Assembly (NCBI GenBank): GCA_916610825.1
Contig: OU744448.1
Coordinates: 9,410,650 to 9,474,649, forward strand
Reading direction: 5' to 3'
Length of the DNA stretch: 64,000 nt
Source: Haliclystus octoradiatus
Taxonomy: Eukaryota; Cnidaria; Staurozoa; Stauromedusae; Haliclystidae
Shown: positions 1 through 64,000 of the stretch, piece after piece
How the letters are laid out: each line of letters begins with the position of its first letter
Numbering within the stretch: position 1 is the stretch's first letter
Made by a program: the position numbers and the translations under genes
The notes under the pieces: model-generated
What the model was told of the DNA's origin: nothing
What the model saw: only the letters and a program-made list of their open reading frames with translations
Database searches by the model: none

Positions 1-45
1 AATGACTGCTAAATGTTTGAAGAAAAACATAAACATGCCATTAAC

Positions 46-130
46 CTGATCTTGCGCAACCACAGCAGCAGATGTAATCCGATCGTCATAGTTGATGACA
101 CCAAGAATCCCAAGACAGCTTAACCGTAGC
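46..130 (-). CDS. PAN3: PAN3 exon, last one inside the window
   Basis: This 85-nt exon follows a TATAG acceptor and encodes RLRLSCLGILGVINYDDR, aligning with the segment after the catalytic loop of PAN3. It ends CAA GAT CAG before GTTAAT in phase 0. The next exon must lie beyond the window edge. Confidence 0.8.
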
Positions 131-3100
131 CTATAAACAAATCCATATTGAAATAGTAGGGTAACACTAAGATATACATATCATCATTATGTGTCTTTAA
201 TTGAGAGAAAAATAAAATGCACATAGCAGGCAATGAATAAGTTGCACATTTGCTATGTAGGCAAAAATCAATGTACGGTGGTTATTATTATAGTGTTCAC
301 TAGCCTATGTATGGACAGTCAAATTTGATGTAGCGGCCACATATCTATAATGCTGATTTATGAAACAGACCAAAAAGTATAGTTTTGAATCAACCCTGTA
401 TATATAGACCACCTGTCTATTATGGTTAATTCATCTAGCTGGATTGGATGTTATATGTGACTGTTATATAAATGTTTTACATTTTGGTCATTAATTATGC
501 TTTCTAAAATATCCAATATTTGTTTCTGTGTAATATTGTTGAAAGTATTTTTAAACAAATTTTAGACCTGGAGTAGATGATAGGCTATAGCTTCAAGCTA
601 CAATCAATCAATATTAAGCCTACACTCATTCATGACATGATATTCATATGTGTCATACAAGCAGAGAATAATATAATTTTTCAAATTTGATTTGACATTT
701 TTGTTGCCAATATTTTATGTGGAGAATCCGAACAGGATGCAAAATACTTTCAATAGAATTTCTCTTTATATCATTATAATTTAGAGAAGCAGAAGGTTAC
801 TATTATATGCGATACATATTCAAATTTTATAAATTAGAAAAAAAAGTTGCCTGTCGAAAGACTAAAATAATTAAAATTGTTTTCTGTCTTTCATTCGATT
901 AGCACTAGCATTTCATAATTTACGCAAACCCTAATTTCAATTATAGAGCCCATAACAAGGTGTTATCACACATAATAATTACTACCCACCTTGAATTACC
1001 AATGAGCAGAACTTTTGTTGAATCTAGACACCGGCATGATAGGCCAAGACTGTGAATAACCCTTACTGCACCAGTCAATTGAATGATGTAGCTCCAAAGA
1101 AGTCGTTCTGGTATAATACCACCGTTATTTGATGAAAACGAATTGTTGTTACTTGCACGATTATGAAATGTTGTTTGATTGCCAAAATTGTCATTATTCC
1201 GTCGTTCATTGAGTCCAGATTTTAGATGACGTGCCATAATTGTATCAGCCCCAGGATGAAATTGATAAACAAAGACAAGAGCTAAAATAGAGAAGTATCA
1301 TGCTGTCAGAATGAAACAATGACAAATAATAACAACGTGGATCGTAATAGCTCAACACATTACCTATCAACCCATCATAGTACTTTGCTTTAGCAGACAT
1401 GAGAAATCAAAATTTGCAAATAGTCTGAAATCTATAATATCTTCATAAATTTCAATGGGAAAGAGTGATAAATAGAGTTTCACAAAGGTAAAATAGTCTG
1501 AAATCCGCAAAAAGTCTGAAAATTCTCATGTCTGCTGAGCTAGTAAATAATACCATAGTTTTCTATCCAGTTAAATATGAAGACTCATAAACAAAATTTC
1601 TACAATCTCAATAACATATGTGTGTATATGTTATGGTTCAATGATTCTATATTCAGGTGCATGCTTCTGGTTCATGCAATCAAACTAACAAAATTGATGA
1701 TGAGATAGATTATTTGAATAGCATATATTTGATTAAATGTAACAACAAAAGAAGGATGAGTTATTGCTTATTCTAGAATACTACAAAGGTTTTCTGCGAT
1801 TTGATTGGCTGAAAGAACCTGCATGAAATCCTAGGGTAAAACATGGCTCCGAAAACCGGAGAAAACCACTAGCTTCAAAAAGTTTGATTTGTGATAAAAT
1901 ACTGAAATTAAAACTTTCCGACAACAATCCAATAAATTTCTCCATTATGGCAACAATTCACAAAACGATATTTAGCTCAAGATGGTTATGTGTGGTGAAT
2001 GAGTTATTGGTCTTGCATCATGGTAAATCTAGAACTTGGATAATAATTAGTACAAAATTTCCTAGAGAGCCATTGTACAATTTATAATACAGAAGTTCTT
2101 GTGTATGTCTTTCTTTAATCAACAATACTTATCTTGTTGTGGGATCTCTTTGCTTGGTTTATGAATTGAAATTGAATTTTAAATTGTGAATTTGTGAATT
2201 GAAAATTTGCCGTCGACTGAGTTTCCAACGTTTGTTTTATCTTAGAAAAGGGTTACCACACGCTAGCAAATGTTTGTATTCATATTTACTAAACGAGAAA
2301 AAGTTGAGAGACTCTCAGGAAGCTAAAAATCACTCGCTAGGAGCTCGTGATTTTTTAGCGCTTCACACGTGACTCTGAATACAAACATGGCAACTGTGTG
2401 GTAACACTTTATTCTTACACAATCTTGAGTTTTTTTGCTTTTGCTCATACCGAAGTCATTGTATTTTTGGAAAATGACACCTCTTCAAAAAATATGATTA
2501 TTTGGCATTGAGTACGGCATGTTGTATTGTATGTGTGTACACACCTTAAAATCTTATTTATTTTATCACCAATATATATATGAAGAGAGACTAACATCAA
2601 CATGATTGAGATAGAAGGATATCACTTACAGGTGTCTCCAAATGCCTTTGTCGTGAATACTTCTTTCAGTGGTACAATATTCGAATGTTGTACTTTTTTC
2701 CATTGGTCGATAAGTGATACTGCTTTAGGGTTGAAATTTCGAACACCTACAAAGATTATATTTTGATCACAATGTTACAAGCGGTATCACATCAGAGTGA
2801 AAAATATGTAAATTTTTGTAAATATGGCATGATATTGCACCAGCTCTTTTTCTTGATGTATACTGCAATTCCAAAATACCACAAGAGAGCTAGCTTTATG
2901 TAAAAAATGTGATGATTTCAGAAAAAAGAATTAAGTCTGTAAAATGTTTAAAAAAAACATTTTATGACATCAACAACTACGGTATAGTATTATGATCCTG
3001 CCTAAATTGAAAGAAAACATCAATAGAAAAGTCAGAGAAATACAGTCAACCATTATCTACTATAGCCTCGATTCACAATACATCCAATTTTGAGGGATAA

Positions 3101-6100
3101 CCCATTGTGTAGTGTTTAAGTATGATCTACCTGCATCATTCAGTAGCAGACAATTATGTTTTGAGTTACAGAATCCGCATCAATAATTCCAGGTAATAGC
3201 CATAATTAAAATTCACCACACATAAAAGTACAAATGTTGAATAAGGATGGGATGTTATTGTATTAAACTCCAACAAGAGAAAGAAAAAATATATTCTATA
3301 AATTATCAAGGTTGAAAGGGGTTGCAGAAGGATAGAGGTGGGCGGTATACATATAATGATGACTTATACACAGTGTCGGACAAAACATTCAGCATTCAGG
3401 AATCTTAAAATATTTTCTGAATTTTTTGTTGATATTTGGGCCATAAATCAGAAATTTATAAATTTTCTTTAAAATTTTCTCTGGTCTTCTGGGATCTAGG
3501 ATCTAGGAATCCCAGAATTCCTCAAAATCAAAGAATCCCCATTTTTGTAGGACCCTGCTTATACAAGCCAGGATAGATCAATTTTGCATTTTGAAAGAAA
3601 TTTATGAATTATAAAGTAGAAGGATTTCAGTTATATGCAGGGTGTGACAGAATGAGTAACCCACAACCTTAAAGTTGAGAAGGCTATAGCAAATTTAGAA
3701 GAAAACTGCTATTCGTCTGATTTATAATAGTAACATACCATGAACTCTTTTGAGAAAGTATGTTACGCCATCTTTTGAATTGACCGCTTTATAACAACTG
3801 GTTTGAAAAGCGGCAAAGGGTTGTCTCTGTTTCTAGAAATACGATGTCAGGCAAACAAAAGAGACAGTGAAACCTGCATTGAATTTTTGATTTTAATAAA
3901 TAACAGGCATAAATATAACAGGCATGAAAGAAAGGGGGAAATTCCAACTATTGCTCTCTGAAAGTTTGTTTCGTAATCAGTTAGACTGGCAGAAAACAAG
4001 AAAATCAGTTGATCAGAGGAATTCTCACATGCCTGTTATAAAAGAAGGAGCAATGGAATGTTGATTTAGCTGACCTGCTGTTGCTGTTGGATAGGATGAA
4101 GATGTCTGTAGTTGTCGATAACTTCTGGCAAATCTGAATTAGAACAGAAGTTAAATCATTCAATTAGAATTGCTATCAAATTTTTTAGCAGCAAAACGAG
4201 TAGTAATGGCAATCTTCCCAATTTAATTAAAGTATAGTCAAAGTACGGCCAAACCAACTTTAAAATTGGCCGATAAGAGAAAATTATTTGAATAATTGAT
4301 TATGCAATAACGAAGAAGGATGAGTTCTTGCTTCTTCTTAAACGATCTTGACACGGTTTTCTTGTACTTTTTTGCATTTGACTGATTTTGTTCAGAATTT
4401 TTAGTAATCATTCCCTTAAATGTACTTTAGTAAACATATATGACACAAAAAAGAATATTTATTGTTTTTAAGCAAGATATTACCGTAACTGCTAATCTAG
4501 TAGCCCAGCCTTGACAAAATAAATTTGGAATTCTTAAAGATGAAAAATTTTTCAGAATAACTTCATATGGAGTAAGTTACAAAATCTAAATTTTACAAAA
4601 CATTTGAGTGAAAATGTGACCATGTCATGGAATCTGCCAACATTCATGATACTATACAGGTAGTGATTCTGACTGGAGTGAAACGGTTTAGTTTTATTTA
4701 AACTGTATCTGAAGAGTTTTACGATGCTTAAAAGTGGGATTTGATAATAAAAATATCGATAGTAAACATGTACACTGTTAAATAACAGTGTATTATTGTA
4801 TTAGCCTACACTAGTACCATTATGAGTTACCACAAAGATGAGGGAATGAGCTGATCAGATGATAGTCTTAACTTTTAAACAATCTAGGTGACTATGCCAA
4901 TAAATGAAGTAATTAGCATTGTGTCAAGTCATTGTTACATTTAAAATATCAGTTAAAAAAAGTTTTTACTCAACTGTTTAACTGTTAGAATTACACAAAG
5001 CAATATTTTTAAGAATAAAAAATTAAATATGTTACATATCTGTCACAGCACTACAACAATATTCTTGTTGTTACATTCTAGTACTGCTGGAATTAGCTCA
5101 AACCCTTACCATTTTCCAAACTTGGATCTTGAGCTAATCTAATCGACTGTTGCCGTTGGAGTTCCTTGAGAGGTCAAAGCATAACAAAATGATTAGGCCT
5201 ACATTGTTCGTCAACAACATTTGATAAAAGCTTGAATTTAAAGCAATGCTAGGCCGTAAAACCATGAAAAGTTTTAGGTCAGGAGATTCGTTAGTGATTA
5301 TCCAAATTTTAACAGAAAAATTGCCATTCGTTAATAACACAAAAAGAATTAACAATCAATATCTTCTAGATTTTGCAATATCTTAGATGTACACAATTAA
5401 TAGAAGGATCTAAAAGTTCAAAGATCAACCTTATGATGTGTTAAAAAGATTACCCACTACTAGTGTGACCAAAATCTTTATTGGGTCCTGTTGACCTATA
5501 ATTTATTTAAAAGTATTTCTCAAAAACTGCAGATACTTCATTCAATATACTTACTGATCACAGATACATATTACAATAAATTTAACCATTTTAAAATAAA
5601 TTATGAATCCAGAGTTACAACTACGAGCTATGATTGATAATCAATAAGTAGGCCTACAATAAGCTATAACGTAAATATCAACAGAAAGATATAATATCAA
5701 TTGATAATAGTAAAATAAAATGAGAGACATATGGATTCATACCGCTCTGATCTGTTGCGACATGAAGAACGAAGTCTTTTCAGATTGTTCTAAATGCATG
5801 CCAGCATTTGCATGATTCTGTGATGTGGGCGTGTGAAAGGCCAAGCTACGGACAGCCTAGAGTGAGAAGTCAAATACCCCTTTCACAAAATTAACATTAG
5901 GGATTCTATTCAACAACCAACATCTTGATTCGAGCATTAGATTCCAGAATAATCTTTTGAATTATTTGAGAAATATTATTGTATACAATATAGGTAGGTC
6001 TAGGCAGAGCCATCTATTTACAAGAGTTGGGACACGCTTTCATGTGCCGCTATCGTCTCCTATTGGACAGATGCCAGTCACGTGATTTTTTAGACGCCAT

Positions 6101-9100
6101 TTTCGTACTTTCGGCTCCAGGGTTCTTGTTCTTTTGGCGCCAGGTTTCCTGTTTTAAGCGAAGCGCGCGGAAAAATACAACTTTTATCAGTGAAAACAAA
6201 CATAGGCTATTAAATTATTAGTTGTTGTGTTAATAGGCACAATAGTAATTGAAATAAAAGTATTGTTTACTATTCCAACTGGGGACAAGAATTAGAAAAA
6301 GTTGTCTTTGACTGCAAAGAATAAGTGTAAGAGCGTAAGAGATTCTTTTCTAGAGACTCTTTTTTCTCTACAAACTCCTTGTCCATTTAGCAATTCCAAT
6401 AGCATTGATCTGATTTACTCTTGAGCAACATGCTGATGAGATCGATAACATAGTATACATTGAAGTATATTTTTATTCTTATTTTGAGAGTCCAGCAAAT
6501 AAATATGGAGAAAGACAACTCATAAATGGATATATTACTCTTGTTAAACAATCGCAAACCATTTCACAGAGTTCCAAAATGGCTGAAAAAACACAACATT
6601 CTCTTGCACATGCGCACTGCTGTTGATAACGTGCTCGGGTCCAGGCCAAAAAACATAAATGGCATCAGTGTCCCAACTCTTGTAAATAGATGGCTCTGGG
6701 TCTAGGTACATATTCCATTGAGCATGTAGTTGATTATTTGTAAATAGCGGGACAATAAAAAAAACTCACTGATGAATTCCTTGGTGGATGGCTTGAAGTT
6801 TGTTGTTGTTTGTAGTAAGGTGAATTACCAGCACTATTAAATCCATGAGGTGGTGATAAGTCAGCATCCTGAAATCAGCATAAATTGTACAGTCAAACCT
6901 GTTATAGTGGTCACCTCTCTACGGAAGCCATCTGTCTTTGTATTATAACGAAAATAATTTGATCAATCTGATTGGTTTATAGTTTAACACCAAATCACCA
7001 TAGCAAAACTAGGGTTGGAAACACAATGCCTTCTCGTTTTTTTCCTTATGTCCCTCTTGTGCACCAAATATCAATAGCTCATAGGAGACTGTGCGCCAAT
7101 TGCTTAATAGTGGTCACTCTTAATATCTCCAAGACAGTATCTATTGAATCAACAATGTATATTAAGGTTACTTGTCGATAGTGGTCAATCTATCTACCTA
7201 TCGTAGCTGGCTGTTATAAACAGGTTTCCCTGTAACAGAATTGAGTGCAGATTAGAATTTAAGTGCACATGAAACGAAAAAAATTAACACAGACTCGGGC
7301 AGCGTAAGTTAAATGATGAAGAATGGTGAAAAGGGTTTTTCAATTTGGACGCAAATGAGCGGTGATATTTAATGTTGAGTATGCCCTGTTTAAGACCAGT
7401 CACTTTTCCAGAATTTAAAAAAATCATATCTCCTTTCACATAAACTAAAAAGTAGCTAACATCCAAATCACTTATGCTACACCTAAAATGAGCAATTACG
7501 CATTTCATTCAAGCAAGAACAATTAGTGTCAATCATATAACATTGTTCACATCATTATCATTTCCTGCTTTGCAATTCAAACAGCTGACAAAATGGAATT
7601 TGGAGCTTGGATTTTCCTAGCTTGCGTTACAGACCGTGATTCATTCATGATTTTAGGCTTTGTAGCTATGACAATTAATTGATCGAACAGAGATGATGAA
7701 TTTATTCACTAAGAACAATAGATTTACCATACGTCGATCAGAAACCGCTCCAAGTTTTTGTGAAGTGGCTGGACAGAGAACTGTGCGCAATCACACAGAC
7801 CCTATTTTTTTGTGAATGAATCGCGGTCTGTAACGCAGACTAGGATTTTCCTCAAAACATAGTTGCTCAAATTCCAGTTTCTGACTCTTTCTATCAAGAC
7901 AATATTGAGATGAATGAAATTATTTATGGTTTAGGATCACAAGCCAGTCTTTATTGTACACATGGATGTCAAGTCCAATGCCTTAAAAAAATACCCGAAA
8001 AAAGATCGCGCAACTCGTATATGCTGTCTATTTAGGGATCAGTTGATGAATCGAAGTAATAAAGGTTTTTAGGTCTTTTTAGATAGGTGCCTTAGGCCTC
8101 AAAAAGTAGATCCGGTCCTGCAGTAGTATTAATAATCATATTTGATAACAATCAAACTGCAACATTAAAAATCTTTTCTGGAAGACTATGAAAAATTTCA
8201 GATTTTTTTCGGATTTTGGATGAAATTTTCAGGTCGGATTTGATTAGAATAATTTTTGATATTGAAATTTGGATTGGATTAGATTCGGATTCAAGTTAGT
8301 TTGTTCCTGTGGTCAATCTTCGGAAATCTGATCCGATGCACACCTCTATTCTCCATACATAGCCTATTTCTTCTCTATCGCTTGAGCATCGTAGTTAGAT
8401 TAGTTACCAATAGGGAATCGATTTAAGTATGACATGTTTTTCATGTTAAACATCAAAATCATGGTAGGTTAGTGTGTTTCAAAACCCTTTTTGCTTTGAC
8501 CAATTCTGCAATTTGGTCTGGTGATTCTTAATTAGTTATGTTGGATGATGAGACCCCTAGGATCAATAATATCCAACTTAATTCAGATCATGTAATTTTC
8601 TAGACTGATCCAATAAAAAAATCAAAATGTTCAACAGGCATAATAATTCCGACATCAGGGACAATCACATACATCAAACAAGAAACAGTTAAAAATTTGA
8701 AATGCCGTAACATGTTTTCCACTAAAAAAAACTTTCATTTATAACAAGATCGGACCAGATAAACAATTAGAAACTCTTTCAAATTACAGTCAAACTCGGT
8801 TAATATCCCACCTCGCTTAATATCCCCATATTTCAAAAACCGCTTTCTGTTTTCTATACAAACTCAACTGATTTAAACGTACTATATTTCATTGCACGCT
8901 TCATAGAATCACAGGAAGAATTCTGTGATCAAGAAGAAGAAACTGTACGAAACTTTTGACACATCTGTGTTAATTGGACTTATTTTGAAATCATTCTATG
9001 GTTATCCCTACTATTTACCATTTTACTTATTTTGATTGAATAGCATTTGTTAACAATGAACATAATTCCTTTGTTTCGACGAATTTCCTTTGTTTTTCTC

Positions 9101-12100
9101 AAATCGGATAATATCCCACCTCAGATAATGTCCTTCTTGACTCATGGTTACGTAAATGACCTTGAGTCTATGCTATCATGGTAGAAACGTTTTCATTTCA
9201 TTTCATTTTTGACTAAATCTCATGTTCTTTTGAAATAACGTTCAACATACAGCTTTGCGTGCTAACAAAAGTCGAACAAAAAACGATTGCACAAGAAACA
9301 CCATGTTATTGTTAAAAATACAATGGGCAAGCTGTGTGATAATACCAAACTTTTAGCTGGATCTGACATAAATTTTTTCAATTGCCCGCCATGATGGTCG
9401 ACTCGCAGCTTAGCGAGATTACAATCGCATTATTAAATGAAATGCTTTCTAATACTCCTGGATTAGTTTACATCGTGATTATCTCTTCAATGGTAGAACA
9501 CATGATTGTTTTCTTCTTCTCATCATTTGAAATGGTTAATGAAAGGTTTTAATTGTTCTGTAACATCACTATTTGAGGTGAAACTTCGAAGATAATTTTA
9601 GTTGTGTTTTGACCATGAGAACTTTTAAATCGACAATTCATCATTTGTTTGGGGGCTTAGACAAGACAGTATTATATATTTATTGTTTATATTGTTTTCT
9701 GAAGTTATTTATTACATTAAACTGCTAAGCCAGTCGTCTTGGTTTCATTTGGAATATATTGTAAAGACTATTTAAACCAGTTTGTCCATGCAACAACAAT
9801 AACAAGGCGATACTCCAAACGGAAAATTTCACATCATTTACTGTAGGTCAAAAAATTGCGCTACGCCCCTAGTATAATTAGTGAGAAATAAATATTCTTC
9901 TGGTAATAGTTTTCATGGTTATTTGTTGTTTATTAAAATGTTTTAATTCTGCTGCAACACCAGCTTTAGATGAGACAATTTCACACGTCATTTACAACTC
10001 ACACCTGTATTATAAGTAGTGAAAATCACTTCATTTATTCTATCTTGGTATGGTCTAGTGATGGAGCGTCTGCATCAGGCGCATGAGGTTTGGAGTTCAA
10101 TCTCATCGGTCTGCATAAAAAAATTTTCCTCTTTCTATTTGATTTATTATTTGGATATATTTTTCTATATATTATTATATTATGTGGATATAGTGTTAAT
10201 TTATTTGATTTTATTTGATTGAAGTTGATTTTTTTATTTGATCTGATTTTATATCATTCGATTGGATTGATTTACTTTTTTGAATTTGAATTGGTTTGAT
10301 TTTTCTTTGCATGATGATTTGATTGATTTGATATTCTATTGAATTTCAATTGGTTTATTTTGATTATTATATCATTCACCATGAGTCCGAGCGTAGCGGA
10401 GCTATGTTTTGCTTGCACGGAAGGGGGGATATTAACCGAGTTCGACTGTACAATCAAATCATAATTGATAATAATCAAAAGCAGTGCCCACATTTTCAAC
10501 TGCTTACATTGGTTCTCATTCCTTGAAATTGTTTGTTGAATGAATCATTTGAGGGACTACTTGTGAAACTTCGTTGTGGACTTTGTGGTAGACTTGAATA
10601 ACCATTATGGTGGTTAGGTTTCATTTGTGGTGGTGCGTTGGCGACACCAGGGAGCAAAGCTGCTGAATTGCCACTCGATGATACTGCAGTCATTTTATCA
10701 TCTGAAATAAAACAAAAAATATTTTCCAAGGATAGGGTTTATTTGCATTATTTGAAGAAGAATCATTCCATGGCAAATCTCACAGCTCACCACAGCCAGA
10801 TTTTTTTTTAAATTTAGTATATAAGGAAAACTTATTGAATGAAGTCAGAAAATCCAAATTTCACATCAAAATTCTAAATAGTAATGGTATGACACCTCAA
10901 ACTTTTGGAAAAAGTTTGAAAATCGCCAATAATCGATCAAAAAGGTCAAGTTTCATTAGCCATGTCTTCATTATTTCTGCTTCAAATTATGCCATTCAAG
11001 TTATATTCAATGCTCCGATACATAGCTTGATTAGATACTGCAATAAAAATGTGTTTATTTTTAACATGATTCTATACTATTGTAAATAAAAGTTTACATG
11101 TGAATAAAAACAATTCCCAGGTTTTGATTTTGATAAAACGATATCAAAATGTATAGTTGCAATAGCTTTATTTAAATTTGTTGCGGGAGTTTCAAGATTC
11201 AGTGAAAAATTTTGCTGATTGGTATATCAGTTTGGAAGGGAAAGTTTTGACACATAAATATTCACAAACTTAAGTAAGTAGAATGTGTTGCATTTATTAG
11301 GAAAGCTACACCAGCAAAACATTTTTTTGCAAATAAGCATAAGTACTGCCAATAGGCAATATACTTAAAGAGTGGAAGAAGCAATAACGGAAACAGTTGT
11401 AACTTTATTAGTCGCATATTTTGAGAAATGATTTTAAATAGTAGGCCTACATAACTGAAATTTGTTAGATTGTAAAATGAATAAATAATTCTTAGTCCAA
11501 CTAGATCATTATTATTTTTTTATCCAACTTAGGTTTCTAGAGTATCTCGTAATGGTGATGCAAGTTTTTACAATTGGTAGGCTACTGTTAATTGTATCGG
11601 TAGTGCACATCAAAATAGATTTGCATTCCATTTTTGAAACAAACAATAACACATTCAATTTTTGTTATGACTCTACCAAATAGCACTTGAATGCAGAAAA
11701 GGACAATATTTCAATGCACTACCTTGCAACCACATGATTTCATGTAATTTGAAATAAGAAGGATTTGCCCGTAAATTTACTTTCCTTGTAAATGCTGTTC
11801 TGCTGTGATTCTATCGTTTCATTGGTTTAGTACTTCGATTGAGCCTGGCAAATTAATATGTTAATTGGGCAACGGCTTAGTTTTAAAGCAAGTGGATCTG
11901 TTGGACACAGTAGGCTATGCCCAGTGTCTGATCTAGAAGTCCAAGATATTGCATCACTGCTGTTATAGTTTGAAAACATGTTTACTGCCTTGAAAACACT
12001 ATGGAGTTATGTTGCTTATGGACGAGGAACACACAGTAGGCCTACTACTGATCATTTATAGGCCTACTGCTCTGAAAAATTCTCTCCACATTCCACATAA

Positions 12101-12701
12101 ACATTAAGGCTTAAGCATATGCCTACTTTGTAGTAAGCACGTGAATTTGGTATCTGTGGTAAAGTCAACAAATGGATATTTGACAGATAAGTGTGACTTT
12201 GTTTGCACTGCAGCATTAAAATCTGTCTTTGTTTGGACGATATAACAATAAAAGATATCAATGGTGTCGTGAGTTTAGACATAATGATATTAGTTACTTT
12301 TGGATTGATATTTGTACGCAGTGTCGCAGTAAAGAACGAAACCCTTTATCATTTCATTCTGTTCAACTGCATTGCAAAATATAACGAACACAGTCCATGC
12401 AAGAGAGAGAAAAGCGCGGTAAACACTATTTTGGCACCGATGGTGTTTAGGCTATGGTTCAACCTCACTGCCCAGAAAACAAATCTGAAAATCACTAATA
12501 TTTACTGGAAATTCATGAAAATAACAATCTTATAAACTATTTATTATATTCAAATAGCAAACCTTGCTGTGTTGTATCTTTTTCACCCACAGCGTGAATG
12601 AATTGACAGTTCTCTCCGTAAAAACAAAATCCACTGTTAGCAAAATAGCGGCAGACGACATTCTTGTTCGGTACCTTGCCGTTCGTTTGAATATAATCCA
12701 T
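46..12701 (-). CDS. PAN3: PAN3, regulatory subunit of the PAN2-PAN3 poly(A) nuclease (3' end outside window)
   Basis: PAN3 recruits the PAN2 exonuclease to poly(A)-binding protein for the first phase of cytoplasmic mRNA deadenylation. Ten exons are visible, in transcript order: 12563-12701, 10508-10701, 6770-6868, 5743-5856, 5110-5164, 4075-4133, 3739-3832, 2630-2746, 990-1281, 46-130. All junctions are GT/AG and all phases agree, giving 416 codons in one frame. The start is the ATG at 12701; the open frame further upstream begins at GTG and was not used. Residues 17-36 form a CCCH finger with exact C-x8-C-x5-C-x3-H spacing. A low-complexity Ser/Pro/Gln linker follows, then the pseudokinase, recognised by TSCYKAVNSKDG, WKKVQHSNIV, LKEVFTTKAF and PERLLWSYIIQLTGAVRVIH. 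The remaining pseudokinase and C-terminal PAN2-binding region should lie before position 46. Family resemblance is from memory of vertebrate PAN3. No clear PAM2 motif was recognised in the linker. Confidence 0.93.
990..1281 (-). CDS. PAN3: PAN3 pseudokinase central exon
   Basis: This 292-nt exon begins with the residues LVFVYQFHPGADT, matching the family's LVFAYDFHAG segment. It continues with an Asn/Ser-rich insertion and ends with PERLLWSYIIQLTGAVRVIH and CRCLDSTKVLLIGNSR, which corresponds to the degenerate catalytic-loop region of PAN3. The donor is GTGGGT after a phase-2 base pair that completes an Arg codon with the next exon (46-130). Confidence 0.9.
1380..1548. repeat. MITE-like inverted repeat in a PAN3 intron
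   Basis: An imperfect terminal inverted repeat of about 35 bp opens with TTTAGCAGACATGAGAA near 1390 and returns as TTCTCATGTCTGCTGAG near 1525. The phrase AATAGTCTGAAATC also occurs twice inside. There is no coding capacity and no convincing target duplication. Confidence 0.45.
2250..2416. repeat. MITE-like element with about 33-bp inverted termini
   Basis: The left terminus carries GGTTACCACACG and TGTTTGTATTCA; the right terminus carries TGAATACAAACAT and GTGTGGTAAC in inverted order. A second, inner palindrome sits in the middle (GCTAAAAATCAC against GTGATTTTTTAGC). It lies in the PAN3 intron between the exons at 2630 and 1281 and is non-coding. The superfamily is unclear. Confidence 0.55.
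2630..3832 (-). CDS. PAN3: PAN3 pseudokinase N-lobe exons
   Basis: Two exons, 3739-3832 (94 nt) and 2630-2746 (117 nt), encode the start of the protein-kinase-like fold. The first carries TSCYKAVNSKDG. The second carries WKKVQHSNIV and VFTTKAFGD. Both match vertebrate PAN3 closely from memory. The junction codon is Gly (phase 1). Confidence 0.9.
6005..6698. mobile_element. hAT-like non-autonomous DNA transposon with perfect 8-bp target duplication
   Basis: The element begins CAGAGCCATCTATTTACAAG and ends with the inverted copy CTTGTAAATAGATGGCTCTG. It is flanked on both sides by GGTCTAGG (5997-6004 and 6699-6706), an exact 8-bp duplication. CAGAG termini with an 8-bp duplication are characteristic of the hAT superfamily. 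No transposase is encoded in its 694 bp, so it would depend on an element elsewhere. A shorter relative lies at 33,258-33,492. It sits in the PAN3 intron between the exons at 5743 and 6868. Confidence 0.85.
6890..7232. mobile_element. pogo/Tigger-like MITE flanked by TA
   Basis: The left end reads CAGTCAAACCTGTTATAG after TA. The right end reads the inverted CTGTTATAAACAGGTTTCCCTG before TA, with a few mismatches. CAGT termini with TA duplication suggest Tc1/mariner, pogo branch. The interior carries a segment (about 6,965-7,110) shared with 33,990-34,380. It is non-coding and lies immediately upstream, in transcript sense, of the PAN3 exon at 6770-6868. Confidence 0.6.
7616..7844. repeat. 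MITE with 32-bp inverted termini
   Basis: The terminus CCTAGCTTGCGTTACAGACC (7616 on) is matched in inverse by GGTCTGTAACGCAGACTAGG ending at 7844, with about 29 of 32 positions matching. ATTTT flanks both ends and could be a 5-bp target duplication. The 229-bp element has no coding capacity and lies in a PAN3 intron. Confidence 0.65.
8787..10448. mobile_element. pogo-like DNA transposon remnant, 1.66 kb, flanked by TA
   Basis: It begins CAGTCAAACTCGGTTAATAT and ends ATATTAACCGAGTTCGACTG, inverted copies with one mismatch, each abutted by TA. The phrase ATATCCCACCTC recurs inside near 9113. No transposase frame is left. A tRNA-like SINE head and an AT-rich TTTGATT run occupy its right part (10,040-10,370), so it is composite. 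It lies in the PAN3 intron between 6868 and 10508. Confidence 0.7.
10045..10115 (+). repeat. tRNA-like head of a decayed SINE
   Basis: TGGTCTAGTGATGG resembles a polymerase III A box and GAGTTCAATCTC resembles a B box about 35 bp later. An AT-rich tail of TTTGATT-type repeats follows to about 10,370. The cloverleaf is poor, so this is read as a SINE remnant rather than a tRNA gene. Confidence 0.4.
12563..12701 (-). CDS. PAN3: PAN3 exon 1: N-terminal CCCH zinc finger
   Basis: This 139-nt exon encodes residues 1-46 plus one base. Cys17, Cys26, Cys32 and His36 give a textbook CCCH finger, which in PAN3 binds poly(A). The exon ends CAG CAA G before a GTTTGC donor, in phase 1. The joined codon with exon 2 (10508-10701) is Asp, which keeps the frame open. 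Confidence 0.9.
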
Positions 12702-13555
12702 TGCTAACTGATTTTTATATAAAAACACATGAACATGCAGGCACTACATAACATTGATAGTATTATTAAATGTTAACATTCATTAAATTATCCCTTAATT
12801 GACCGAAAATAAAAATAATAACATTATATATAAAGAAAATTTAAACTTTTCGTCAAGAAAGTGAATTTCTACTGATTGACATGATGAACCATGTCCCACA
12901 ATTCCATGTTTCAAAACAAAATCATGCGAATAGAGATCTGGGTACGATTGAGATGGAAGGAGATTTCAAATTTACAAGCCTGTAAGCAGACTTCTTATGT
13001 GATGGGATAGGAAATGTGGTATTCCGAAAGGGCTCAGCAGATTTAAATATAGCCTGCGTGCAGACTAATATCTATCTTAATCAGAAAATTATCTATTCTC
13101 TTCTAAATTTGCGCTAGCCCTCTACATCGTAATCCCAACTTTTGTCGGGACCTGTGTGAGGTGTGAAAGCCTCGCAAATGTGAAAGTTTATTGTCATCGA
13201 TAGGGTAGAACGATTTAAAATAAGCTGGCAGCAAAGGAGATTTGCTCTTACCAAGCAGGAGCAAGGAGAACATTTCCAACTTAATAGTGGTTACAATTTA
13301 TACACCTTACTTATAATTACATTTAAATTCAGTTTTCTAATGTAAAAATTCAGTTTCTTTTTGAATTGATCTCTATTCAAATCTCTGACAGCGCAATACT
13401 GTTTTAGAAGTTGTGGTCCTCTAAATCATTTTCTAAAATTCTAGTTAAAAAGTAATAAATTTGCAGTTGTTTGATTATTTCAGGCGACCCTTTTTCTCTC
13501 ATTCATAGTCAATTTGGCGTCCAAAAATTATTTTCAACTGAGTGCTGTCTTCTCG
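12702..13555. other. Region upstream of PAN3, no gene seen
   Basis: This is the probable promoter and 5' flank of PAN3 on the minus strand. The sequence is AT-rich without a clear TATA box, CpG cluster or recognisable coding exon. Nothing else could be supported. Confidence 0.4.
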
Positions 13556-14525
13556 ATTTTTAAATAACATTTTCATTTCTAGAACACCACTGTGTAATTT
13601 TCCTTGATATAAAGAAAGCTTTCGACTGTGTTTCTCATAATATATTATTTAGAAAACTGATTACCTAAAGGATGTTTAATTTGAGTGGATAAAAAATTGC
13701 CTTTCAAACAGAATAAAAGCCAGTTTTCATGCAAGATGACATCCTATCCCAATTATCGAGAAATCAATTATGGCGTTCCCAAGGCAGTATTTTGTATCCA
13801 TTGCTGCTTCATTTTTAAAACGACCTACCACCCTCCGCCATACTGATTTTCTTGTAACACTTTTTGCTGCTGACACAACCTTGCAATTTTTTACAGTAAT
13901 GAATCAGAATTTGAAAATCCCCGTGAAATCAAATCAATGCAGAGCTTAAAATCTGAATGGTTCTTAATGAACCTTAAAACAAAAACTTTTATCCTATTTA
14001 CTAATTTATATATAGCCTTGTATAACAAAAATAACAAAAAATTACTTTATAACCATTTATACATGTTCAAGATTAAACAGCCTTATTAGGCATCAAGAAA
14101 CAGTAGCAACATAATTAAAAGTAAAAAACTTGAATATCTATAAATATCAATTTCTATAATGTACAAACTGTTTATGTGTCTCAAATATACTACATACCTA
14201 CTACTACTACATGCTTTTCCACAACCCCAAAAAGTAAAACTGTCTTCATATTTATAATGTCATTTACACGAACGTTGTGGAATGATTGTAAACAGCAGTT
14301 TGTCAACTTTGTTGGTGTTCTCGTTGATGATAAATTATCCTGGAAAGAACACACTGATTTCATTGCTTCCAAGTTACGCAAAACTATTTTACATTTCGAT
14401 TGAATTAAAAAACTCCTTACAATACAAGCTTCTAATTTACAATTATCTCTTTCCTCAATTTGAAAATTGCATCTCAATATGGGGTCATTCTAATACAACT
14501 CGTTGGACATATTTCGCCAGAATAA
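13556..14525 (+). pseudogene. Decayed LINE reverse transcriptase
   Basis: Reverse-transcriptase fragments appear in changing frames. FLDIKKAFDCVSHNILF near 13,600 is RT block 3, followed by remnants of the GVPQGS and FADD blocks near 13,770 and 13,865. Near 14,300, FVGVLVDDKLSWKEH is typical of the RT thumb region, and ISIWGHSN lies near 14,475. Frameshifts and stops break it throughout. It ends against the gypsy fragment on the opposite strand. Confidence 0.75.
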
Positions 14526-15580
14526 AAATTGCCGAGCTCTTGCCAGTGTCGGGTGGGGGTCAAAATGAGATGTATGTAGCTCCTTCGGAATAGTTGTACG
14601 AAGAGATTTTGGTACGAGGAGACGATCTTGGTATAGGATGGTGGAGGAATCCAAGACTGACAGATCATGACGTAATGACCAGTATGAATGGATGTTGATG
14701 TCCATTTGGTCCATTGCGGGAACTCATCAATGGTCAGATTAACAAGCTTAAGGTGAATTTCATAATTGGCATCGGCACTTTTAACTTCGATGAGATTGGC
14801 ATCAGGAATATTATTGGTGGAATCGTTTGATCGGAGTCAAGATTGATCATTTGAAATGGAAGCTGGAGTCTGCATCAGCGTTAAAATTGATATCATCTGG
14901 TATTGGTTGATCGACTGGATGCCGAGAGAAGCAGTCAATAACGGTATGACTTGTACCAGTACGCCATATATCGGTGAAGGAGAAGGGTGGCAGTTTCTTT
15001 GTAAAGAGAATGATTCTTCACTTGGAATTTGATTTGGACGCTTGTCATTGAGGATTTATATGAGAGGCTTGTTGTCCACAATTAGATTGAATGAAGACCC
15101 ATGTAAAAACATTTTGCATGTGAAACTTGTTGCCCAAACAACGGTGGCCAGTTCTACTTCAGTAGTAGAGTAACGTGATTCTGCTTCAGCAACAAAGTGT
15201 AAACCACATTGAAGCGGCATTGTAGTAGGTGCCAAGTGTTGTCTTCTTTTTCTGACCAAAGAGCATATCTAAACCCTTTGGATTGGGCAGCATCAATTTC
15301 AAGTCCTAGTCGTGCCTGTGGGTTTGTGGGTTGAAATGAGCCAAAATGCGTGTACTGGTCAGTTCATCGATGAGAGATTTGAATGCATCTTGATAGATTT
15401 GGTTCCAGCAGAATGTTGTAGATGGTGATAGTAAGGCTCGGAGAGGTGTTGCATGTAGCGAAATTTCGGATGAAAATGATCAAAACTTTGGTACCAGACC
15501 AAGGAAAGAGCGTAATTGCGTCGGTGATGTTGGTTGTGAAAATGCTGCTTGTATCTCCTTAAGGGGTGACATCAATCATT
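14490..15580 (-). pseudogene. Decayed Ty3/gypsy pol fragment (RNase H and integrase zinc domain)
   Basis: On the minus strand, the RNase H signature YSTTEVELATVVWA...IVDNKPLI lies at about 15,060-15,200. The integrase H2C2-type region LLVPKSLRTTIPKELH...ARARQFLFWRNM lies at about 14,500-14,640. This order (RNase H before integrase) is that of Ty3/gypsy elements. The frame is broken several times, and neither LTRs nor gag were found, so it is an internal fragment. Confidence 0.8.
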
Positions 15581-15674
15581 GACAACTGATACTTTCCTGT
15601 AAAATCTGTAATTGTTAACATTTATTGCAGCTATTTATCTTTTTTGCAATGATTGATATAAATGTCTATTCTAT

Positions 15675-16077
15675 TCATGGACTAAAAGGCAGAGGCTGCT
15701 CCTCTTATCACCCCCCAATTTGCCAACGCTTCTTGCATAATGGAAAATTTAAAGATGGCTGCACCAGACAGAATTGTAAATACTTCCATCCATTCATTTG
15801 CCCAAACTCTTTTATGACCCGTTGCTGTTTGATTGAAGATTGTAATGCAGGATACCATCTGCGTGGGACAAATCGTAAATTGCAGCCTACCCCACCACAA
15901 CTAGTTCCTCCAAGGTTACAGGAGGTAATCCCAAGTCCTACTTGGTCTGGAATTCACAATGCAGTTGAAAACTCTTCAGAATTTTCAAGTCATCCAACTT
16001 CTACGCAACATTTTTTGGGATATCCCCCTCAACCACCAATCCCACCGTGGCAGGAAAAAATTCATGCCAGCAAATGA
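15675..16077 (+). CDS. LINE ORF1 remnant with CCCH-type zinc fingers
   Basis: This frame is open from upstream and ends at TGA 16075-16077. It encodes CQRFLHNGKFKDGCTRQNCK followed by YFHP, a C-x12-C-x4-C-x3-H finger, and a second Cys/His cluster starting CPNSFMTRCC. A Pro-rich stretch follows. CCCH or CCHC fingers in LINE ORF1 proteins are thought to bind the element's RNA. If the target duplication is right, the true N-terminus is missing. It overlaps the next frame by about 119 nt in a different register, so the two are either separate proteins or a fusion broken by a frameshift. Confidence 0.65.
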
Positions 16078-19000
16078 ATCGCTTTATGTCATTACTAGAA
16101 CACCTTCCAGCTTTACAAATGAAAACTCCTGTTTCACACACGATTCCTTAAATCATTTTGATGCTTCTACTAACATAGATATTCCAAATACGTCAATAAA
16201 TAGTTGTACTCAGCAATCTACATCTACAGAAGATAACAATGGCAACACAAGCAACTTATCTTCTAATTCAGTCACTCCTCTACGCTTGCTTTCATTTAAT
16301 TCTCGCTCATTGGTCAACAAATTAGCCGAATTACATATGCTTTTACTATCAAACCAATATGATATCATCACTATCACTGAAACATGGCTTTCATCTCGAA
16401 TTCCAGACAGTCTCCTTTTAAATGACTCTGATTATGTCGTCGTACGATGCGATCGTGAAAATAAAACTGGCGGTGGTGTAGCTATCTTTCTCAAAAACAA
16501 AATTGATTTTAGCATTGTTACTCCTCATACTTATAACACCGAACATATCACTATTGATATTGGTCCTGCAAAACAAAAGACTTGCAGAATTGTGCGTATT
16601 TATAGTCCTCCATCATCTGCCTTGAACTTGCAAGAAAATATCAATCTCTGTCAATCTATTGAGTCTGAAGTATCCGCAACTTTTCCATTTTATATGACAG
16701 GTGACTTCAATTTACCACTTATTGATTGGACAGTACCTCTTAGTAAAGGCAACACTGCTCACAATAATTTTGTAGATTGTATATGTCGCAATGGTCTCAC
16801 ACAGCTAATAACTGAACCTACACATGGTACATCCACACTTGATTTATTCATTTCAAATCGTCCTACTACAGTTTTAAATTCATCAGTTATAGAACAATTC
16901 ACTCCAAGCTGCGATCACTCAATGATTGAGATTGATCTTGATATTCAAAATTGTACACATTATAATCCTATCAAAAGATTTAAGACTCCTAACTTCAGAA
17001 AAGCAAATTATCAAGAAATATGTCGTGTTTTGTCTTCAATAAATTGGAACTCGTTATTTTCTAACTGCATCAATGTTGAACAATACTGGCTAAAGTTGTG
17101 CTCTGTTTTTGATAGTATTATTTATGATGATAATTTAGTTCCAAAATATAAATGTGGTAGGGTAAGGAAATACCCTGGTTACCCTAAGCATATTCGTCAC
17201 CTTGCAGAAAAAAAGCGTCAACTATATCATTTATCAAAAGACAATCCATCTTTAAAGTCGAGCTATAATAGCGCTGCCAAGATATATGCATTAGCGGTCA
17301 AAGAATTTCATCTTCAACTTGAAAATGAGGTTGTTGAAGCTGATTCGGTGAAAAAATTCTATTCATTTGTAAATCAAAAATTGAACTCACATCCTAAAAT
17401 TCCATCACTTCAATGTCCAGATGGATCCCTTACTGATGACAATTCAATCAAATCAACTATTCTGAATAATCAATTTGCAAGTGTTTTTACTGTAGACAAT
17501 GGTGTTATCCCACCGTTTGAAAAGAAAGTTGAATCCAATACACAATTGAACTTTATTGAGTTTTCTTATAGTAAAGTTATGAACGCCATCAAAAATCTAC
17601 CTTCAAAAACATCAAGAACACCAGATTCCTACCCTGCGTTGTTCTTAAAATCAATAGCAAATGAAATTGCCATACCACTCGCAATGTTATTTGAAATATC
17701 TTTGAAATCTGCTACTCTTCCTGCTGTATGGAAAACAGCTATTGTCAGCCCCATTTACAAGAAAGGACCTTCCAGATTAGCAGTAAATTATCGACCGATA
17801 TCACTAACTTCAGTTATTTGCAAAGTTATGGAGTCTGTTATGGCGACAGACATTCTAAAGTATCTCAAAGCTCATAATTTAATCACTAAAGAACAGTTTG
17901 GCTTTATTTCTCGGCGTTCAACATGTACGCAATTATTAGCTGCTTTAAACCAGTGGTATGCTGCTGTAAATGAGCGTATGAAGGTCGATACAGTTTACAT
18001 TGATTTTAGCAAGGCTTTTGACACTGTCTGTCATAGTAAATTAATATCAAAATTGAAGGGATATGGCATTAACTATGAACTTTTAAAATGGATAAAATCT
18101 TTTTTGACTGGTCGCACCCAACAGGTAGCTGTCGGGGATTCAACATCGGGAATCCTCCCTGTAATAAGTGGTGTACCTCAGGGTTCAGTTTTAGGCCCTC
18201 TTCTTTTTATTGTCTATATAAATGACATTGTAAGCTGCTTGGAACTCAACTGTGGTATAAAACTCTTTGCTGATGATGCTAAGATTTCGTTTAAAAGATT
18301 TACCACTGACAGTACTCCTCTACATTCTACACTTGAAAACCTCTCCTCCTGGGCAGAACGCTGGCAACTCAAAATTGCCCAAGAGAAATGCTCTGTACTT
18401 TCATTTGGGAAATCATCTATTTCGGATGCTGCGTATCAGTTAGATGGAAAGGCATTATCACGTTCATCTTCTGTGAAAGATCCTGGGATCCTACTAACTG
18501 CAGATCTAAAGTTTACAGAAAACTGTTCCATGCTAGCCGCTAAAGCAAAAAACCGTTCTTTCCTAATCAAGAAATGCTTTTCCTCAAATAACCCGGAGCT
18601 GTTAGTGAAAGCGTTCACAACATACGTCAGACCAATGCTTGAGTCATCTACGCCAGTCTGGAATCCCTATCTCATCAAGGACATAAATATTTTAGAAAAT
18701 GTTCAGCGCTCTTTAACAAGATATGTTTGTTTGAAAAATAATTCTTACAAGCCCTATGTAGATCGTCTTGCCTACCTCAACCTTGAGTCTCTAGAATTAC
18801 GCCGCCTTAAGTTTGATCTTCACATGGTCTTTAGAATTTTGAAAAACTTGATTGATTTGGCTCCAGATGAATTTTTCACTTTTAAACATTCCAAATATTC
18901 CCTGCGTGGACATTCACTGACGCTGTACCCAACTAAATCATTTAACTATGAGTGTTGCAAACATTACTTTGCAAATAGAATAATCAAGCCATGGAACTCT

Positions 19001-19102
19001 CTTCCTGAAGAAGTTATATCGTCTAGTTCTTTACAAACATTCAAATTTAGACTTAATCACGTTAATTTATCACAGTTCTGTAACTTTTCCTTTGCCTGTT
19101 AA
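15959..19102 (+). CDS. LINE ORF2: endonuclease and reverse transcriptase, 1047 aa
   Basis: One uninterrupted frame runs from ATG 15959 to the stop at 19102. An APE-like endonuclease occupies about residues 105-325: LLSFNSRSLVNK, ITETWLSS, TGDFNLPLIDW and the terminal CDHSMIEIDL. The reverse transcriptase follows at about residues 570-800: IYKKGPSRLAVNYRPISLTS, YIDFSKAFDTV, SGVPQGSVLGPLLF and the catalytic FADD. The thumb and C-terminal region carry YVRPMLESSTPVWNPYL and WNSLPEEV. All expected catalytic acidic residues visible in these motifs are retained. The first about 60 residues overlap ORF1 in another frame and may not be translated. Confidence 0.9.
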   Translation: MQLKTLQNFQVIQLLRNIFWDIPLNHQSHRGRKKFMPANESLYVITRTPSSFTNENSCFTHDSLNHFDASTNIDIPNTSINSCTQQSTSTEDNNGNTSNLSSNSVTPLRLLSFNSRSLVNKLAELHMLLLSNQYDIITITETWLSSRIPDSLLLNDSDYVVVRCDRENKTGGGVAIFLKNKIDFSIVTPHTYNTEHITIDIGPAKQKTCRIVRIYSPPSSALNLQENINLCQSIESEVSATFPFYMTGDFNLPLIDWTVPLSKGNTAHNNFVDCICRNGLTQLITEPTHGTSTLDLFISNRPTTVLNSSVIEQFTPSCDHSMIEIDLDIQNCTHYNPIKRFKTPNFRKANYQEICRVLSSINWNSLFSNCINVEQYWLKLCSVFDSIIYDDNLVPKYKCGRVRKYPGYPKHIRHLAEKKRQLYHLSKDNPSLKSSYNSAAKIYALAVKEFHLQLENEVVEADSVKKFYSFVNQKLNSHPKIPSLQCPDGSLTDDNSIKSTILNNQFASVFTVDNGVIPPFEKKVESNTQLNFIEFSYSKVMNAIKNLPSKTSRTPDSYPALFLKSIANEIAIPLAMLFEISLKSATLPAVWKTAIVSPIYKKGPSRLAVNYRPISLTSVICKVMESVMATDILKYLKAHNLITKEQFGFISRRSTCTQLLAALNQWYAAVNERMKVDTVYIDFSKAFDTVCHSKLISKLKGYGINYELLKWIKSFLTGRTQQVAVGDSTSGILPVISGVPQGSVLGPLLFIVYINDIVSCLELNCGIKLFADDAKISFKRFTTDSTPLHSTLENLSSWAERWQLKIAQEKCSVLSFGKSSISDAAYQLDGKALSRSSSVKDPGILLTADLKFTENCSMLAAKAKNRSFLIKKCFSSNNPELLVKAFTTYVRPMLESSTPVWNPYLIKDINILENVQRSLTRYVCLKNNSYKPYVDRLAYLNLESLELRRLKFDLHMVFRILKNLIDLAPDEFFTFKHSKYSLRGHSLTLYPTKSFNYECCKHYFANRIIKPWNSLPEEVISSSSLQTFKFRLNHVNLSQFCNFSFAC

Positions 19103-19254
19103 TTATTTCTGATAACATAGTTTTCTTTATATATATATACTTTTTTTTTAAAGGTCACATGTAAGTGAGGATACATTTAAAAATATCCTCCTTTGTTTAT
19201 TTGCCTGTTAGCCATTGTGCTACAAAATACATACATACATACATTCTATTCTAT

Positions 19255-19970
19255 CTAATTTTCCATTGAACCTCAAATTGATAACATTGAACTATGAATC
19301 TGATATCTTGACAAAAAAAAGAACGCGCAAGGAACAAGAGACTTCAGACATGTATCATACCCTGTTTTATACATAAATATAATATAATCTTAACCTATTA
19401 TCAATCTCCCCTAGAAGTAAAAGCTTCAACTTATCCAAATTTACTTAACATACAGTATGATGCAGATATCTAATAACTTTTGTGATAATCTATACTCTTT
19501 GATGTGATCTTTCTCGGTATCTATAATCAACTATTATAGACCTCTTTATGAAGGAGTCCATGCATATACGCATGTGCGCATGATAATTGATGATAATCGA
19601 TCCATAGACAAGAAGATCATTCCGCTATGTTTTATTCCATTTGAACGATATAGCTCAATGATTCAACTTGTTCAGTACCGAGGCATAACATATATACTTA
19701 TTATACACCGTACAATATAATCTCCATAATTTCTATAACAGCATTCGAAAAGTTGCATGCCGAAATATCAAACCATTTTGTATCAGCTCCTGTGACCATC
19801 ATGCGATTGACCATACCAATAAACATTTATATTGCAATGGCTCTAGTTGAAGGCTCAATGTTCATGCGTATGTGTATACTCCTTCGTGATAAAGTCTATA
19901 TTGATATTTAGTGCAAGATTTCAAAACAATTTCCATAAGGAATCAATATCAACTTAGAATTTGTATTTCA
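19255..19970. other. Intergenic DNA and presumed 3' UTR of the receptor gene
   Basis: No coding exon was recognised. The part next to 19,970 would be the 3' UTR of the minus-strand receptor gene. No clear AATAAA signal was assigned. Confidence 0.35.
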
Positions 19971-20127
19971 TTACAATCCACTTGTCAATGAATGCGGTTC
20001 TATTATTTCAGGTATGTCATTCCGAGATACCAATGCTGGAGACGGAGGCTTGTTATCCGCCATAGGTAATGTGGATGGCGTCTTTGAACTGATATCATCA
20101 CCACTAACATTAAAATCTTTCCGCGAT
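19971..20127 (-). CDS. Receptor cytoplasmic tail exon and stop
   Basis: The acceptor TTTTGCTTTTAG at 20128 joins in phase 2 to the membrane exon and gives KSRKDFNVSGDDISSKTPST. It then runs through NKPPSPALVS to HSLTSGL and TAA at 19971. The tail is about 55 residues, Ser/Pro-rich, without a recognised ITIM, ITAM or kinase. The upstream acceptor at 20182 would give an immediate stop in this phase. Confidence 0.8.
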
Positions 20128-23100
20128 CTAAAAGCAAAATTTTCAAAATCAAAACTCGGAAAACATTTACAGTTTAACATCTGAAAAAAAAATTTTCTTT
20201 CCTGTAGACACATGTTAATTGGAGCACGTTTGTTGACGTGCGGGACTCCAAAGGAACTATTTTTCGATATTCGTTTTCGTTGCGATATCCATCAGTGCCG
20301 CATATACAAGTGTATTTTTTATCGATATGGTGAAAATAATAATAATTATACAAAAGAACACGATGGATTGATTCACAACTGATACCTGTTGAGTCTGCGG
20401 AAATATTTTTAAATGCCAATAACTAAAGTTGAGGCTTAAATACATGGAGTTATTTGGCATGAACCAAAGTTATTTTACAAATGTTTTCTTGAATGGAAGA
20501 TTATACATTTGAGCAAGGTATCTATAGTTGTTTGACATAAGTAACAAAATAAGACTACTAACATAATTATAGTTAGAAAACATCCATCCTCTCCAGCAAC
20601 AATCAATCTATGAAGCATCAATCGATGTCAACAAATATCAGTTCAGTAATGTCAATCGATGTCAATCGATGTCAAAAATTTCAATAAATGTCAATCAATG
20701 TCAATCAAGGTCAATCAAAGTCAATCAATTTCAACCTATTTCAATCAATTCAATTAATGTCTATCCATATTAATCAATGTCAAACAATGTCAACAGATGT
20801 CAATTAACTTCAATCCATGTCAATCACTGTCAATCGATGTCAAGAAATGTCAATCAAAGTCCGATCAAAGTCAACCTATGCCTACCAATGTCAATCAAAG
20901 TCAATCAAAGTCAATCAAATGTTAGTATTATCAGTCGTGGAGCAGAAGTGCACGTCCTATCCGATCAGAAAATTTATCTTGTTTGACACTGCTTCATAGA
21001 TTGACTGGTGCTTAAGAATCAGACCAAGCATTACGCAAATGTTTTTAACAGACGAAATGTTATTTGGCTGTCGTTAATAATCACCATCATGTAATTTTCA
21101 CTTACTTCCTTCGACGACCGACAATAAAAATGAAACAGCAGCAAGTTGCTATCAAAATCAACCCACCGACAATTGGAGTAATGATGATGATTACATCATC
21201 GATTTTCTCTGTCAATTGAAAGGTAAAACATAAAATCTTAGCTTCAATAACCTTGCATGGAACTTTGTATCATAGAAGGCAACTTTCTTAAAAGTCAACA
21301 ATGCAGTAAGCAATGAGTACTCTCAATATTATGGGAAGTATGCTCAATACTGTAATAATTACTGCAGGTAGCGTGCTTTTAATTTTTCTAAGTGGCACTG
21401 TAACCCTACATAGGGAAGGAAAATTTGGATGCAACCATAATGTACAATGCATAATAGATAAGTAATTAAACATTTTATCCATTGGATAACCAATTAGATG
21501 ATCAATTAGGCTCAACTAGATCCTTTATTGAAGGATTGGAAAATTTCAGAAGTCACAATACTTATGCTTAAATTCATGTCCATGAAAGTTTATAATGGAT
21601 TAATGTTCAATTTCAAAACAAATTAATTCTCTTTTGTCCAAAGTGAATGATGTTCCTGTCACCTACCCCGCCACAGAATTATAATTTTGACTTGCGCCCG
21701 GTGCCCAATTTCCTAGTTTCTTTAACTCGATTTTTGACCTTATGATTTTTTTATCCATTAGAACAATAAAATGGAGAACGCAATTCAACTTTCAAAGTTT
21801 CATTTTATATTGGACCAGTCTAACGTACTTCATTCATACAATGAAATTAAAACCAAACACTCACTGAGATTATCAGAAATTTTTCCTTCGCTAGTTGGTA
21901 CAAGAGATACTGTGAAAAAGAAAAATATGTATTACAAACAAAATCGCAATCACGTAACCTCCAATAGTTTGTAATTAAATAGCTCTATAGACTTACCAGA
22001 GTTCATATCCATCGTAGAAACGTATGGTGAAACTATAAAAAAGAAGTCGAAGCCTTCAAGTTTGTAACATGATCGATTAGAGCTATATTACTAATATTGT
22101 GACAATCTATCTAGTAAATTTATCATCGTTTAACATTTAAGCCAGGTGGTCTAGCTGTACCAAGTGAAATAGATGTTAACCAGTTAGTGATGGTCTATCG
22201 CAAAGTAACTACACTGTCTAAGGGATTTTGAAAACTTATGAAAATTGAATTGAAAATATATGTCAATTTTGCTTTGTGCATCAGGGGAGATCAATTTTCA
22301 GAAATTATGGAGAACGCAGTAAAATTTCACAGCAGGCGATAATTAAGACCCAAAATTTCCATGTATTTTATGATCAAAACAAAGAAAAAGTTCGACAAAT
22401 TTAAAAATCCTCTTGATACTATAAAATTTCAAAAGAATTTGGAAAAGGCACCATTTAAAACATGAACTGTCCTCCCGATATAGTCGATGTATGGAAGTGA
22501 ACTCCCAGGGATGAATTTGCAGCTAATAAATTCGCTGAAATAGTCACTGGTTCGTTTTAATAGTCTTCCGTTCACTCACTGATACTGATTAATTTTACGA
22601 AACCTTGGTATCAACACCTCGTCAATTTTCCAAATTGCATACAGTAATTGCAGCCACAGTCGTAGATACCATAGATTGCATGTATAAATTAATGAACACA
22701 GAAAATATCTTGAAAAGCAATAGAGCTCTCGAATGAGCTTGTTGGCAGTTTCCGCTTCCGACTGTATGAAAACAAATATATTTTATATAGGAACTTATTT
22801 CAAGAATCGATACTGTGAAAATGCTAACAAAATGCTGGAGTTCATTTGAGCACTCGACCTCGCCATAATTTTTCCAGCGTTTGGAAATGAATTATAAATG
22901 TGGCTTAAAACAAGCCATTTTTGCTTAAAACAAGAATTTTTGCTTGAAACAAGCTGACTATTCTTGCAAAATGAAATTTTTCCTGTCATGCAAGGGAGAT
23001 TATGCCTAAATGGAAACACGACAATAACTAACGTGCTAACTCTTGCATCTCTTTTAACTAAAAAATAAAAAGCGATAAGGATGCATAATGGTTGGTAATG

Positions 23101-26100
23101 TTTGTACTCAATTTTAAAAGGGGAGACGAAGTTGTCCCTTGTATGCAGTGTATATGATTTGTAAAACGTAATTCAAGTTGACAATTGTCAGTCTAACATG
23201 ATAATTGTCTTACCTGTCGCTGGTAGGTAACAAGTAAATCCGTTCCCAATCATAGCACTGACACATTGACATGTATAAGAGAATTTTATGTTCTGACATG
23301 TTGCATTAGGTGAGCATGTATTGTTCATAGTCAAGCATTCATTCAAATCTAATTGAAAACAGGATTATAACAGGATAATAATATATATACAATAATATAC
23401 AACGGAATAATACTGAAGGCACTGGATACTATATAGGAGACCACATGACATGTAATATAGCATGTAAAAGAAGATAACCCAGTTTAGCTAAGTTCTAATA
23501 GTAAAAATTGAATAGATCATTCTGGTTGACGTTAAATCTAAGATCACCTAATTTCATTGATTTCATTTTTGGGGGATTTTCAAAATCAATGCAAGAGCTA
23601 TGGGCCCAAAAGTTGAATCTTACTATGATTGGTTAAGAGAACAATAATCGCAATGAGATCACAGTATAATGTGTATTTTGTGTTTGCTGTGGTATTTCGC
23701 GATTATCTAAGCGATTTAGAACGAAAACAGTCACATATAGCATATCATGTGAAAGATACCGAACAGCCTTTATTTTTTCGAATTTACCCTTTGCTTTGCG
23801 TACCGAAAGAAAATGTCATTTTCCGCACCTATCTCGTTTTGCTTTTTTGGGCCGATATGCTACAGAAATGCTTCGTTGCGACGTCAGTAGGTTAGGGTAT
23901 TTGGCAAAGTGGATGATTTTTCAAATAATCTAAGCTAATCATACGATTTCCCATTCCTATCTTGATTCTGATTACATTTGGATCACAAGTCTTTACGATG
24001 GAAGATACAAATTTAATTCGTCCCGTGAGTTCTATCATGTAGTCTTCATACTTCTTCAAATCCAATTCTACCCTACCAAAGAACATCATTTTAAAGACGT
24101 TCGAATATTGAACGACATTGTGTGCGGGAGTTCACTCCTGGGACAATAGTTCTTGACTAGCCATCGCCACATCAACATATCGCTTGAGCTCAACATCCGT
24201 CGCCTTTGAGTTAAGAATTTTATAGAATTAGCTCTTAGTTTAGAAGTATTTGCGTAACATGATTTTGGTGTTACTGTTCTTTATTACCTCGTTTATATAA
24301 CATAAGATTGATAATGCTATTATTTCGCTTCTGTCAACGGCTAGCATGATGATTTTGTCGTCTCCTAAATTGATTTGTGTAAAGGAATTTGATATACAGT
24401 CCTCTTAATAGCACATTCGTTCACGTTCTTCTTTCAGGCAGCAATTAGGGATGTTAAGTTATCACAGGAAGCGTTCACATTTTAGACAATACACAACTGT
24501 TTATCTCACCGTCAGCATGTACTTTTAAGGGATCAACCTGAATAAACAAGGTTTCGTTTTTATCTGTCAAAGTATAACCAATCTTTTCCATGATGTTAGT
24601 TAATGAAGATGAAGTTTCCGAAAGATTTCCAGGAAATGATCCATTCAAATTTATTGACACTGTTACGTTTGGGTAACTAGAATAGAAATGAAAATATAAC
24701 AATATGAGCATCGTCATTAACCGGTATAAAAATCAATTCAGTAATAAATTTTGCAAAACAAACAAACTGACTGCCAGTATTCAAATGGAATATAGACTGA
24801 CTGCATTATTTTTCCTACAAATGGTTGTTACCATTGAGTATTGTATATTTAACCAAAACGCATTCAAGGCCATGCTCATTGGTTAATAAAGAAAAATAAT
24901 GACCAAAGATAAACATCAATAGATTGGATACCCCAGTCAGGGTATGTTTAAAGGAGAAACATTGACAGGCGGTGGCTACGGGCTCAACTTGAATTAAGCT
25001 TAGCCTAAATTCAACGATCAATGTTAGTCATTGTTTCGGCATAGCTTCAAATTTCAAGCTTCAGCATGGTTTCAGGCAGAGAAACAATACGTACGACAAT
25101 ACGAACGTAACTCTCTAAACGTAACTGTTCATGTTTACCCCCTTCAAATGCAGATTGAAATTATTAAGCCACAATGATAAAAACTAAGTTGGAATTGACG
25201 GATTGCATGAATATCAACAACTTACCTTACTGCAATTATATCGGAAGACAGGAACTGTTTTGATATCGATTCATCTTGATATATAATTGCTTCAAACTGA
25301 AAAAATAATGTTGCAGCAATAGAATCATGTAGCTAGGTGTAACTATATCTGATCTCCGTGTCTAACAGAAAGCAACAATCACAGTAATACTCTGTGCAAC
25401 AAAACGGGAGTAAGGATTTTTCCGAGACTCAGTTTTTATAGATTAGTCGCATGCAAGTTAAAAAAAAAAACATTTAAATGAACTGCGGAGATTTCTAAAT
25501 ATAATTGGTACAGAGGAAACTGTGTTAAATAAAGTTTGAAGGGGCAAAATTGACCGGCGACTGCTGCGAGCTCAAGTTGAATTTATGCTTAGCGTAATTC
25601 AACCGTATCGCTTTGAAACTATTGTTATACGCGAGCCTAATTTGTTATGAATTCATGTCAGTAATGAACGTTGCGTTGTAAATAATAAACATGCACGTGA
25701 TCATATAGGTGCGTAGTGCCTCCTGGTCATTTTTGCTCCTTTAATTCAAATAATATTATAAGTTTTACTCATGGCTTGATGGCTTTATTGTAATTCAAAA
25801 TACGTGAGCACAGTTTGCATCAATGAGATGACGGTATATTGTAATAAGGGCGTTTACATTCCGAGTATATAGCTCTACAATTTTCTTGAACTTATGGCAA
25901 TCCTCTGTGAAAAGTCTTTTAATCGATCGAGTTTGATTTTTGAATCGTAAAGTGTATAATTAATCTGAGGGTCCTATAAATTGCCTAAATTTCCTACGAT
26001 AAATATGGATTTGCTTGATATAGGGAAATTAATCTTACTCTCCAAGCATGATTGCAAGCCAATTTGATCTGAGAAAGTTTTATAAATTCAACATAACCTT

Positions 26101-29100
26101 AGATAGGTTCTGAATTTGTTGAATTACCTTGAACCCTTACTAAACATGAACATGCATTAGTTATCCCTGTGTTTATATCAAATAGAAGCTCAAATCATTT
26201 GTCAAATGGTTTAAAAACTCACTGATGATATCACAGCAAATTTAAATTGTCTATACTGCTGTGGTGTCTCATCTTGAAGTTGTGCAAACGCTTTCTCGTT
26301 CATCATACGATTCTTGTAGAAAAGCCGATCTAGTTTGATATTTACTTGGATTCTTGAGATATCTACAAAGGAAGTATAATTAATGGAAAATCAAAATTAT
26401 GGAAAATCCTGAATTAAAATAATATACTATTAGAACTGTAGACAAGAAAATTTGCATTAAGTTGCAAGTGGATGTCAATTAATATTGTATAACAATGTGA
26501 AGACACTTAAGAGTAGAAACGTTAAAAGAAGTTCATGCTTCATTATCTTTATTTGGCTTGGTCTCTCAGCCACTGTCAATTCGATGTATGAATGCAGCCA
26601 TTGATAAATATGGAGTCTTACGTTCTTCGCATCGTTCACCTGTGTGACCAGATAAACACAGACATACATCAAACAATCCAATACTGGAGCAAACACCACC
26701 TGAAGAACAAGGTACTCTGCAAGGCGCTACTGTGACAGAAGTGGTTGATGGCATATCTATAATAGAAAGCAGTCAGTGATGCTTGAGGACATAATGTATC
26801 ATTTCTGAATATTCCTTTTTTAAAACTGGTGACTATTTGAAAGTTAAAATCATTCAGTTTGTGCTTCAATTTTGATGTAAATTTGTGATTCTCAATTTGA
26901 GCATTATATAAGATTAATTTGAATAAAGAATAAATCATACTTGCAAATAAATTTGCTGTGACAATGCAAATGTCATATAGATGTAAATATATGTAATTAA
27001 CTTGTTTACTTATCCGGTAAATGAGTTATGTATTATTCATGCTTCTGATACTTGAATTGGGCTTATACAGTAGTGTCATTACTAGATCGGGTACTAGATA
27101 TTGCTTGATAATGCTAATTGCCTTGTGGAATCATATAGTTTTGTCCTTGTTTATCACGGGATGTTCAATGATAAGCTATAAATGGGGTACTGCTAAACTT
27201 AATCTAATTTTGTTCAACTGTAGTCTGCGTGCAAACTAAAAATGTTTCTTATGAAAAGTGTGACGTATGCGTAGCGGACCCAACAAAGCTGTTTTGCTGA
27301 TATTGCTTTAGATTGATGTCGACTTATGAAACCTTAATTTCCTGTCTCAGTTGTGTGAGTGACGATCACGTTTACATGATAAAATTTATAAAATTATAAT
27401 AAAACCCCAAACATTGCATTTGAATCATTCAATAGCTTCTCCACGTTCGCACGTACAAAATACTTGCAGCTTTCCCGGCAGCTTCAAATAAAAGACTGTG
27501 TGATTGGAAAATGGAAAGAGCATGTGTGATTTCACCGAGCGATCATGATTGATTGGGGGAGATCCACGGGAAGATCCCTCGCAAACAATAGCAGCGATGA
27601 CGTAAAGCCACAAAATGAAAATATACATTTTGCTTTGATACGAAGAGTACAAAACGAAAATGAAATAGCAAGCCAAATAAAAACACAGATCATAAAACGG
27701 TGATTCGAATGATACTACTTTCGAACATTGTGATAGAGAATTGAGAGAGTTATTAGGGTGCATACGTTTGAAGTGACTCTCTTTTATATTGTCTATAACC
27801 CGAAAAAGAGTTGGTAACTTTTGGTCGATGTTATAAAATACCAATGTTATGGCTATATTTGAAAATCTTCTGTTGAATTTGGACAGAGATACTCCTACTC
27901 GCTCACCAACAACTGTTCTATTAGTTATCCGAACGTTTGAAAAGGATTGATACAAAAAACCACTTGAAAATAAATCATGAGTTGTCAAAAGCTTCCTTGG
28001 AGTTTCCGTTATCTGGTTGAGCTATAACTTGAAAAGTCCAGTTAATTTCAACATTACTTGCATGGTTTTAAAAACAAATTTAATTAGTTTTCAATTAATG
28101 TGCTGTATATTTTCACATCCTTGAAATCTGTTGAGATTGCCGATTGGATTTGGAAGTGTTCCGATGTTTTTTTATTACATGATTGATATACCAACAATCC
28201 CATTGGCTGACATTGAATCAAAATCACGTGATCAAAGCTAGCCAATATGATTGAGCTACTGCTTTTGCAAGTCTAGTGCAGTGTCAGAAAAGTAACTTTG
28301 TAGGGTGAGCTACACTACGCCACGATAACTTCAGTAAAGTATGAATGATCCATTTCATTCCAGAGATCTCTATAATTGCTGAATCATCAAACCATGAGTT
28401 CAGAAATGGGTAATGACGTATTAATTATAATATATGAACTTACCCACAGCAGGAGATGATGGTGTCATTTCTAAACTGAAATGTTGGGAGCTTGAAATAT
28501 CAATGGAGGTAGGGAAAATTGTAGATGTTAATAAACCTTGAAAGAAATAGCAAACCATTTTACGGTTATATATAATAGTATATAAAAACACATTTTATGC
28601 AACAAATTAATTAGAAATTGGCACATTGTTTGGCATGAGCTTTTGCTTAGCGCAGAAAAGGGAACGTATAAGTAAGGAGAAAAGGAGAAGACATCACAAA
28701 TCACGAGCCACAGTGGTAAGTGATTTTTCTCCTTGGGTAATTAGGCAAATCTGTTTTTGTCAGACGTATATTGTTCATGTTTGAAACAGTATAGTGAATT
28801 GCGATAAAAGATACGTAACATTAAATGAAGTCTTGCGAAATTAAACTGCGTTGCTTTTGTTCACTTTCTTTTGCGTTGAAGAAATTTTTAATGTTTTGAA
28901 GAATCCTTGCCGAAGACATTTTCTTTGTCAAGGGCTCCTTGATGAAGCCAAAGGCTGATTTGCCCTGGATGCAGGCCGCAAGCCGAAAGCTTGATATATA
29001 TAAAAATGCACTGATATGCGAGCAGTGAGCATTCTGAGTAATGTATTGAGTTAACTTCTATGGTTGTAGAAATGTATTAAATCTTACTTTCCAAAGATGA

Positions 29101-32100
29101 TGTTCCAAAATGATAAAAACCCAATGTGGCTGGAAATGTTGAAACTGAAAACGTTGAAACACTGCCAGTGATCGGAGTACCTAAATGTAAAATCAAGCAA
29201 ACAAAGATCATGTAAAAACTCTAGCCTGGCGTCTGAATAAATGACGAATGCTTGTCCAAGATAATTCAACATTCAGACTAATAGTAATGATATTAATAAC
29301 AATTAATATACCTTACTAGTAATGGTCATTCTCGGGGTCATTCTCCAACGTTGCTGAGTTAATCTTGTCTGTTTTAATTTTACAGGAACTAACTTGTTGA
29401 TAGGGTGTTATTTTAAATGTTGAAAGCAAAACACAAGGCCAAAATCAATTTTTAGCTGGAAAGTAGCACAAATGTTTATAAGTATATACGTTTGTGTGTT
29501 GTTGTTGTTTGATATCAAAAGTAACAAGTATGCTTTCTTCCACTCGTTATATAAAGCAAATCAAAAATCTAAGCCTGTCCTAGCCACGAATGAAAACATC
29601 GATTCTAATGATATATAATTCAAACTTATTGTTTGAAAACTGGTTAAGAAAACAGAAGAAAACTGGACCGCACACACCCACCACTGTATAGACGATAAAT
29701 TGTAAAACTATGAGTTTATCGAGCAAGTTTTCAGAACAAGATCAACGACTTTTGAGCTCTTATTGAAAACCAGATTGAATTAAAATTATATACTCCTTCA
29801 CTCTGTAGAGCCTCAGTTTCCAGCATATATACCAAGGAGCCTCTGTCTGACACTCTGTCACTATGCTACAATAAAACTACGGCAGAACTTTTTTCATGCA
29901 TTTCCAAAATAAGCTGTGAAATCATTGTACCTCTTATTGACACTAGTACTTGATTGGATGATGTAGAATTTGCTTCATTAGTTGCTATACAGCGATAAAC
30001 ACCATCATCGTCTGTTGACAAGGAAATCAAACGCAGAATATCTCCATCAGAAGGAAATAATATACCATTTTTATTCCATTTTATAATAGGCTGTGGATAT
30101 CCATTTGTTGAACAGTGCAATACTAATGAGTCTCGATACTGTACGGTGACCACAGCAGATGAATTAATACGAGGCTGATCGAGATCTGAAAAAAGTAAAG
30201 AAGCAAATGATGAATCAGCCATGTTTGCTGTTATTTAGAAATTTTAGTCCGAATTGTAGCCTTGTAAATTGGCAAGAATTTGAATAATATTAAAGCAATA
30301 TTGTTAAGGGTCTGCAGTGCTTTAAGTTTTGCTAAATATTGACAACAGATTTTATTAGGCTTGGTTATTGCTATATTTTCTAAGCAAACTCTATAAATAG
30401 CTGTAAACAACAGTGGTTTTCCTTGTTGTTTTCTTTGGAAAATAATATAAAGATTCAGAACGGCTCCGTTTCCCTATACTGTTTGAATCTTAATCACGAG
30501 CTCTGAAATAAACAAATTTGAATATGATATGTAATCACTTACAATGGAGGTCAAATCCAAGAAATTCAAATGTTCTTCTATTTTTGGGGGAATTATTACA
30601 TGATATTATGACAACTGGGATTTGGATGACTACTTTAGTTAATCAATTACGTACATATAGCATTCACGTCAAACGGTTGAGCATTTTTCTCTCCAGCCGA
30701 ATTCTTAGCGGAACAAAGATATTTTCCACTTTGTGATCTTTTCAAAGGTTTCAAATACAAGACACTAGCTAACGAGACAATATTGTTCTGTGGATTCACC
30801 CATTGGACCGAGGCACTGGGTACTGCATTGATTTCACAGAGTATTGTGATAGCATCTCCTTCGCGGTACGGCATAGATGAAATTGATCGAACAAGAGGGT
30901 CATCAATATCTACAAGAAACAACACAGCCTCACAACACAAGAAAAAATATGCGTGGGTCTGAATTTTCTAGGTGCAGTCACGCAGCCAATATTGACACAG
31001 AGATGTAAAGTCTTGGTATAGCACCAAAGACTTCCAGTTCGGCCCTCAAACCCAGTAACGTGGGTAACTCATTGCTAGTAACGAATATAGGAACATGTTG
31101 GATGAGTAATTAGATATGAAAGAGGCTTGAAAAGTCACGAGCCATCAGGCGGGTGATTTTGGCCTCTAGTTGTCACAATCACATAGCACCCTGTTGCTAT
31201 TTTGTTGCGTTTGGAGGGAGGTTTGGAGGTTTAAGCTAAAAGCCGTAGTTTTACGATTTTCCGTAGCCTGACACAAACATCAACAACAACCAATCAGCGA
31301 TCAGTTTCACATTCGATGATTTTATAAACTGATTGATGATGATATTGACCATCGGCTGTTGATGTCTGTACCAGTAATCTGTATATATTAATATTCAGAA
31401 TGATGACAGAGCTAGATCGTTAAAGAGAAAATTAATAGTACGTCATTGTAAGTTCAGGGTAATTAAATTGGCTGTAAGACTAGCACAGTAAGGTAATCGG
31501 ACAAAATTGATTCTTAATAGTCAGAAATTTAATTGAACAAACCTATCAATTATGTGTAAGAATGTTGTGACTATTCAAATATTTGTGTAACTTACATTCA
31601 ACTGTCACACTTGTGTCCCTAGATTGTTTTTCACCATTTGAATTTTCTGCCATACATTTATACAAACCCGACTCGTTCCTCTTGGCATCATTAAATTGAA
31701 GCATTTTACTATTACGGATAATTATTTTGCCATTCTTTAACCAATTAATTGTAACTGTTGGATAACCAGTAACGGAGCATATTAACAATGCTGATTTACC
31801 CTCCAGGATGTTGAGTGATGAACCATTAGAAATTATGGGTATAGATAGATCTAATAAAATCAATAGATAATAATGTGATTTACATAAACAATGAATGATA
31901 TCCACAATTGAGTCGTCATACATTCTTCAATTATTGGAGAAAAATAAAGTAAAATGTATATCTTAACCTATAATTAACAATTATCGAATAAGATGAGCAC
32001 GACAGTGAGAGTTATCAGTCCGAGGTGACACGCGCTGAGGCCCGATAAATTCTCAGTGTCATGCGATTTTGATAATTGTTTTATTATTAACCCATACCCT

Positions 32101-35100
32101 TATTAATCCCATGAAATATTCAAGAACAACTGCGTTTTGGCAAATATTACGAACTCATCGCAAAAAGTTTGTTTAAATATGACTTCATAATTTACAGACT
32201 TTGACACTATTGATTTGATTAGGGGAAGACTTGAACTTCTAATTTCGTAAAATTATAATCATAAAATTATGTTATACCTAACAGAGTGGGTAACATTTGC
32301 TAGTACTATAACATATAAAATAATAGTACTATATTAGTAATAATGATAATAATATACAAGCCGTTTAAGAGAGTGCTCGATACAGTGACGTAGAGCTATT
32401 ATAAATGAAACAGATTAGTCAAGTTTTACTGGGTTTTATTGACTCTGAGTTTCGCGCTTATGCGCTCTTCAGATGGGATACATTTTATGAGAATAGATTC
32501 TTCCTGAAGAGCGCAGAAGCGCGAAACTCTGCAGATTCACGGTAATACTTGATTGATATTTTTTTCATTACTATATATACATTACTGAGTTTTCCCATAC
32601 ATCCATGCATTCAATTAGCACAATTTATTATACAACAGCTCGTTACATTTCAACTATTAATGTGAGGCTTGGAGTCTTTTTGATAATCAAACTGATTGAT
32701 GCATATAAATGCTTTAAATACTTTGATGTAACTTACTTACATTCAATCGTTAGTTCCAAAGGCGAGGATATTTTGGTTGTCAGCTTAGTACTTGTCTCAC
32801 ATTGATATTCACCACTGTCTGCTAATTTCAAGTTTTCGAGTTTCAAAATAGCTGAATCTCTCATAATGTAAATCTTTTCTTTCAGCCAATTGATTCTAAC
32901 AGAAACAGAAGAAGATAAGGAACCAACGACCTCGCATGAAAGTGTGAGGGAGTCCCCTTGTTTTCTTGAAATTGACGAAGTGGCATTGATACGAGGTACA
33001 TCGATATCTGCAAGGCATGTTAATTTCAAATTTCAGTATAAGAATGTATGACACGTTTGGAAATAAAATCTTAAATAAAATCATCAAGTCATGTTCAATC
33101 TTTTACAGATTCCTTTCCAAAGGAGAGTTTCCGCGTTTGTGGGGTGAGTTGAGCAGTGTACATTATTTGAGGTTATTGATCACTCAAAATGAACACGAGT
33201 CATGTTTGGCAGATTTGTTACCATGTGATTTCCAGCTATGTCATTACTACTCAAAACCAGAGCCATCTATTTACAAGAGTTGGGACACTTCTGCAATTTT
33301 TGTATCTTTTTGCCTGGACCCGAGCATGTTTTTAACAGTGCGCATGTGCAGGAGAATGTTGTGTGTTTTATCAGCCATATTGTATTGTATTTTTTCGCGC
33401 GTTTCACTTGAAATGATTGAGAAACTGTTTTCAAAAGAACAAAGATGGCATCCAAAAATCAGTGCCCCAACTCTTGTAAATAGATGGCTCTGCCCAAAAC
33501 ATTTCATGGAAAACATTGAAATTATATGGGTTTTCGTTGCTAGGTCGGGTATAGCCCACACCCGCACTGTATATACCTGACAGTTGTTACTCAACAGATC
33601 AACTGTTGAAAAAAAATACAAATAAAACGGTTTTCAGACAAGACATTTACATTTGCTCTGTAATTGAAGTTCAACTAGCAAAAATACGATAAAAGCAGCA
33701 TCTTGGGAATCGGGATATTAATGAAAATATTGCAAATTAATAATTTAAACACTTCAAAAGTTTGTAAAACTCTGAAATTTGGACTCTTTGCGTTCTGGTT
33801 TTGATATTTTGCAATGATATGATGTTTTAATAAAACCTGATGACCCATGAAATGAGAAAAAATCATTGTTGTATAGCAAAATTGATTTGCAACAATTTAA
33901 ATTCCACACAAAGACTTGAATGAAATGTTACTTGATTATTTAAATGATTACATCAAATGATTTTGTAATACAACGAAAATGATTCGAATACTCTGATTGG
34001 TTTAGAGTTCGCCAAATCACCATAGCAAAACTACGTTCGAAAACACAATCGATCTTGCAATTCGAACTTTATATCACAAATGAGAATTTCCAATTTTATC
34101 AGTAGTTTTCAAAAGCTCTTCGTTAGCAAGAAAGTCAATTAAATGCTTATAAAAGTAGTGCCAGTTATAATACAAACAAATTGGCGCATAGTTTCCTATG
34201 AGCTATTGATATTTGGCTGACTTGAGTCACTTCAGGAGAATACTCAAAGACGAAAATTACTCGCCGAAGCGCTTCTACTTTTTTGATGCTTTCTCGTTTT
34301 TTCCTTACGTGCCTCTTGTGCGCCAAATATCAATAGCTCATAGGAAACTGTGCGCCAATTGCTCAATAGTGACTATATCACTCGGCTTTTTCAAATCAGC
34401 CATATTGGTGCTGCTTAACAATATATACCAGGGTCACAGTCTTTTCAAAATACACCACCGGGATTATCAATCTTTTCTTTAAATAATTCTCAAGGGAATC
34501 ATTATGCACCTGTGAAAAAGATCTGTTGTTCGTGGGTCATCGAATTTTAGATTCATTCGTTCTCAAACAACAACCGAGAAATCCATATCGTAATCATTTA
34601 ATTATATGTTATCATATGATTATTATAAACTGATTAATTATGAATAATTTTCAAGACATGCTTCTATGTTCCATATACACTTACATGTAACAATGAGTTT
34701 TGAGCTGGTGGTTGTCACATCCTCAAGCCCACAACTATCTTTGACTGAACACTCAATCAAGCTATTATTCAATTCTCGAGTAACATTTCTCACTTGATAA
34801 TTTGATACATTAGATCCAGTTTTAATAACATTTCCATTTAATTTCCAGGTGAAAATCGGAAAACGATAATGTGAGATTTGACTGCAAACAATCTCGGTGT
34901 TATCATGCTCTTCGACTAACACATTGCTTCCTTGTCCAATAACTGGCGTAGAATGAATATCTGGAAATAAATTAAGATTCCTCTCGATATCTATTATGAA
35001 ATTACTGTAACTGATGATGACATCTGCATGACAATAAAAAACTATTCTTAAATCGGTATACCTGCTCTGCGCTGTACTATTAAACCATGATAATTATTAT

Positions 35101-38100
35101 GTATTCATATTAGTAATGATTCCACCAAAGATAATTCAATACAGTTTAACCATCAAGGCCTTTATTACGATTATCTTGACAGCTATAGAAGTTGGAATCG
35201 TTTTTCTAGAAAGCAATCTACCAGCTACTTACTTGCACATCCAAATAATTGAAATCTACCACATATCTTATTATTCCATGATCGAGGCTTTATAAAGATC
35301 GCAGATGCATTGATGAGTTGATCAAACCAGATATAGGTGACATCAAAGGGGTTGAAGACGCCAGCATAAATCTTTCAGTTGAAATATAAAGGTCAATAAA
35401 ATCATTTAAGAATCAGTTGAAAAAAACTCGAGTAACGATTGGTGGATTTGTACCATGGCAACCACTAAAAGCGTGCAGGTATAGGTCTATACCCGCACGT
35501 GTGCAGTTATAGACCTATACCTGCACGGTTTTGAAAATGGTGACAAGCTGCGACAGATGGAATATTTTTTCAGAATCAAATTAAATGTACACTCCGTAAT
35601 TAAATATTCAACTTGAGAAATTCAAAAAGTAACAACTTGGGACTTGCTATATTCGAATGTAACTCTTATTTTATTTTTAATATTGCACATATGTTTGAAA
35701 AACAATTATGTTGAAATCTCCCCGTCATATTTTGAAATGATATTCGTAAGAATTTCATTCCAATTGTATTTAATGAAAAATCAATGACCCATTAAATTAG
35801 AAAACAAATCATTGTTTTAGTGAAATTGATGATAGATAATTGATGTTCCAGACAAAGTTTATGCTACATGATTATTAAAATGATTATATCACTCTTTGTT
35901 CGTGGGCCATCGAAATTTAGACCCACTCGTTCTCTAACAACAAACTCGAAATCCATATCATAAACTCGGCGGCCTCGTTTACGATATGGATTTCTCGTTT
36001 GTTGTTAGTGAACTCGTGGCTCTAAATTCCGATAACCCACTCACAAGAGTGAAGTAATCCCTCAATAAATTCATAGTTTTGTTTCATGCTTCATATACAT
36101 ACTGATAAATGACTAATTTAACGCACAAGCTGATTTACTTGGGTGGGTTTATAGCCAAGTTCAAATCACGCTTCATTAATCAGTAGACACATGACTTCGT
36201 CAGGATGAATTACAACACAGTTATAATTAGATATAAACAGGTGTAGTAGATTGAGACGGTATTGCCCTACACCTAGTGATGTTAACTGCTCCTTATTTTG
36301 CATTCAGGTGCGATACTGCGGATCAATGTCAACAGATTTCATGGTAGATACTCGTCGATTGTCAATGTGCAACGATTCGCTGCAGTTACTCATAATCCAA
36401 ATCCCTCGGTACAATTCCATTCGCCATCCTTGCTTGATATTTTAGATAAAGTCAAGATTGAGTCCCGCTGAGTTGACCTTTGGGGGATTTGAACGACAGT
36501 AGATCAGATATGATAAGATCTGAAGCTCGGCTACTCTGTCATCTGAGCTAATCCTCCTATCAACAGGCGTCAGATGTCGAGCGATGTCAATCATGCTATG
36601 AATTCGTGATGACGTCAAAATGAAGCCGTTTGTTTGATGAGTGGCTGTAAGTAGTTTCCTATCGAAATATAGATTCTGCATGTGAGCTTTTTATAGAATT
36701 ATATGTTGCTATATTCAATCATGTATTGTGTCTTATTGAATCAACCCAGTTTTCGAAAAATGATTTGAATTATTATAAATTATAATTTATTTTTATCAGA
36801 AAAACATCCAATCATCTCAAGGAGATTTAAAGAATACAAATTCATAATATTCAATGTTTACTCACGTCTGTTGTATTTCTCAGTAATGTATTTTCAATAT
36901 AATCAACAGCAAATGATGTAATGAAGTTTTTACCATTCAAATTGGCTTGTATAGCAATACCACTAATTAATGTTTCTTTTACTAAGTCAAAGCGTATAAA
37001 TTGATTCATATCATTCACAGTTGTACACCACGAGCTACCAGAGTATAGGAAAGGTTTGATTTCACCGTTAGTTGAAGAGCTTGATGAAGATACTTTGGCT
37101 ATGGCACTGGAGATTGATAATTCATCGAAACATTCTATTAATGCAAACAAAGAAACAAGGTTCTTTCATTTACATCTGCATTAACATGCTTCAAATCATA
37201 TACCGTCAAGTCGCTGGATCTGCAAACTTCAAAAAGTCAGAAATGAACAGTAATATTGGCAAATTGATCTTTATGGAAATTATATGTAGCTGTTGAAAAT
37301 TTCGTAAGATCTCATGGTTGTGAAATTTTCAAACATGTATTTATAACATGCCTATATATAAATACGTCTGGTAATTGTACTTTGGATATGTAGAGGGACA
37401 AGGCTATTTTTGTTACCCGATGTTTGCCTTTTTATTTCCCGTTATTCGTGACTTTAATACCACATCTCTCGTGAGACAGTTAACTCACATACCCCATGTG
37501 GCATAGATTCCAAATCGTTGTTGGCTTTTCATTATATTGTACTATATATTGCTGAAATTCTTTTACCGTGAAGTTCGTTTCTTACTTTGTATCACACTTG
37601 CATTGACAATATAGTATAACATGAATGATCTCAACTTAAAACTTCTTAATTAAACATTTACAAACTACATGAACACACTTTCAAGTAAAATGAAATAGTG
37701 CAATCTATTAGATTCCATTAGAATATAAGGAAATTAAGTTTGGAAATGATCGAAAACGAGGTCAAAATTGGATGATAACGCTCAGAAACCTCGCTTCGCT
37801 CGCAGGAAAATTCTATATGCCAAATAGTTACATGATTAGATCCATATACCATTGTTTTGGGAAAACATTGGCCAAACATATTGTCAACTGCTAATCTTAG
37901 AAAAGTTTTCCTTTCTAACTCTTTTATTATCATAAATTCGCACTCACTTTTCACACTAGGCAATATTTTGAAATATATTTCTCATCCAACATTATAGATG
38001 TCTTTTTTAGGACACGTCGAGAGAGCACAGTCATATGCTCTATGGCCACTGTATTAGATCCTTCACTGCTTCTTTGTCAACTATGTTTGACCGTGATATA

Positions 38101-41051
38101 TGGCGTTCTTTATTTAGCAAATATATTAAAGCTGATGCTAAGCACATAAGGACCGGCACATTCCTATAATGTGACTGTATGTACTACTGTACTAAACTAC
38201 TACTACCACTATGGCCACTGTTTACATTCTATCATCTATGCAAGAGATGTAACTTACTTGTTGAATAGCCATATAATTCAACTTTGCCACAAAATTCTCC
38301 TGATCCAAAAGCTGTTAGTTTTGGGTATAGCCTGATTAATCTTGTCTTGATTGGTTTTGGCAATTGGTTGTAAACCGGTGGCGATGAATGAAATGTATTG
38401 CCAATAAATACCTAGCATACATGGAATCAAACAAAAACAACCAATATGCAGGATTAATAAATTTGCCCTTCTAGCAATTTCAGCCTAAAATAGATCAATA
38501 TTCATTGGATATTTGACTATTATCAAATGCGCACTGTCGTTACTTGGCCTGTAAATAGTTATGATTTCATGACATCAATAGGACGCATTCCAAATGGATA
38601 TCCTTACCTTCGGCCTGCCAATTTCATCAACAACATCCTGCAAATTGGTAGAAGTATTACCATATTTAATATTAAATTCTCCGATCTGATCTTTGAAATC
38701 ATCGCCCTGTACAGAAACAGCAGCTACAGTACGAAGCAATAATAAATCAATTTGCAACCATTCGTTTGTTGAAGCTGCTGCACACCATGCAAGCTTCGAA
38801 TCACTATTTAATCTTGCAATAAAAGCTTTTGTAGTCGTGTACTTAATAGATGATGAAGTCATTTGGCTGTTTCTTATTAGTCCATTTTTCACACCAAGTG
38901 GATATGTTGATTTGCAATAAGCAGAAGCTATAGATAAAAAGGAAGCAGAGATCAGTCTGAGATAGATTCAAAAATATAAATCATCAAAGGCTTTGCTAAG
39001 CAATTCCAATGCTGCATTAAACATCTTTCAGAAAATTTTAATTTTGACTATCGATCAAATGAAGGTGTCTGAAATGAGGGTACCCATAAGATTAAACCCA
39101 TCGCAATACAATTGCTCGACGCAAGTTTTTATTGCTAGCAACAACTTATCCTCTTTTGCTGACAATAAATTTCACGCAACTAATGACTTGAAATATCATG
39201 CCCTAATTGTCATTCAAGTAGAAATTAGAAGCCATATTTATTCAATTAGGATGTAGACTATTTTAAAATATGGGGACAGCAGTTTAAAGCTCTGCATGCT
39301 ACATCGTAAGAAACTAAAACATTAATTATTGAGAAATGTTAATGAAATTATGGAGAAATTAGTTGACATCTAACATTATCGCGTATATTTCCAAACACCA
39401 AGTAATGCATGTTTATTTTTATACTCTGAAATTATAAATATCCAGAGCGCTGTTTATATACATGTATAGCTAACGTATAGGTGATAGGTCTACAGTTAAG
39501 GTTTTTGAAATATTGGAATTGAAGCAGGTGAACTATTTTACCTTTTCAACTATAATAATATAATATAATATGAGGTGAACACATGTATGTGAGAGTGCTC
39601 AATGTTTGTTAAGACAGAGCATAATATATAGAATAGACACAAAGATGAGGCAAAAGCCATTTCCGTTACTCGGAGTTTCACGCGTATGTTTTAATTTTTT
39701 AGTAAACCGTCTGACGAACGCAATGTAAACGCGTGAAACTCCGAGTAACGGAAAAGGCTTTTGCCTCATCTTAATTGTGTCTATTCTACCTATTCAACTA
39801 TAATTATATATTCTGCTATGCATATCAAAGTTATAATATAATTTTCATAATCAATTCTCACATCTATAACGCGTAGCTTATGAAAAACGATCCATCAAAG
39901 CAGTTTTCATCATGCAAAGTGACGTACATACCTACTCCTTTACCGCAGCCGTAGAATTCCATTCTCGCACACACTTTTTTCGTTATTTGGTTTTCTCCGC
40001 TAATCGTATATGCACGAAAACGAAAGATGCGACTTGTTATTCTAGTTGGTATTGCATTGAAAACAACATCGTTAAAAGATAATATACCGGGAAATATCTA
40101 TAAAAGATCGTAAAAAATAAAACAAATTAAATTGATGGATGAGCTTTTATATGTATATGTCAAACAACGAGATATTTTATCCAATTGATATAATCTATAA
40201 TGAATGTCTATAATAAGCAAATAATCAAAGATCATAACATTCGCTAGATAATTGCAGTTGTATCTAACGGGCTTTGTTCTTTCCGAAATTAGTCGTTGCT
40301 TTGCGTAACGAAAGAAAATTGGCTTTCACGCATCGATTTTGTTTGGCTTTTCGGGACCACCATGCTTAAGACATGCTTCACTGGGTCATTGAGATCAAAA
40401 TTCACATGCATTCTCCTATTGAATGTTGCACATTTCCCAATCAGTAGCACAAAGTCAGACAGTAGAAACTTTCCACATTAATTATGTTTTTTTCTTTACA
40501 ACACTCGTAGATAAGAAACAAACGAAAAATGTCGAAGCAAGTTAACATTGAGAAATCTCGCTGGGTATTAAATAAAAACATTGGTATAGATGTTTATTCT
40601 ATTTAATTAATTAATTAAAAACGTTTCGTAAATGTCAACACTCTCCGATCTTCAAACATTTCATTCACGCGTTGTTTTGTAACATAAAACCTCGATCGTT
40701 CACTACACCTCTGTACATATAATTATCACCATACCGTGGTAACTCCTTTCTCTGTTGCATTTTTAAAAACAATTCCATCATGACTATATTGTAGGAAATA
40801 ATTTGTCACATAAAATAATTCTTCCTTGCGATTTGATTGAAGTAGTAAAGCTGTGAGTGTGATATTCACTTTAAAATCAATTTGTAACCATTCTGATCTC
40901 CAATCTAAACGCCCACCGCTACACCAGCCAGAATATATATCTTTTCTTCCATTAGCTGCAGAAAAACCAACGGAATCGGAACTACTTGATAACTGTTCAT
41001 TTCGTATAAAACCATCAGACATACCAAGAGGTAAATATTCATCACAACCAA
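19971..41051 (-). CDS. Single-pass receptor: 3 discoidin, 5 Ig, stalk, EGF, SEA-like, EGF, TM, tail (first exon not found)
   Basis: 21 coding exons were joined by hand, in transcript order: 40735-41051, 39932-40097, 38608-38927, 38258-38411, 36866-37134, 35233-35371, 34685-34960, 32741-33007, 31596-31850, 30655-30909, 29931-30185, 29088-29180, 28444-28536, 26622-26756, 26223-26362, 25226-25296, 24510-24676, 23214-23348, 21997-22032, 21106-21208, 19971-20127. They total 3,803 nt and stay in one frame to the stop, about 1,267 residues. The domains predict a cell-surface adhesion or recognition receptor. A phase-1 acceptor precedes the first visible exon, so a signal-peptide exon must lie upstream; none was identified. 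I do not recognise a named orthologue. The structure is well supported; the function is inferred from domains only. Confidence 0.85.
20601..20930. repeat. Degenerate about 10-bp minisatellite (TCAATCAATG type)
   Basis: Dozens of imperfect copies of a unit close to GTCAATCAAT or GTCAATCGAT are strung together with a period near 10 bp. The array lies in the receptor intron between the membrane exon and the tail exon. Confidence 0.8.
21106..21208 (-). CDS. Receptor transmembrane exon
   Basis: A 103-nt exon, phase 1 to phase 2, encodes VIIIITPIVGGLILIATCC followed by CFIFIVGRRRK. This is a single hydrophobic span with a basic stop-transfer end, oriented as type I. Confidence 0.93.
21997..22032 (-). 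CDS. Receptor 36-nt juxtamembrane microexon (probable)
   Basis: A TTTTTTATAG acceptor and a GTAAGTC donor bracket 36 nt that are symmetric in phase 1 and open in the required frame, encoding SPYVSTMDMNS. It would link the second EGF to the membrane span. Because it is symmetric, it could be skipped without changing the frame. Confidence 0.55.
23214..23348 (-). CDS. Receptor calcium-binding EGF domain 2
   Basis: A 135-nt phase 1-1 exon encodes DLNECLTMNNTCSPNATCQN then YTCQCVSAMIGNGFTC. DLNEC and the Asn followed by an aromatic segment (NIKFSYTC) match the calcium-binding EGF consensus. Confidence 0.93.
23780..23895. repeat. Dispersed repeat, copy also at 40,290-40,395
   Basis: CTTTGCGTACCGAAAGAAAA at about 23,794 matches CTTTGCGTAACGAAAGAAAA at about 40,299. 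Diverged similarity continues for about 100 bp on both sides (ATGCTTCGTTG against ATGCTTCACTG). No coding potential is credited. Both copies lie in introns of the receptor gene. Confidence 0.5.
24510..26362 (-). CDS. Receptor SEA-like domain, three exons
   Basis: Exons 26223-26362, 25226-25296 and 24510-24676 join in phases 0 and 2 to give about 126 residues between two EGF domains. ISRIQVNIKLDRLF opens it, followed by FKFAVISSFEAIIY, SYPNVTVSINLNGSF and FIQVDPLKVHADG. The length, position and pattern of long hydrophobic strands fit a SEA domain, but no GSVVV-type autocleavage site is visible. This call is less certain than the EGF and Ig calls. Confidence 0.6.
26622..26756 (-). CDS. Receptor EGF-like domain 1
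   Basis: A 135-nt phase 1-1 exon encodes six cysteines in APCRVPCSSGGVCSS and VCLCLSGHTGERCEE. The CLSGHTGERC end is the classic EGF C-terminus. There is no calcium-binding consensus. Confidence 0.93.
27425..27628 (-). CDS. Possible small secreted protein nested in a receptor intron, 67 aa
   Basis: From ATG 27628 the frame encodes MYIFILWLYVIAAIVCEGSS, which looks like a cleavable signal peptide, followed by about 47 residues with one NHT glycosylation site and CTCERGEAIE at the end. It lies in the intron between 28444 and 26756, on the same strand. The frame is open for 187 codons, but the upstream part lacks an ATG. There is no recognised family, and a chance open frame is quite possible. 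Confidence 0.25.
   Translation of the reverse strand: MYIFILWLYVIAAIVCEGSSRGSPPINHDRSVKSHMLFPFSNHTVFYLKLPGKLQVFCTCERGEAIE
28444..29180 (-). CDS. Receptor Ser/Thr-rich stalk, two 93-nt exons
   Basis: Exons 29088-29180 and 28444-28536 are each exactly 93 nt and symmetric in phase 1. They encode ITGSVSTFSVSTFPATLG and LLTSTIFPTSIDISSSQH, which lack Cys and are rich in Ser, Thr and Pro. They probably form an O-glycosylated spacer between the Ig array and the membrane-proximal EGF-SEA-EGF unit. Confidence 0.75.
29931..30185 (-). CDS. Receptor Ig-like domain 5
   Basis: A single 255-nt phase 1-1 exon, the same length as domains 3 and 4. LVLHCSTNGYPQPIIKWNKN and DDGVYRCIATNEANS define an I-set fold. 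Confidence 0.93.
30655..30909 (-). CDS. Receptor Ig-like domain 4
   Basis: A single 255-nt phase 1-1 exon. ITILCEINAVPSASVQWVNP and QSGKYLCSAKNSAGE define the fold. The donor is GTACGT after ATA T. Confidence 0.92.
31596..31850 (-). CDS. Receptor Ig-like domain 3
   Basis: A single 255-nt phase 1-1 exon. ALLICSVTGYPTVTINWLKN and ESGLYKCMAENSNGE are typical of an I-set domain of the kind found in neural adhesion molecules. Confidence 0.93.
32447..32529. repeat. Near-perfect 26-bp hairpin
   Basis: GAGTTTCGCGCTTATGCGCT at 32447 continues to 32472 and is inverted at 32504-32529 with one mismatch in 26. The loop is about 31 bp. It lies in the receptor intron between Ig domains 2 and 3. The ends resemble the hairpin at 39,631-39,786. 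Confidence 0.7.
32741..33007 (-). CDS. Receptor Ig-like domain 2
   Basis: A single 267-nt phase 1-1 exon. LTLSCEVVG, INWLKEK and the canonical LADSGEYQC identify an I-set Ig domain. Confidence 0.92.
33258..33492. mobile_element. hAT-like MITE, second copy, 235 bp
   Basis: It has the same termini as the element at 6,005: CAGAGCCATCTATTTACAAG at the start and its inverse at the end. Flanks CTCAAAAC and CCCAAAAC are an 8-bp target duplication with one change. Its left half is similar to the inverted right half of the 6-kb copy, so it is an internally deleted, oppositely oriented relative. It lies in the receptor intron upstream of Ig domain 2. Confidence 0.85.
33980..34480. repeat. Dispersed repeat with internal inverted repeat, related to 6,890-7,232
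   Basis: CTGATTGGTTTAGAGTTCGC and CACCATAGCAAAACTA match the sequence near 6,968. CCAAATATCAATAGCTCATA matches that near 7,066. The second motif also appears inverted at 34,180-34,215, forming a stem of about 36 bp with 34,323-34,360. No transposase is present. Confidence 0.6.
34521..34597. repeat. Half copy of the palindrome at 35,891-36,053
   Basis: GTTCGTGGGTCATCGAATTT and GAGAAATCCATATCGTAA align with one arm of the palindrome about 1.35 kb away. The other arm is absent here. It is intronic. Confidence 0.5.
34685..34960 (-). CDS. Receptor Ig-like domain 1
   Basis: A single 276-nt phase 1-1 exon. Cys in TEIVCSQ and Cys in SLIECSVKD are the disulphide pair, with the core Trp in FTWKLNGN. 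The canonical DSG.Y.C motif is replaced by LNNSLIEC, so it is a diverged Ig fold. Confidence 0.85.
35233..37134 (-). CDS. Receptor discoidin-like domain 3, two exons, diverged
   Basis: Exon 36866-37134 carries SSWCTTVNDMNQFIRFDLVK and GIAIQANLNGKNFITSFAVD. Exon 35233-35371 carries IYAGVFNPFDVTYIWFDQ and CGRFQLFGCA. The usual N-terminal PLGM segment is replaced by a Ser-rich run (KVSSSSSSTNG), so ligand-binding loops may differ. It has the same phase-0 split as the other copies. A SINE lies in its intron. Confidence 0.85.
35472..35527. repeat. Perfect 20-bp inverted repeat
   Basis: CGTGCAGGTATAGGTCTATA at 35472-35491 is repeated in exact inverse at 35508-35527 with a 16-bp loop. It lies between the tail exon of discoidin domain 3 and the upstream SINE. 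Confidence 0.75.
35891..36053. repeat. Long palindrome, arms about 75 bp
   Basis: The left arm includes ATTTAGACCCAC, TAACAACAAAC and GAAATCCATATC. The right arm repeats them inverted as GATATGGATTTC, GTTTGTTGTTA and CTCTAAATTCC. Only about 10 bp separate the arms. It is a snapback MITE-like element in the receptor intron. Confidence 0.75.
36252..36557 (-). mobile_element. tRNA-derived SINE, diverged copy
   Basis: On the minus strand, an A box (TTAGCTCAGATGACAGAG) and a B box (inverse of GGATTTGAACG at 36485-36495) head about 300 bp that match the SINEs at 42,181 and 57,066, including CCATGAAATCTGTTGACATT. It has diverged more than the other two and is not flanked by a microsatellite. Confidence 0.8.
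37995..38165 (+). pseudogene. LINE C-terminal fragment
   Basis: AGATGTCTTTTTTAGGACAC matches the minus-strand LINE end near 51,390 and encodes MSFLGHVERAQSYA, against [14 protein letters not shown] there. FDRDIWRSLFSKYIKADAK follows in another frame. It is broken. Confidence 0.5.
38258..38927 (-). CDS. Receptor discoidin (F5/8 type C) domain 2, two exons
   Basis: Exon 38608-38927 carries YPLGVKNGLIRNSQMTSSS, AWCAA and EWLQIDLLLLRTVAAVSVQG. Exon 38258-38411 carries VFIGNTFHSS, PIKTRLIRLYPK and CGKVELYGYS. This is the most canonical of the three copies. The internal split is in phase 0 at the same place as in domain 1. Confidence 0.92.
39631..39786. repeat. Snapback element, about 60-bp arms
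   Basis: GAATAGACACAAAGATGAGG at 39631 returns inverted as CCTCATCTTAATTGTGTCTA up to 39786. The arms include CCGTTACTCGGAGTTTCACG and its exact inverse. The loop is about 36 bp. Sequence just outside (CAACTATAAT) appears on both sides as a direct repeat. It is intronic in the receptor gene. Confidence 0.75.
39932..41051 (-). CDS. Receptor discoidin (F5/8 type C) domain 1, two exons
   Basis: Exon 40735-41051 begins CDEYLPLGMSDGFIRNEQLS and contains WLQIDFKVNITLTALLLQ, the core of an F5/8C fold. Exon 39932-40097 completes it with TRIFRFRAYTI and RMEFYGCG. The two are joined in phase 0 and flanked by phase-1 introns. The upstream open frame that looks like a signal peptide starts with TTG and overlaps a good TTTATTTTAG acceptor, so it was not included. 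Confidence 0.9.
40290..40395. repeat. Dispersed repeat, second copy
   Basis: Diverged copy of the repeat at 23,780-23,895, sharing CTTTGCGTAACGAAAGAAAA. It lies in the intron between the two exons of discoidin domain 1. Confidence 0.45.
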
Positions 41052-41754
41052 CTAAAATAAAGAAGATAGAAGCAAGAAATTCCAACTATCAAATGGATTT
41101 TACTACCCTAAAAATCTTATTTCAAATAAAATCCCTTGGAGTTTTTTTCTGCAGCATTGTCTTATATTTTTTTAAGGGAAGACAGGGGTATAACATCTGA
41201 ATACAACTTAAAGTAAATGATGATGATGATGTTTATCCCCTTGGAGAACAACAGATCTGAGAAATCCCGAAGGAGCTGATTGACATTTTATTCCGAAAAT
41301 ATTTTGCATCATCTTCAAAACCTGTAAATTTCTTTTTTTTTTAAATAAATTTATGTATTTATTCATGGTGGTTTCATCGTGCATCACGTTGGATTACAAT
41401 ATAATATTAAATTATTGAAGCACAACATTTCGACATTTTGATCGTAATCGATCGAAAATAATGGCGAAATGAATTTCCAAAAAAAAATCCATCCCAAATA
41501 GCCTACTGATCTTTGGCTTTTATTGCTTCACTCCATATCACGAAGCATCGATGCATATTATTTTACAATTATTAATGAAAATTTATTTGATAAACCACAA
41601 AGATAGTCGTAATTTCTATATTTCAGTTGTAACTTCAAAGGTCCTTTCATCTAGGCCATTTTAAATGAACTCCTAATATCAAATTTATGGTTTCAAGTGT
41701 TACATATAGCGTATATTATTGATTCACTTGCATTGGATAATTCGACGGGACTGA

Positions 41755-42180
41755 GAGTGAGTGAGTGAGTGAGTGAGTGAGTGTGTAAGTGAGTGAGTGA
41801 GTGAGTGAGTGAGTGAGTGAGTGAGTGAGTGAGTGAGTGAGTGAGTGAGTGAGTGAGTGAGTGAGTGAATGAGTGAGTGAGTGAGTGAGTGAGTAAGTGA
41901 GTGAGTGAGTGAGTGAGTGAGTGAGTGAGTGAGTGAGTGAGTGAGTGAGTGAGTGAGTGAGTGAGTGAGTGAGTGAGTGAGTGAGTGAGTGAGTGAGTGA
42001 GTGAGTGAGTGAGTGAGTGAGTGAGTGAGTGAGTGAGTGAGTGAGTGAGTGAGTGAGTGAGTGAGTGAGTGTGTAAGTGAGTGAGTGATTGAGTGAGTGA
42101 GTGAGTGAGTGAGTGAGTGAGTGAGTGAGTGAGTGAGTGAGTGAGTGAGTGAGTGAGTGAGTGAGTGAGTGAGTGAGTGA
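41755..42180. repeat. (TGAG)n microsatellite, about 425 bp
   Basis: An almost pure GAGT tetranucleotide array with a few variants (GTGTAAGT, GAAT). It continues on the far side of the SINE at 42,541-42,571. The long Leu-Thr-His-Ser frame it creates is not a gene. Confidence 0.98.
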
Positions 42181-42540
42181 ATGTAGACGGTGTCGCTCTA
42201 CCGAAGGCACCCGTACCACCTCTCTATTTCTAGATGAGTGGCTTTTTTCGCTGAGAGCAATGATTTTAAACGCTCTTTGTTGATCTCAGCCGCGACACTG
42301 CAGATCAATGTCAACAGATTTCATGGCAGATAGGTCTCGATTGTCAATGCGCAACGATGCGCCGCAGCTACTCACAATGCAATTCCCTCTGGACCATTCC
42401 ATCCGCCATCAGAAGATGGAACTCATTTGATGTTTCAGATAAATTCAAGGCTGAGTTGACCTTCGGGGGATTTGAACCACAGTCGATCAGATATGATTCG
42501 ATCTGAACTTCGGTTGCTCTGCCATCTGAGCTAATCCTCC
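42181..42540 (-). mobile_element. tRNA-derived SINE inserted in a (TGAG)n array
   Basis: About 360 bp. On the minus strand it begins GGAGGATTAGCTCAGATGGC (A box), has a B box as the inverse of GGATTTGAACC at 42468-42478, and ends GCGACACCGTCTACAT. The tetranucleotide array lies on both sides (41,755-42,180 and 42,541-42,571), so the element sits inside the array. It closely matches the copy at 57,066. Confidence 0.88.
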
Positions 42541-42571
42541 TGAGTGAGTGAGTGAGTGAGTGAGTGAGTGA
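42541..42571. repeat. (TGAG)n continuation beyond the SINE
   Basis: Nearly eight TGAG units follow the SINE 5' end directly. They are the other flank of the interrupted array. Confidence 0.95.
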
Positions 42572-45500
42572 AATAGTGAAATAATGAAATATTCCTGTAA
42601 AGGGAGAAAACATTTTATGTCCTATATGAAAGATTGGTGCTTTGTTTGATTGAAATAGAAATATATTGAAACGCAAACAATAATGATATGAGACGCGTTT
42701 ATCCAATCAAAAGCTTTGGCAAGAATTTAAGTGTATACTTGTGTATCATGTGTTACGACATGTTTCTTAGCAATTCAAAGGATTCTACTTTGACCGTGGG
42801 AGAGCTCCATATGTGACAGATTGCATTGCTGATTGTAGCATAATAGAAATATATTATGTACAATTTGAGGAACTAAACACCAGATTACCTGCTATGTGGT
42901 TAGGATTGTAATATTATGTTTGGACAAAAGTGTATGGAACGTTTTAATAGGAAGCTTAATAGTCCATCGATATTATATCGGCATTGTTTATTCCTGGACA
43001 TACGAATCCATGTAATGTATCACCTAACATAGCAAATTAAGTACTAATGAAGAAATATTCGGTATATGCAGTCTGTCGGATTGAAAGGTGCATACGTAAT
43101 TATATTAATTATACTAATATATACAGTGTACGTGGTGATATCAAGATGATCGATTAGCTCTTAATTTCTCGATTTCTTAAATGGTTTAAGTGAAAATCGA
43201 AATATTACCAAGGGCGTCGTTATATTAGCTATCGATTATGTGAAGCCCTGTTTGCAATTTGGATGATGCTTCAAGATGATCATAAACATTTATAATCAAC
43301 TCCCCGAGACAGAAAGATGGCGAGGTTTTACTACCTGACTTGTTGCCTGCTTAATTACTTTTAAAAAGAGGATGAACCAAAACCTCGAAATTCTCCATTA
43401 ATGTGTATAACAATATTATGATTTTCACTATCATTTTGAGTGATTAGGATGATTAATTCTACAGGGATAACTCTCTTCCTTGCAATTAACAATGATTAAT
43501 TGAGAAAATTCCCTTCGAGTTTAAATCATTGCCATAGTTATCGCAACAAATGATATTATTTGAAGTTGAAATAGTATAATTGCTTGTCATCAAACAATCT
43601 GAAAATTATAATAAGCTGAGACGTCATCAAATTCGTAATGTATATAGAGAAGAAAACGTAGCATTCGTACATTCTTAATCGTAACAGTAACATTTGAAAA
43701 AGCTCATGAGGCTTGGTGCGTACGCTTCAATCTATCCTAGTTTATCTTAACTTGTCTTTGGTATTACTAATATCAAATTATTTTACTAAATTTGCTAAAG
43801 AGTGTCATTATCTAGTCACGCAATCTGAACCTGCTATCACTCAAAATATAATACGTATTTACATGAAAGCAAATAGCGTAGAATGTTGATCAAACCCCTT
43901 AATAACACAAAACGAATGTATTGCTTATTTCGCTTGACAAATATTCAGATAAAGTAATCTTCATTTTATTCAATCTGAAGAAAAGTTGTTGATTTGTCAG
44001 TTTCTGTGAGTCCGTTAATTAAATACTTTAATATGAGGAAAAAAGTGTTCAATTGAGATTGAGTTTTACTGATTTATATAGTGAATCAAGCAAATGCTGA
44101 AGTTGAATTATTATGTTGATACATTATCATATTGTTGTAATCATGTATGCACATATATTTGATAAATATATGATTTGATTTATAACGTACCTGCCAACTT
44201 CTGTGTGATGTAAATAATTAAAATTATTACTTCCTTCATAATCTCAAATGAAATTCAAAAGAAATATCATTATCCAAATTATATAGAACTATAATAAAAT
44301 TGTTTTTCCATTGATCAGAAAAAGATGTTTGTGAAATTAAACATATCCGTTGATGTTGTTTACAAGTTGACGACGGCACGCTTCAACTATTAGCCTCCAA
44401 CCTCAACCTGTATATCATATCAATGCTTTAACATAAGATATTGTGACCGAAACATATCTAAAGATTTCTAACTGATAATGAATAAGAAGCCGTGCCTTTT
44501 ATTATAGGCTAATCCCGAAAACATATTCATCAATATTTTCTTCGCTCTCTGATACGGATAATTTCAACAATGTTTTTCCCTGTCGTGATGTGATTTAAAA
44601 TGTGGAATTGATATATATATATATACAAGGTAGTATATTTTATTTAGTATCAGATTATAAAATCAATCCAATTTTTACAACAATAAAACCTATTGAATGT
44701 TATGAAATTTTTATGACGTCAAATTTGTTGCGACGAAACAGATGCAAACTATTGCCAGATGGGCTAAGAAATATTGGATATCACAAAGAAATGTCAACTT
44801 AAAAACATGAATATATATTTCGTTTAAATAATTATTAGACATAATTACACGATTGTCAACATAAATATAAGATAATGTAATGAGAGCTACAGACAGCTCT
44901 TATATAAGCATTTCTTCAAAATGTCTATATATAGAGCTATATAAGCCTAAATTATAGCCTATATTAAACCACATCATTCAGTGTAACTTCAACATTATTT
45001 CTTCCTAACAGGCTTTATGCATGGCATATTTCTTCGAAAATAGATAAAAATGTCATTTATTTTAGAGAAACGGAGCTAATTAAATCACTAATTATGAATC
45101 CTGTTCTTAAGTAATCCTTCAATTAAGCAAAGGAGGGGCTACGTTTTTTTATCACAGACCTCATTTCACTAATATAGATCTAGCAACGTTTCATAACTAT
45201 AAAAGGAAGCCAATACCTATATATATGGTCTTGATAAATCAATGTGATATTGAGACAAAACTGAAAGGGAAAATAGTATACACAACAGACAATGTTAACT
45301 ATACAGTTTATAAAGGTGTGTCAAACTGGTAGAATTTGGTATTTATGCATCTATATGTAACCCTTTAACTGATTTAAATTAGCTCAGAATTACCCGTTTT
45401 CAATAAATTTCCTCATGAAAAATAATATAGCACTGCAATTAACATGGTTTCATTCTATTTCAACCAGCAAATATCAGGAAACACATGTGACATATATAAT

Positions 45501-46358
45501 TGCATTTTAGCCATACAAGTTTATAAACGAAATCTATATCATGTAGACTTACATTAAGAGATTGCAGATGTGTGACGTCACGTGTAGCCTCCATTAAGGG
45601 GATCGAAACTCCTTAACATGGCTGACGATTGTGACCGAGTGCATTCTTCTGAGCACTCTGTTTAGTTGTGAATATATTTGATGTATCGCAATGAGTGAAA
45701 TTTCTTTGCGTTTCTAGGAAAAGTCAAGAATAAAGCGTGGTTCAAAAGCTCGCGCAACTTTTCAACTGTTTACAAAGTAAAGAAATATAGAGACGTTGGA
45801 ATTTGAGCTATAGCGTCATTATATATTCTCGTAAAAATACACTGGGCGATTCTTATCTTCGAATTTGACTATAAAAGACTTCTACTGTTCGAAAAGTCTG
45901 TAAATGACAATTCCACAAAGTGATATTGATTCATAGGATTATAACTACTTTGCATATAAAAACATAATTGAATCAGCGAACATCTCCGCCTTCTTTTTGT
46001 TGATAACACTTCAATCGAAAAATTGATAAGAAATTCATTAGGAACTACCAACTTCATTAATCTTTTGACAAAATCAGCAAATATAAAGGCATTTCCTTAT
46101 CACTACAGAATAATGGTTGCGAATGGAAACAGTATATTATATACACTGTAAAAGTCATCAATGAAAATTTTGATAACTCGATTAAAATAATAATGACAGC
46201 GATGGTTTCTCTTTGCTATGTCCATGTATAGTCTGGTATCCTGTCTTCTGGTAGAAAGCTTGGTTGGAAGCTTGATTAAGTCATGTGAAAGTTTGATGTC
46301 AATACTGATGTGAATTATACGATAAAAACTGTATAGGTCAAATTATTTACGTCTTTGT
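42572..46358. other. Gene-poor stretch upstream of the receptor
   Basis: AT-rich sequence with no convincing coding exon on either strand. The missing signal-peptide exon and promoter of the receptor gene (minus strand) should lie here or further right. I searched by eye for a hydrophobic leader ending in a phase-1 donor and found none. Confidence 0.4.
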
Positions 46359-46790
46359 TCAAGTGATTCTAAACCTATAGATTTGTAATACGTGACAAGT
46401 AGTCTGTTGCATGATCATTGAAGCCGCCAACATGGACCTGACATTTTCGACAAAAATAATGTTCTTTTGAAGATTTGGTGGGTAGATGGTTGAGGAATAA
46501 TCTAGAATTGGTTGCATGTATACTTGATATATATGTATACTAAATATTTGATTAGATGAGCACTGTAGCATCATTCTATTTCAGAGATTTTAATAAGTAA
46601 TTCAATACACGATATGCTTTGGAAACTACTTTGTGACAGTGACATGAAAATTTGAGATCTTTTGATATTATAACACCAAGATCACGGATAGAGTTTGTGA
46701 CTTGTGGAATATCAAAATAATCAGTGCCCCGTACAAGTGTCAGGTAAACATATCTCACAAACCTGAATATTTCATAAAAGTTTTTCATTC
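46359..46790 (-). pseudogene. LINE reverse-transcriptase C-terminal fragment
   Basis: Two minus-strand frames in series carry SIRDLGVIISKDLKFSCHCH then QVYMQPILDYSSTIYPPNLQ. These are the thumb and post-RT segments of Jockey/CR1-type LINEs. One frameshift separates them near 46,575. The polymerase core is missing. Confidence 0.7.
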
Positions 46791-48037
46791 GTCAATTTAA
46801 AAACAACAATTTATTTTCTTTTTAAGGTATTACGCATTTTTCTGCTGCAATTGTAAGTTGCCATGTGCCTATTTGCCCATTCCAAGAAATCATCAGTAGC
46901 TTATTGAAATAGATTTGCTTCAGCAAAATAATTATCATGTAAACTATAGGTATATAGTATATATCTTCGCGCAGTTTTTAGCTGTTCAAGCCAAAACTTC
47001 AAGTCAGCACATCAAAAATCGCTTATCTTGGAGCTCAAAACTAACAATAGCTAAACATTCTATAAATCATGGCCATGATAAATCTGATCCAAGAACTAAT
47101 TTATGTAAGCAATAACACATCTTTAAAATTATGTTGAATCGATGTGTTTCTGAAACAAGACAGATAGATAAGATTTGATATTGAAATGTTTATAGGAAGT
47201 ATAAATGAAAGAAAGTATATGTGACGGTTCATGTCAGAATCGACTGATTGTTCAGTATGGCAGAAAGAAGTGGGAAGTTATTGAAAAAAATATCAAATAA
47301 GGCATTTTCATTTCATGACTCCATCTAGGTAATTAAAACATTATCTTTCTCGTGGAAGTGTTCTCTGTTCAATATGTTAACAATTTAATGGTTTATTCTT
47401 GATTCAAAGTCGTTGCTAAGGAGATTTGATGAGTTGAAATGTACGACAATACAGCTAGTATTCCAAGTAAAATGAAAATTGTTTATCAAAAACGTAAAAT
47501 TAAAACTAAAGTTAAATCATAAATCCTTAAGAAATATTTATTTAAAGTACCAGAGAACAAATTCATCATTGTTCAACGTTTTCTTTGAATCATAACATGA
47601 TGAACACAACGTTAAATAAATGAGTTTGAATAATGACTTTTCCTTATCATAATAAAAGCGATGGATCATTTATGGAACTGAAGTAAATTCTAGTCTTATA
47701 AAATTAGTAAATTTGCGTAAGTACATTTAAAGCATTTTCAAGACATGGTTTTATGTTTGCAAATTTGGAAAGCCGTTTAACATGAAAGAGGATAAAAGAG
47801 AATAAAGTCACAACTGTTTGATTTCATATGCCGTCTTCTATATATATTTTGAAATTTTAATAAAATCTGAGCTCTCTAATGTGGCGCTGTCGAAGGACTT
47901 TACAACATTTATAAGTTGACTAAACTTTGTGCTGCGTTTTCTCCGTTGCGTGATTTCAAAATTTTTCTGCACAACTGATTGTATTTTTAATAAATAAAAT
48001 GAGTTGTAGTCGTCTGATCAGAAAACGAATTGGAGAT

Positions 48038-49824
48038 TTAAAAAGAGCATTGAATTCCACAGTATATTACCAAATAAAACAAAATCCGAAAATTTGTTGA
48101 ATTGTCGATCCTGACACGAACATCCCTTTCATCATGCGCAACAGAAAATGAAACCTGAAAAGAAAGAGCAAGTGCAGTGATTACATGTTTTTAAATGATT
48201 TGATAACCTACCGGAATGGGAACTGTTGTATGGAACGGGGAAATGTTTACTGTGCTCTTGCAGTTCCAAAGCAATTAACTGTTCCTTTGCAATATTGCAG
48301 TTTGAATGTTGCTGTTCTGCTGTTGTTGGATTGGCCTTCAAAATTATCTTTTTGTGTATATAACATAGTGTCTTGTGTTTTGTTGAAGGTTATTCTTAAT
48401 GTTTGTCCTGATAGACAAATGGAGAGGTGCTTGCATAAATAAATATTCATACATTGAAGACATCGGGCATTGAATGACAATTTTTTTAAATAAATGCTCA
48501 ATACGTACTTACCTGCACAAATGAAACGTTCTTGAGACTATAAACAGCTGTAATCCAGCTGCGACAGAACGTCAGGTATTTGGTAATCTGCCAGTTTGAT
48601 GGTGAAAGCTCAATTTCATGCTTCGCATAGGACGTAAAGCCAGAATGGTTTTTTTTCAGTGTCCAATGAATGTATTTGTAATAAGGCCTTAGATTGTTTT
48701 CGTAGAAACAATCCGAATCATGTCTGATGAAACATCATCGCAACTGGCATGATGATCTGAGTTGCTGATGCTGTTTTCTGCAATCTGTTAGCATTCAGAT
48801 GCTGAAAGGTACATTCTAAGCATGGAATTGACATGATGTCAGGTTTGGATATGAAGTTCGTTTCTAATTTGAAATGAATGTGAGTCAATTATTTGTCTTC
48901 ATTGTATAATGAAGGAACTGGGAAAGATACATTAAAGATTGAAAGCTATCTTTCCCTGTAAAGGAATTAACTTGTCCCTAGAAAAGTTTATTGAAAAGTT
49001 TGCTTGTGGAAACATTGATTTGAGTGGATTTTGTAATGTAAATTAAGTAGTTGCTATCATACCTGGATGGGCTACAACTGGCAATGATCTCCTGATGCCA
49101 TTATGTGTACACTACACCAAAGGGTGACACATAGTGAAGGACCATTTTTAAAACAGTATCAATTTATTTCTTAACAATCCAGAGAAGAACATCCGCACTT
49201 CTTCAATAAATAAGACTTTGGTGGCTTTTAAAGCGTGAAAATTTCACTGGATTAATGATTAATGCACAGTAAGCTGGTGATGCAGTATGTCTGCAACTCT
49301 TTCAATAATGCCATCGCATTTTGGAATGCTGAAGAGAAAGTGAGCATGTTCTCCGCCTATATTCCGTGCTCTGTCAGCAGTTGAAGAGGTTAGCATGTTT
49401 ATGCTACTATTGCTGATGCAACATTTTTACCAACAACAAACGAGATTTTCCAGGTCCAGGGGGGGCCTACAAAACATGAGCACCTTAATTGTCTAGGCTT
49501 TGTGAAGGCTTAACAAGAACTAATATAAATGCAAATGATGGAAATGAATCTGAAAAATAAATGAAAAAGTGTAAGAAAAATCTATATGTGGATACATTGT
49601 ATAATCACTGTAGCCTGAAAATGAACTTACTTTTGTATATGGATTCCCGTTTTTATCCTGCATGGGTAAGTTACAGTTGATGATATACAAGGAATAGGAA
49701 ATCCTGTCATGAGCTGCTGCAATGGTGGTATGCTTGGCATGTTTTCTCTCTGTATTTGCTTAGTGCCGCTTTCAAGCCGAATTTTAAGAACTTCATCAAT
49801 AATATACTGTTGTATGTCAGACAT
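48038..49824 (-). CDS. Possible small three-exon gene, about 118 aa, unknown function
   Basis: Exon 49631-49824 starts at ATG in GAAATGT context, encodes MSDIQQYIIDEVLKIRLESG and SIPPLQQLMTGFPIPC, and ends before a strong GTAAGT. Exon 48513-48558 adds WITAVYSLKNVSFVQ before another GTAAGT. Exon 48038-48154 follows a CTTTCTTTTCAG acceptor and encodes VSFSVAHDERDVRVRIDNST to a TAA. Phases 2 and 0 agree across all three, 357 nt in total. The middle acceptor is the weakest link; using the one at 48,587 instead would stop after five residues. No family was recognised. Confidence 0.35.
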
Positions 49825-51189
49825 TTCTAATTTGCTGGAAGTTGGCGGTGGAGGTTGGACTGCTCAAGTATGTATTTCTGTAAATGATGTCATCTTCATC
49901 AGGAAGTGTAACGATCGACGATCGTCGATGTCAGTCTTCGATCTTTTGCCGTTGTGCACATAAGTCGTGAAATCACGCAGTAATTCAACTCAGAACTATC
50001 AACACAACAACAACGTCTGATATTTGAGCTAAATAAACTGGTTTTTCTAAATAAGAAACAACAATAATAATAACATTTAATACAATAATATTCAATAATC
50101 TAAATATACAAAAGTGTAATCAGAGTATAATAATTCGTCATACCTTCGGTGCGGCTTCTGCATAACGGTGTCTAATGAAATATATAGCCGGCGATTATAA
50201 AATTCAAACTTCTCTTTAACTCGCTCCAACTAACTCTGATCCTATTTTATATAATACATATTTTCACACAAGAGACTAGGAACATAATTTAATACAAAAA
50301 CGAAACTAAATTAATACAAAGAAAAAGTTAATTACGTAAACTGAAAACTAAATTTAACCAATATGATATAGGATCCGCATATTCTAAATACATTTTAACC
50401 AATAGGATATAGGATCCGTTTATGTAATGACGTCTACGAAACTATCTATACGGAACTTCAATCCGATTATAGGAAGTAAATTTACCTTGGCTATTGTTAA
50501 CCTACTTTTAAATGTTTTATTGTTGTACTAAAGGAATCTCCAAAAGAGGGGAATCGTCGATTACAGGAAGAAGTCCACAACGATAGGAACCAGGGTTAGA
50601 TTTTTTATATCAATGTTAATTGGGGTGAAAAACATTACAATTGCTAGAAATGAGAGGTTGTTTGAAATCACGGTAAATGGAGAACAAATCTAATTCATTT
50701 TCGGGCTCTGTTTGCAACAAAGATACTTCATTGCTGTTATGGGAAAGACGTAACATTTGGGTTGTACGTAGCTAAGGCAATGCCCCAACAATGGCATCAT
50801 ATTGAACATTGGGTTCTTAAATTTATCAGGTGATTGTTTAGAATGTGAATCGTAATTCTTTTCTGAATTGTGTGGTGAAAGTGATGTTCTTACCTATCCA
50901 TGGGAGATACAGGGAAATACAATTGCTCCATGAAAATGCAGTGGCATTGACGTATGTTTGTTCATAGATGCCATGTGTAAAATCGGCACAGTGTGATGAT
51001 ACAATGCAAATAATCAATCGCAATGGTTGATGATATAGCTTCGCTATGCTTTAAATTGAGATCTGACAACCACTGACCTGAGCAAAATACACGAAGAGTT
51101 CAATCTGTTCATTGAGTATCAGGTAGCAGTACAGGTTCCAAAATTAAAGGATATGTAATTGATATGTTTACTTGTGCATGGGATTTGCA
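49825..51189. other. No gene recognised
   Basis: AT-rich intergenic sequence. If the small gene at 48,038-49,824 is real, its promoter lies here. Nothing else was supported. Confidence 0.35.
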
Positions 51190-51289
51190 GATGGATTGAT
51201 GGATGGATGGATGGATGGATGGATGGATGGATGGATGGATGGATGGATGGATGGATGGATGGATGGATGGATGGATGGATGGATGGATG
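51190..51289. repeat. (TGGA)n array forming the 3' tail of a LINE
   Basis: About 24 copies of ATGG/TGGA. It directly abuts the end of the minus-strand LINE coding sequence at 51,290, so on that strand it is an (ATCC)n tail. Confidence 0.85.
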
Positions 51290-51650
51290 CACTACTCTCA
51301 CATAGCCCCGTCGAAACATCTCCTTCGGTTGCCTGTGAAGGATGTCATGCAGCGGTCGAGAGGCATACGTCTTTGATCTTTCGATGTGACCTAAAAAAGA
51401 CATCTGACGTTGGTGAGCAATAGCAGAGACAGAATGGAAAGTTTTCTAAGTTTAGCAATATACAGTAAGTTGGGCCAATGTATCCCTAAAGCATGCCGAA
51501 GCATGGCGTCATAAGCTGAGTCAAGTCGGGTCAATAGTGAGGTTGATAGAACCCATGTTTCAGATGCATATGATAGAGCAGGTTCTATCGTGTGTCTGAA
51601 CAGTCTTAACTTAACGTCAGTGTTGACTGGTAAGAGCTGGTAACAATGAG
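51290..51650 (-). pseudogene. LINE 3' end, decayed, with tetranucleotide tail
   Basis: On the minus strand, RLFRHTIEPALSYASETWVL and LDSAYDAMLRHALGIHW (about 51,470-51,610) are the post-RT segment typical of LINEs. [12 protein letters not shown] and [12 protein letters not shown] follow in another frame. The coding end runs into the (ATCC)n array. Confidence 0.7.
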
Positions 51651-51689
51651 GGAAATGATGTAGGCACTGTAATTATAATTACGTAGCAT

Positions 51690-53275
51690 CAAAGAATGAA
51701 TGAAGAACTGAGTTTATCACAAACTCAATACTTGACACATAGTAGAGCGACATCCCTCACTTTCACTTTTCGTGATGTTTCATCTTCTGAAGTGTTAGCC
51801 ATACTTCACAGATTGAAAAACAAAAATCCCCTTGCATTGATGGTATCGCAAATCGGTTGCTTCGACTCTCCAGTGAATTTATTGTTGAACCATTGACGGT
51901 TCTATAGAATAAATTGCCCCAGGAACATTGTTTTTCCTCGATGATGGGTTTGCCTCTACAGTTTACAAACAGAGATAGAAATATCAAACAAGAACATTGC
52001 TCATTTCAATATCAAAAATCTTCATTCGAAAGACATAGTGAACAATTCAATAAGTAGGCACATGCTTTCCGAAAACCTATATGATCAGGTTCGTTATCAG
52101 GCTACTTGAGAAATAAATATTGTGAAATCGCTCATTTGAAAGCAGCTGACGACTGGTGCCAAGCTTCTGACAAAGGTAAATGAGTGGTAATCACTGCTTT
52201 TGACACTGCACATCATAACATACTGTTTGAGTTAAAGCAGTATGGCTTCTCACATTCTTCAGTTGAACTGGTCAAGTATTACAAATAGGAGACAGGGAGT
52301 GAAATTGGGCTGTCTGGAGTATCACAAGGGAGCATTCTCGGATCTATACATTTTTCAATATTTTTGTCAACGACTTGCACCACAGCCTATCCTATGCCAA
52401 CATCATGCAGTATGCTGACGACACGATACTGTACTACCAACATCAAAACATTAACATTCTTCCCTCATGCATGGAAGTAAACCTGGACTCCCCCTGCACA
52501 TGGTTCACTTTGGACAGTCTAGACATCAACAGCAGCAAGACGCATTCCATGACAATTGGTAACCAGCACTCTGTTATATATCTTTGAATGGCAGAAATGG
52601 AAAATGAGTTGAAGGTATTAGGAGTTAGAATTGATAATAAACTCACTTTGCACAAAAATGTCAAACAGCTTTTGCCAAATCTGCTGCTTTGTCAAAATTT
52701 AAACATCTTGTACTCTCGAAAAAGATATTGATGTACAAGACACTTGGATACGCCATCGCAATATTGCATGTGTCCCTTGTCAAACTAGGTCATAGCATTA
52801 GAAATGGAACATCGAAAAGCAGCAAACAACTTATTCGAAAAGTGTGAAGGAGTTACAAGAGCAGCTAGCAAAAATGATTCTAAATTCAAAACTATAACAG
52901 AAGAATCGGGAAATCATCATCTTGTGCTCTACATAACACTGTTAATAAAACCAAAATTGACGTTAACAAAATGAAAAAACAGCGCTTGTCAACTTGCTAC
53001 CAAGCATATAGATATAATCAAGGTAGCAGAACATTATCTATTTTAATATTTGAGCTTCAGAATTACTTAGCCTGTAGATATCACGTTTTTGTAGCTGTAT
53101 ATAAATGTTCCTTAACATGAACTTTTTAATTGATTATTATTCAAGCAAATGTTTACTTCTTATTATACTATTTATTATTTAATTATTTTTACTGTAGTCA
53201 TTCTGTAAAACGTGTCCATATAGACTATGTAATTGAATACGAGCTATGCTTTTTGGAAGTAAAATAAATCATCAT
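51690..53275 (+). pseudogene. Decayed LINE reverse transcriptase with (ATC)n tail
   Basis: Fragments in order: VSSSEVLAILHRLKNKNP (about 51,785), AFDTAHHNILFELKQYGFSH (about 52,200), the catalytic block SYANIMQYADDTILYYQHQN (about 52,390), and a thumb remnant near 52,620. It ends AATAAATCATCATCATCAT near 53,275, a LINE-type tail. Several frameshifts and stops make it non-functional. Confidence 0.8.
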
Positions 53276-54214
53276 CATCATAAACTGGTTGAAGGGCACA
53301 GGAAGAAAAAGTACTATACTACAGTACAAAATTACAGAGATGGTGGATTGAATTTATGTTGCAAACCTAGTGTGAGATGCTTCTTGTGTGTGTGTGTGTG
53401 TGTGGCACAAGATCTTGTCCTGCCAACCACAAATCGTTTTGTTGCCTCTAGGCAGTAGTATGTGAATGCGGAGGTGGGTCTCAGGTGAGGCTAGACATGA
53501 TGACAACATCGTATCTCATTGGGTGCCAAATACAAGTGCTCAATATTATGAAATTGTCGAACATTATTCCCGTACAGCCGATGTAGGAAGCCCCCAAGGG
53601 GCATGTCAGTAACTAAGTATAATTATAAGGTTCAAGTATAATTATAAGGTTCCAGCTTGCCGCGCTGATGGAGTGGTGGTTACGGTAGATGTGGATATAT
53701 TAGCGCCTAGAATATAATATGAGAAAATAATGTGATAAAGTCAAAGAAAGTATCACGGAACAAAATTATATTAAGGAGTAGTTATAAGTGTAGTTAAATA
53801 GTTTTAGAATAAACTGTATGCAAGGTGAAAAATGAAAACAAGTAAGATTCAAAACTTTTTCCGCTGATATTGTTCGCAACCACTGAGGGTAAGTGGTCAC
53901 ATCGGTGGAGGTAATACTAATATATACAGGCCTGCCAAAAGGCTTAGGCAAATCTATAGGGCAATCCTTGTTTTCCTGCTACATTTTGAGTTTGAATATT
54001 AGATACTGTATATTGAAATATATTTTGAAAAAGACGAGTATAAAAACAACTTTCAATGCCCGACATTTATTTTGTCAGACATGCATGTCTATAACGATGA
54101 CATTGGTGTCTATATACATGGGAAAAAATTAAAGCTGTCTTTCTAATGAAAAGAAATTTCTCATGGAATTGAAATAATAATGGCGTGTAACTAACAATCA
54201 TCACATCGTAAGTC
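53276..54214. other. Intergenic, no gene seen
   Basis: Contains a short (GT)n run at about 53,387-53,405 and the direct repeat AGTATAATTATAAGGTTC (about 53,616-53,650). No supported gene. Confidence 0.4.
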
Positions 54215-54545
54215 TTTTCTAACTTAATAATAATAATAATAATAATATTAAATTTGTAAAGCGCTAAAACTATAAATATTCTAAAGCGCTGTATTTACAT
54301 ATGGTTATTTACATTTCATCTCATTTCATTTTTTTTTTTTTTTAATATAATTAAGAAAAATACGTTACTCTAAAAAGATATGTCTTTAAACTAACTTTGA
54401 AAATGTCCAATGTTCTACAATTTCTAATCTGCTCCGGCAAGGAATTCCAAACAATTGGGCCAGCTACCGAGAAGGAACTGATTTTTTTGTATCTTTTATA
54501 AGCAGACTTTGAGTTTGACATTGCTTTTGATTTTTGTCACACATC
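54215..54545 (-). pseudogene. LINE 3' end with (ATT)n tail
   Basis: On the minus strand, VAGPIVWNSLPEQIRNCRTL and FKVSLKTYLF, the classic C-terminus of Jockey/CR1-type LINEs, are followed by a 3' UTR containing two AGCGCTTT motifs and a terminal ATT trinucleotide run at 54,220-54,250. It is 5' truncated. Confidence 0.8.
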
Positions 54546-55935
54546 TTGCAAACATGAATAACTGTATCAACATTTGAAATATCTAAAATCCAAGACGCTC
54601 TTATTCCTCCATTTTCAATGGACAGTGTGATTGTATATATAGTTTACATTTGTAGTCAATTAGAAAGAACAAAATATCTATGAGCTAATTTGATAACGCA
54701 AGGCCGGCTATATAGCATATACGATAGAGAAAAAGAGTCCCATCGCATCGAATAGTCTTCACAATAATTATATAACTGTCACCAATTTTCAAAGCGTCTA
54801 GTGTTCCTTGGTTTAAACAAGAAGCTGATAAATTCTAAAACACCAAATTCCAAGCAAATTAAATATGAATCATATCATTCAACGATTTGATTACACGCGT
54901 GGATCTCTGATAGGCAATAAAGCATTCACATGGCATTAAAGTGTGCATGCATAACTATATTCATTTTTGTTCAATTATTTGTCTATAAATACCTAAGTGA
55001 AGAAAACATGAACATAATGAATAGAATTATATAGAAGATTTAATTGTGTATGCTGCAAGGCTTACAGCTTGGAGTGGCAATCCTATTGAGAGATTGCATG
55101 AGATGGCGGGGTGGTAAATTATTCAACAATGATATACGTCATGCAAACTCTCCTTCGTGTTAAAAAGAAAATCCGAACATCATAAAATTAAATTTATCTA
55201 TCAACTTGTAAGATAAACGAAATATTTATTCATCTCGTTCCTTTAGTATATATATTCATTAAGAATTGTAATTATACCTAATCTGTATACCGCAGCAACT
55301 TATCCCCAACAAACATGTCTATTTAGGATAACCTTTAATCGCAATAGATATTGTATATCAACAGGAATTACTAAATCTATAAAATTAAATAATTCGGAAA
55401 TTGATTGAAATGTTCAAATCGGTCGTGATAATTTTTGTAAACAATATTATTTCAACATATATTAGCAGCTGCATTTGAGTTAATTAGAATTACGTTATGA
55501 AACTGTTAACTTTTAAAATGACTTGAATATTAGTCATTGAATTTAAATTGATAATAATTTACACGTATATATAATTGGAGCTAAAAAATTCACAAAGTTT
55601 AACGTTTATAAACAATCATGCAATCAAAAAATAAGATTTTTAACCAGGTGTTTTTGAAAACCATGCTGTATAGAAATTTAAACAAGTGTGATTGGTCAAT
55701 GAAACTTGAATGACCACGTGTCTTATGTAAAGAATATATTATCTAAGTGCTGAAGATCGATCGTTTCGATTTCTCATTATTCAAAACTTTCTTACAATTC
55801 TGATTATATAAATCTTGAATATGGTGAATTTTGCTCTGAAAATATGTATTTTACAATGGATTATATAAAGATGTTGAGTTGAAATAACTGAATACTCGTA
55901 TTGATTTTCAAACATCTGTGCAGATTATATATTAT
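54546..55935. other. Intergenic region upstream of the methyltransferase gene
   Basis: AT-rich, with no coding exon recognised. The promoter of the plus-strand gene at 55,936 should lie here. A CAG just before 55,924 might be a splice acceptor for a 5' UTR exon. Confidence 0.35.
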
Positions 55936-58900
55936 ATGGAGACCTCAGCGAGACGTGCAGAAGATTTTGAGGCTAGATATGTCTATACACCGTATGAATA
56001 TTTAGCAACAACAATAGCTATAACTTCAGAAAGACGTTGGCAAATCGTTGATGAATTCATCAAATCCTTCCCAAAAGGATCAATACTCGCTGATTTAGGT
56101 AGTATGACTATTTTTATAAAATTATTCTTACGCGACACTAATTCGTATAGTTATATAAAACAAAAATTCTGCCTACACTCATTTGATTAAACATTAGTTT
56201 GAAAGACAGGTGGAAATTTCTGTAAAAAATTTACAAGCTGACGCTTTCACTGGCTGATATATATTATAATATGTACAGATTAAAAGATTAAACGTCGGCA
56301 GAGATTTTTTTTAAATTAATCACCTCTACAGTTTGGCAATTATAGCAGACTTATTATCGAAGAGAAAACATATGAAATTAAGTTATATCAAACTTTATTT
56401 TGATTGACGTATGAAATAGTTCAACAAGGCCAGCTAACAAATGCCCAAATAGTCTACTGATGATGTTAATTGTAATTGTAAATAGTTATGTAAACTATAT
56501 ATTCCAAATAAAAAGATAGAAGTAGATCGTTCATAAAGCAGTTTACTGTGATAAAGCTCACTCGTAGAAAACAAACGTGTAATATCAGTTTATCAAATTA
56601 TCAGTGTAATGTTTTCAAGGTTGAAAAATAGACCTTAGCAATCAAAATGATGCATGGCGATAAGGTATTCGACACTCATTTGTGTGTGTGTATGTATGTA
56701 TGTATGTATGTATGTATGTATGTATGTATGTATGTATGCATGTATGTATGTATGTATGTATGTATGTATGTATGTATGCATGTATGTATGTATGTATGTA
56801 TGTATGTATGTATGTATGTATGTATGTATGTATGTATGTATGTATGTATGTATGTATGTATGTATGTATGTATGTATGTATGTATGTATGTATGTATGTA
56901 TGTATGTATGTATGTATGTATGTATTTATGAATGTATTCATGTATGTATTTATGTATGATTATGGTATGATGTATGTATATGTATGTATTCTTATTAATA
57001 TCATCATTACTTATTATTATTGTATTTGTGAGTGTATGTATGTATGTTTGTATGTATGTATGTTTGAGGGGTGATTAGCTCAGTTGGCAGAGCAACCGAA
57101 CTTCAGATCGTATCATATCTGATCGACTGTGGTTCAAATCCCCCTCAGGTCAACTCAGCCTTAACTTTATCTGAAACATCAAATGAGTACCATCTAAGGA
57201 TGGCGGATGGAATGGTTCAGAAGGAATTGCATTGTGAGTAGCTGCGGCGCATCGTTGCGCATTGATAATCAAGGCCTATCTGCCATGAAATCTGTTGAAA
57301 TTGATCTGCAGTGTCGCGGCTGAGATCTAAGGAGCGTTTAACATCATTGCTCTTAGCGAAAAGAGCCACTTCTCTAGAAATAGAGGAGTGGTACGGGTGC
57401 CTTCGGTAGGGCGACACCGTCCACATTACTTTTACTTATGTATGTATGAATTTGCAGGGGGAAATATAAGACTTATTGTGTCAAAATTTGTAGGGAAAGT
57501 TACATTAGCCAGAAACAGTCCTGCACTCACCCTGTAAGCTTCAGCTAATTGTTAAATCTGTCAGGTTTTTATTGTAAAGTTTGCAACAACAAAATGATTT
57601 CATTACGTCTATTTTTGAATCAAAGCAAAACTTCAATCTATACATTGAATTTTCACGACTTTTCGTTCAAAATATTAGCCAGATTAAAAGAACCATTTAT
57701 AAGGACGTGAAGGGGTCACACCAATAATTCGGCCAAGAAAATTATGAAAACTTACAGTTGTTGCGGATGAAGTCTTTACCGAGACGTGTACAGGTGACTT
57801 TCTGACCACGAATCCGAAAAGAGTCCGTAAAGAGCAACATGACTCCGAGTTAGGCACCGAAAATGTAACAAAAATAACTCCGGTTCAAAAATACTCCAGG
57901 TAATCTTCTGTAAACAGTCTGAACATTGAATCTAGTTTATCTACCGAGAAATCAACAAACAGAGAAAAGCAACAAATCGGGAAAGGCACGAGCATATGCT
58001 GTATGCATGAATAAATAAACGCCCATCAATTTCATGTAAAATTGCAAGCCTAATTTAATACATTAAATAATCAATATCTGAATCGAAATCAGTTAACATA
58101 TCCTTCAATATATGGTCATCTAAATCAATTAAAACTAGCTCAAAGAATAATAAGCTAATCATAATTGTTCCGTTATCCCAGATGAAAGATTAGCTCAAAG
58201 ATGTGGTACGCAGTGAATCTTCCGCACGAAACTATAGCGGATTTCTTAGGATAAGTACGATACCGTAATATCTATAATAAATAATGATTACTCTGTGCGT
58301 TATATTCATGTTGATTTTAGGTTGTGGCGATGGCAGATACCTTGACGATAAAAACGGAATTCATATAATTGGAGTTGATCGCAGTCAAGGATTTTTAGAA
58401 GTCGCAAAACATAATCAAAATCGTAGCGAAGTTCTTCAAAGTAATGTAGTCAATCTACCATTACGCGATAGCTGTGTCAACGGTGTAATTTGCGTTTCGG
58501 TTTTACATCACCTTTCAACCAAGGGCAGAAGATTAAGAGCTATCAAAGAGATCAATCGGGTTCTAAAACGGGATGGACGAGCAATGATTGTATCGTGGGC
58601 GTATGAAAATAACTACAGACAGGTGAACTAAATAGATTTACATCAATACAGATCAGAAGAGGATTTGCCCTATAGGCAGAATTTTCTCGAGAGCCTGATG
58701 TGAAACTTAGTAGCGGACTTGCGCTTTCAACAAAAATATTTTTAAAATGGTTGAAGTAGCAGTTCGAAGATATGAAGCGCACTGAGTTTTCCCGTATTCC
58801 ACCTTAGCGGAAATCAACCGCAATCGAAAAAATAAGTCCAACGCGAAAAACAAAACTTTACAATGAGTCCATCAAGGAATGTATCATGATTCAATTAAGA

Positions 58901-61497
58901 AATGATAGAAAGATAGACATGAATATCACGTGAAAAAGGTTCGTTATCACGTGAAGAATACGGTAATATCTATTCCATGCAACATAAATTTGGCGGAAAT
59001 TAACAAACCATTTTAAAGTCATTAACTATTATCCTTTTACCCCTTTTCATTTTTTACTATTTTCATTCGACATTTGAATGTTACTACACATTTTTGAAAT
59101 TTCAATACTCGCAATTAAAAAAAAACGTATTACTTATAGCATAGTCGTCAAATCTTCTGCACAAAAAGTGACCTTTTTCAACTGGTATATAGAGCAGCAC
59201 TGAAAACGAACTAGAATCAAACAGTAACTAACTTAGAGCAAATGCCAATCATAAAAAATTATAAAAAAAATGCGCACCTAAACTATAGTCGCAGGCCCTT
59301 TTGTCAAAATTTAGTAAGTCATCTGGAAACACAAACGTGTAAATTCTATTTCAACCGATTTCCAAAATTCTTTTTGCATTTGGTACGTTAGTACATTTAC
59401 TGCAAATCTACAGCGAGCTTTTTAAACAATATGAAAAATAAAAATATATTCAACTTTGAAACTGCACATGACGGTAAACGCTTTTGTTCGACTAACATTT
59501 GTTGCGATAACTTTTTAAGTTTCATTTTATTTAAAAAGTTCGCGGTAGATTTCTAGTAAATGTACTAACGTACCAAATGCAAAAAGAATTTTGGAAATCG
59601 GTTCAAATAGAATTTACACGTTTGTGTTTCTAGATGACTTACTAAATTTTGACAAAAGGGCCTGGGACTAGTTCAGGTGCGCATTTTTTCGTAGTTGTTG
59701 GATTGGGATTTGCTTTAAGTTAGTTACTGATTGATTCCAGTTCATTTCCACTCCCGTTGTATAACAGTTGAAAAGGGTCACTTTTCGGGTAAAAGAGACG
59801 ACTATGCTATCTTTTATGTAATCGTAGCTATTGTGTTTTCTACACAAAAGATAAATGGGGGGTCATAGTGAAAAACGATTCACGGATTTTTAAGTTTTTC
59901 ATCTCCGGTCTATAGTGATATTTGAGTCCGGTTCCTGGATTTTACATGTAGTCCGCTTTGCGGAATATGCAATGTTTAACCCTTGGTTTTGAATAATTCA
60001 ACCATCATTCTGATTTATTATTCAACAATCAATGGTTCAGTGCTTTCTTGCACCTGAATCGAAAAAGTCAATAGTTTAATCCCGTTCAGCGGCCTTCACT
60101 AGCCTCATTCAATCATGGCCCTCATTTTCGCGTTATTTGTCTCAATTTCTCACTGGAGCGGCGAGCGAAAATAAGGGACGTGACGGAATGAGGCTAGGCC
60201 TTCACATGCCCGGATCAAAAATTCATGCCGTGCGTGGATCAGTTATGTCATACAAGTCCATATTTTATAAGCCCTCGTAAATACGAGTTATAAATAAAAA
60301 AGATGATGATGATGATAATATCAGTTTATGTACAATTGTACGGTATACTTGTCTTATACAACGTAAAGAGGGTAAATTTGAATGCAGATGAAGATAAACG
60401 ATTTTCAAATTGGATTAACAATTTTTAGAGTTTCACGTTTATGCCTACTATGCCATTGCACTTTTTAGAGTGCGAATGTATAACTATAATCATAATGTAG
60501 TGGATCAATACGGAATGTCATTTATCTAATTTTATTTACAGTTCGAGGAACAAGATGTATTGATTCCTCTTGATGTCCAGTCTTACTCGCCTAGCAAATC
60601 ACGCCATTTCGAACTTTGTGGATGTGATTTATGTCGTTGTTACAAAACAGCCAAAGACTTCACAGAATCTCGCACAAAAGGTAAGACGGTTCGATACATA
60701 ATTCAACAACAAAAAATTCTGAACAGTATGATTTTGCAGCTCAAATTCCTACAAAGTATATGACTGAAAGTTAAAAGTCTATCTATTCATGAATAATACA
60801 CTATAATATATGATTTTTAATTTAAATACTATTTTCAGTTTTCTTTGACTTTTCACTCCGGGTATTATCTGTTACTGATTAGGTGACCATTATCAGTAAT
60901 GGCACCAATGGCGTGTCCCCGTACAGCGGATGAATGGAAGTCCACTCGGGGGGCCCGGTATACGTATTTTGATCAATCTGGCCGTGATCATATTTTTATA
61001 GAGTTGATTTTGAATATGATTTATTTGTTCTGTAATTAGAGATATCTCTTGCATGGTCAAGTCTGAAGACAGATGACTTCATATCAACAACAGGAAATTC
61101 ATTTGCTAAATTTCAGCATCTTTATACAGCATTAAAGACAGAGCTTTTATTACTACGAAAAAAATTATCAACAAACTTAACAAAATGCAGTACTGGAATC
61201 GAAACATTCTCTTTATATGAGAACAATAACAAATCAATTACACCACTGAAAGATACATTAGGAACGCGTAAAACAAAAAGTTTACCAGATTTAACGAAAT
61301 TCAACGATGGATGCTCCTTGGTTAGAAAAGATTGTCATGCACCAGTTGATCCAGTATGCACTAAATCATTACGATATTATCACGTGTTTCGTAAAGATGA
61401 ACTTGTTACCATGGTAGCCAAATCGAGTTGTAGTTTAAAACGTGTTTATAGCAGTTTTGAAAAGGGGCATTGGATTGATATTTTTGAAAAACAATAG
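55936..61497 (+). CDS. TRMT9B: TRMT9B/Trm9-family tRNA methyltransferase, complete, 353 aa
   Basis: Trm9-family enzymes methylate wobble-uridine carboxymethyl groups in tRNA using SAM; TRMT9B is a divergent animal branch. Four exons: 55936-56098, 58321-58622, 60542-60680, 61040-61497 (163, 302, 139, 458 nt), with phases 1, 0, 1 consistent. SAM motif I is LADLGCGDGRYL at residues 51-62. IIGVDRSQGFLEVA, NLPLRDSCV, VLHHLSTKGRRLRAIKEINR and AMIVSWAYE complete the fold. QDVLIPLD follows, then a Cys cluster CGCDLCRC at residues 181-188. The C-terminus SLRYYHVFRKDELV matches the TRMT9B end from memory. The RRM and dioxygenase of ALKBH8 are absent. ATG 55936 was taken because the upstream start of the frame is GTG. 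Intron 1 holds the microsatellite and SINE; intron 2 holds the foldback. Confidence 0.92.
56685..57065. repeat. (TGTA)n microsatellite, about 380 bp
   Basis: An ATGT array, nearly pure to about 56,920 and then interrupted. It produces long Met-Tyr-Val-Cys and His-Thr-Tyr-Ile frames on both strands that are not genes. It lies in intron 1 of the methyltransferase gene and abuts a SINE. Confidence 0.97.
57066..57428 (+). mobile_element. tRNA-derived SINE adjoining (TGTA)n
   Basis: The A box TAGCTCAGTTGG lies at 57076-57087 and the B box GGTTCAAATCC at 57131-57141. The body matches the copy at 42,181-42,540 almost throughout, ending GCGACACCGTCCACATT. A short TATGTATG run follows at 57,438, so the same microsatellite type occurs on both sides. 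Box spacing exceeds that of a standard tRNA, and the anticodon arm does not fold cleanly. Confidence 0.88.
59136..59810. mobile_element. Foldback element with about 290-bp inverted arms
   Basis: The left end ATAGCATAGTCGTC is mirrored by GACTATGCTAT at the right end. The arms stay alignable inward, for example CAAACGTGTAAATTCTATTT against its inverse near 59,610 and TTTGGTACGTTAGTACATTT against its inverse near 59,560. The central spacer is about 100 bp. No transposase is present. It lies in intron 2 of the methyltransferase gene. The flanks share only CTT, so the target duplication is uncertain. Confidence 0.85.
60100..60196. repeat. Small inverted repeat
   Basis: TAGCCTCATTC at the left and GAATGAGGCTA at the right, with TTTTCGC and GCGAAAA further in. 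This is a MITE-like stem of about 32 bp with mismatches, in intron 2 of the methyltransferase gene. Confidence 0.5.
60240..60322 (+). repeat. Possible LINE 3' tail, (GAT)n
   Basis: TATAAATAAAAAAGATGATG followed by GATGATGATAA resembles the simple-repeat 3' tails of LINEs, like the (ATC)n tail at 53,275. No coding part is recognisable upstream. Confidence 0.3.
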
Positions 61498-62578
61498 AGG
61501 CAAATATATATTTGATATGTTAAATAGCATAGTATATTTATATGTATTTTAAAATTTAGCTGAAAATATTTTTGAAATGTTGTTGGAATCTATACTTATG
61601 ACTTTGAACATCTTTTATCATCTAACCATACAATTTAGCAAATGTCGATATCTTTATCTGGTTGGAAACATAAAGTTAATCAATTCTCTGAAGTAAAGAT
61701 TTCGTTTTGGTTATTAGGTATTTCAATGACATGAATAATATAATATAATATCCTGGGTCTGGGTTTTACCTAATTGCTCAGAAATTATCTAAAGGTATAA
61801 CACCTGACAAGCTAGATTTCTAACCAGTTCTGTATATTGACTATATTATCTTTGGATGTACATTCACAACACCAAAATGATTTATCAGATCTTGGTGTTT
61901 CATGTCCAGTTATGGGGCAGTTATCGGACACAACATTCGAATTGAAGAGAACGTTTTGCTTGTCGAACCTCTATATTTTCAAAAATCATCAAATAAAGGA
62001 TACAAAAAATGCAGAGAAACTGATACAATCCCATGAGGAATATTGCCACGCCTTTGACAAATAGGTACTATATAGAGAACATAGTGTTGATATAAATGCC
62101 TCTTCGGAGATACTTGTCGATTTTATGAAATATTCATGTTGATAATCCATTAGAGGCACCAATAGAAATGTTCCTTGGTTGAAAATTATTTCTTGGAGAG
62201 AAATCGATCATTGTCAATAAAAATCGTTCAACACAAAGACAAATGTATTTTTTGCAAAGAAAGAGTGAAATCAATATATAGACGCCTGAAAAATAAAGGA
62301 ATTGGTCACAATTTGAGGGTGATCATTCTGAGGAGGTGACTAGCAATTTTGGTTATATATTAGCAGGCTACGTTATCGATTAAAAGCGGACGTCAATCAT
62401 CCAATCAATATACCTATAGTTTTCAGAAATGAAACATTATTTTGTAATAACATCTCATACGAACTCAATCAATTCAAAAATATTTCTTATGCTATACAAA
62501 TCATATCCATGTCAAAAATGGAGACGTAGAAATATAGAAACTGTTAAAGTACCTGATAGTAACAAGAATATTATTTCT
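61498..62578. other. Convergent intergenic region
   Basis: Holds the presumed 3' UTRs of the methyltransferase gene (plus) and PFAS (minus). An open frame at 61,837-62,064 starts with TTG and resembles nothing known. No other gene is supported. Confidence 0.4.
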
Positions 62579-64000
62579 TCATGCAAGGTTTTCTATGTCG
62601 TATTTGTCTTGACACCAGTCGAAAGCATTTGTAAACAGCTTCATCCAAGGTGAGACAATTGAATTATCAGATTTGATATTGTCAGGCATCCACGGCCACT
62701 GCCAAGTCAATGCACATCTTTCAGGGTGTGGCATTAGTGCAAAATGACGTCCATCTTCTGAACAAAGAGAAGCTATTCCATCTGGTGAACCATTAGGATT
62801 TAATGGATATTCCATGGTTATTTCACCATCATCATTGACATATCTCATAGGACTTAATTGTTTTTGTATGATGTTTTTCATAACAGTATCATTTTTAAAT
62901 TCAAATTTACCTTCACCGTGAGCTATCCAGATACCTAAAGTTGAGCCAACCATACCCTTGGTCATAATAGCTGGACTAGCTTCAATAGTAACATTAACGA
63001 ATCTACATTCGAATCTTTCTGAGTTATTATGCGTAAGATAAGTACCTTGATTGGTTGAATGGTCGTTATCTGTATCTATTTCATCTTTACCAGATGATGT
63101 CATTGCCTCCTTATCGGATATATCTGCATGCTCGTTTCCAACCCATCCAAGTAATGCCATGAGTTGACAACCATTGCAAACACCAAAGCTGAATGTGTCT
63201 TTTCTCAATCTGAACTCTTCTAATTCTCGTTTAACATGAGGATTAAAACGGGCAACAGCCGCCCACCCTTTCGCTGAACCCATGACATCAGCATAACTAA
63301 ATCCACCAACAAAAACAATTCCTCTAAATTGAGTTAATGATACATTTTGATTACATAAATCACTCATTGATACATCCCAGACATTAAACCCTGCGAGGTA
63401 AAAACAAGATGCCATTTCTCTATCCCCATTGCTTCCTTCTTCTCTAATGATAGCCACTTTAGGTCTATCACCATCACATGGAATATTATGTGGATTATCT
63501 ATGATGATATTAGGAATCTCAAACCCTAACTTATAAATTGGAGCATGTCGCTTTGATTGCCCTTTTTCTTCAATCGCCACACAAGAAGGATTGGCTTGTA
63601 ACTTCTCTAATTGATAGCTGGTTGATTCCCAAATCGAACGAAGATCTTTCATCGATACTTCAAGGACACATTTATCCCCATCACAAATAGAAACTTCATA
63701 ACTAGATTTCAAACTCAATCCAATTTCAAAACAGTCCAATCCAACAGCGTTGTATTCACGTATAACTTCTTTAGCGTGCTCTTGTCTTACTTCTATAACC
63801 AAACCAAGTTCCTCAGCAAATAGAATATTGATTAGATTTGAGCCACGTGATTTCAGTGCCTTGCTGATGTATAATTCAATTCCACAATCGCCAGCAAATG
63901 CCATTTCAAGTAATGCTATGATCAGACCACCATCGCTAACATCATGACCAGCAGTAAGTAACGAACGCTCGATCATATTTTGAGTTGTGTTAAAACCTTT
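62579..64000 (-). CDS. PFAS: Phosphoribosylformylglycinamidine synthase, C-terminal part (5' end outside window)
   Basis: PFAS (FGAM synthase, purL-type) makes FGAM from FGAR, glutamine and ATP in step 4 of cytosolic purine synthesis. 473 codons are open from the window edge to the TGA at 62579, without introns. The start of this part, LLTAGHDVSDGGLIIALLEM with FAGDCG, belongs to the second ATP-binding half of the synthetase domain. The C-terminal class-I glutamine amidotransferase begins at KVAIIREEGSNGDREMA. Its nucleophile Cys is in FGVCNGCQLMALLGW (about 63,170) and the His/Glu pair is in LMPHPERC (about 62,720). Both are intact, and NGSPDGIASLCSEDGRHFAL matches animal PFAS from memory. 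An ATG at 63976 is internal, since the frame continues upstream with family-like residues. Confidence 0.95.
   Translation of the reverse strand, partial: KGFNTTQNMIERSLLTAGHDVSDGGLIIALLEMAFAGDCGIELYISKALKSRGSNLINILFAEELGLVIEVRQEHAKEVIREYNAVGLDCFEIGLSLKSSYEVSICDGDKCVLEVSMKDLRSIWESTSYQLEKLQANPSCVAIEEKGQSKRHAPIYKLGFEIPNIIIDNPHNIPCDGDRPKVAIIREEGSNGDREMASCFYLAGFNVWDVSMSDLCNQNVSLTQFRGIVFVGGFSYADVMGSAKGWAAVARFNPHVKRELEEFRLRKDTFSFGVCNGCQLMALLGWVGNEHADISDKEAMTSSGKDEIDTDNDHSTNQGTYLTHNNSERFECRFVNVTIEASPAIMTKGMVGSTLGIWIAHGEGKFEFKNDTVMKNIIQKQLSPMRYVNDDGEITMEYPLNPNGSPDGIASLCSEDGRHFALMPHPERCALTWQWPWMPDNIKSDNSIVSPWMKLFTNAFDWCQDKYDIENLA

Follow-up and report, generated by a model that had tools for sequence, protein, structure and literature searches.

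Analysing a window of 64,000 nucleotides (the whole stretch of DNA considered here) from the stalked jellyfish Haliclystus octoradiatus, we identified on its minus strand a gene that probably encodes a single-pass type I adhesion or recognition receptor, the shortest one that we saw of what is probably a family, with one or more discoidin triplets followed by an Ig array, an EGF domain, a SEA-like region, a second EGF domain, a transmembrane span (TM) and a tail. A role in adhesion or recognition is predicted as likely, in support of the receptor type put forward in a first-pass annotation of the same window. The modules are all known ones, but we could assign their arrangement to no named family: neither Pfam, NCBIfam and the PDB rows listed (60 of 246) nor the open-licence literature searched yielded a named family or published protein with them in this order. 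That the order is unusual, as first annotated, holds in so far as no named family matched it, but the gene probably does not stand alone, since triplet head and end pattern recur on contig C2.

Gene model and domain order

The minus-strand chain comprises 23 exons between 44239 and 19971, with GT–AG borders throughout and phases that fit at all 22 joins; the final model starts with the ATG at 44239, ends with the stop at 19971 and has 1294 residues and no internal stop, and its predicted product is a membrane protein of type I. Behind the signal peptide, three discoidin domains (D1 to D3), five Ig domains (Ig1 to Ig5), Ser/Thr-rich stalk, EGF, SEA-like region, EGF, TM and short tail follow one another in the order annotated before, which was confirmed exon by exon and with Pfam, the SEA match lying below the cut-off. 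The consistent frame of the first-pass annotation also stands, but not its count of 21 exons in 19971–41051, where we find 22, and 23 together with a signal-peptide exon outside that span. Every discoidin domain is encoded by two exons (phases 1-0 and 0-1), every Ig domain by one (1-1) and the SEA-like region by three (1-0, 0-2, 2-1). Codon bias favoured the stated frame over both other frames in 22 of the 23 exons, the exception being the 16-codon signal-peptide exon; this run used the longer tail exon of a first model, and each exon was scored with a model trained on the remaining exons. Most domain searches likewise used the first model (1337 residues), which differs from the final one in its longer tail alone.

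The signal-peptide exon (44191–44239, minus strand, MKEVIILIIYITQKLA, phase 1 out, donor AGGTACGT) is assigned with moderate confidence. Scanning 41051–52000 for a phase-1 donor combined with a hydrophobic core returned two exons with an ATG, both ahead of D1, and the better one was taken; the predicted signal peptide is short and has a lysine at position -3. Long simple tandem repeats with 4-base units were seen by eye at 41745–42190, in the first intron of the gene, and at 51190–51290.

The same exons could be divided among two or three neighbouring genes arranged head to tail (a discoidin gene, an Ig gene and an EGF-SEA-EGF membrane gene), which we regard as very improbable. The long introns of up to 3.1 kb would suit such a division, but all 22 joins are in phase, the intron between D3 and Ig1 has just 272 bases, both signal-peptide candidates in the scanned stretch precede D1, and the sole membrane-span-like segment lies at the end of the chain. 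Moreover, a relative on contig C2 has the same phase-1 join between D3 and Ig1, which argues against separate discoidin and Ig genes, and its Ig matches stop about 0.2 kb short of its EGF1 exon. The single gene of the first-pass annotation is supported by these observations.

Extracellular domains

All exons of the gene are on the minus strand. The discoidin domains were located by exon chain and Pfam (D1, 40735–41051 with phases 1-0 and 39944–40097 with phases 0-1; D2, 38608–38927 and 38258–38411; D3, 36866–37134 and 35233–35371). On the joined protein Pfam reported F5_F8_type_C at 1.3e-37 in three stretches, and the domains searched singly gave 1.1e-11, 3.9e-15 and 1e-10; all three exceed the F5/8C cut-off of 28.2 bits, scoring 45.4, 56.5 and 42.3, and so belong to this family. 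The Ig domains, located in the same way, occupy 34685–34960 (Ig1, a single exon with phases 1-1), 32741–33007 (Ig2), 31596–31850 (Ig3), 30655–30909 (Ig4) and 29931–30185 (Ig5), and their membership of the Ig superfamily follows from Ig_3 at 2.9e-44 (149.9 bits, five stretches); Ig1 searched alone is borderline, its 21.8 bits for the family ig being the same as the cut-off. Ig2 to Ig5 contain two cysteines apiece and Ig1 three.

The stalk, placed by the exon chain on two exons of 93 nt each (29088–29180 and 28444–28536), has about 74 residues, 41% of them Ser or Thr, and is almost devoid of internal repetition, two overlapping 4-residue words occurring twice each. It leads to EGF1 with its Ser/Thr-rich lead (26622–26756; EGF_Teneurin 2.6e-5, EGF 0.0017), and beyond the SEA-like region to EGF2, which is of the calcium-binding type (23214–23348; EGF_3 4.1e-10, EGF_CA 7.6e-7). 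Both EGF domains have six cysteines, and the joined protein gave EGF_3 at 1.6e-7. An NCBIfam search with residues 1–904 returned no match.

Among the 60 of 246 PDB rows listed, D1-D2 aligned with neuropilin-1 (residues 24-314) and, over comparable ranges, with factor V/VIII chains, the Ig domains matched CEA, Robo and contactin chains, and no best stretch spanned discoidin and Ig together. The window protein thus resembles neuropilins and factor V/VIII in its paired F5/8C domains and Robo, contactin, DSCAM and CEA-type arrays in its Ig domains. From the former it differs by a head that is a triplet followed by Ig, and from the latter by the discoidin head and the SEA-like base; CUB, MAM and FN3 were absent from its 25 best Pfam families. 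Neuropilins have the order CUB2-F5/8C2-MAM-TM, and the lack of CUB and MAM among these families sets the window protein apart from it.

The SEA-like region

The SEA domain is the weakest assignment of the chain. It would be encoded by exons at 26223–26362 (phases 1-0; Pfam SEA E 0.002, below the cut-off), 25226–25296 (71 nt, 0-2; an exon of equal length and phase is present in the relative at C2:10.2 Mb) and 24510–24676 (2-1; from the exon chain), and contains no cysteine. Searched alone, the region scored 18.7 bits where the cut-off is 26.4, SEA being the sole Pfam family matched there; the score fell with context, to 16.3 bits in a 277-residue membrane-proximal piece and 13.9 bits in the whole protein. 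The SEA reading is put forward because of this E value, the place between two EGF domains and a G-S that one relative shows where the corresponding exon begins. The matches listed for Pfam SEA across the genome were at two other places, the window gene and its relatives not being among them; a PDB search with the SEA part gave a single chance match (E 1.3), the region at the SEA position of the 10.2-Mb relative had no Pfam SEA match, and the exon-3 frames of both C2 relatives had no Pfam match.

SEA domains with autoproteolysis have a site of the G-S-V-V-V type, and mucin SEA domains often break and re-associate at the G-S bond, cleavage not being universal among SEA domains. No site of this type is present in the window gene, where the exon starts with S-Y-P-N-V; the same exon start reads R-F-S-S-I-Y in the 10.2-Mb relative and A-G-S-I-Y, with G-S kept, in a relative at 3.18 Mb of C2. 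With P-N, S-S and G-S at this point in the window, 10.2-Mb and 3.18-Mb genes, SEA cleavage is therefore predicted for the 3.18-Mb member alone.

Membrane span and tail

Two juxtamembrane exons (21997–22032 and 21865–21909, from the exon chain) precede the transmembrane exon (21106–21208); in the final model, scanning for hydropathy recognised one membrane-span-like segment, at residues 1210-1241 (hydropathy 2.71). The last exon (19971–20127, including the stop) most likely begins at 20127, because 12 of the 18 bases ahead of this acceptor are pyrimidines versus 5 of 18 at 20256; the latter acceptor, which gave the longer tail of the 1337-residue first model, was dropped. The short tail annotated before is retained. 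An acceptor scan (phase 2, at least 11 of 18 pyrimidines, reading at least 25 codons) also returned 20607, 20557 and 20422, leading to unrelated peptides of 29–55 residues, possible alternative tails. No extra exon with phase 2 in and phase 0 out was detected when the stretch from TM to tail was scanned for one.

The tail of about 55 residues ends in HSLTSGL and has neither tyrosine nor an ITIM-type motif, so that the tyrosine motif of ITIM- or ITAM-bearing tails is missing from it. We take the final S-G-L to fit a class I PDZ ligand, a three-residue match that may have arisen by chance. Discoidin domain receptors (DDR) carry an intracellular tyrosine kinase, unlike the window protein with its short tail, the longer form of which had no Pfam match. 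A possible polyadenylation signal AATAAA lies at 19631–19636 (minus strand, 5' base at 19636), with a second copy at 19201.

Surroundings of the gene and the genome searched

Just outside the 3' side of the gene, at 15619–19102 (plus strand), a non-LTR retrotransposon frame was seen, its endonuclease and reverse transcriptase recognised by eye; the frame ahead of it has a weak CCCH zinc-finger match. At 55888–58631 (plus strand) the window contains exons of a methyltransferase gene (Methyltransf_11 1.3e-18), presumably of the TRMT9B/ALKBH8 type, and at 941–1297 (minus strand) a frame that we take to resemble a PAN3-type pseudokinase, the piece tested having no Pfam match.

The genome searched comprised 261,861,806 bases in 33 contigs; the assembly report gives 262 Mb, 33 scaffolds and an 18.3-kb mitochondrial genome (PMC9975415). 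Contig C33 is this mitochondrial genome (18,316 bases), for which ARAGORN, run in bacterial mode, predicted two tRNA genes (anticodon tca and tRNA-Met) in one piece and none in the other. Its gene names could, we believe, be recognised, and the gene order looks medusozoan to us; the frames at both ends we take to be parts of a B-family DNA polymerase. Such parts are typical of medusozoan mitochondrial DNA.

Relatives on contig C2

With D1–D3 as query, the genome search returned 30 matches at E <= 0.001, six of them the window's own exons and the remaining 24 all on C2, none being a close copy of the window head (at most 45%, across a part of D1). At C2:10079000–10098999 three discoidins with the same two-exon phases are directly followed by Ig exons. 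Pfam recognised F5/8C in the three first exons there (2.6e-9, 8.9e-8 and 8.1e-4), whereas the three second exons gave no such match. All 14 Ig-type frames tested matched Ig, one being the second half of a split domain and weak (0.0079). D1, D2 and D3 each matched best the same position of this relative, with scores of 230, 141 and 169 (next best 81, 107 and 102), the identity across D1-Ig1 is 31%, and the join between D3 and Ig1 is again of phase 1; on these comparisons the two triplet heads are homologous. Upstream of the triplet there are a D1-like match at 10073110 and a D3-like match at 10077478, with no D2-like match between them, and a second triplet is therefore possible; the 10.07-Mb locus may thus have two.

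Ig exons continue far beyond the part read. A genome search with Ig_3, for which 150 of 494 candidates were scored so that counts are lower bounds, listed among these 150 a total of 22 matches on the plus strand at 10.09–10.21 Mb; the window Ig domains as query gave 62 matches, five of them their own exons, and nine additional places in the same interval, one of which was left out since it contains stops. If the locus is one gene, at least 43 Ig exons (the 22 Ig_3 matches, the further places and 13 in the part read) lie between triplet and end. The Ig matches extend to C2:10204605, about 0.2 kb ahead of the EGF1 exon, and the end exons at C2:10.2046-10.2096 Mb follow as EGF1, 1-0, 0-2, 2-1 (the SEA position), EGF2 with membrane span (phase 2 out) and tail (phase 2 in), the 0-2 exon having 71 nt as in the window gene. 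Pfam supports both EGF domains, EGF1 just at the cut-off, and the modelled tail has tyrosines, unlike that of the window gene. It should be noted that the long relative was read at both ends only (28 of about 135 kb), so that two or more genes may share the stretch at 10.07–10.21 Mb. Just behind its tail exon, at C2:10209600-10212599, retroelement-like frames (zinc knuckles, protease and a reverse-transcriptase-like frame) were seen by eye.

Further ends of this type were found through EGF_3, whose genome search (482 candidates, 150 scored) returned at least 76 matches at E <= 0.001, nine of them on C2. Three of the nine lie 6 to 12 kb behind an Ig array on the same strand: 10207943 (+), 3179625 (+) and 3196417 (-). 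The latter two follow Ig arrays that face each other, in the stretches C2:3134968-3181199 (+) and 3234719-3196414 (-). Within 5 kb read near 3179625, an exon like SEA exon 3 (2-1, beginning with A-G-S-I-Y-A-F-F), an EGF2 exon (1-1; EGF_3 8.5e-12) and a membrane-span exon (1-2) succeed one another with the phases of the window gene; EGF1, SEA exons 1 and 2 and a discoidin head were not seen in these 5 kb, and the genome-wide discoidin matches include none close upstream of the 3.13–3.18-Mb Ig array. The locus at 3196414 on the minus strand was matched by the end of the 10.2-Mb gene with 33%.

The ends themselves have diverged, those of the window and 10.2-Mb genes being 22% identical. With the window's end as query, its own six exons and five places matching mainly the EGF2 part were returned and the C2 ends were not found; with the 10.2-Mb end, there were 30 matches, five of them its own and including EGF-type places on several contigs (3179610 and 3196414 of C2 among them), and the window gene was not found. 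A common origin of the ends is argued from phases, order and the 71-nt exon, because sequence searches do not link them, and independent or convergent assembly of EGF-X-EGF-TM ends is possible. Still, since one locus shares triplet head and end exon pattern and another Ig array and end pattern, the genome of H. octoradiatus probably contains a small gene family with a variable number of Ig domains.

The triplet may also be a cassette, as a similar head seems to be joined to a different body at C2:13945400–13975399, where fibronectin type III frames come after six exon groups of the discoidin type, which look by eye like two triplets. Of these discoidins, the first two are genome-search matches, the third was recognised by eye alone, and the frames of the last three were submitted to Pfam together with three FN3 frames. 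Scores of the first exons favoured the same position in five of six cases against the window triplet (the sixth tied, 98 to 97) and in five of six against the 10.08-Mb relative; four discoidins of other genes score 34 to 95, and the smaller of the first-exon scores (76 and 78) are therefore not decisive.

Several other loci drew attention during these searches. Clustered discoidin matches resembling triplet positions occur at C2:2.55-2.98 Mb and 4.72-5.25 Mb, and no Ig was recognised by eye in frames of at least 60 residues in three 10-kb pieces of these clusters. At C5:14573000-14582999, discoidin, a weak ricin-type lectin (below the cut-off), Ig, Sushi and EGF stand in series, and the next frames look GAIN-like by eye, so that the locus may encode an adhesion GPCR whose ectodomain is unusual. 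Dense Ig matches at C1:25116052-25138162 (minus strand), many in one open frame of 2831 residues, would at a guess belong to an intron-poor gene for a giant protein resembling titin or hemicentin.

Possible functions and known systems

How might such a receptor work? The discoidin triplet would form a distal ligand-binding head, and the Ig array (five domains here, at least 43 Ig-exon matches in the long relative) could set its reach and perhaps contribute contacts of a lateral or homophilic kind. The Ser/Thr-rich stalk would be glycosylated, EGF-SEA-EGF would serve as a membrane-proximal anchor of the transmembrane-mucin kind, and the tail could use its C-terminal S-G-L to couple to PDZ-type scaffolds, instead of relying on tyrosine phosphorylation.

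The membrane-proximal part invites comparison with the transmembrane mucins MUC13, MUC17, MUC3 and MUC12, which have the order EGF-SEA-EGF-TM-tail, with a PDZ end in the MUC13/MUC17 type. The end of the window protein would have this order as well (SEA below the Pfam cut-off), but differs in missing the G-S motif at the matching exon start, and the protein has a discoidin and Ig head and no long PTS (mucin) domain. Muc13 contains SEA, EGF and PTS, and transmembrane mucins are defined by a PTS domain plus SEA or VWD (PMC1552070); a stalk of 74 residues with 41% Ser/Thr and nearly no repeats falls outside this definition. We therefore do not count the protein among mucins, and a mainly structural function, as an epithelial or pedal-disc adhesin on a mucin-like base, appears unlikely to us. 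An animal that lives on a stalk needs attachment, and base, stalk composition and PDZ-type C-terminus do resemble MUC13/MUC17-type bases; yet the short stalk, with its two overlapping repeated words, and a head of discoidin and Ig with no PTS domain argue against it.

Self/non-self recognition is a second direction. In Hydractinia, Alr has a highly polymorphic ectodomain that controls fusion; for the window gene one haplotype was read. The Alr1 and Alr2 proteins are single-pass IgSF membrane proteins of cnidarian allorecognition (PMC11067881, accessible part), and the window protein is likewise a single-pass cnidarian IgSF membrane protein, but the terms discoidin and SEA domain are absent from the accessible text of that source. 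Among the Botryllus candidates, all of them with Ig domains, fuhc-sec has Ig and EGF and fuhc-tm tandem Ig and TM, fester/FcoR being a further candidate (PMC12065747, accessible part); Ig plus EGF or tandem Ig plus TM are thus shared with the window gene, whereas order and size differ and neither a discoidin triplet nor SEA is described there. A polymorphic allorecognition or immune receptor would accord with the module types, with several loci whose Ig arrays differ in length and with these IgSF precedents. Against it stand a head without a close copy (45% at best, over part of D1), a tail without tyrosine or ITIM and a domain order unlike those described for Alr, fuhc and fester in the accessible parts of both sources, and we hold it to be quite improbable. 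Equally doubtful is the broader proposal of a recognition system of Haliclystus' own, in which a conserved triplet head, an Ig array that exon duplication has brought to lengths between 5 and more than 40 domains, and a shared EGF-SEA-EGF-TM base would serve self/non-self or partner recognition, SEA cleavage being kept or lost by the individual member.

The more general reading, an adhesion or recognition receptor of variable Ig length, remains the one we favour, and we rate its family as a chimeric IgSF/discoidin receptor family, orthologues of which may well exist in other cnidarians. Within one cnidarian genome, the order seems to recur at several loci that differ greatly in their number of Ig domains. 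Provided that they are expressed as modelled, these genes would represent a receptor family that grows via shuffled phase-1 exons in an early animal branch, and they supply candidate proteins for recognition or attachment in stalked jellyfish.
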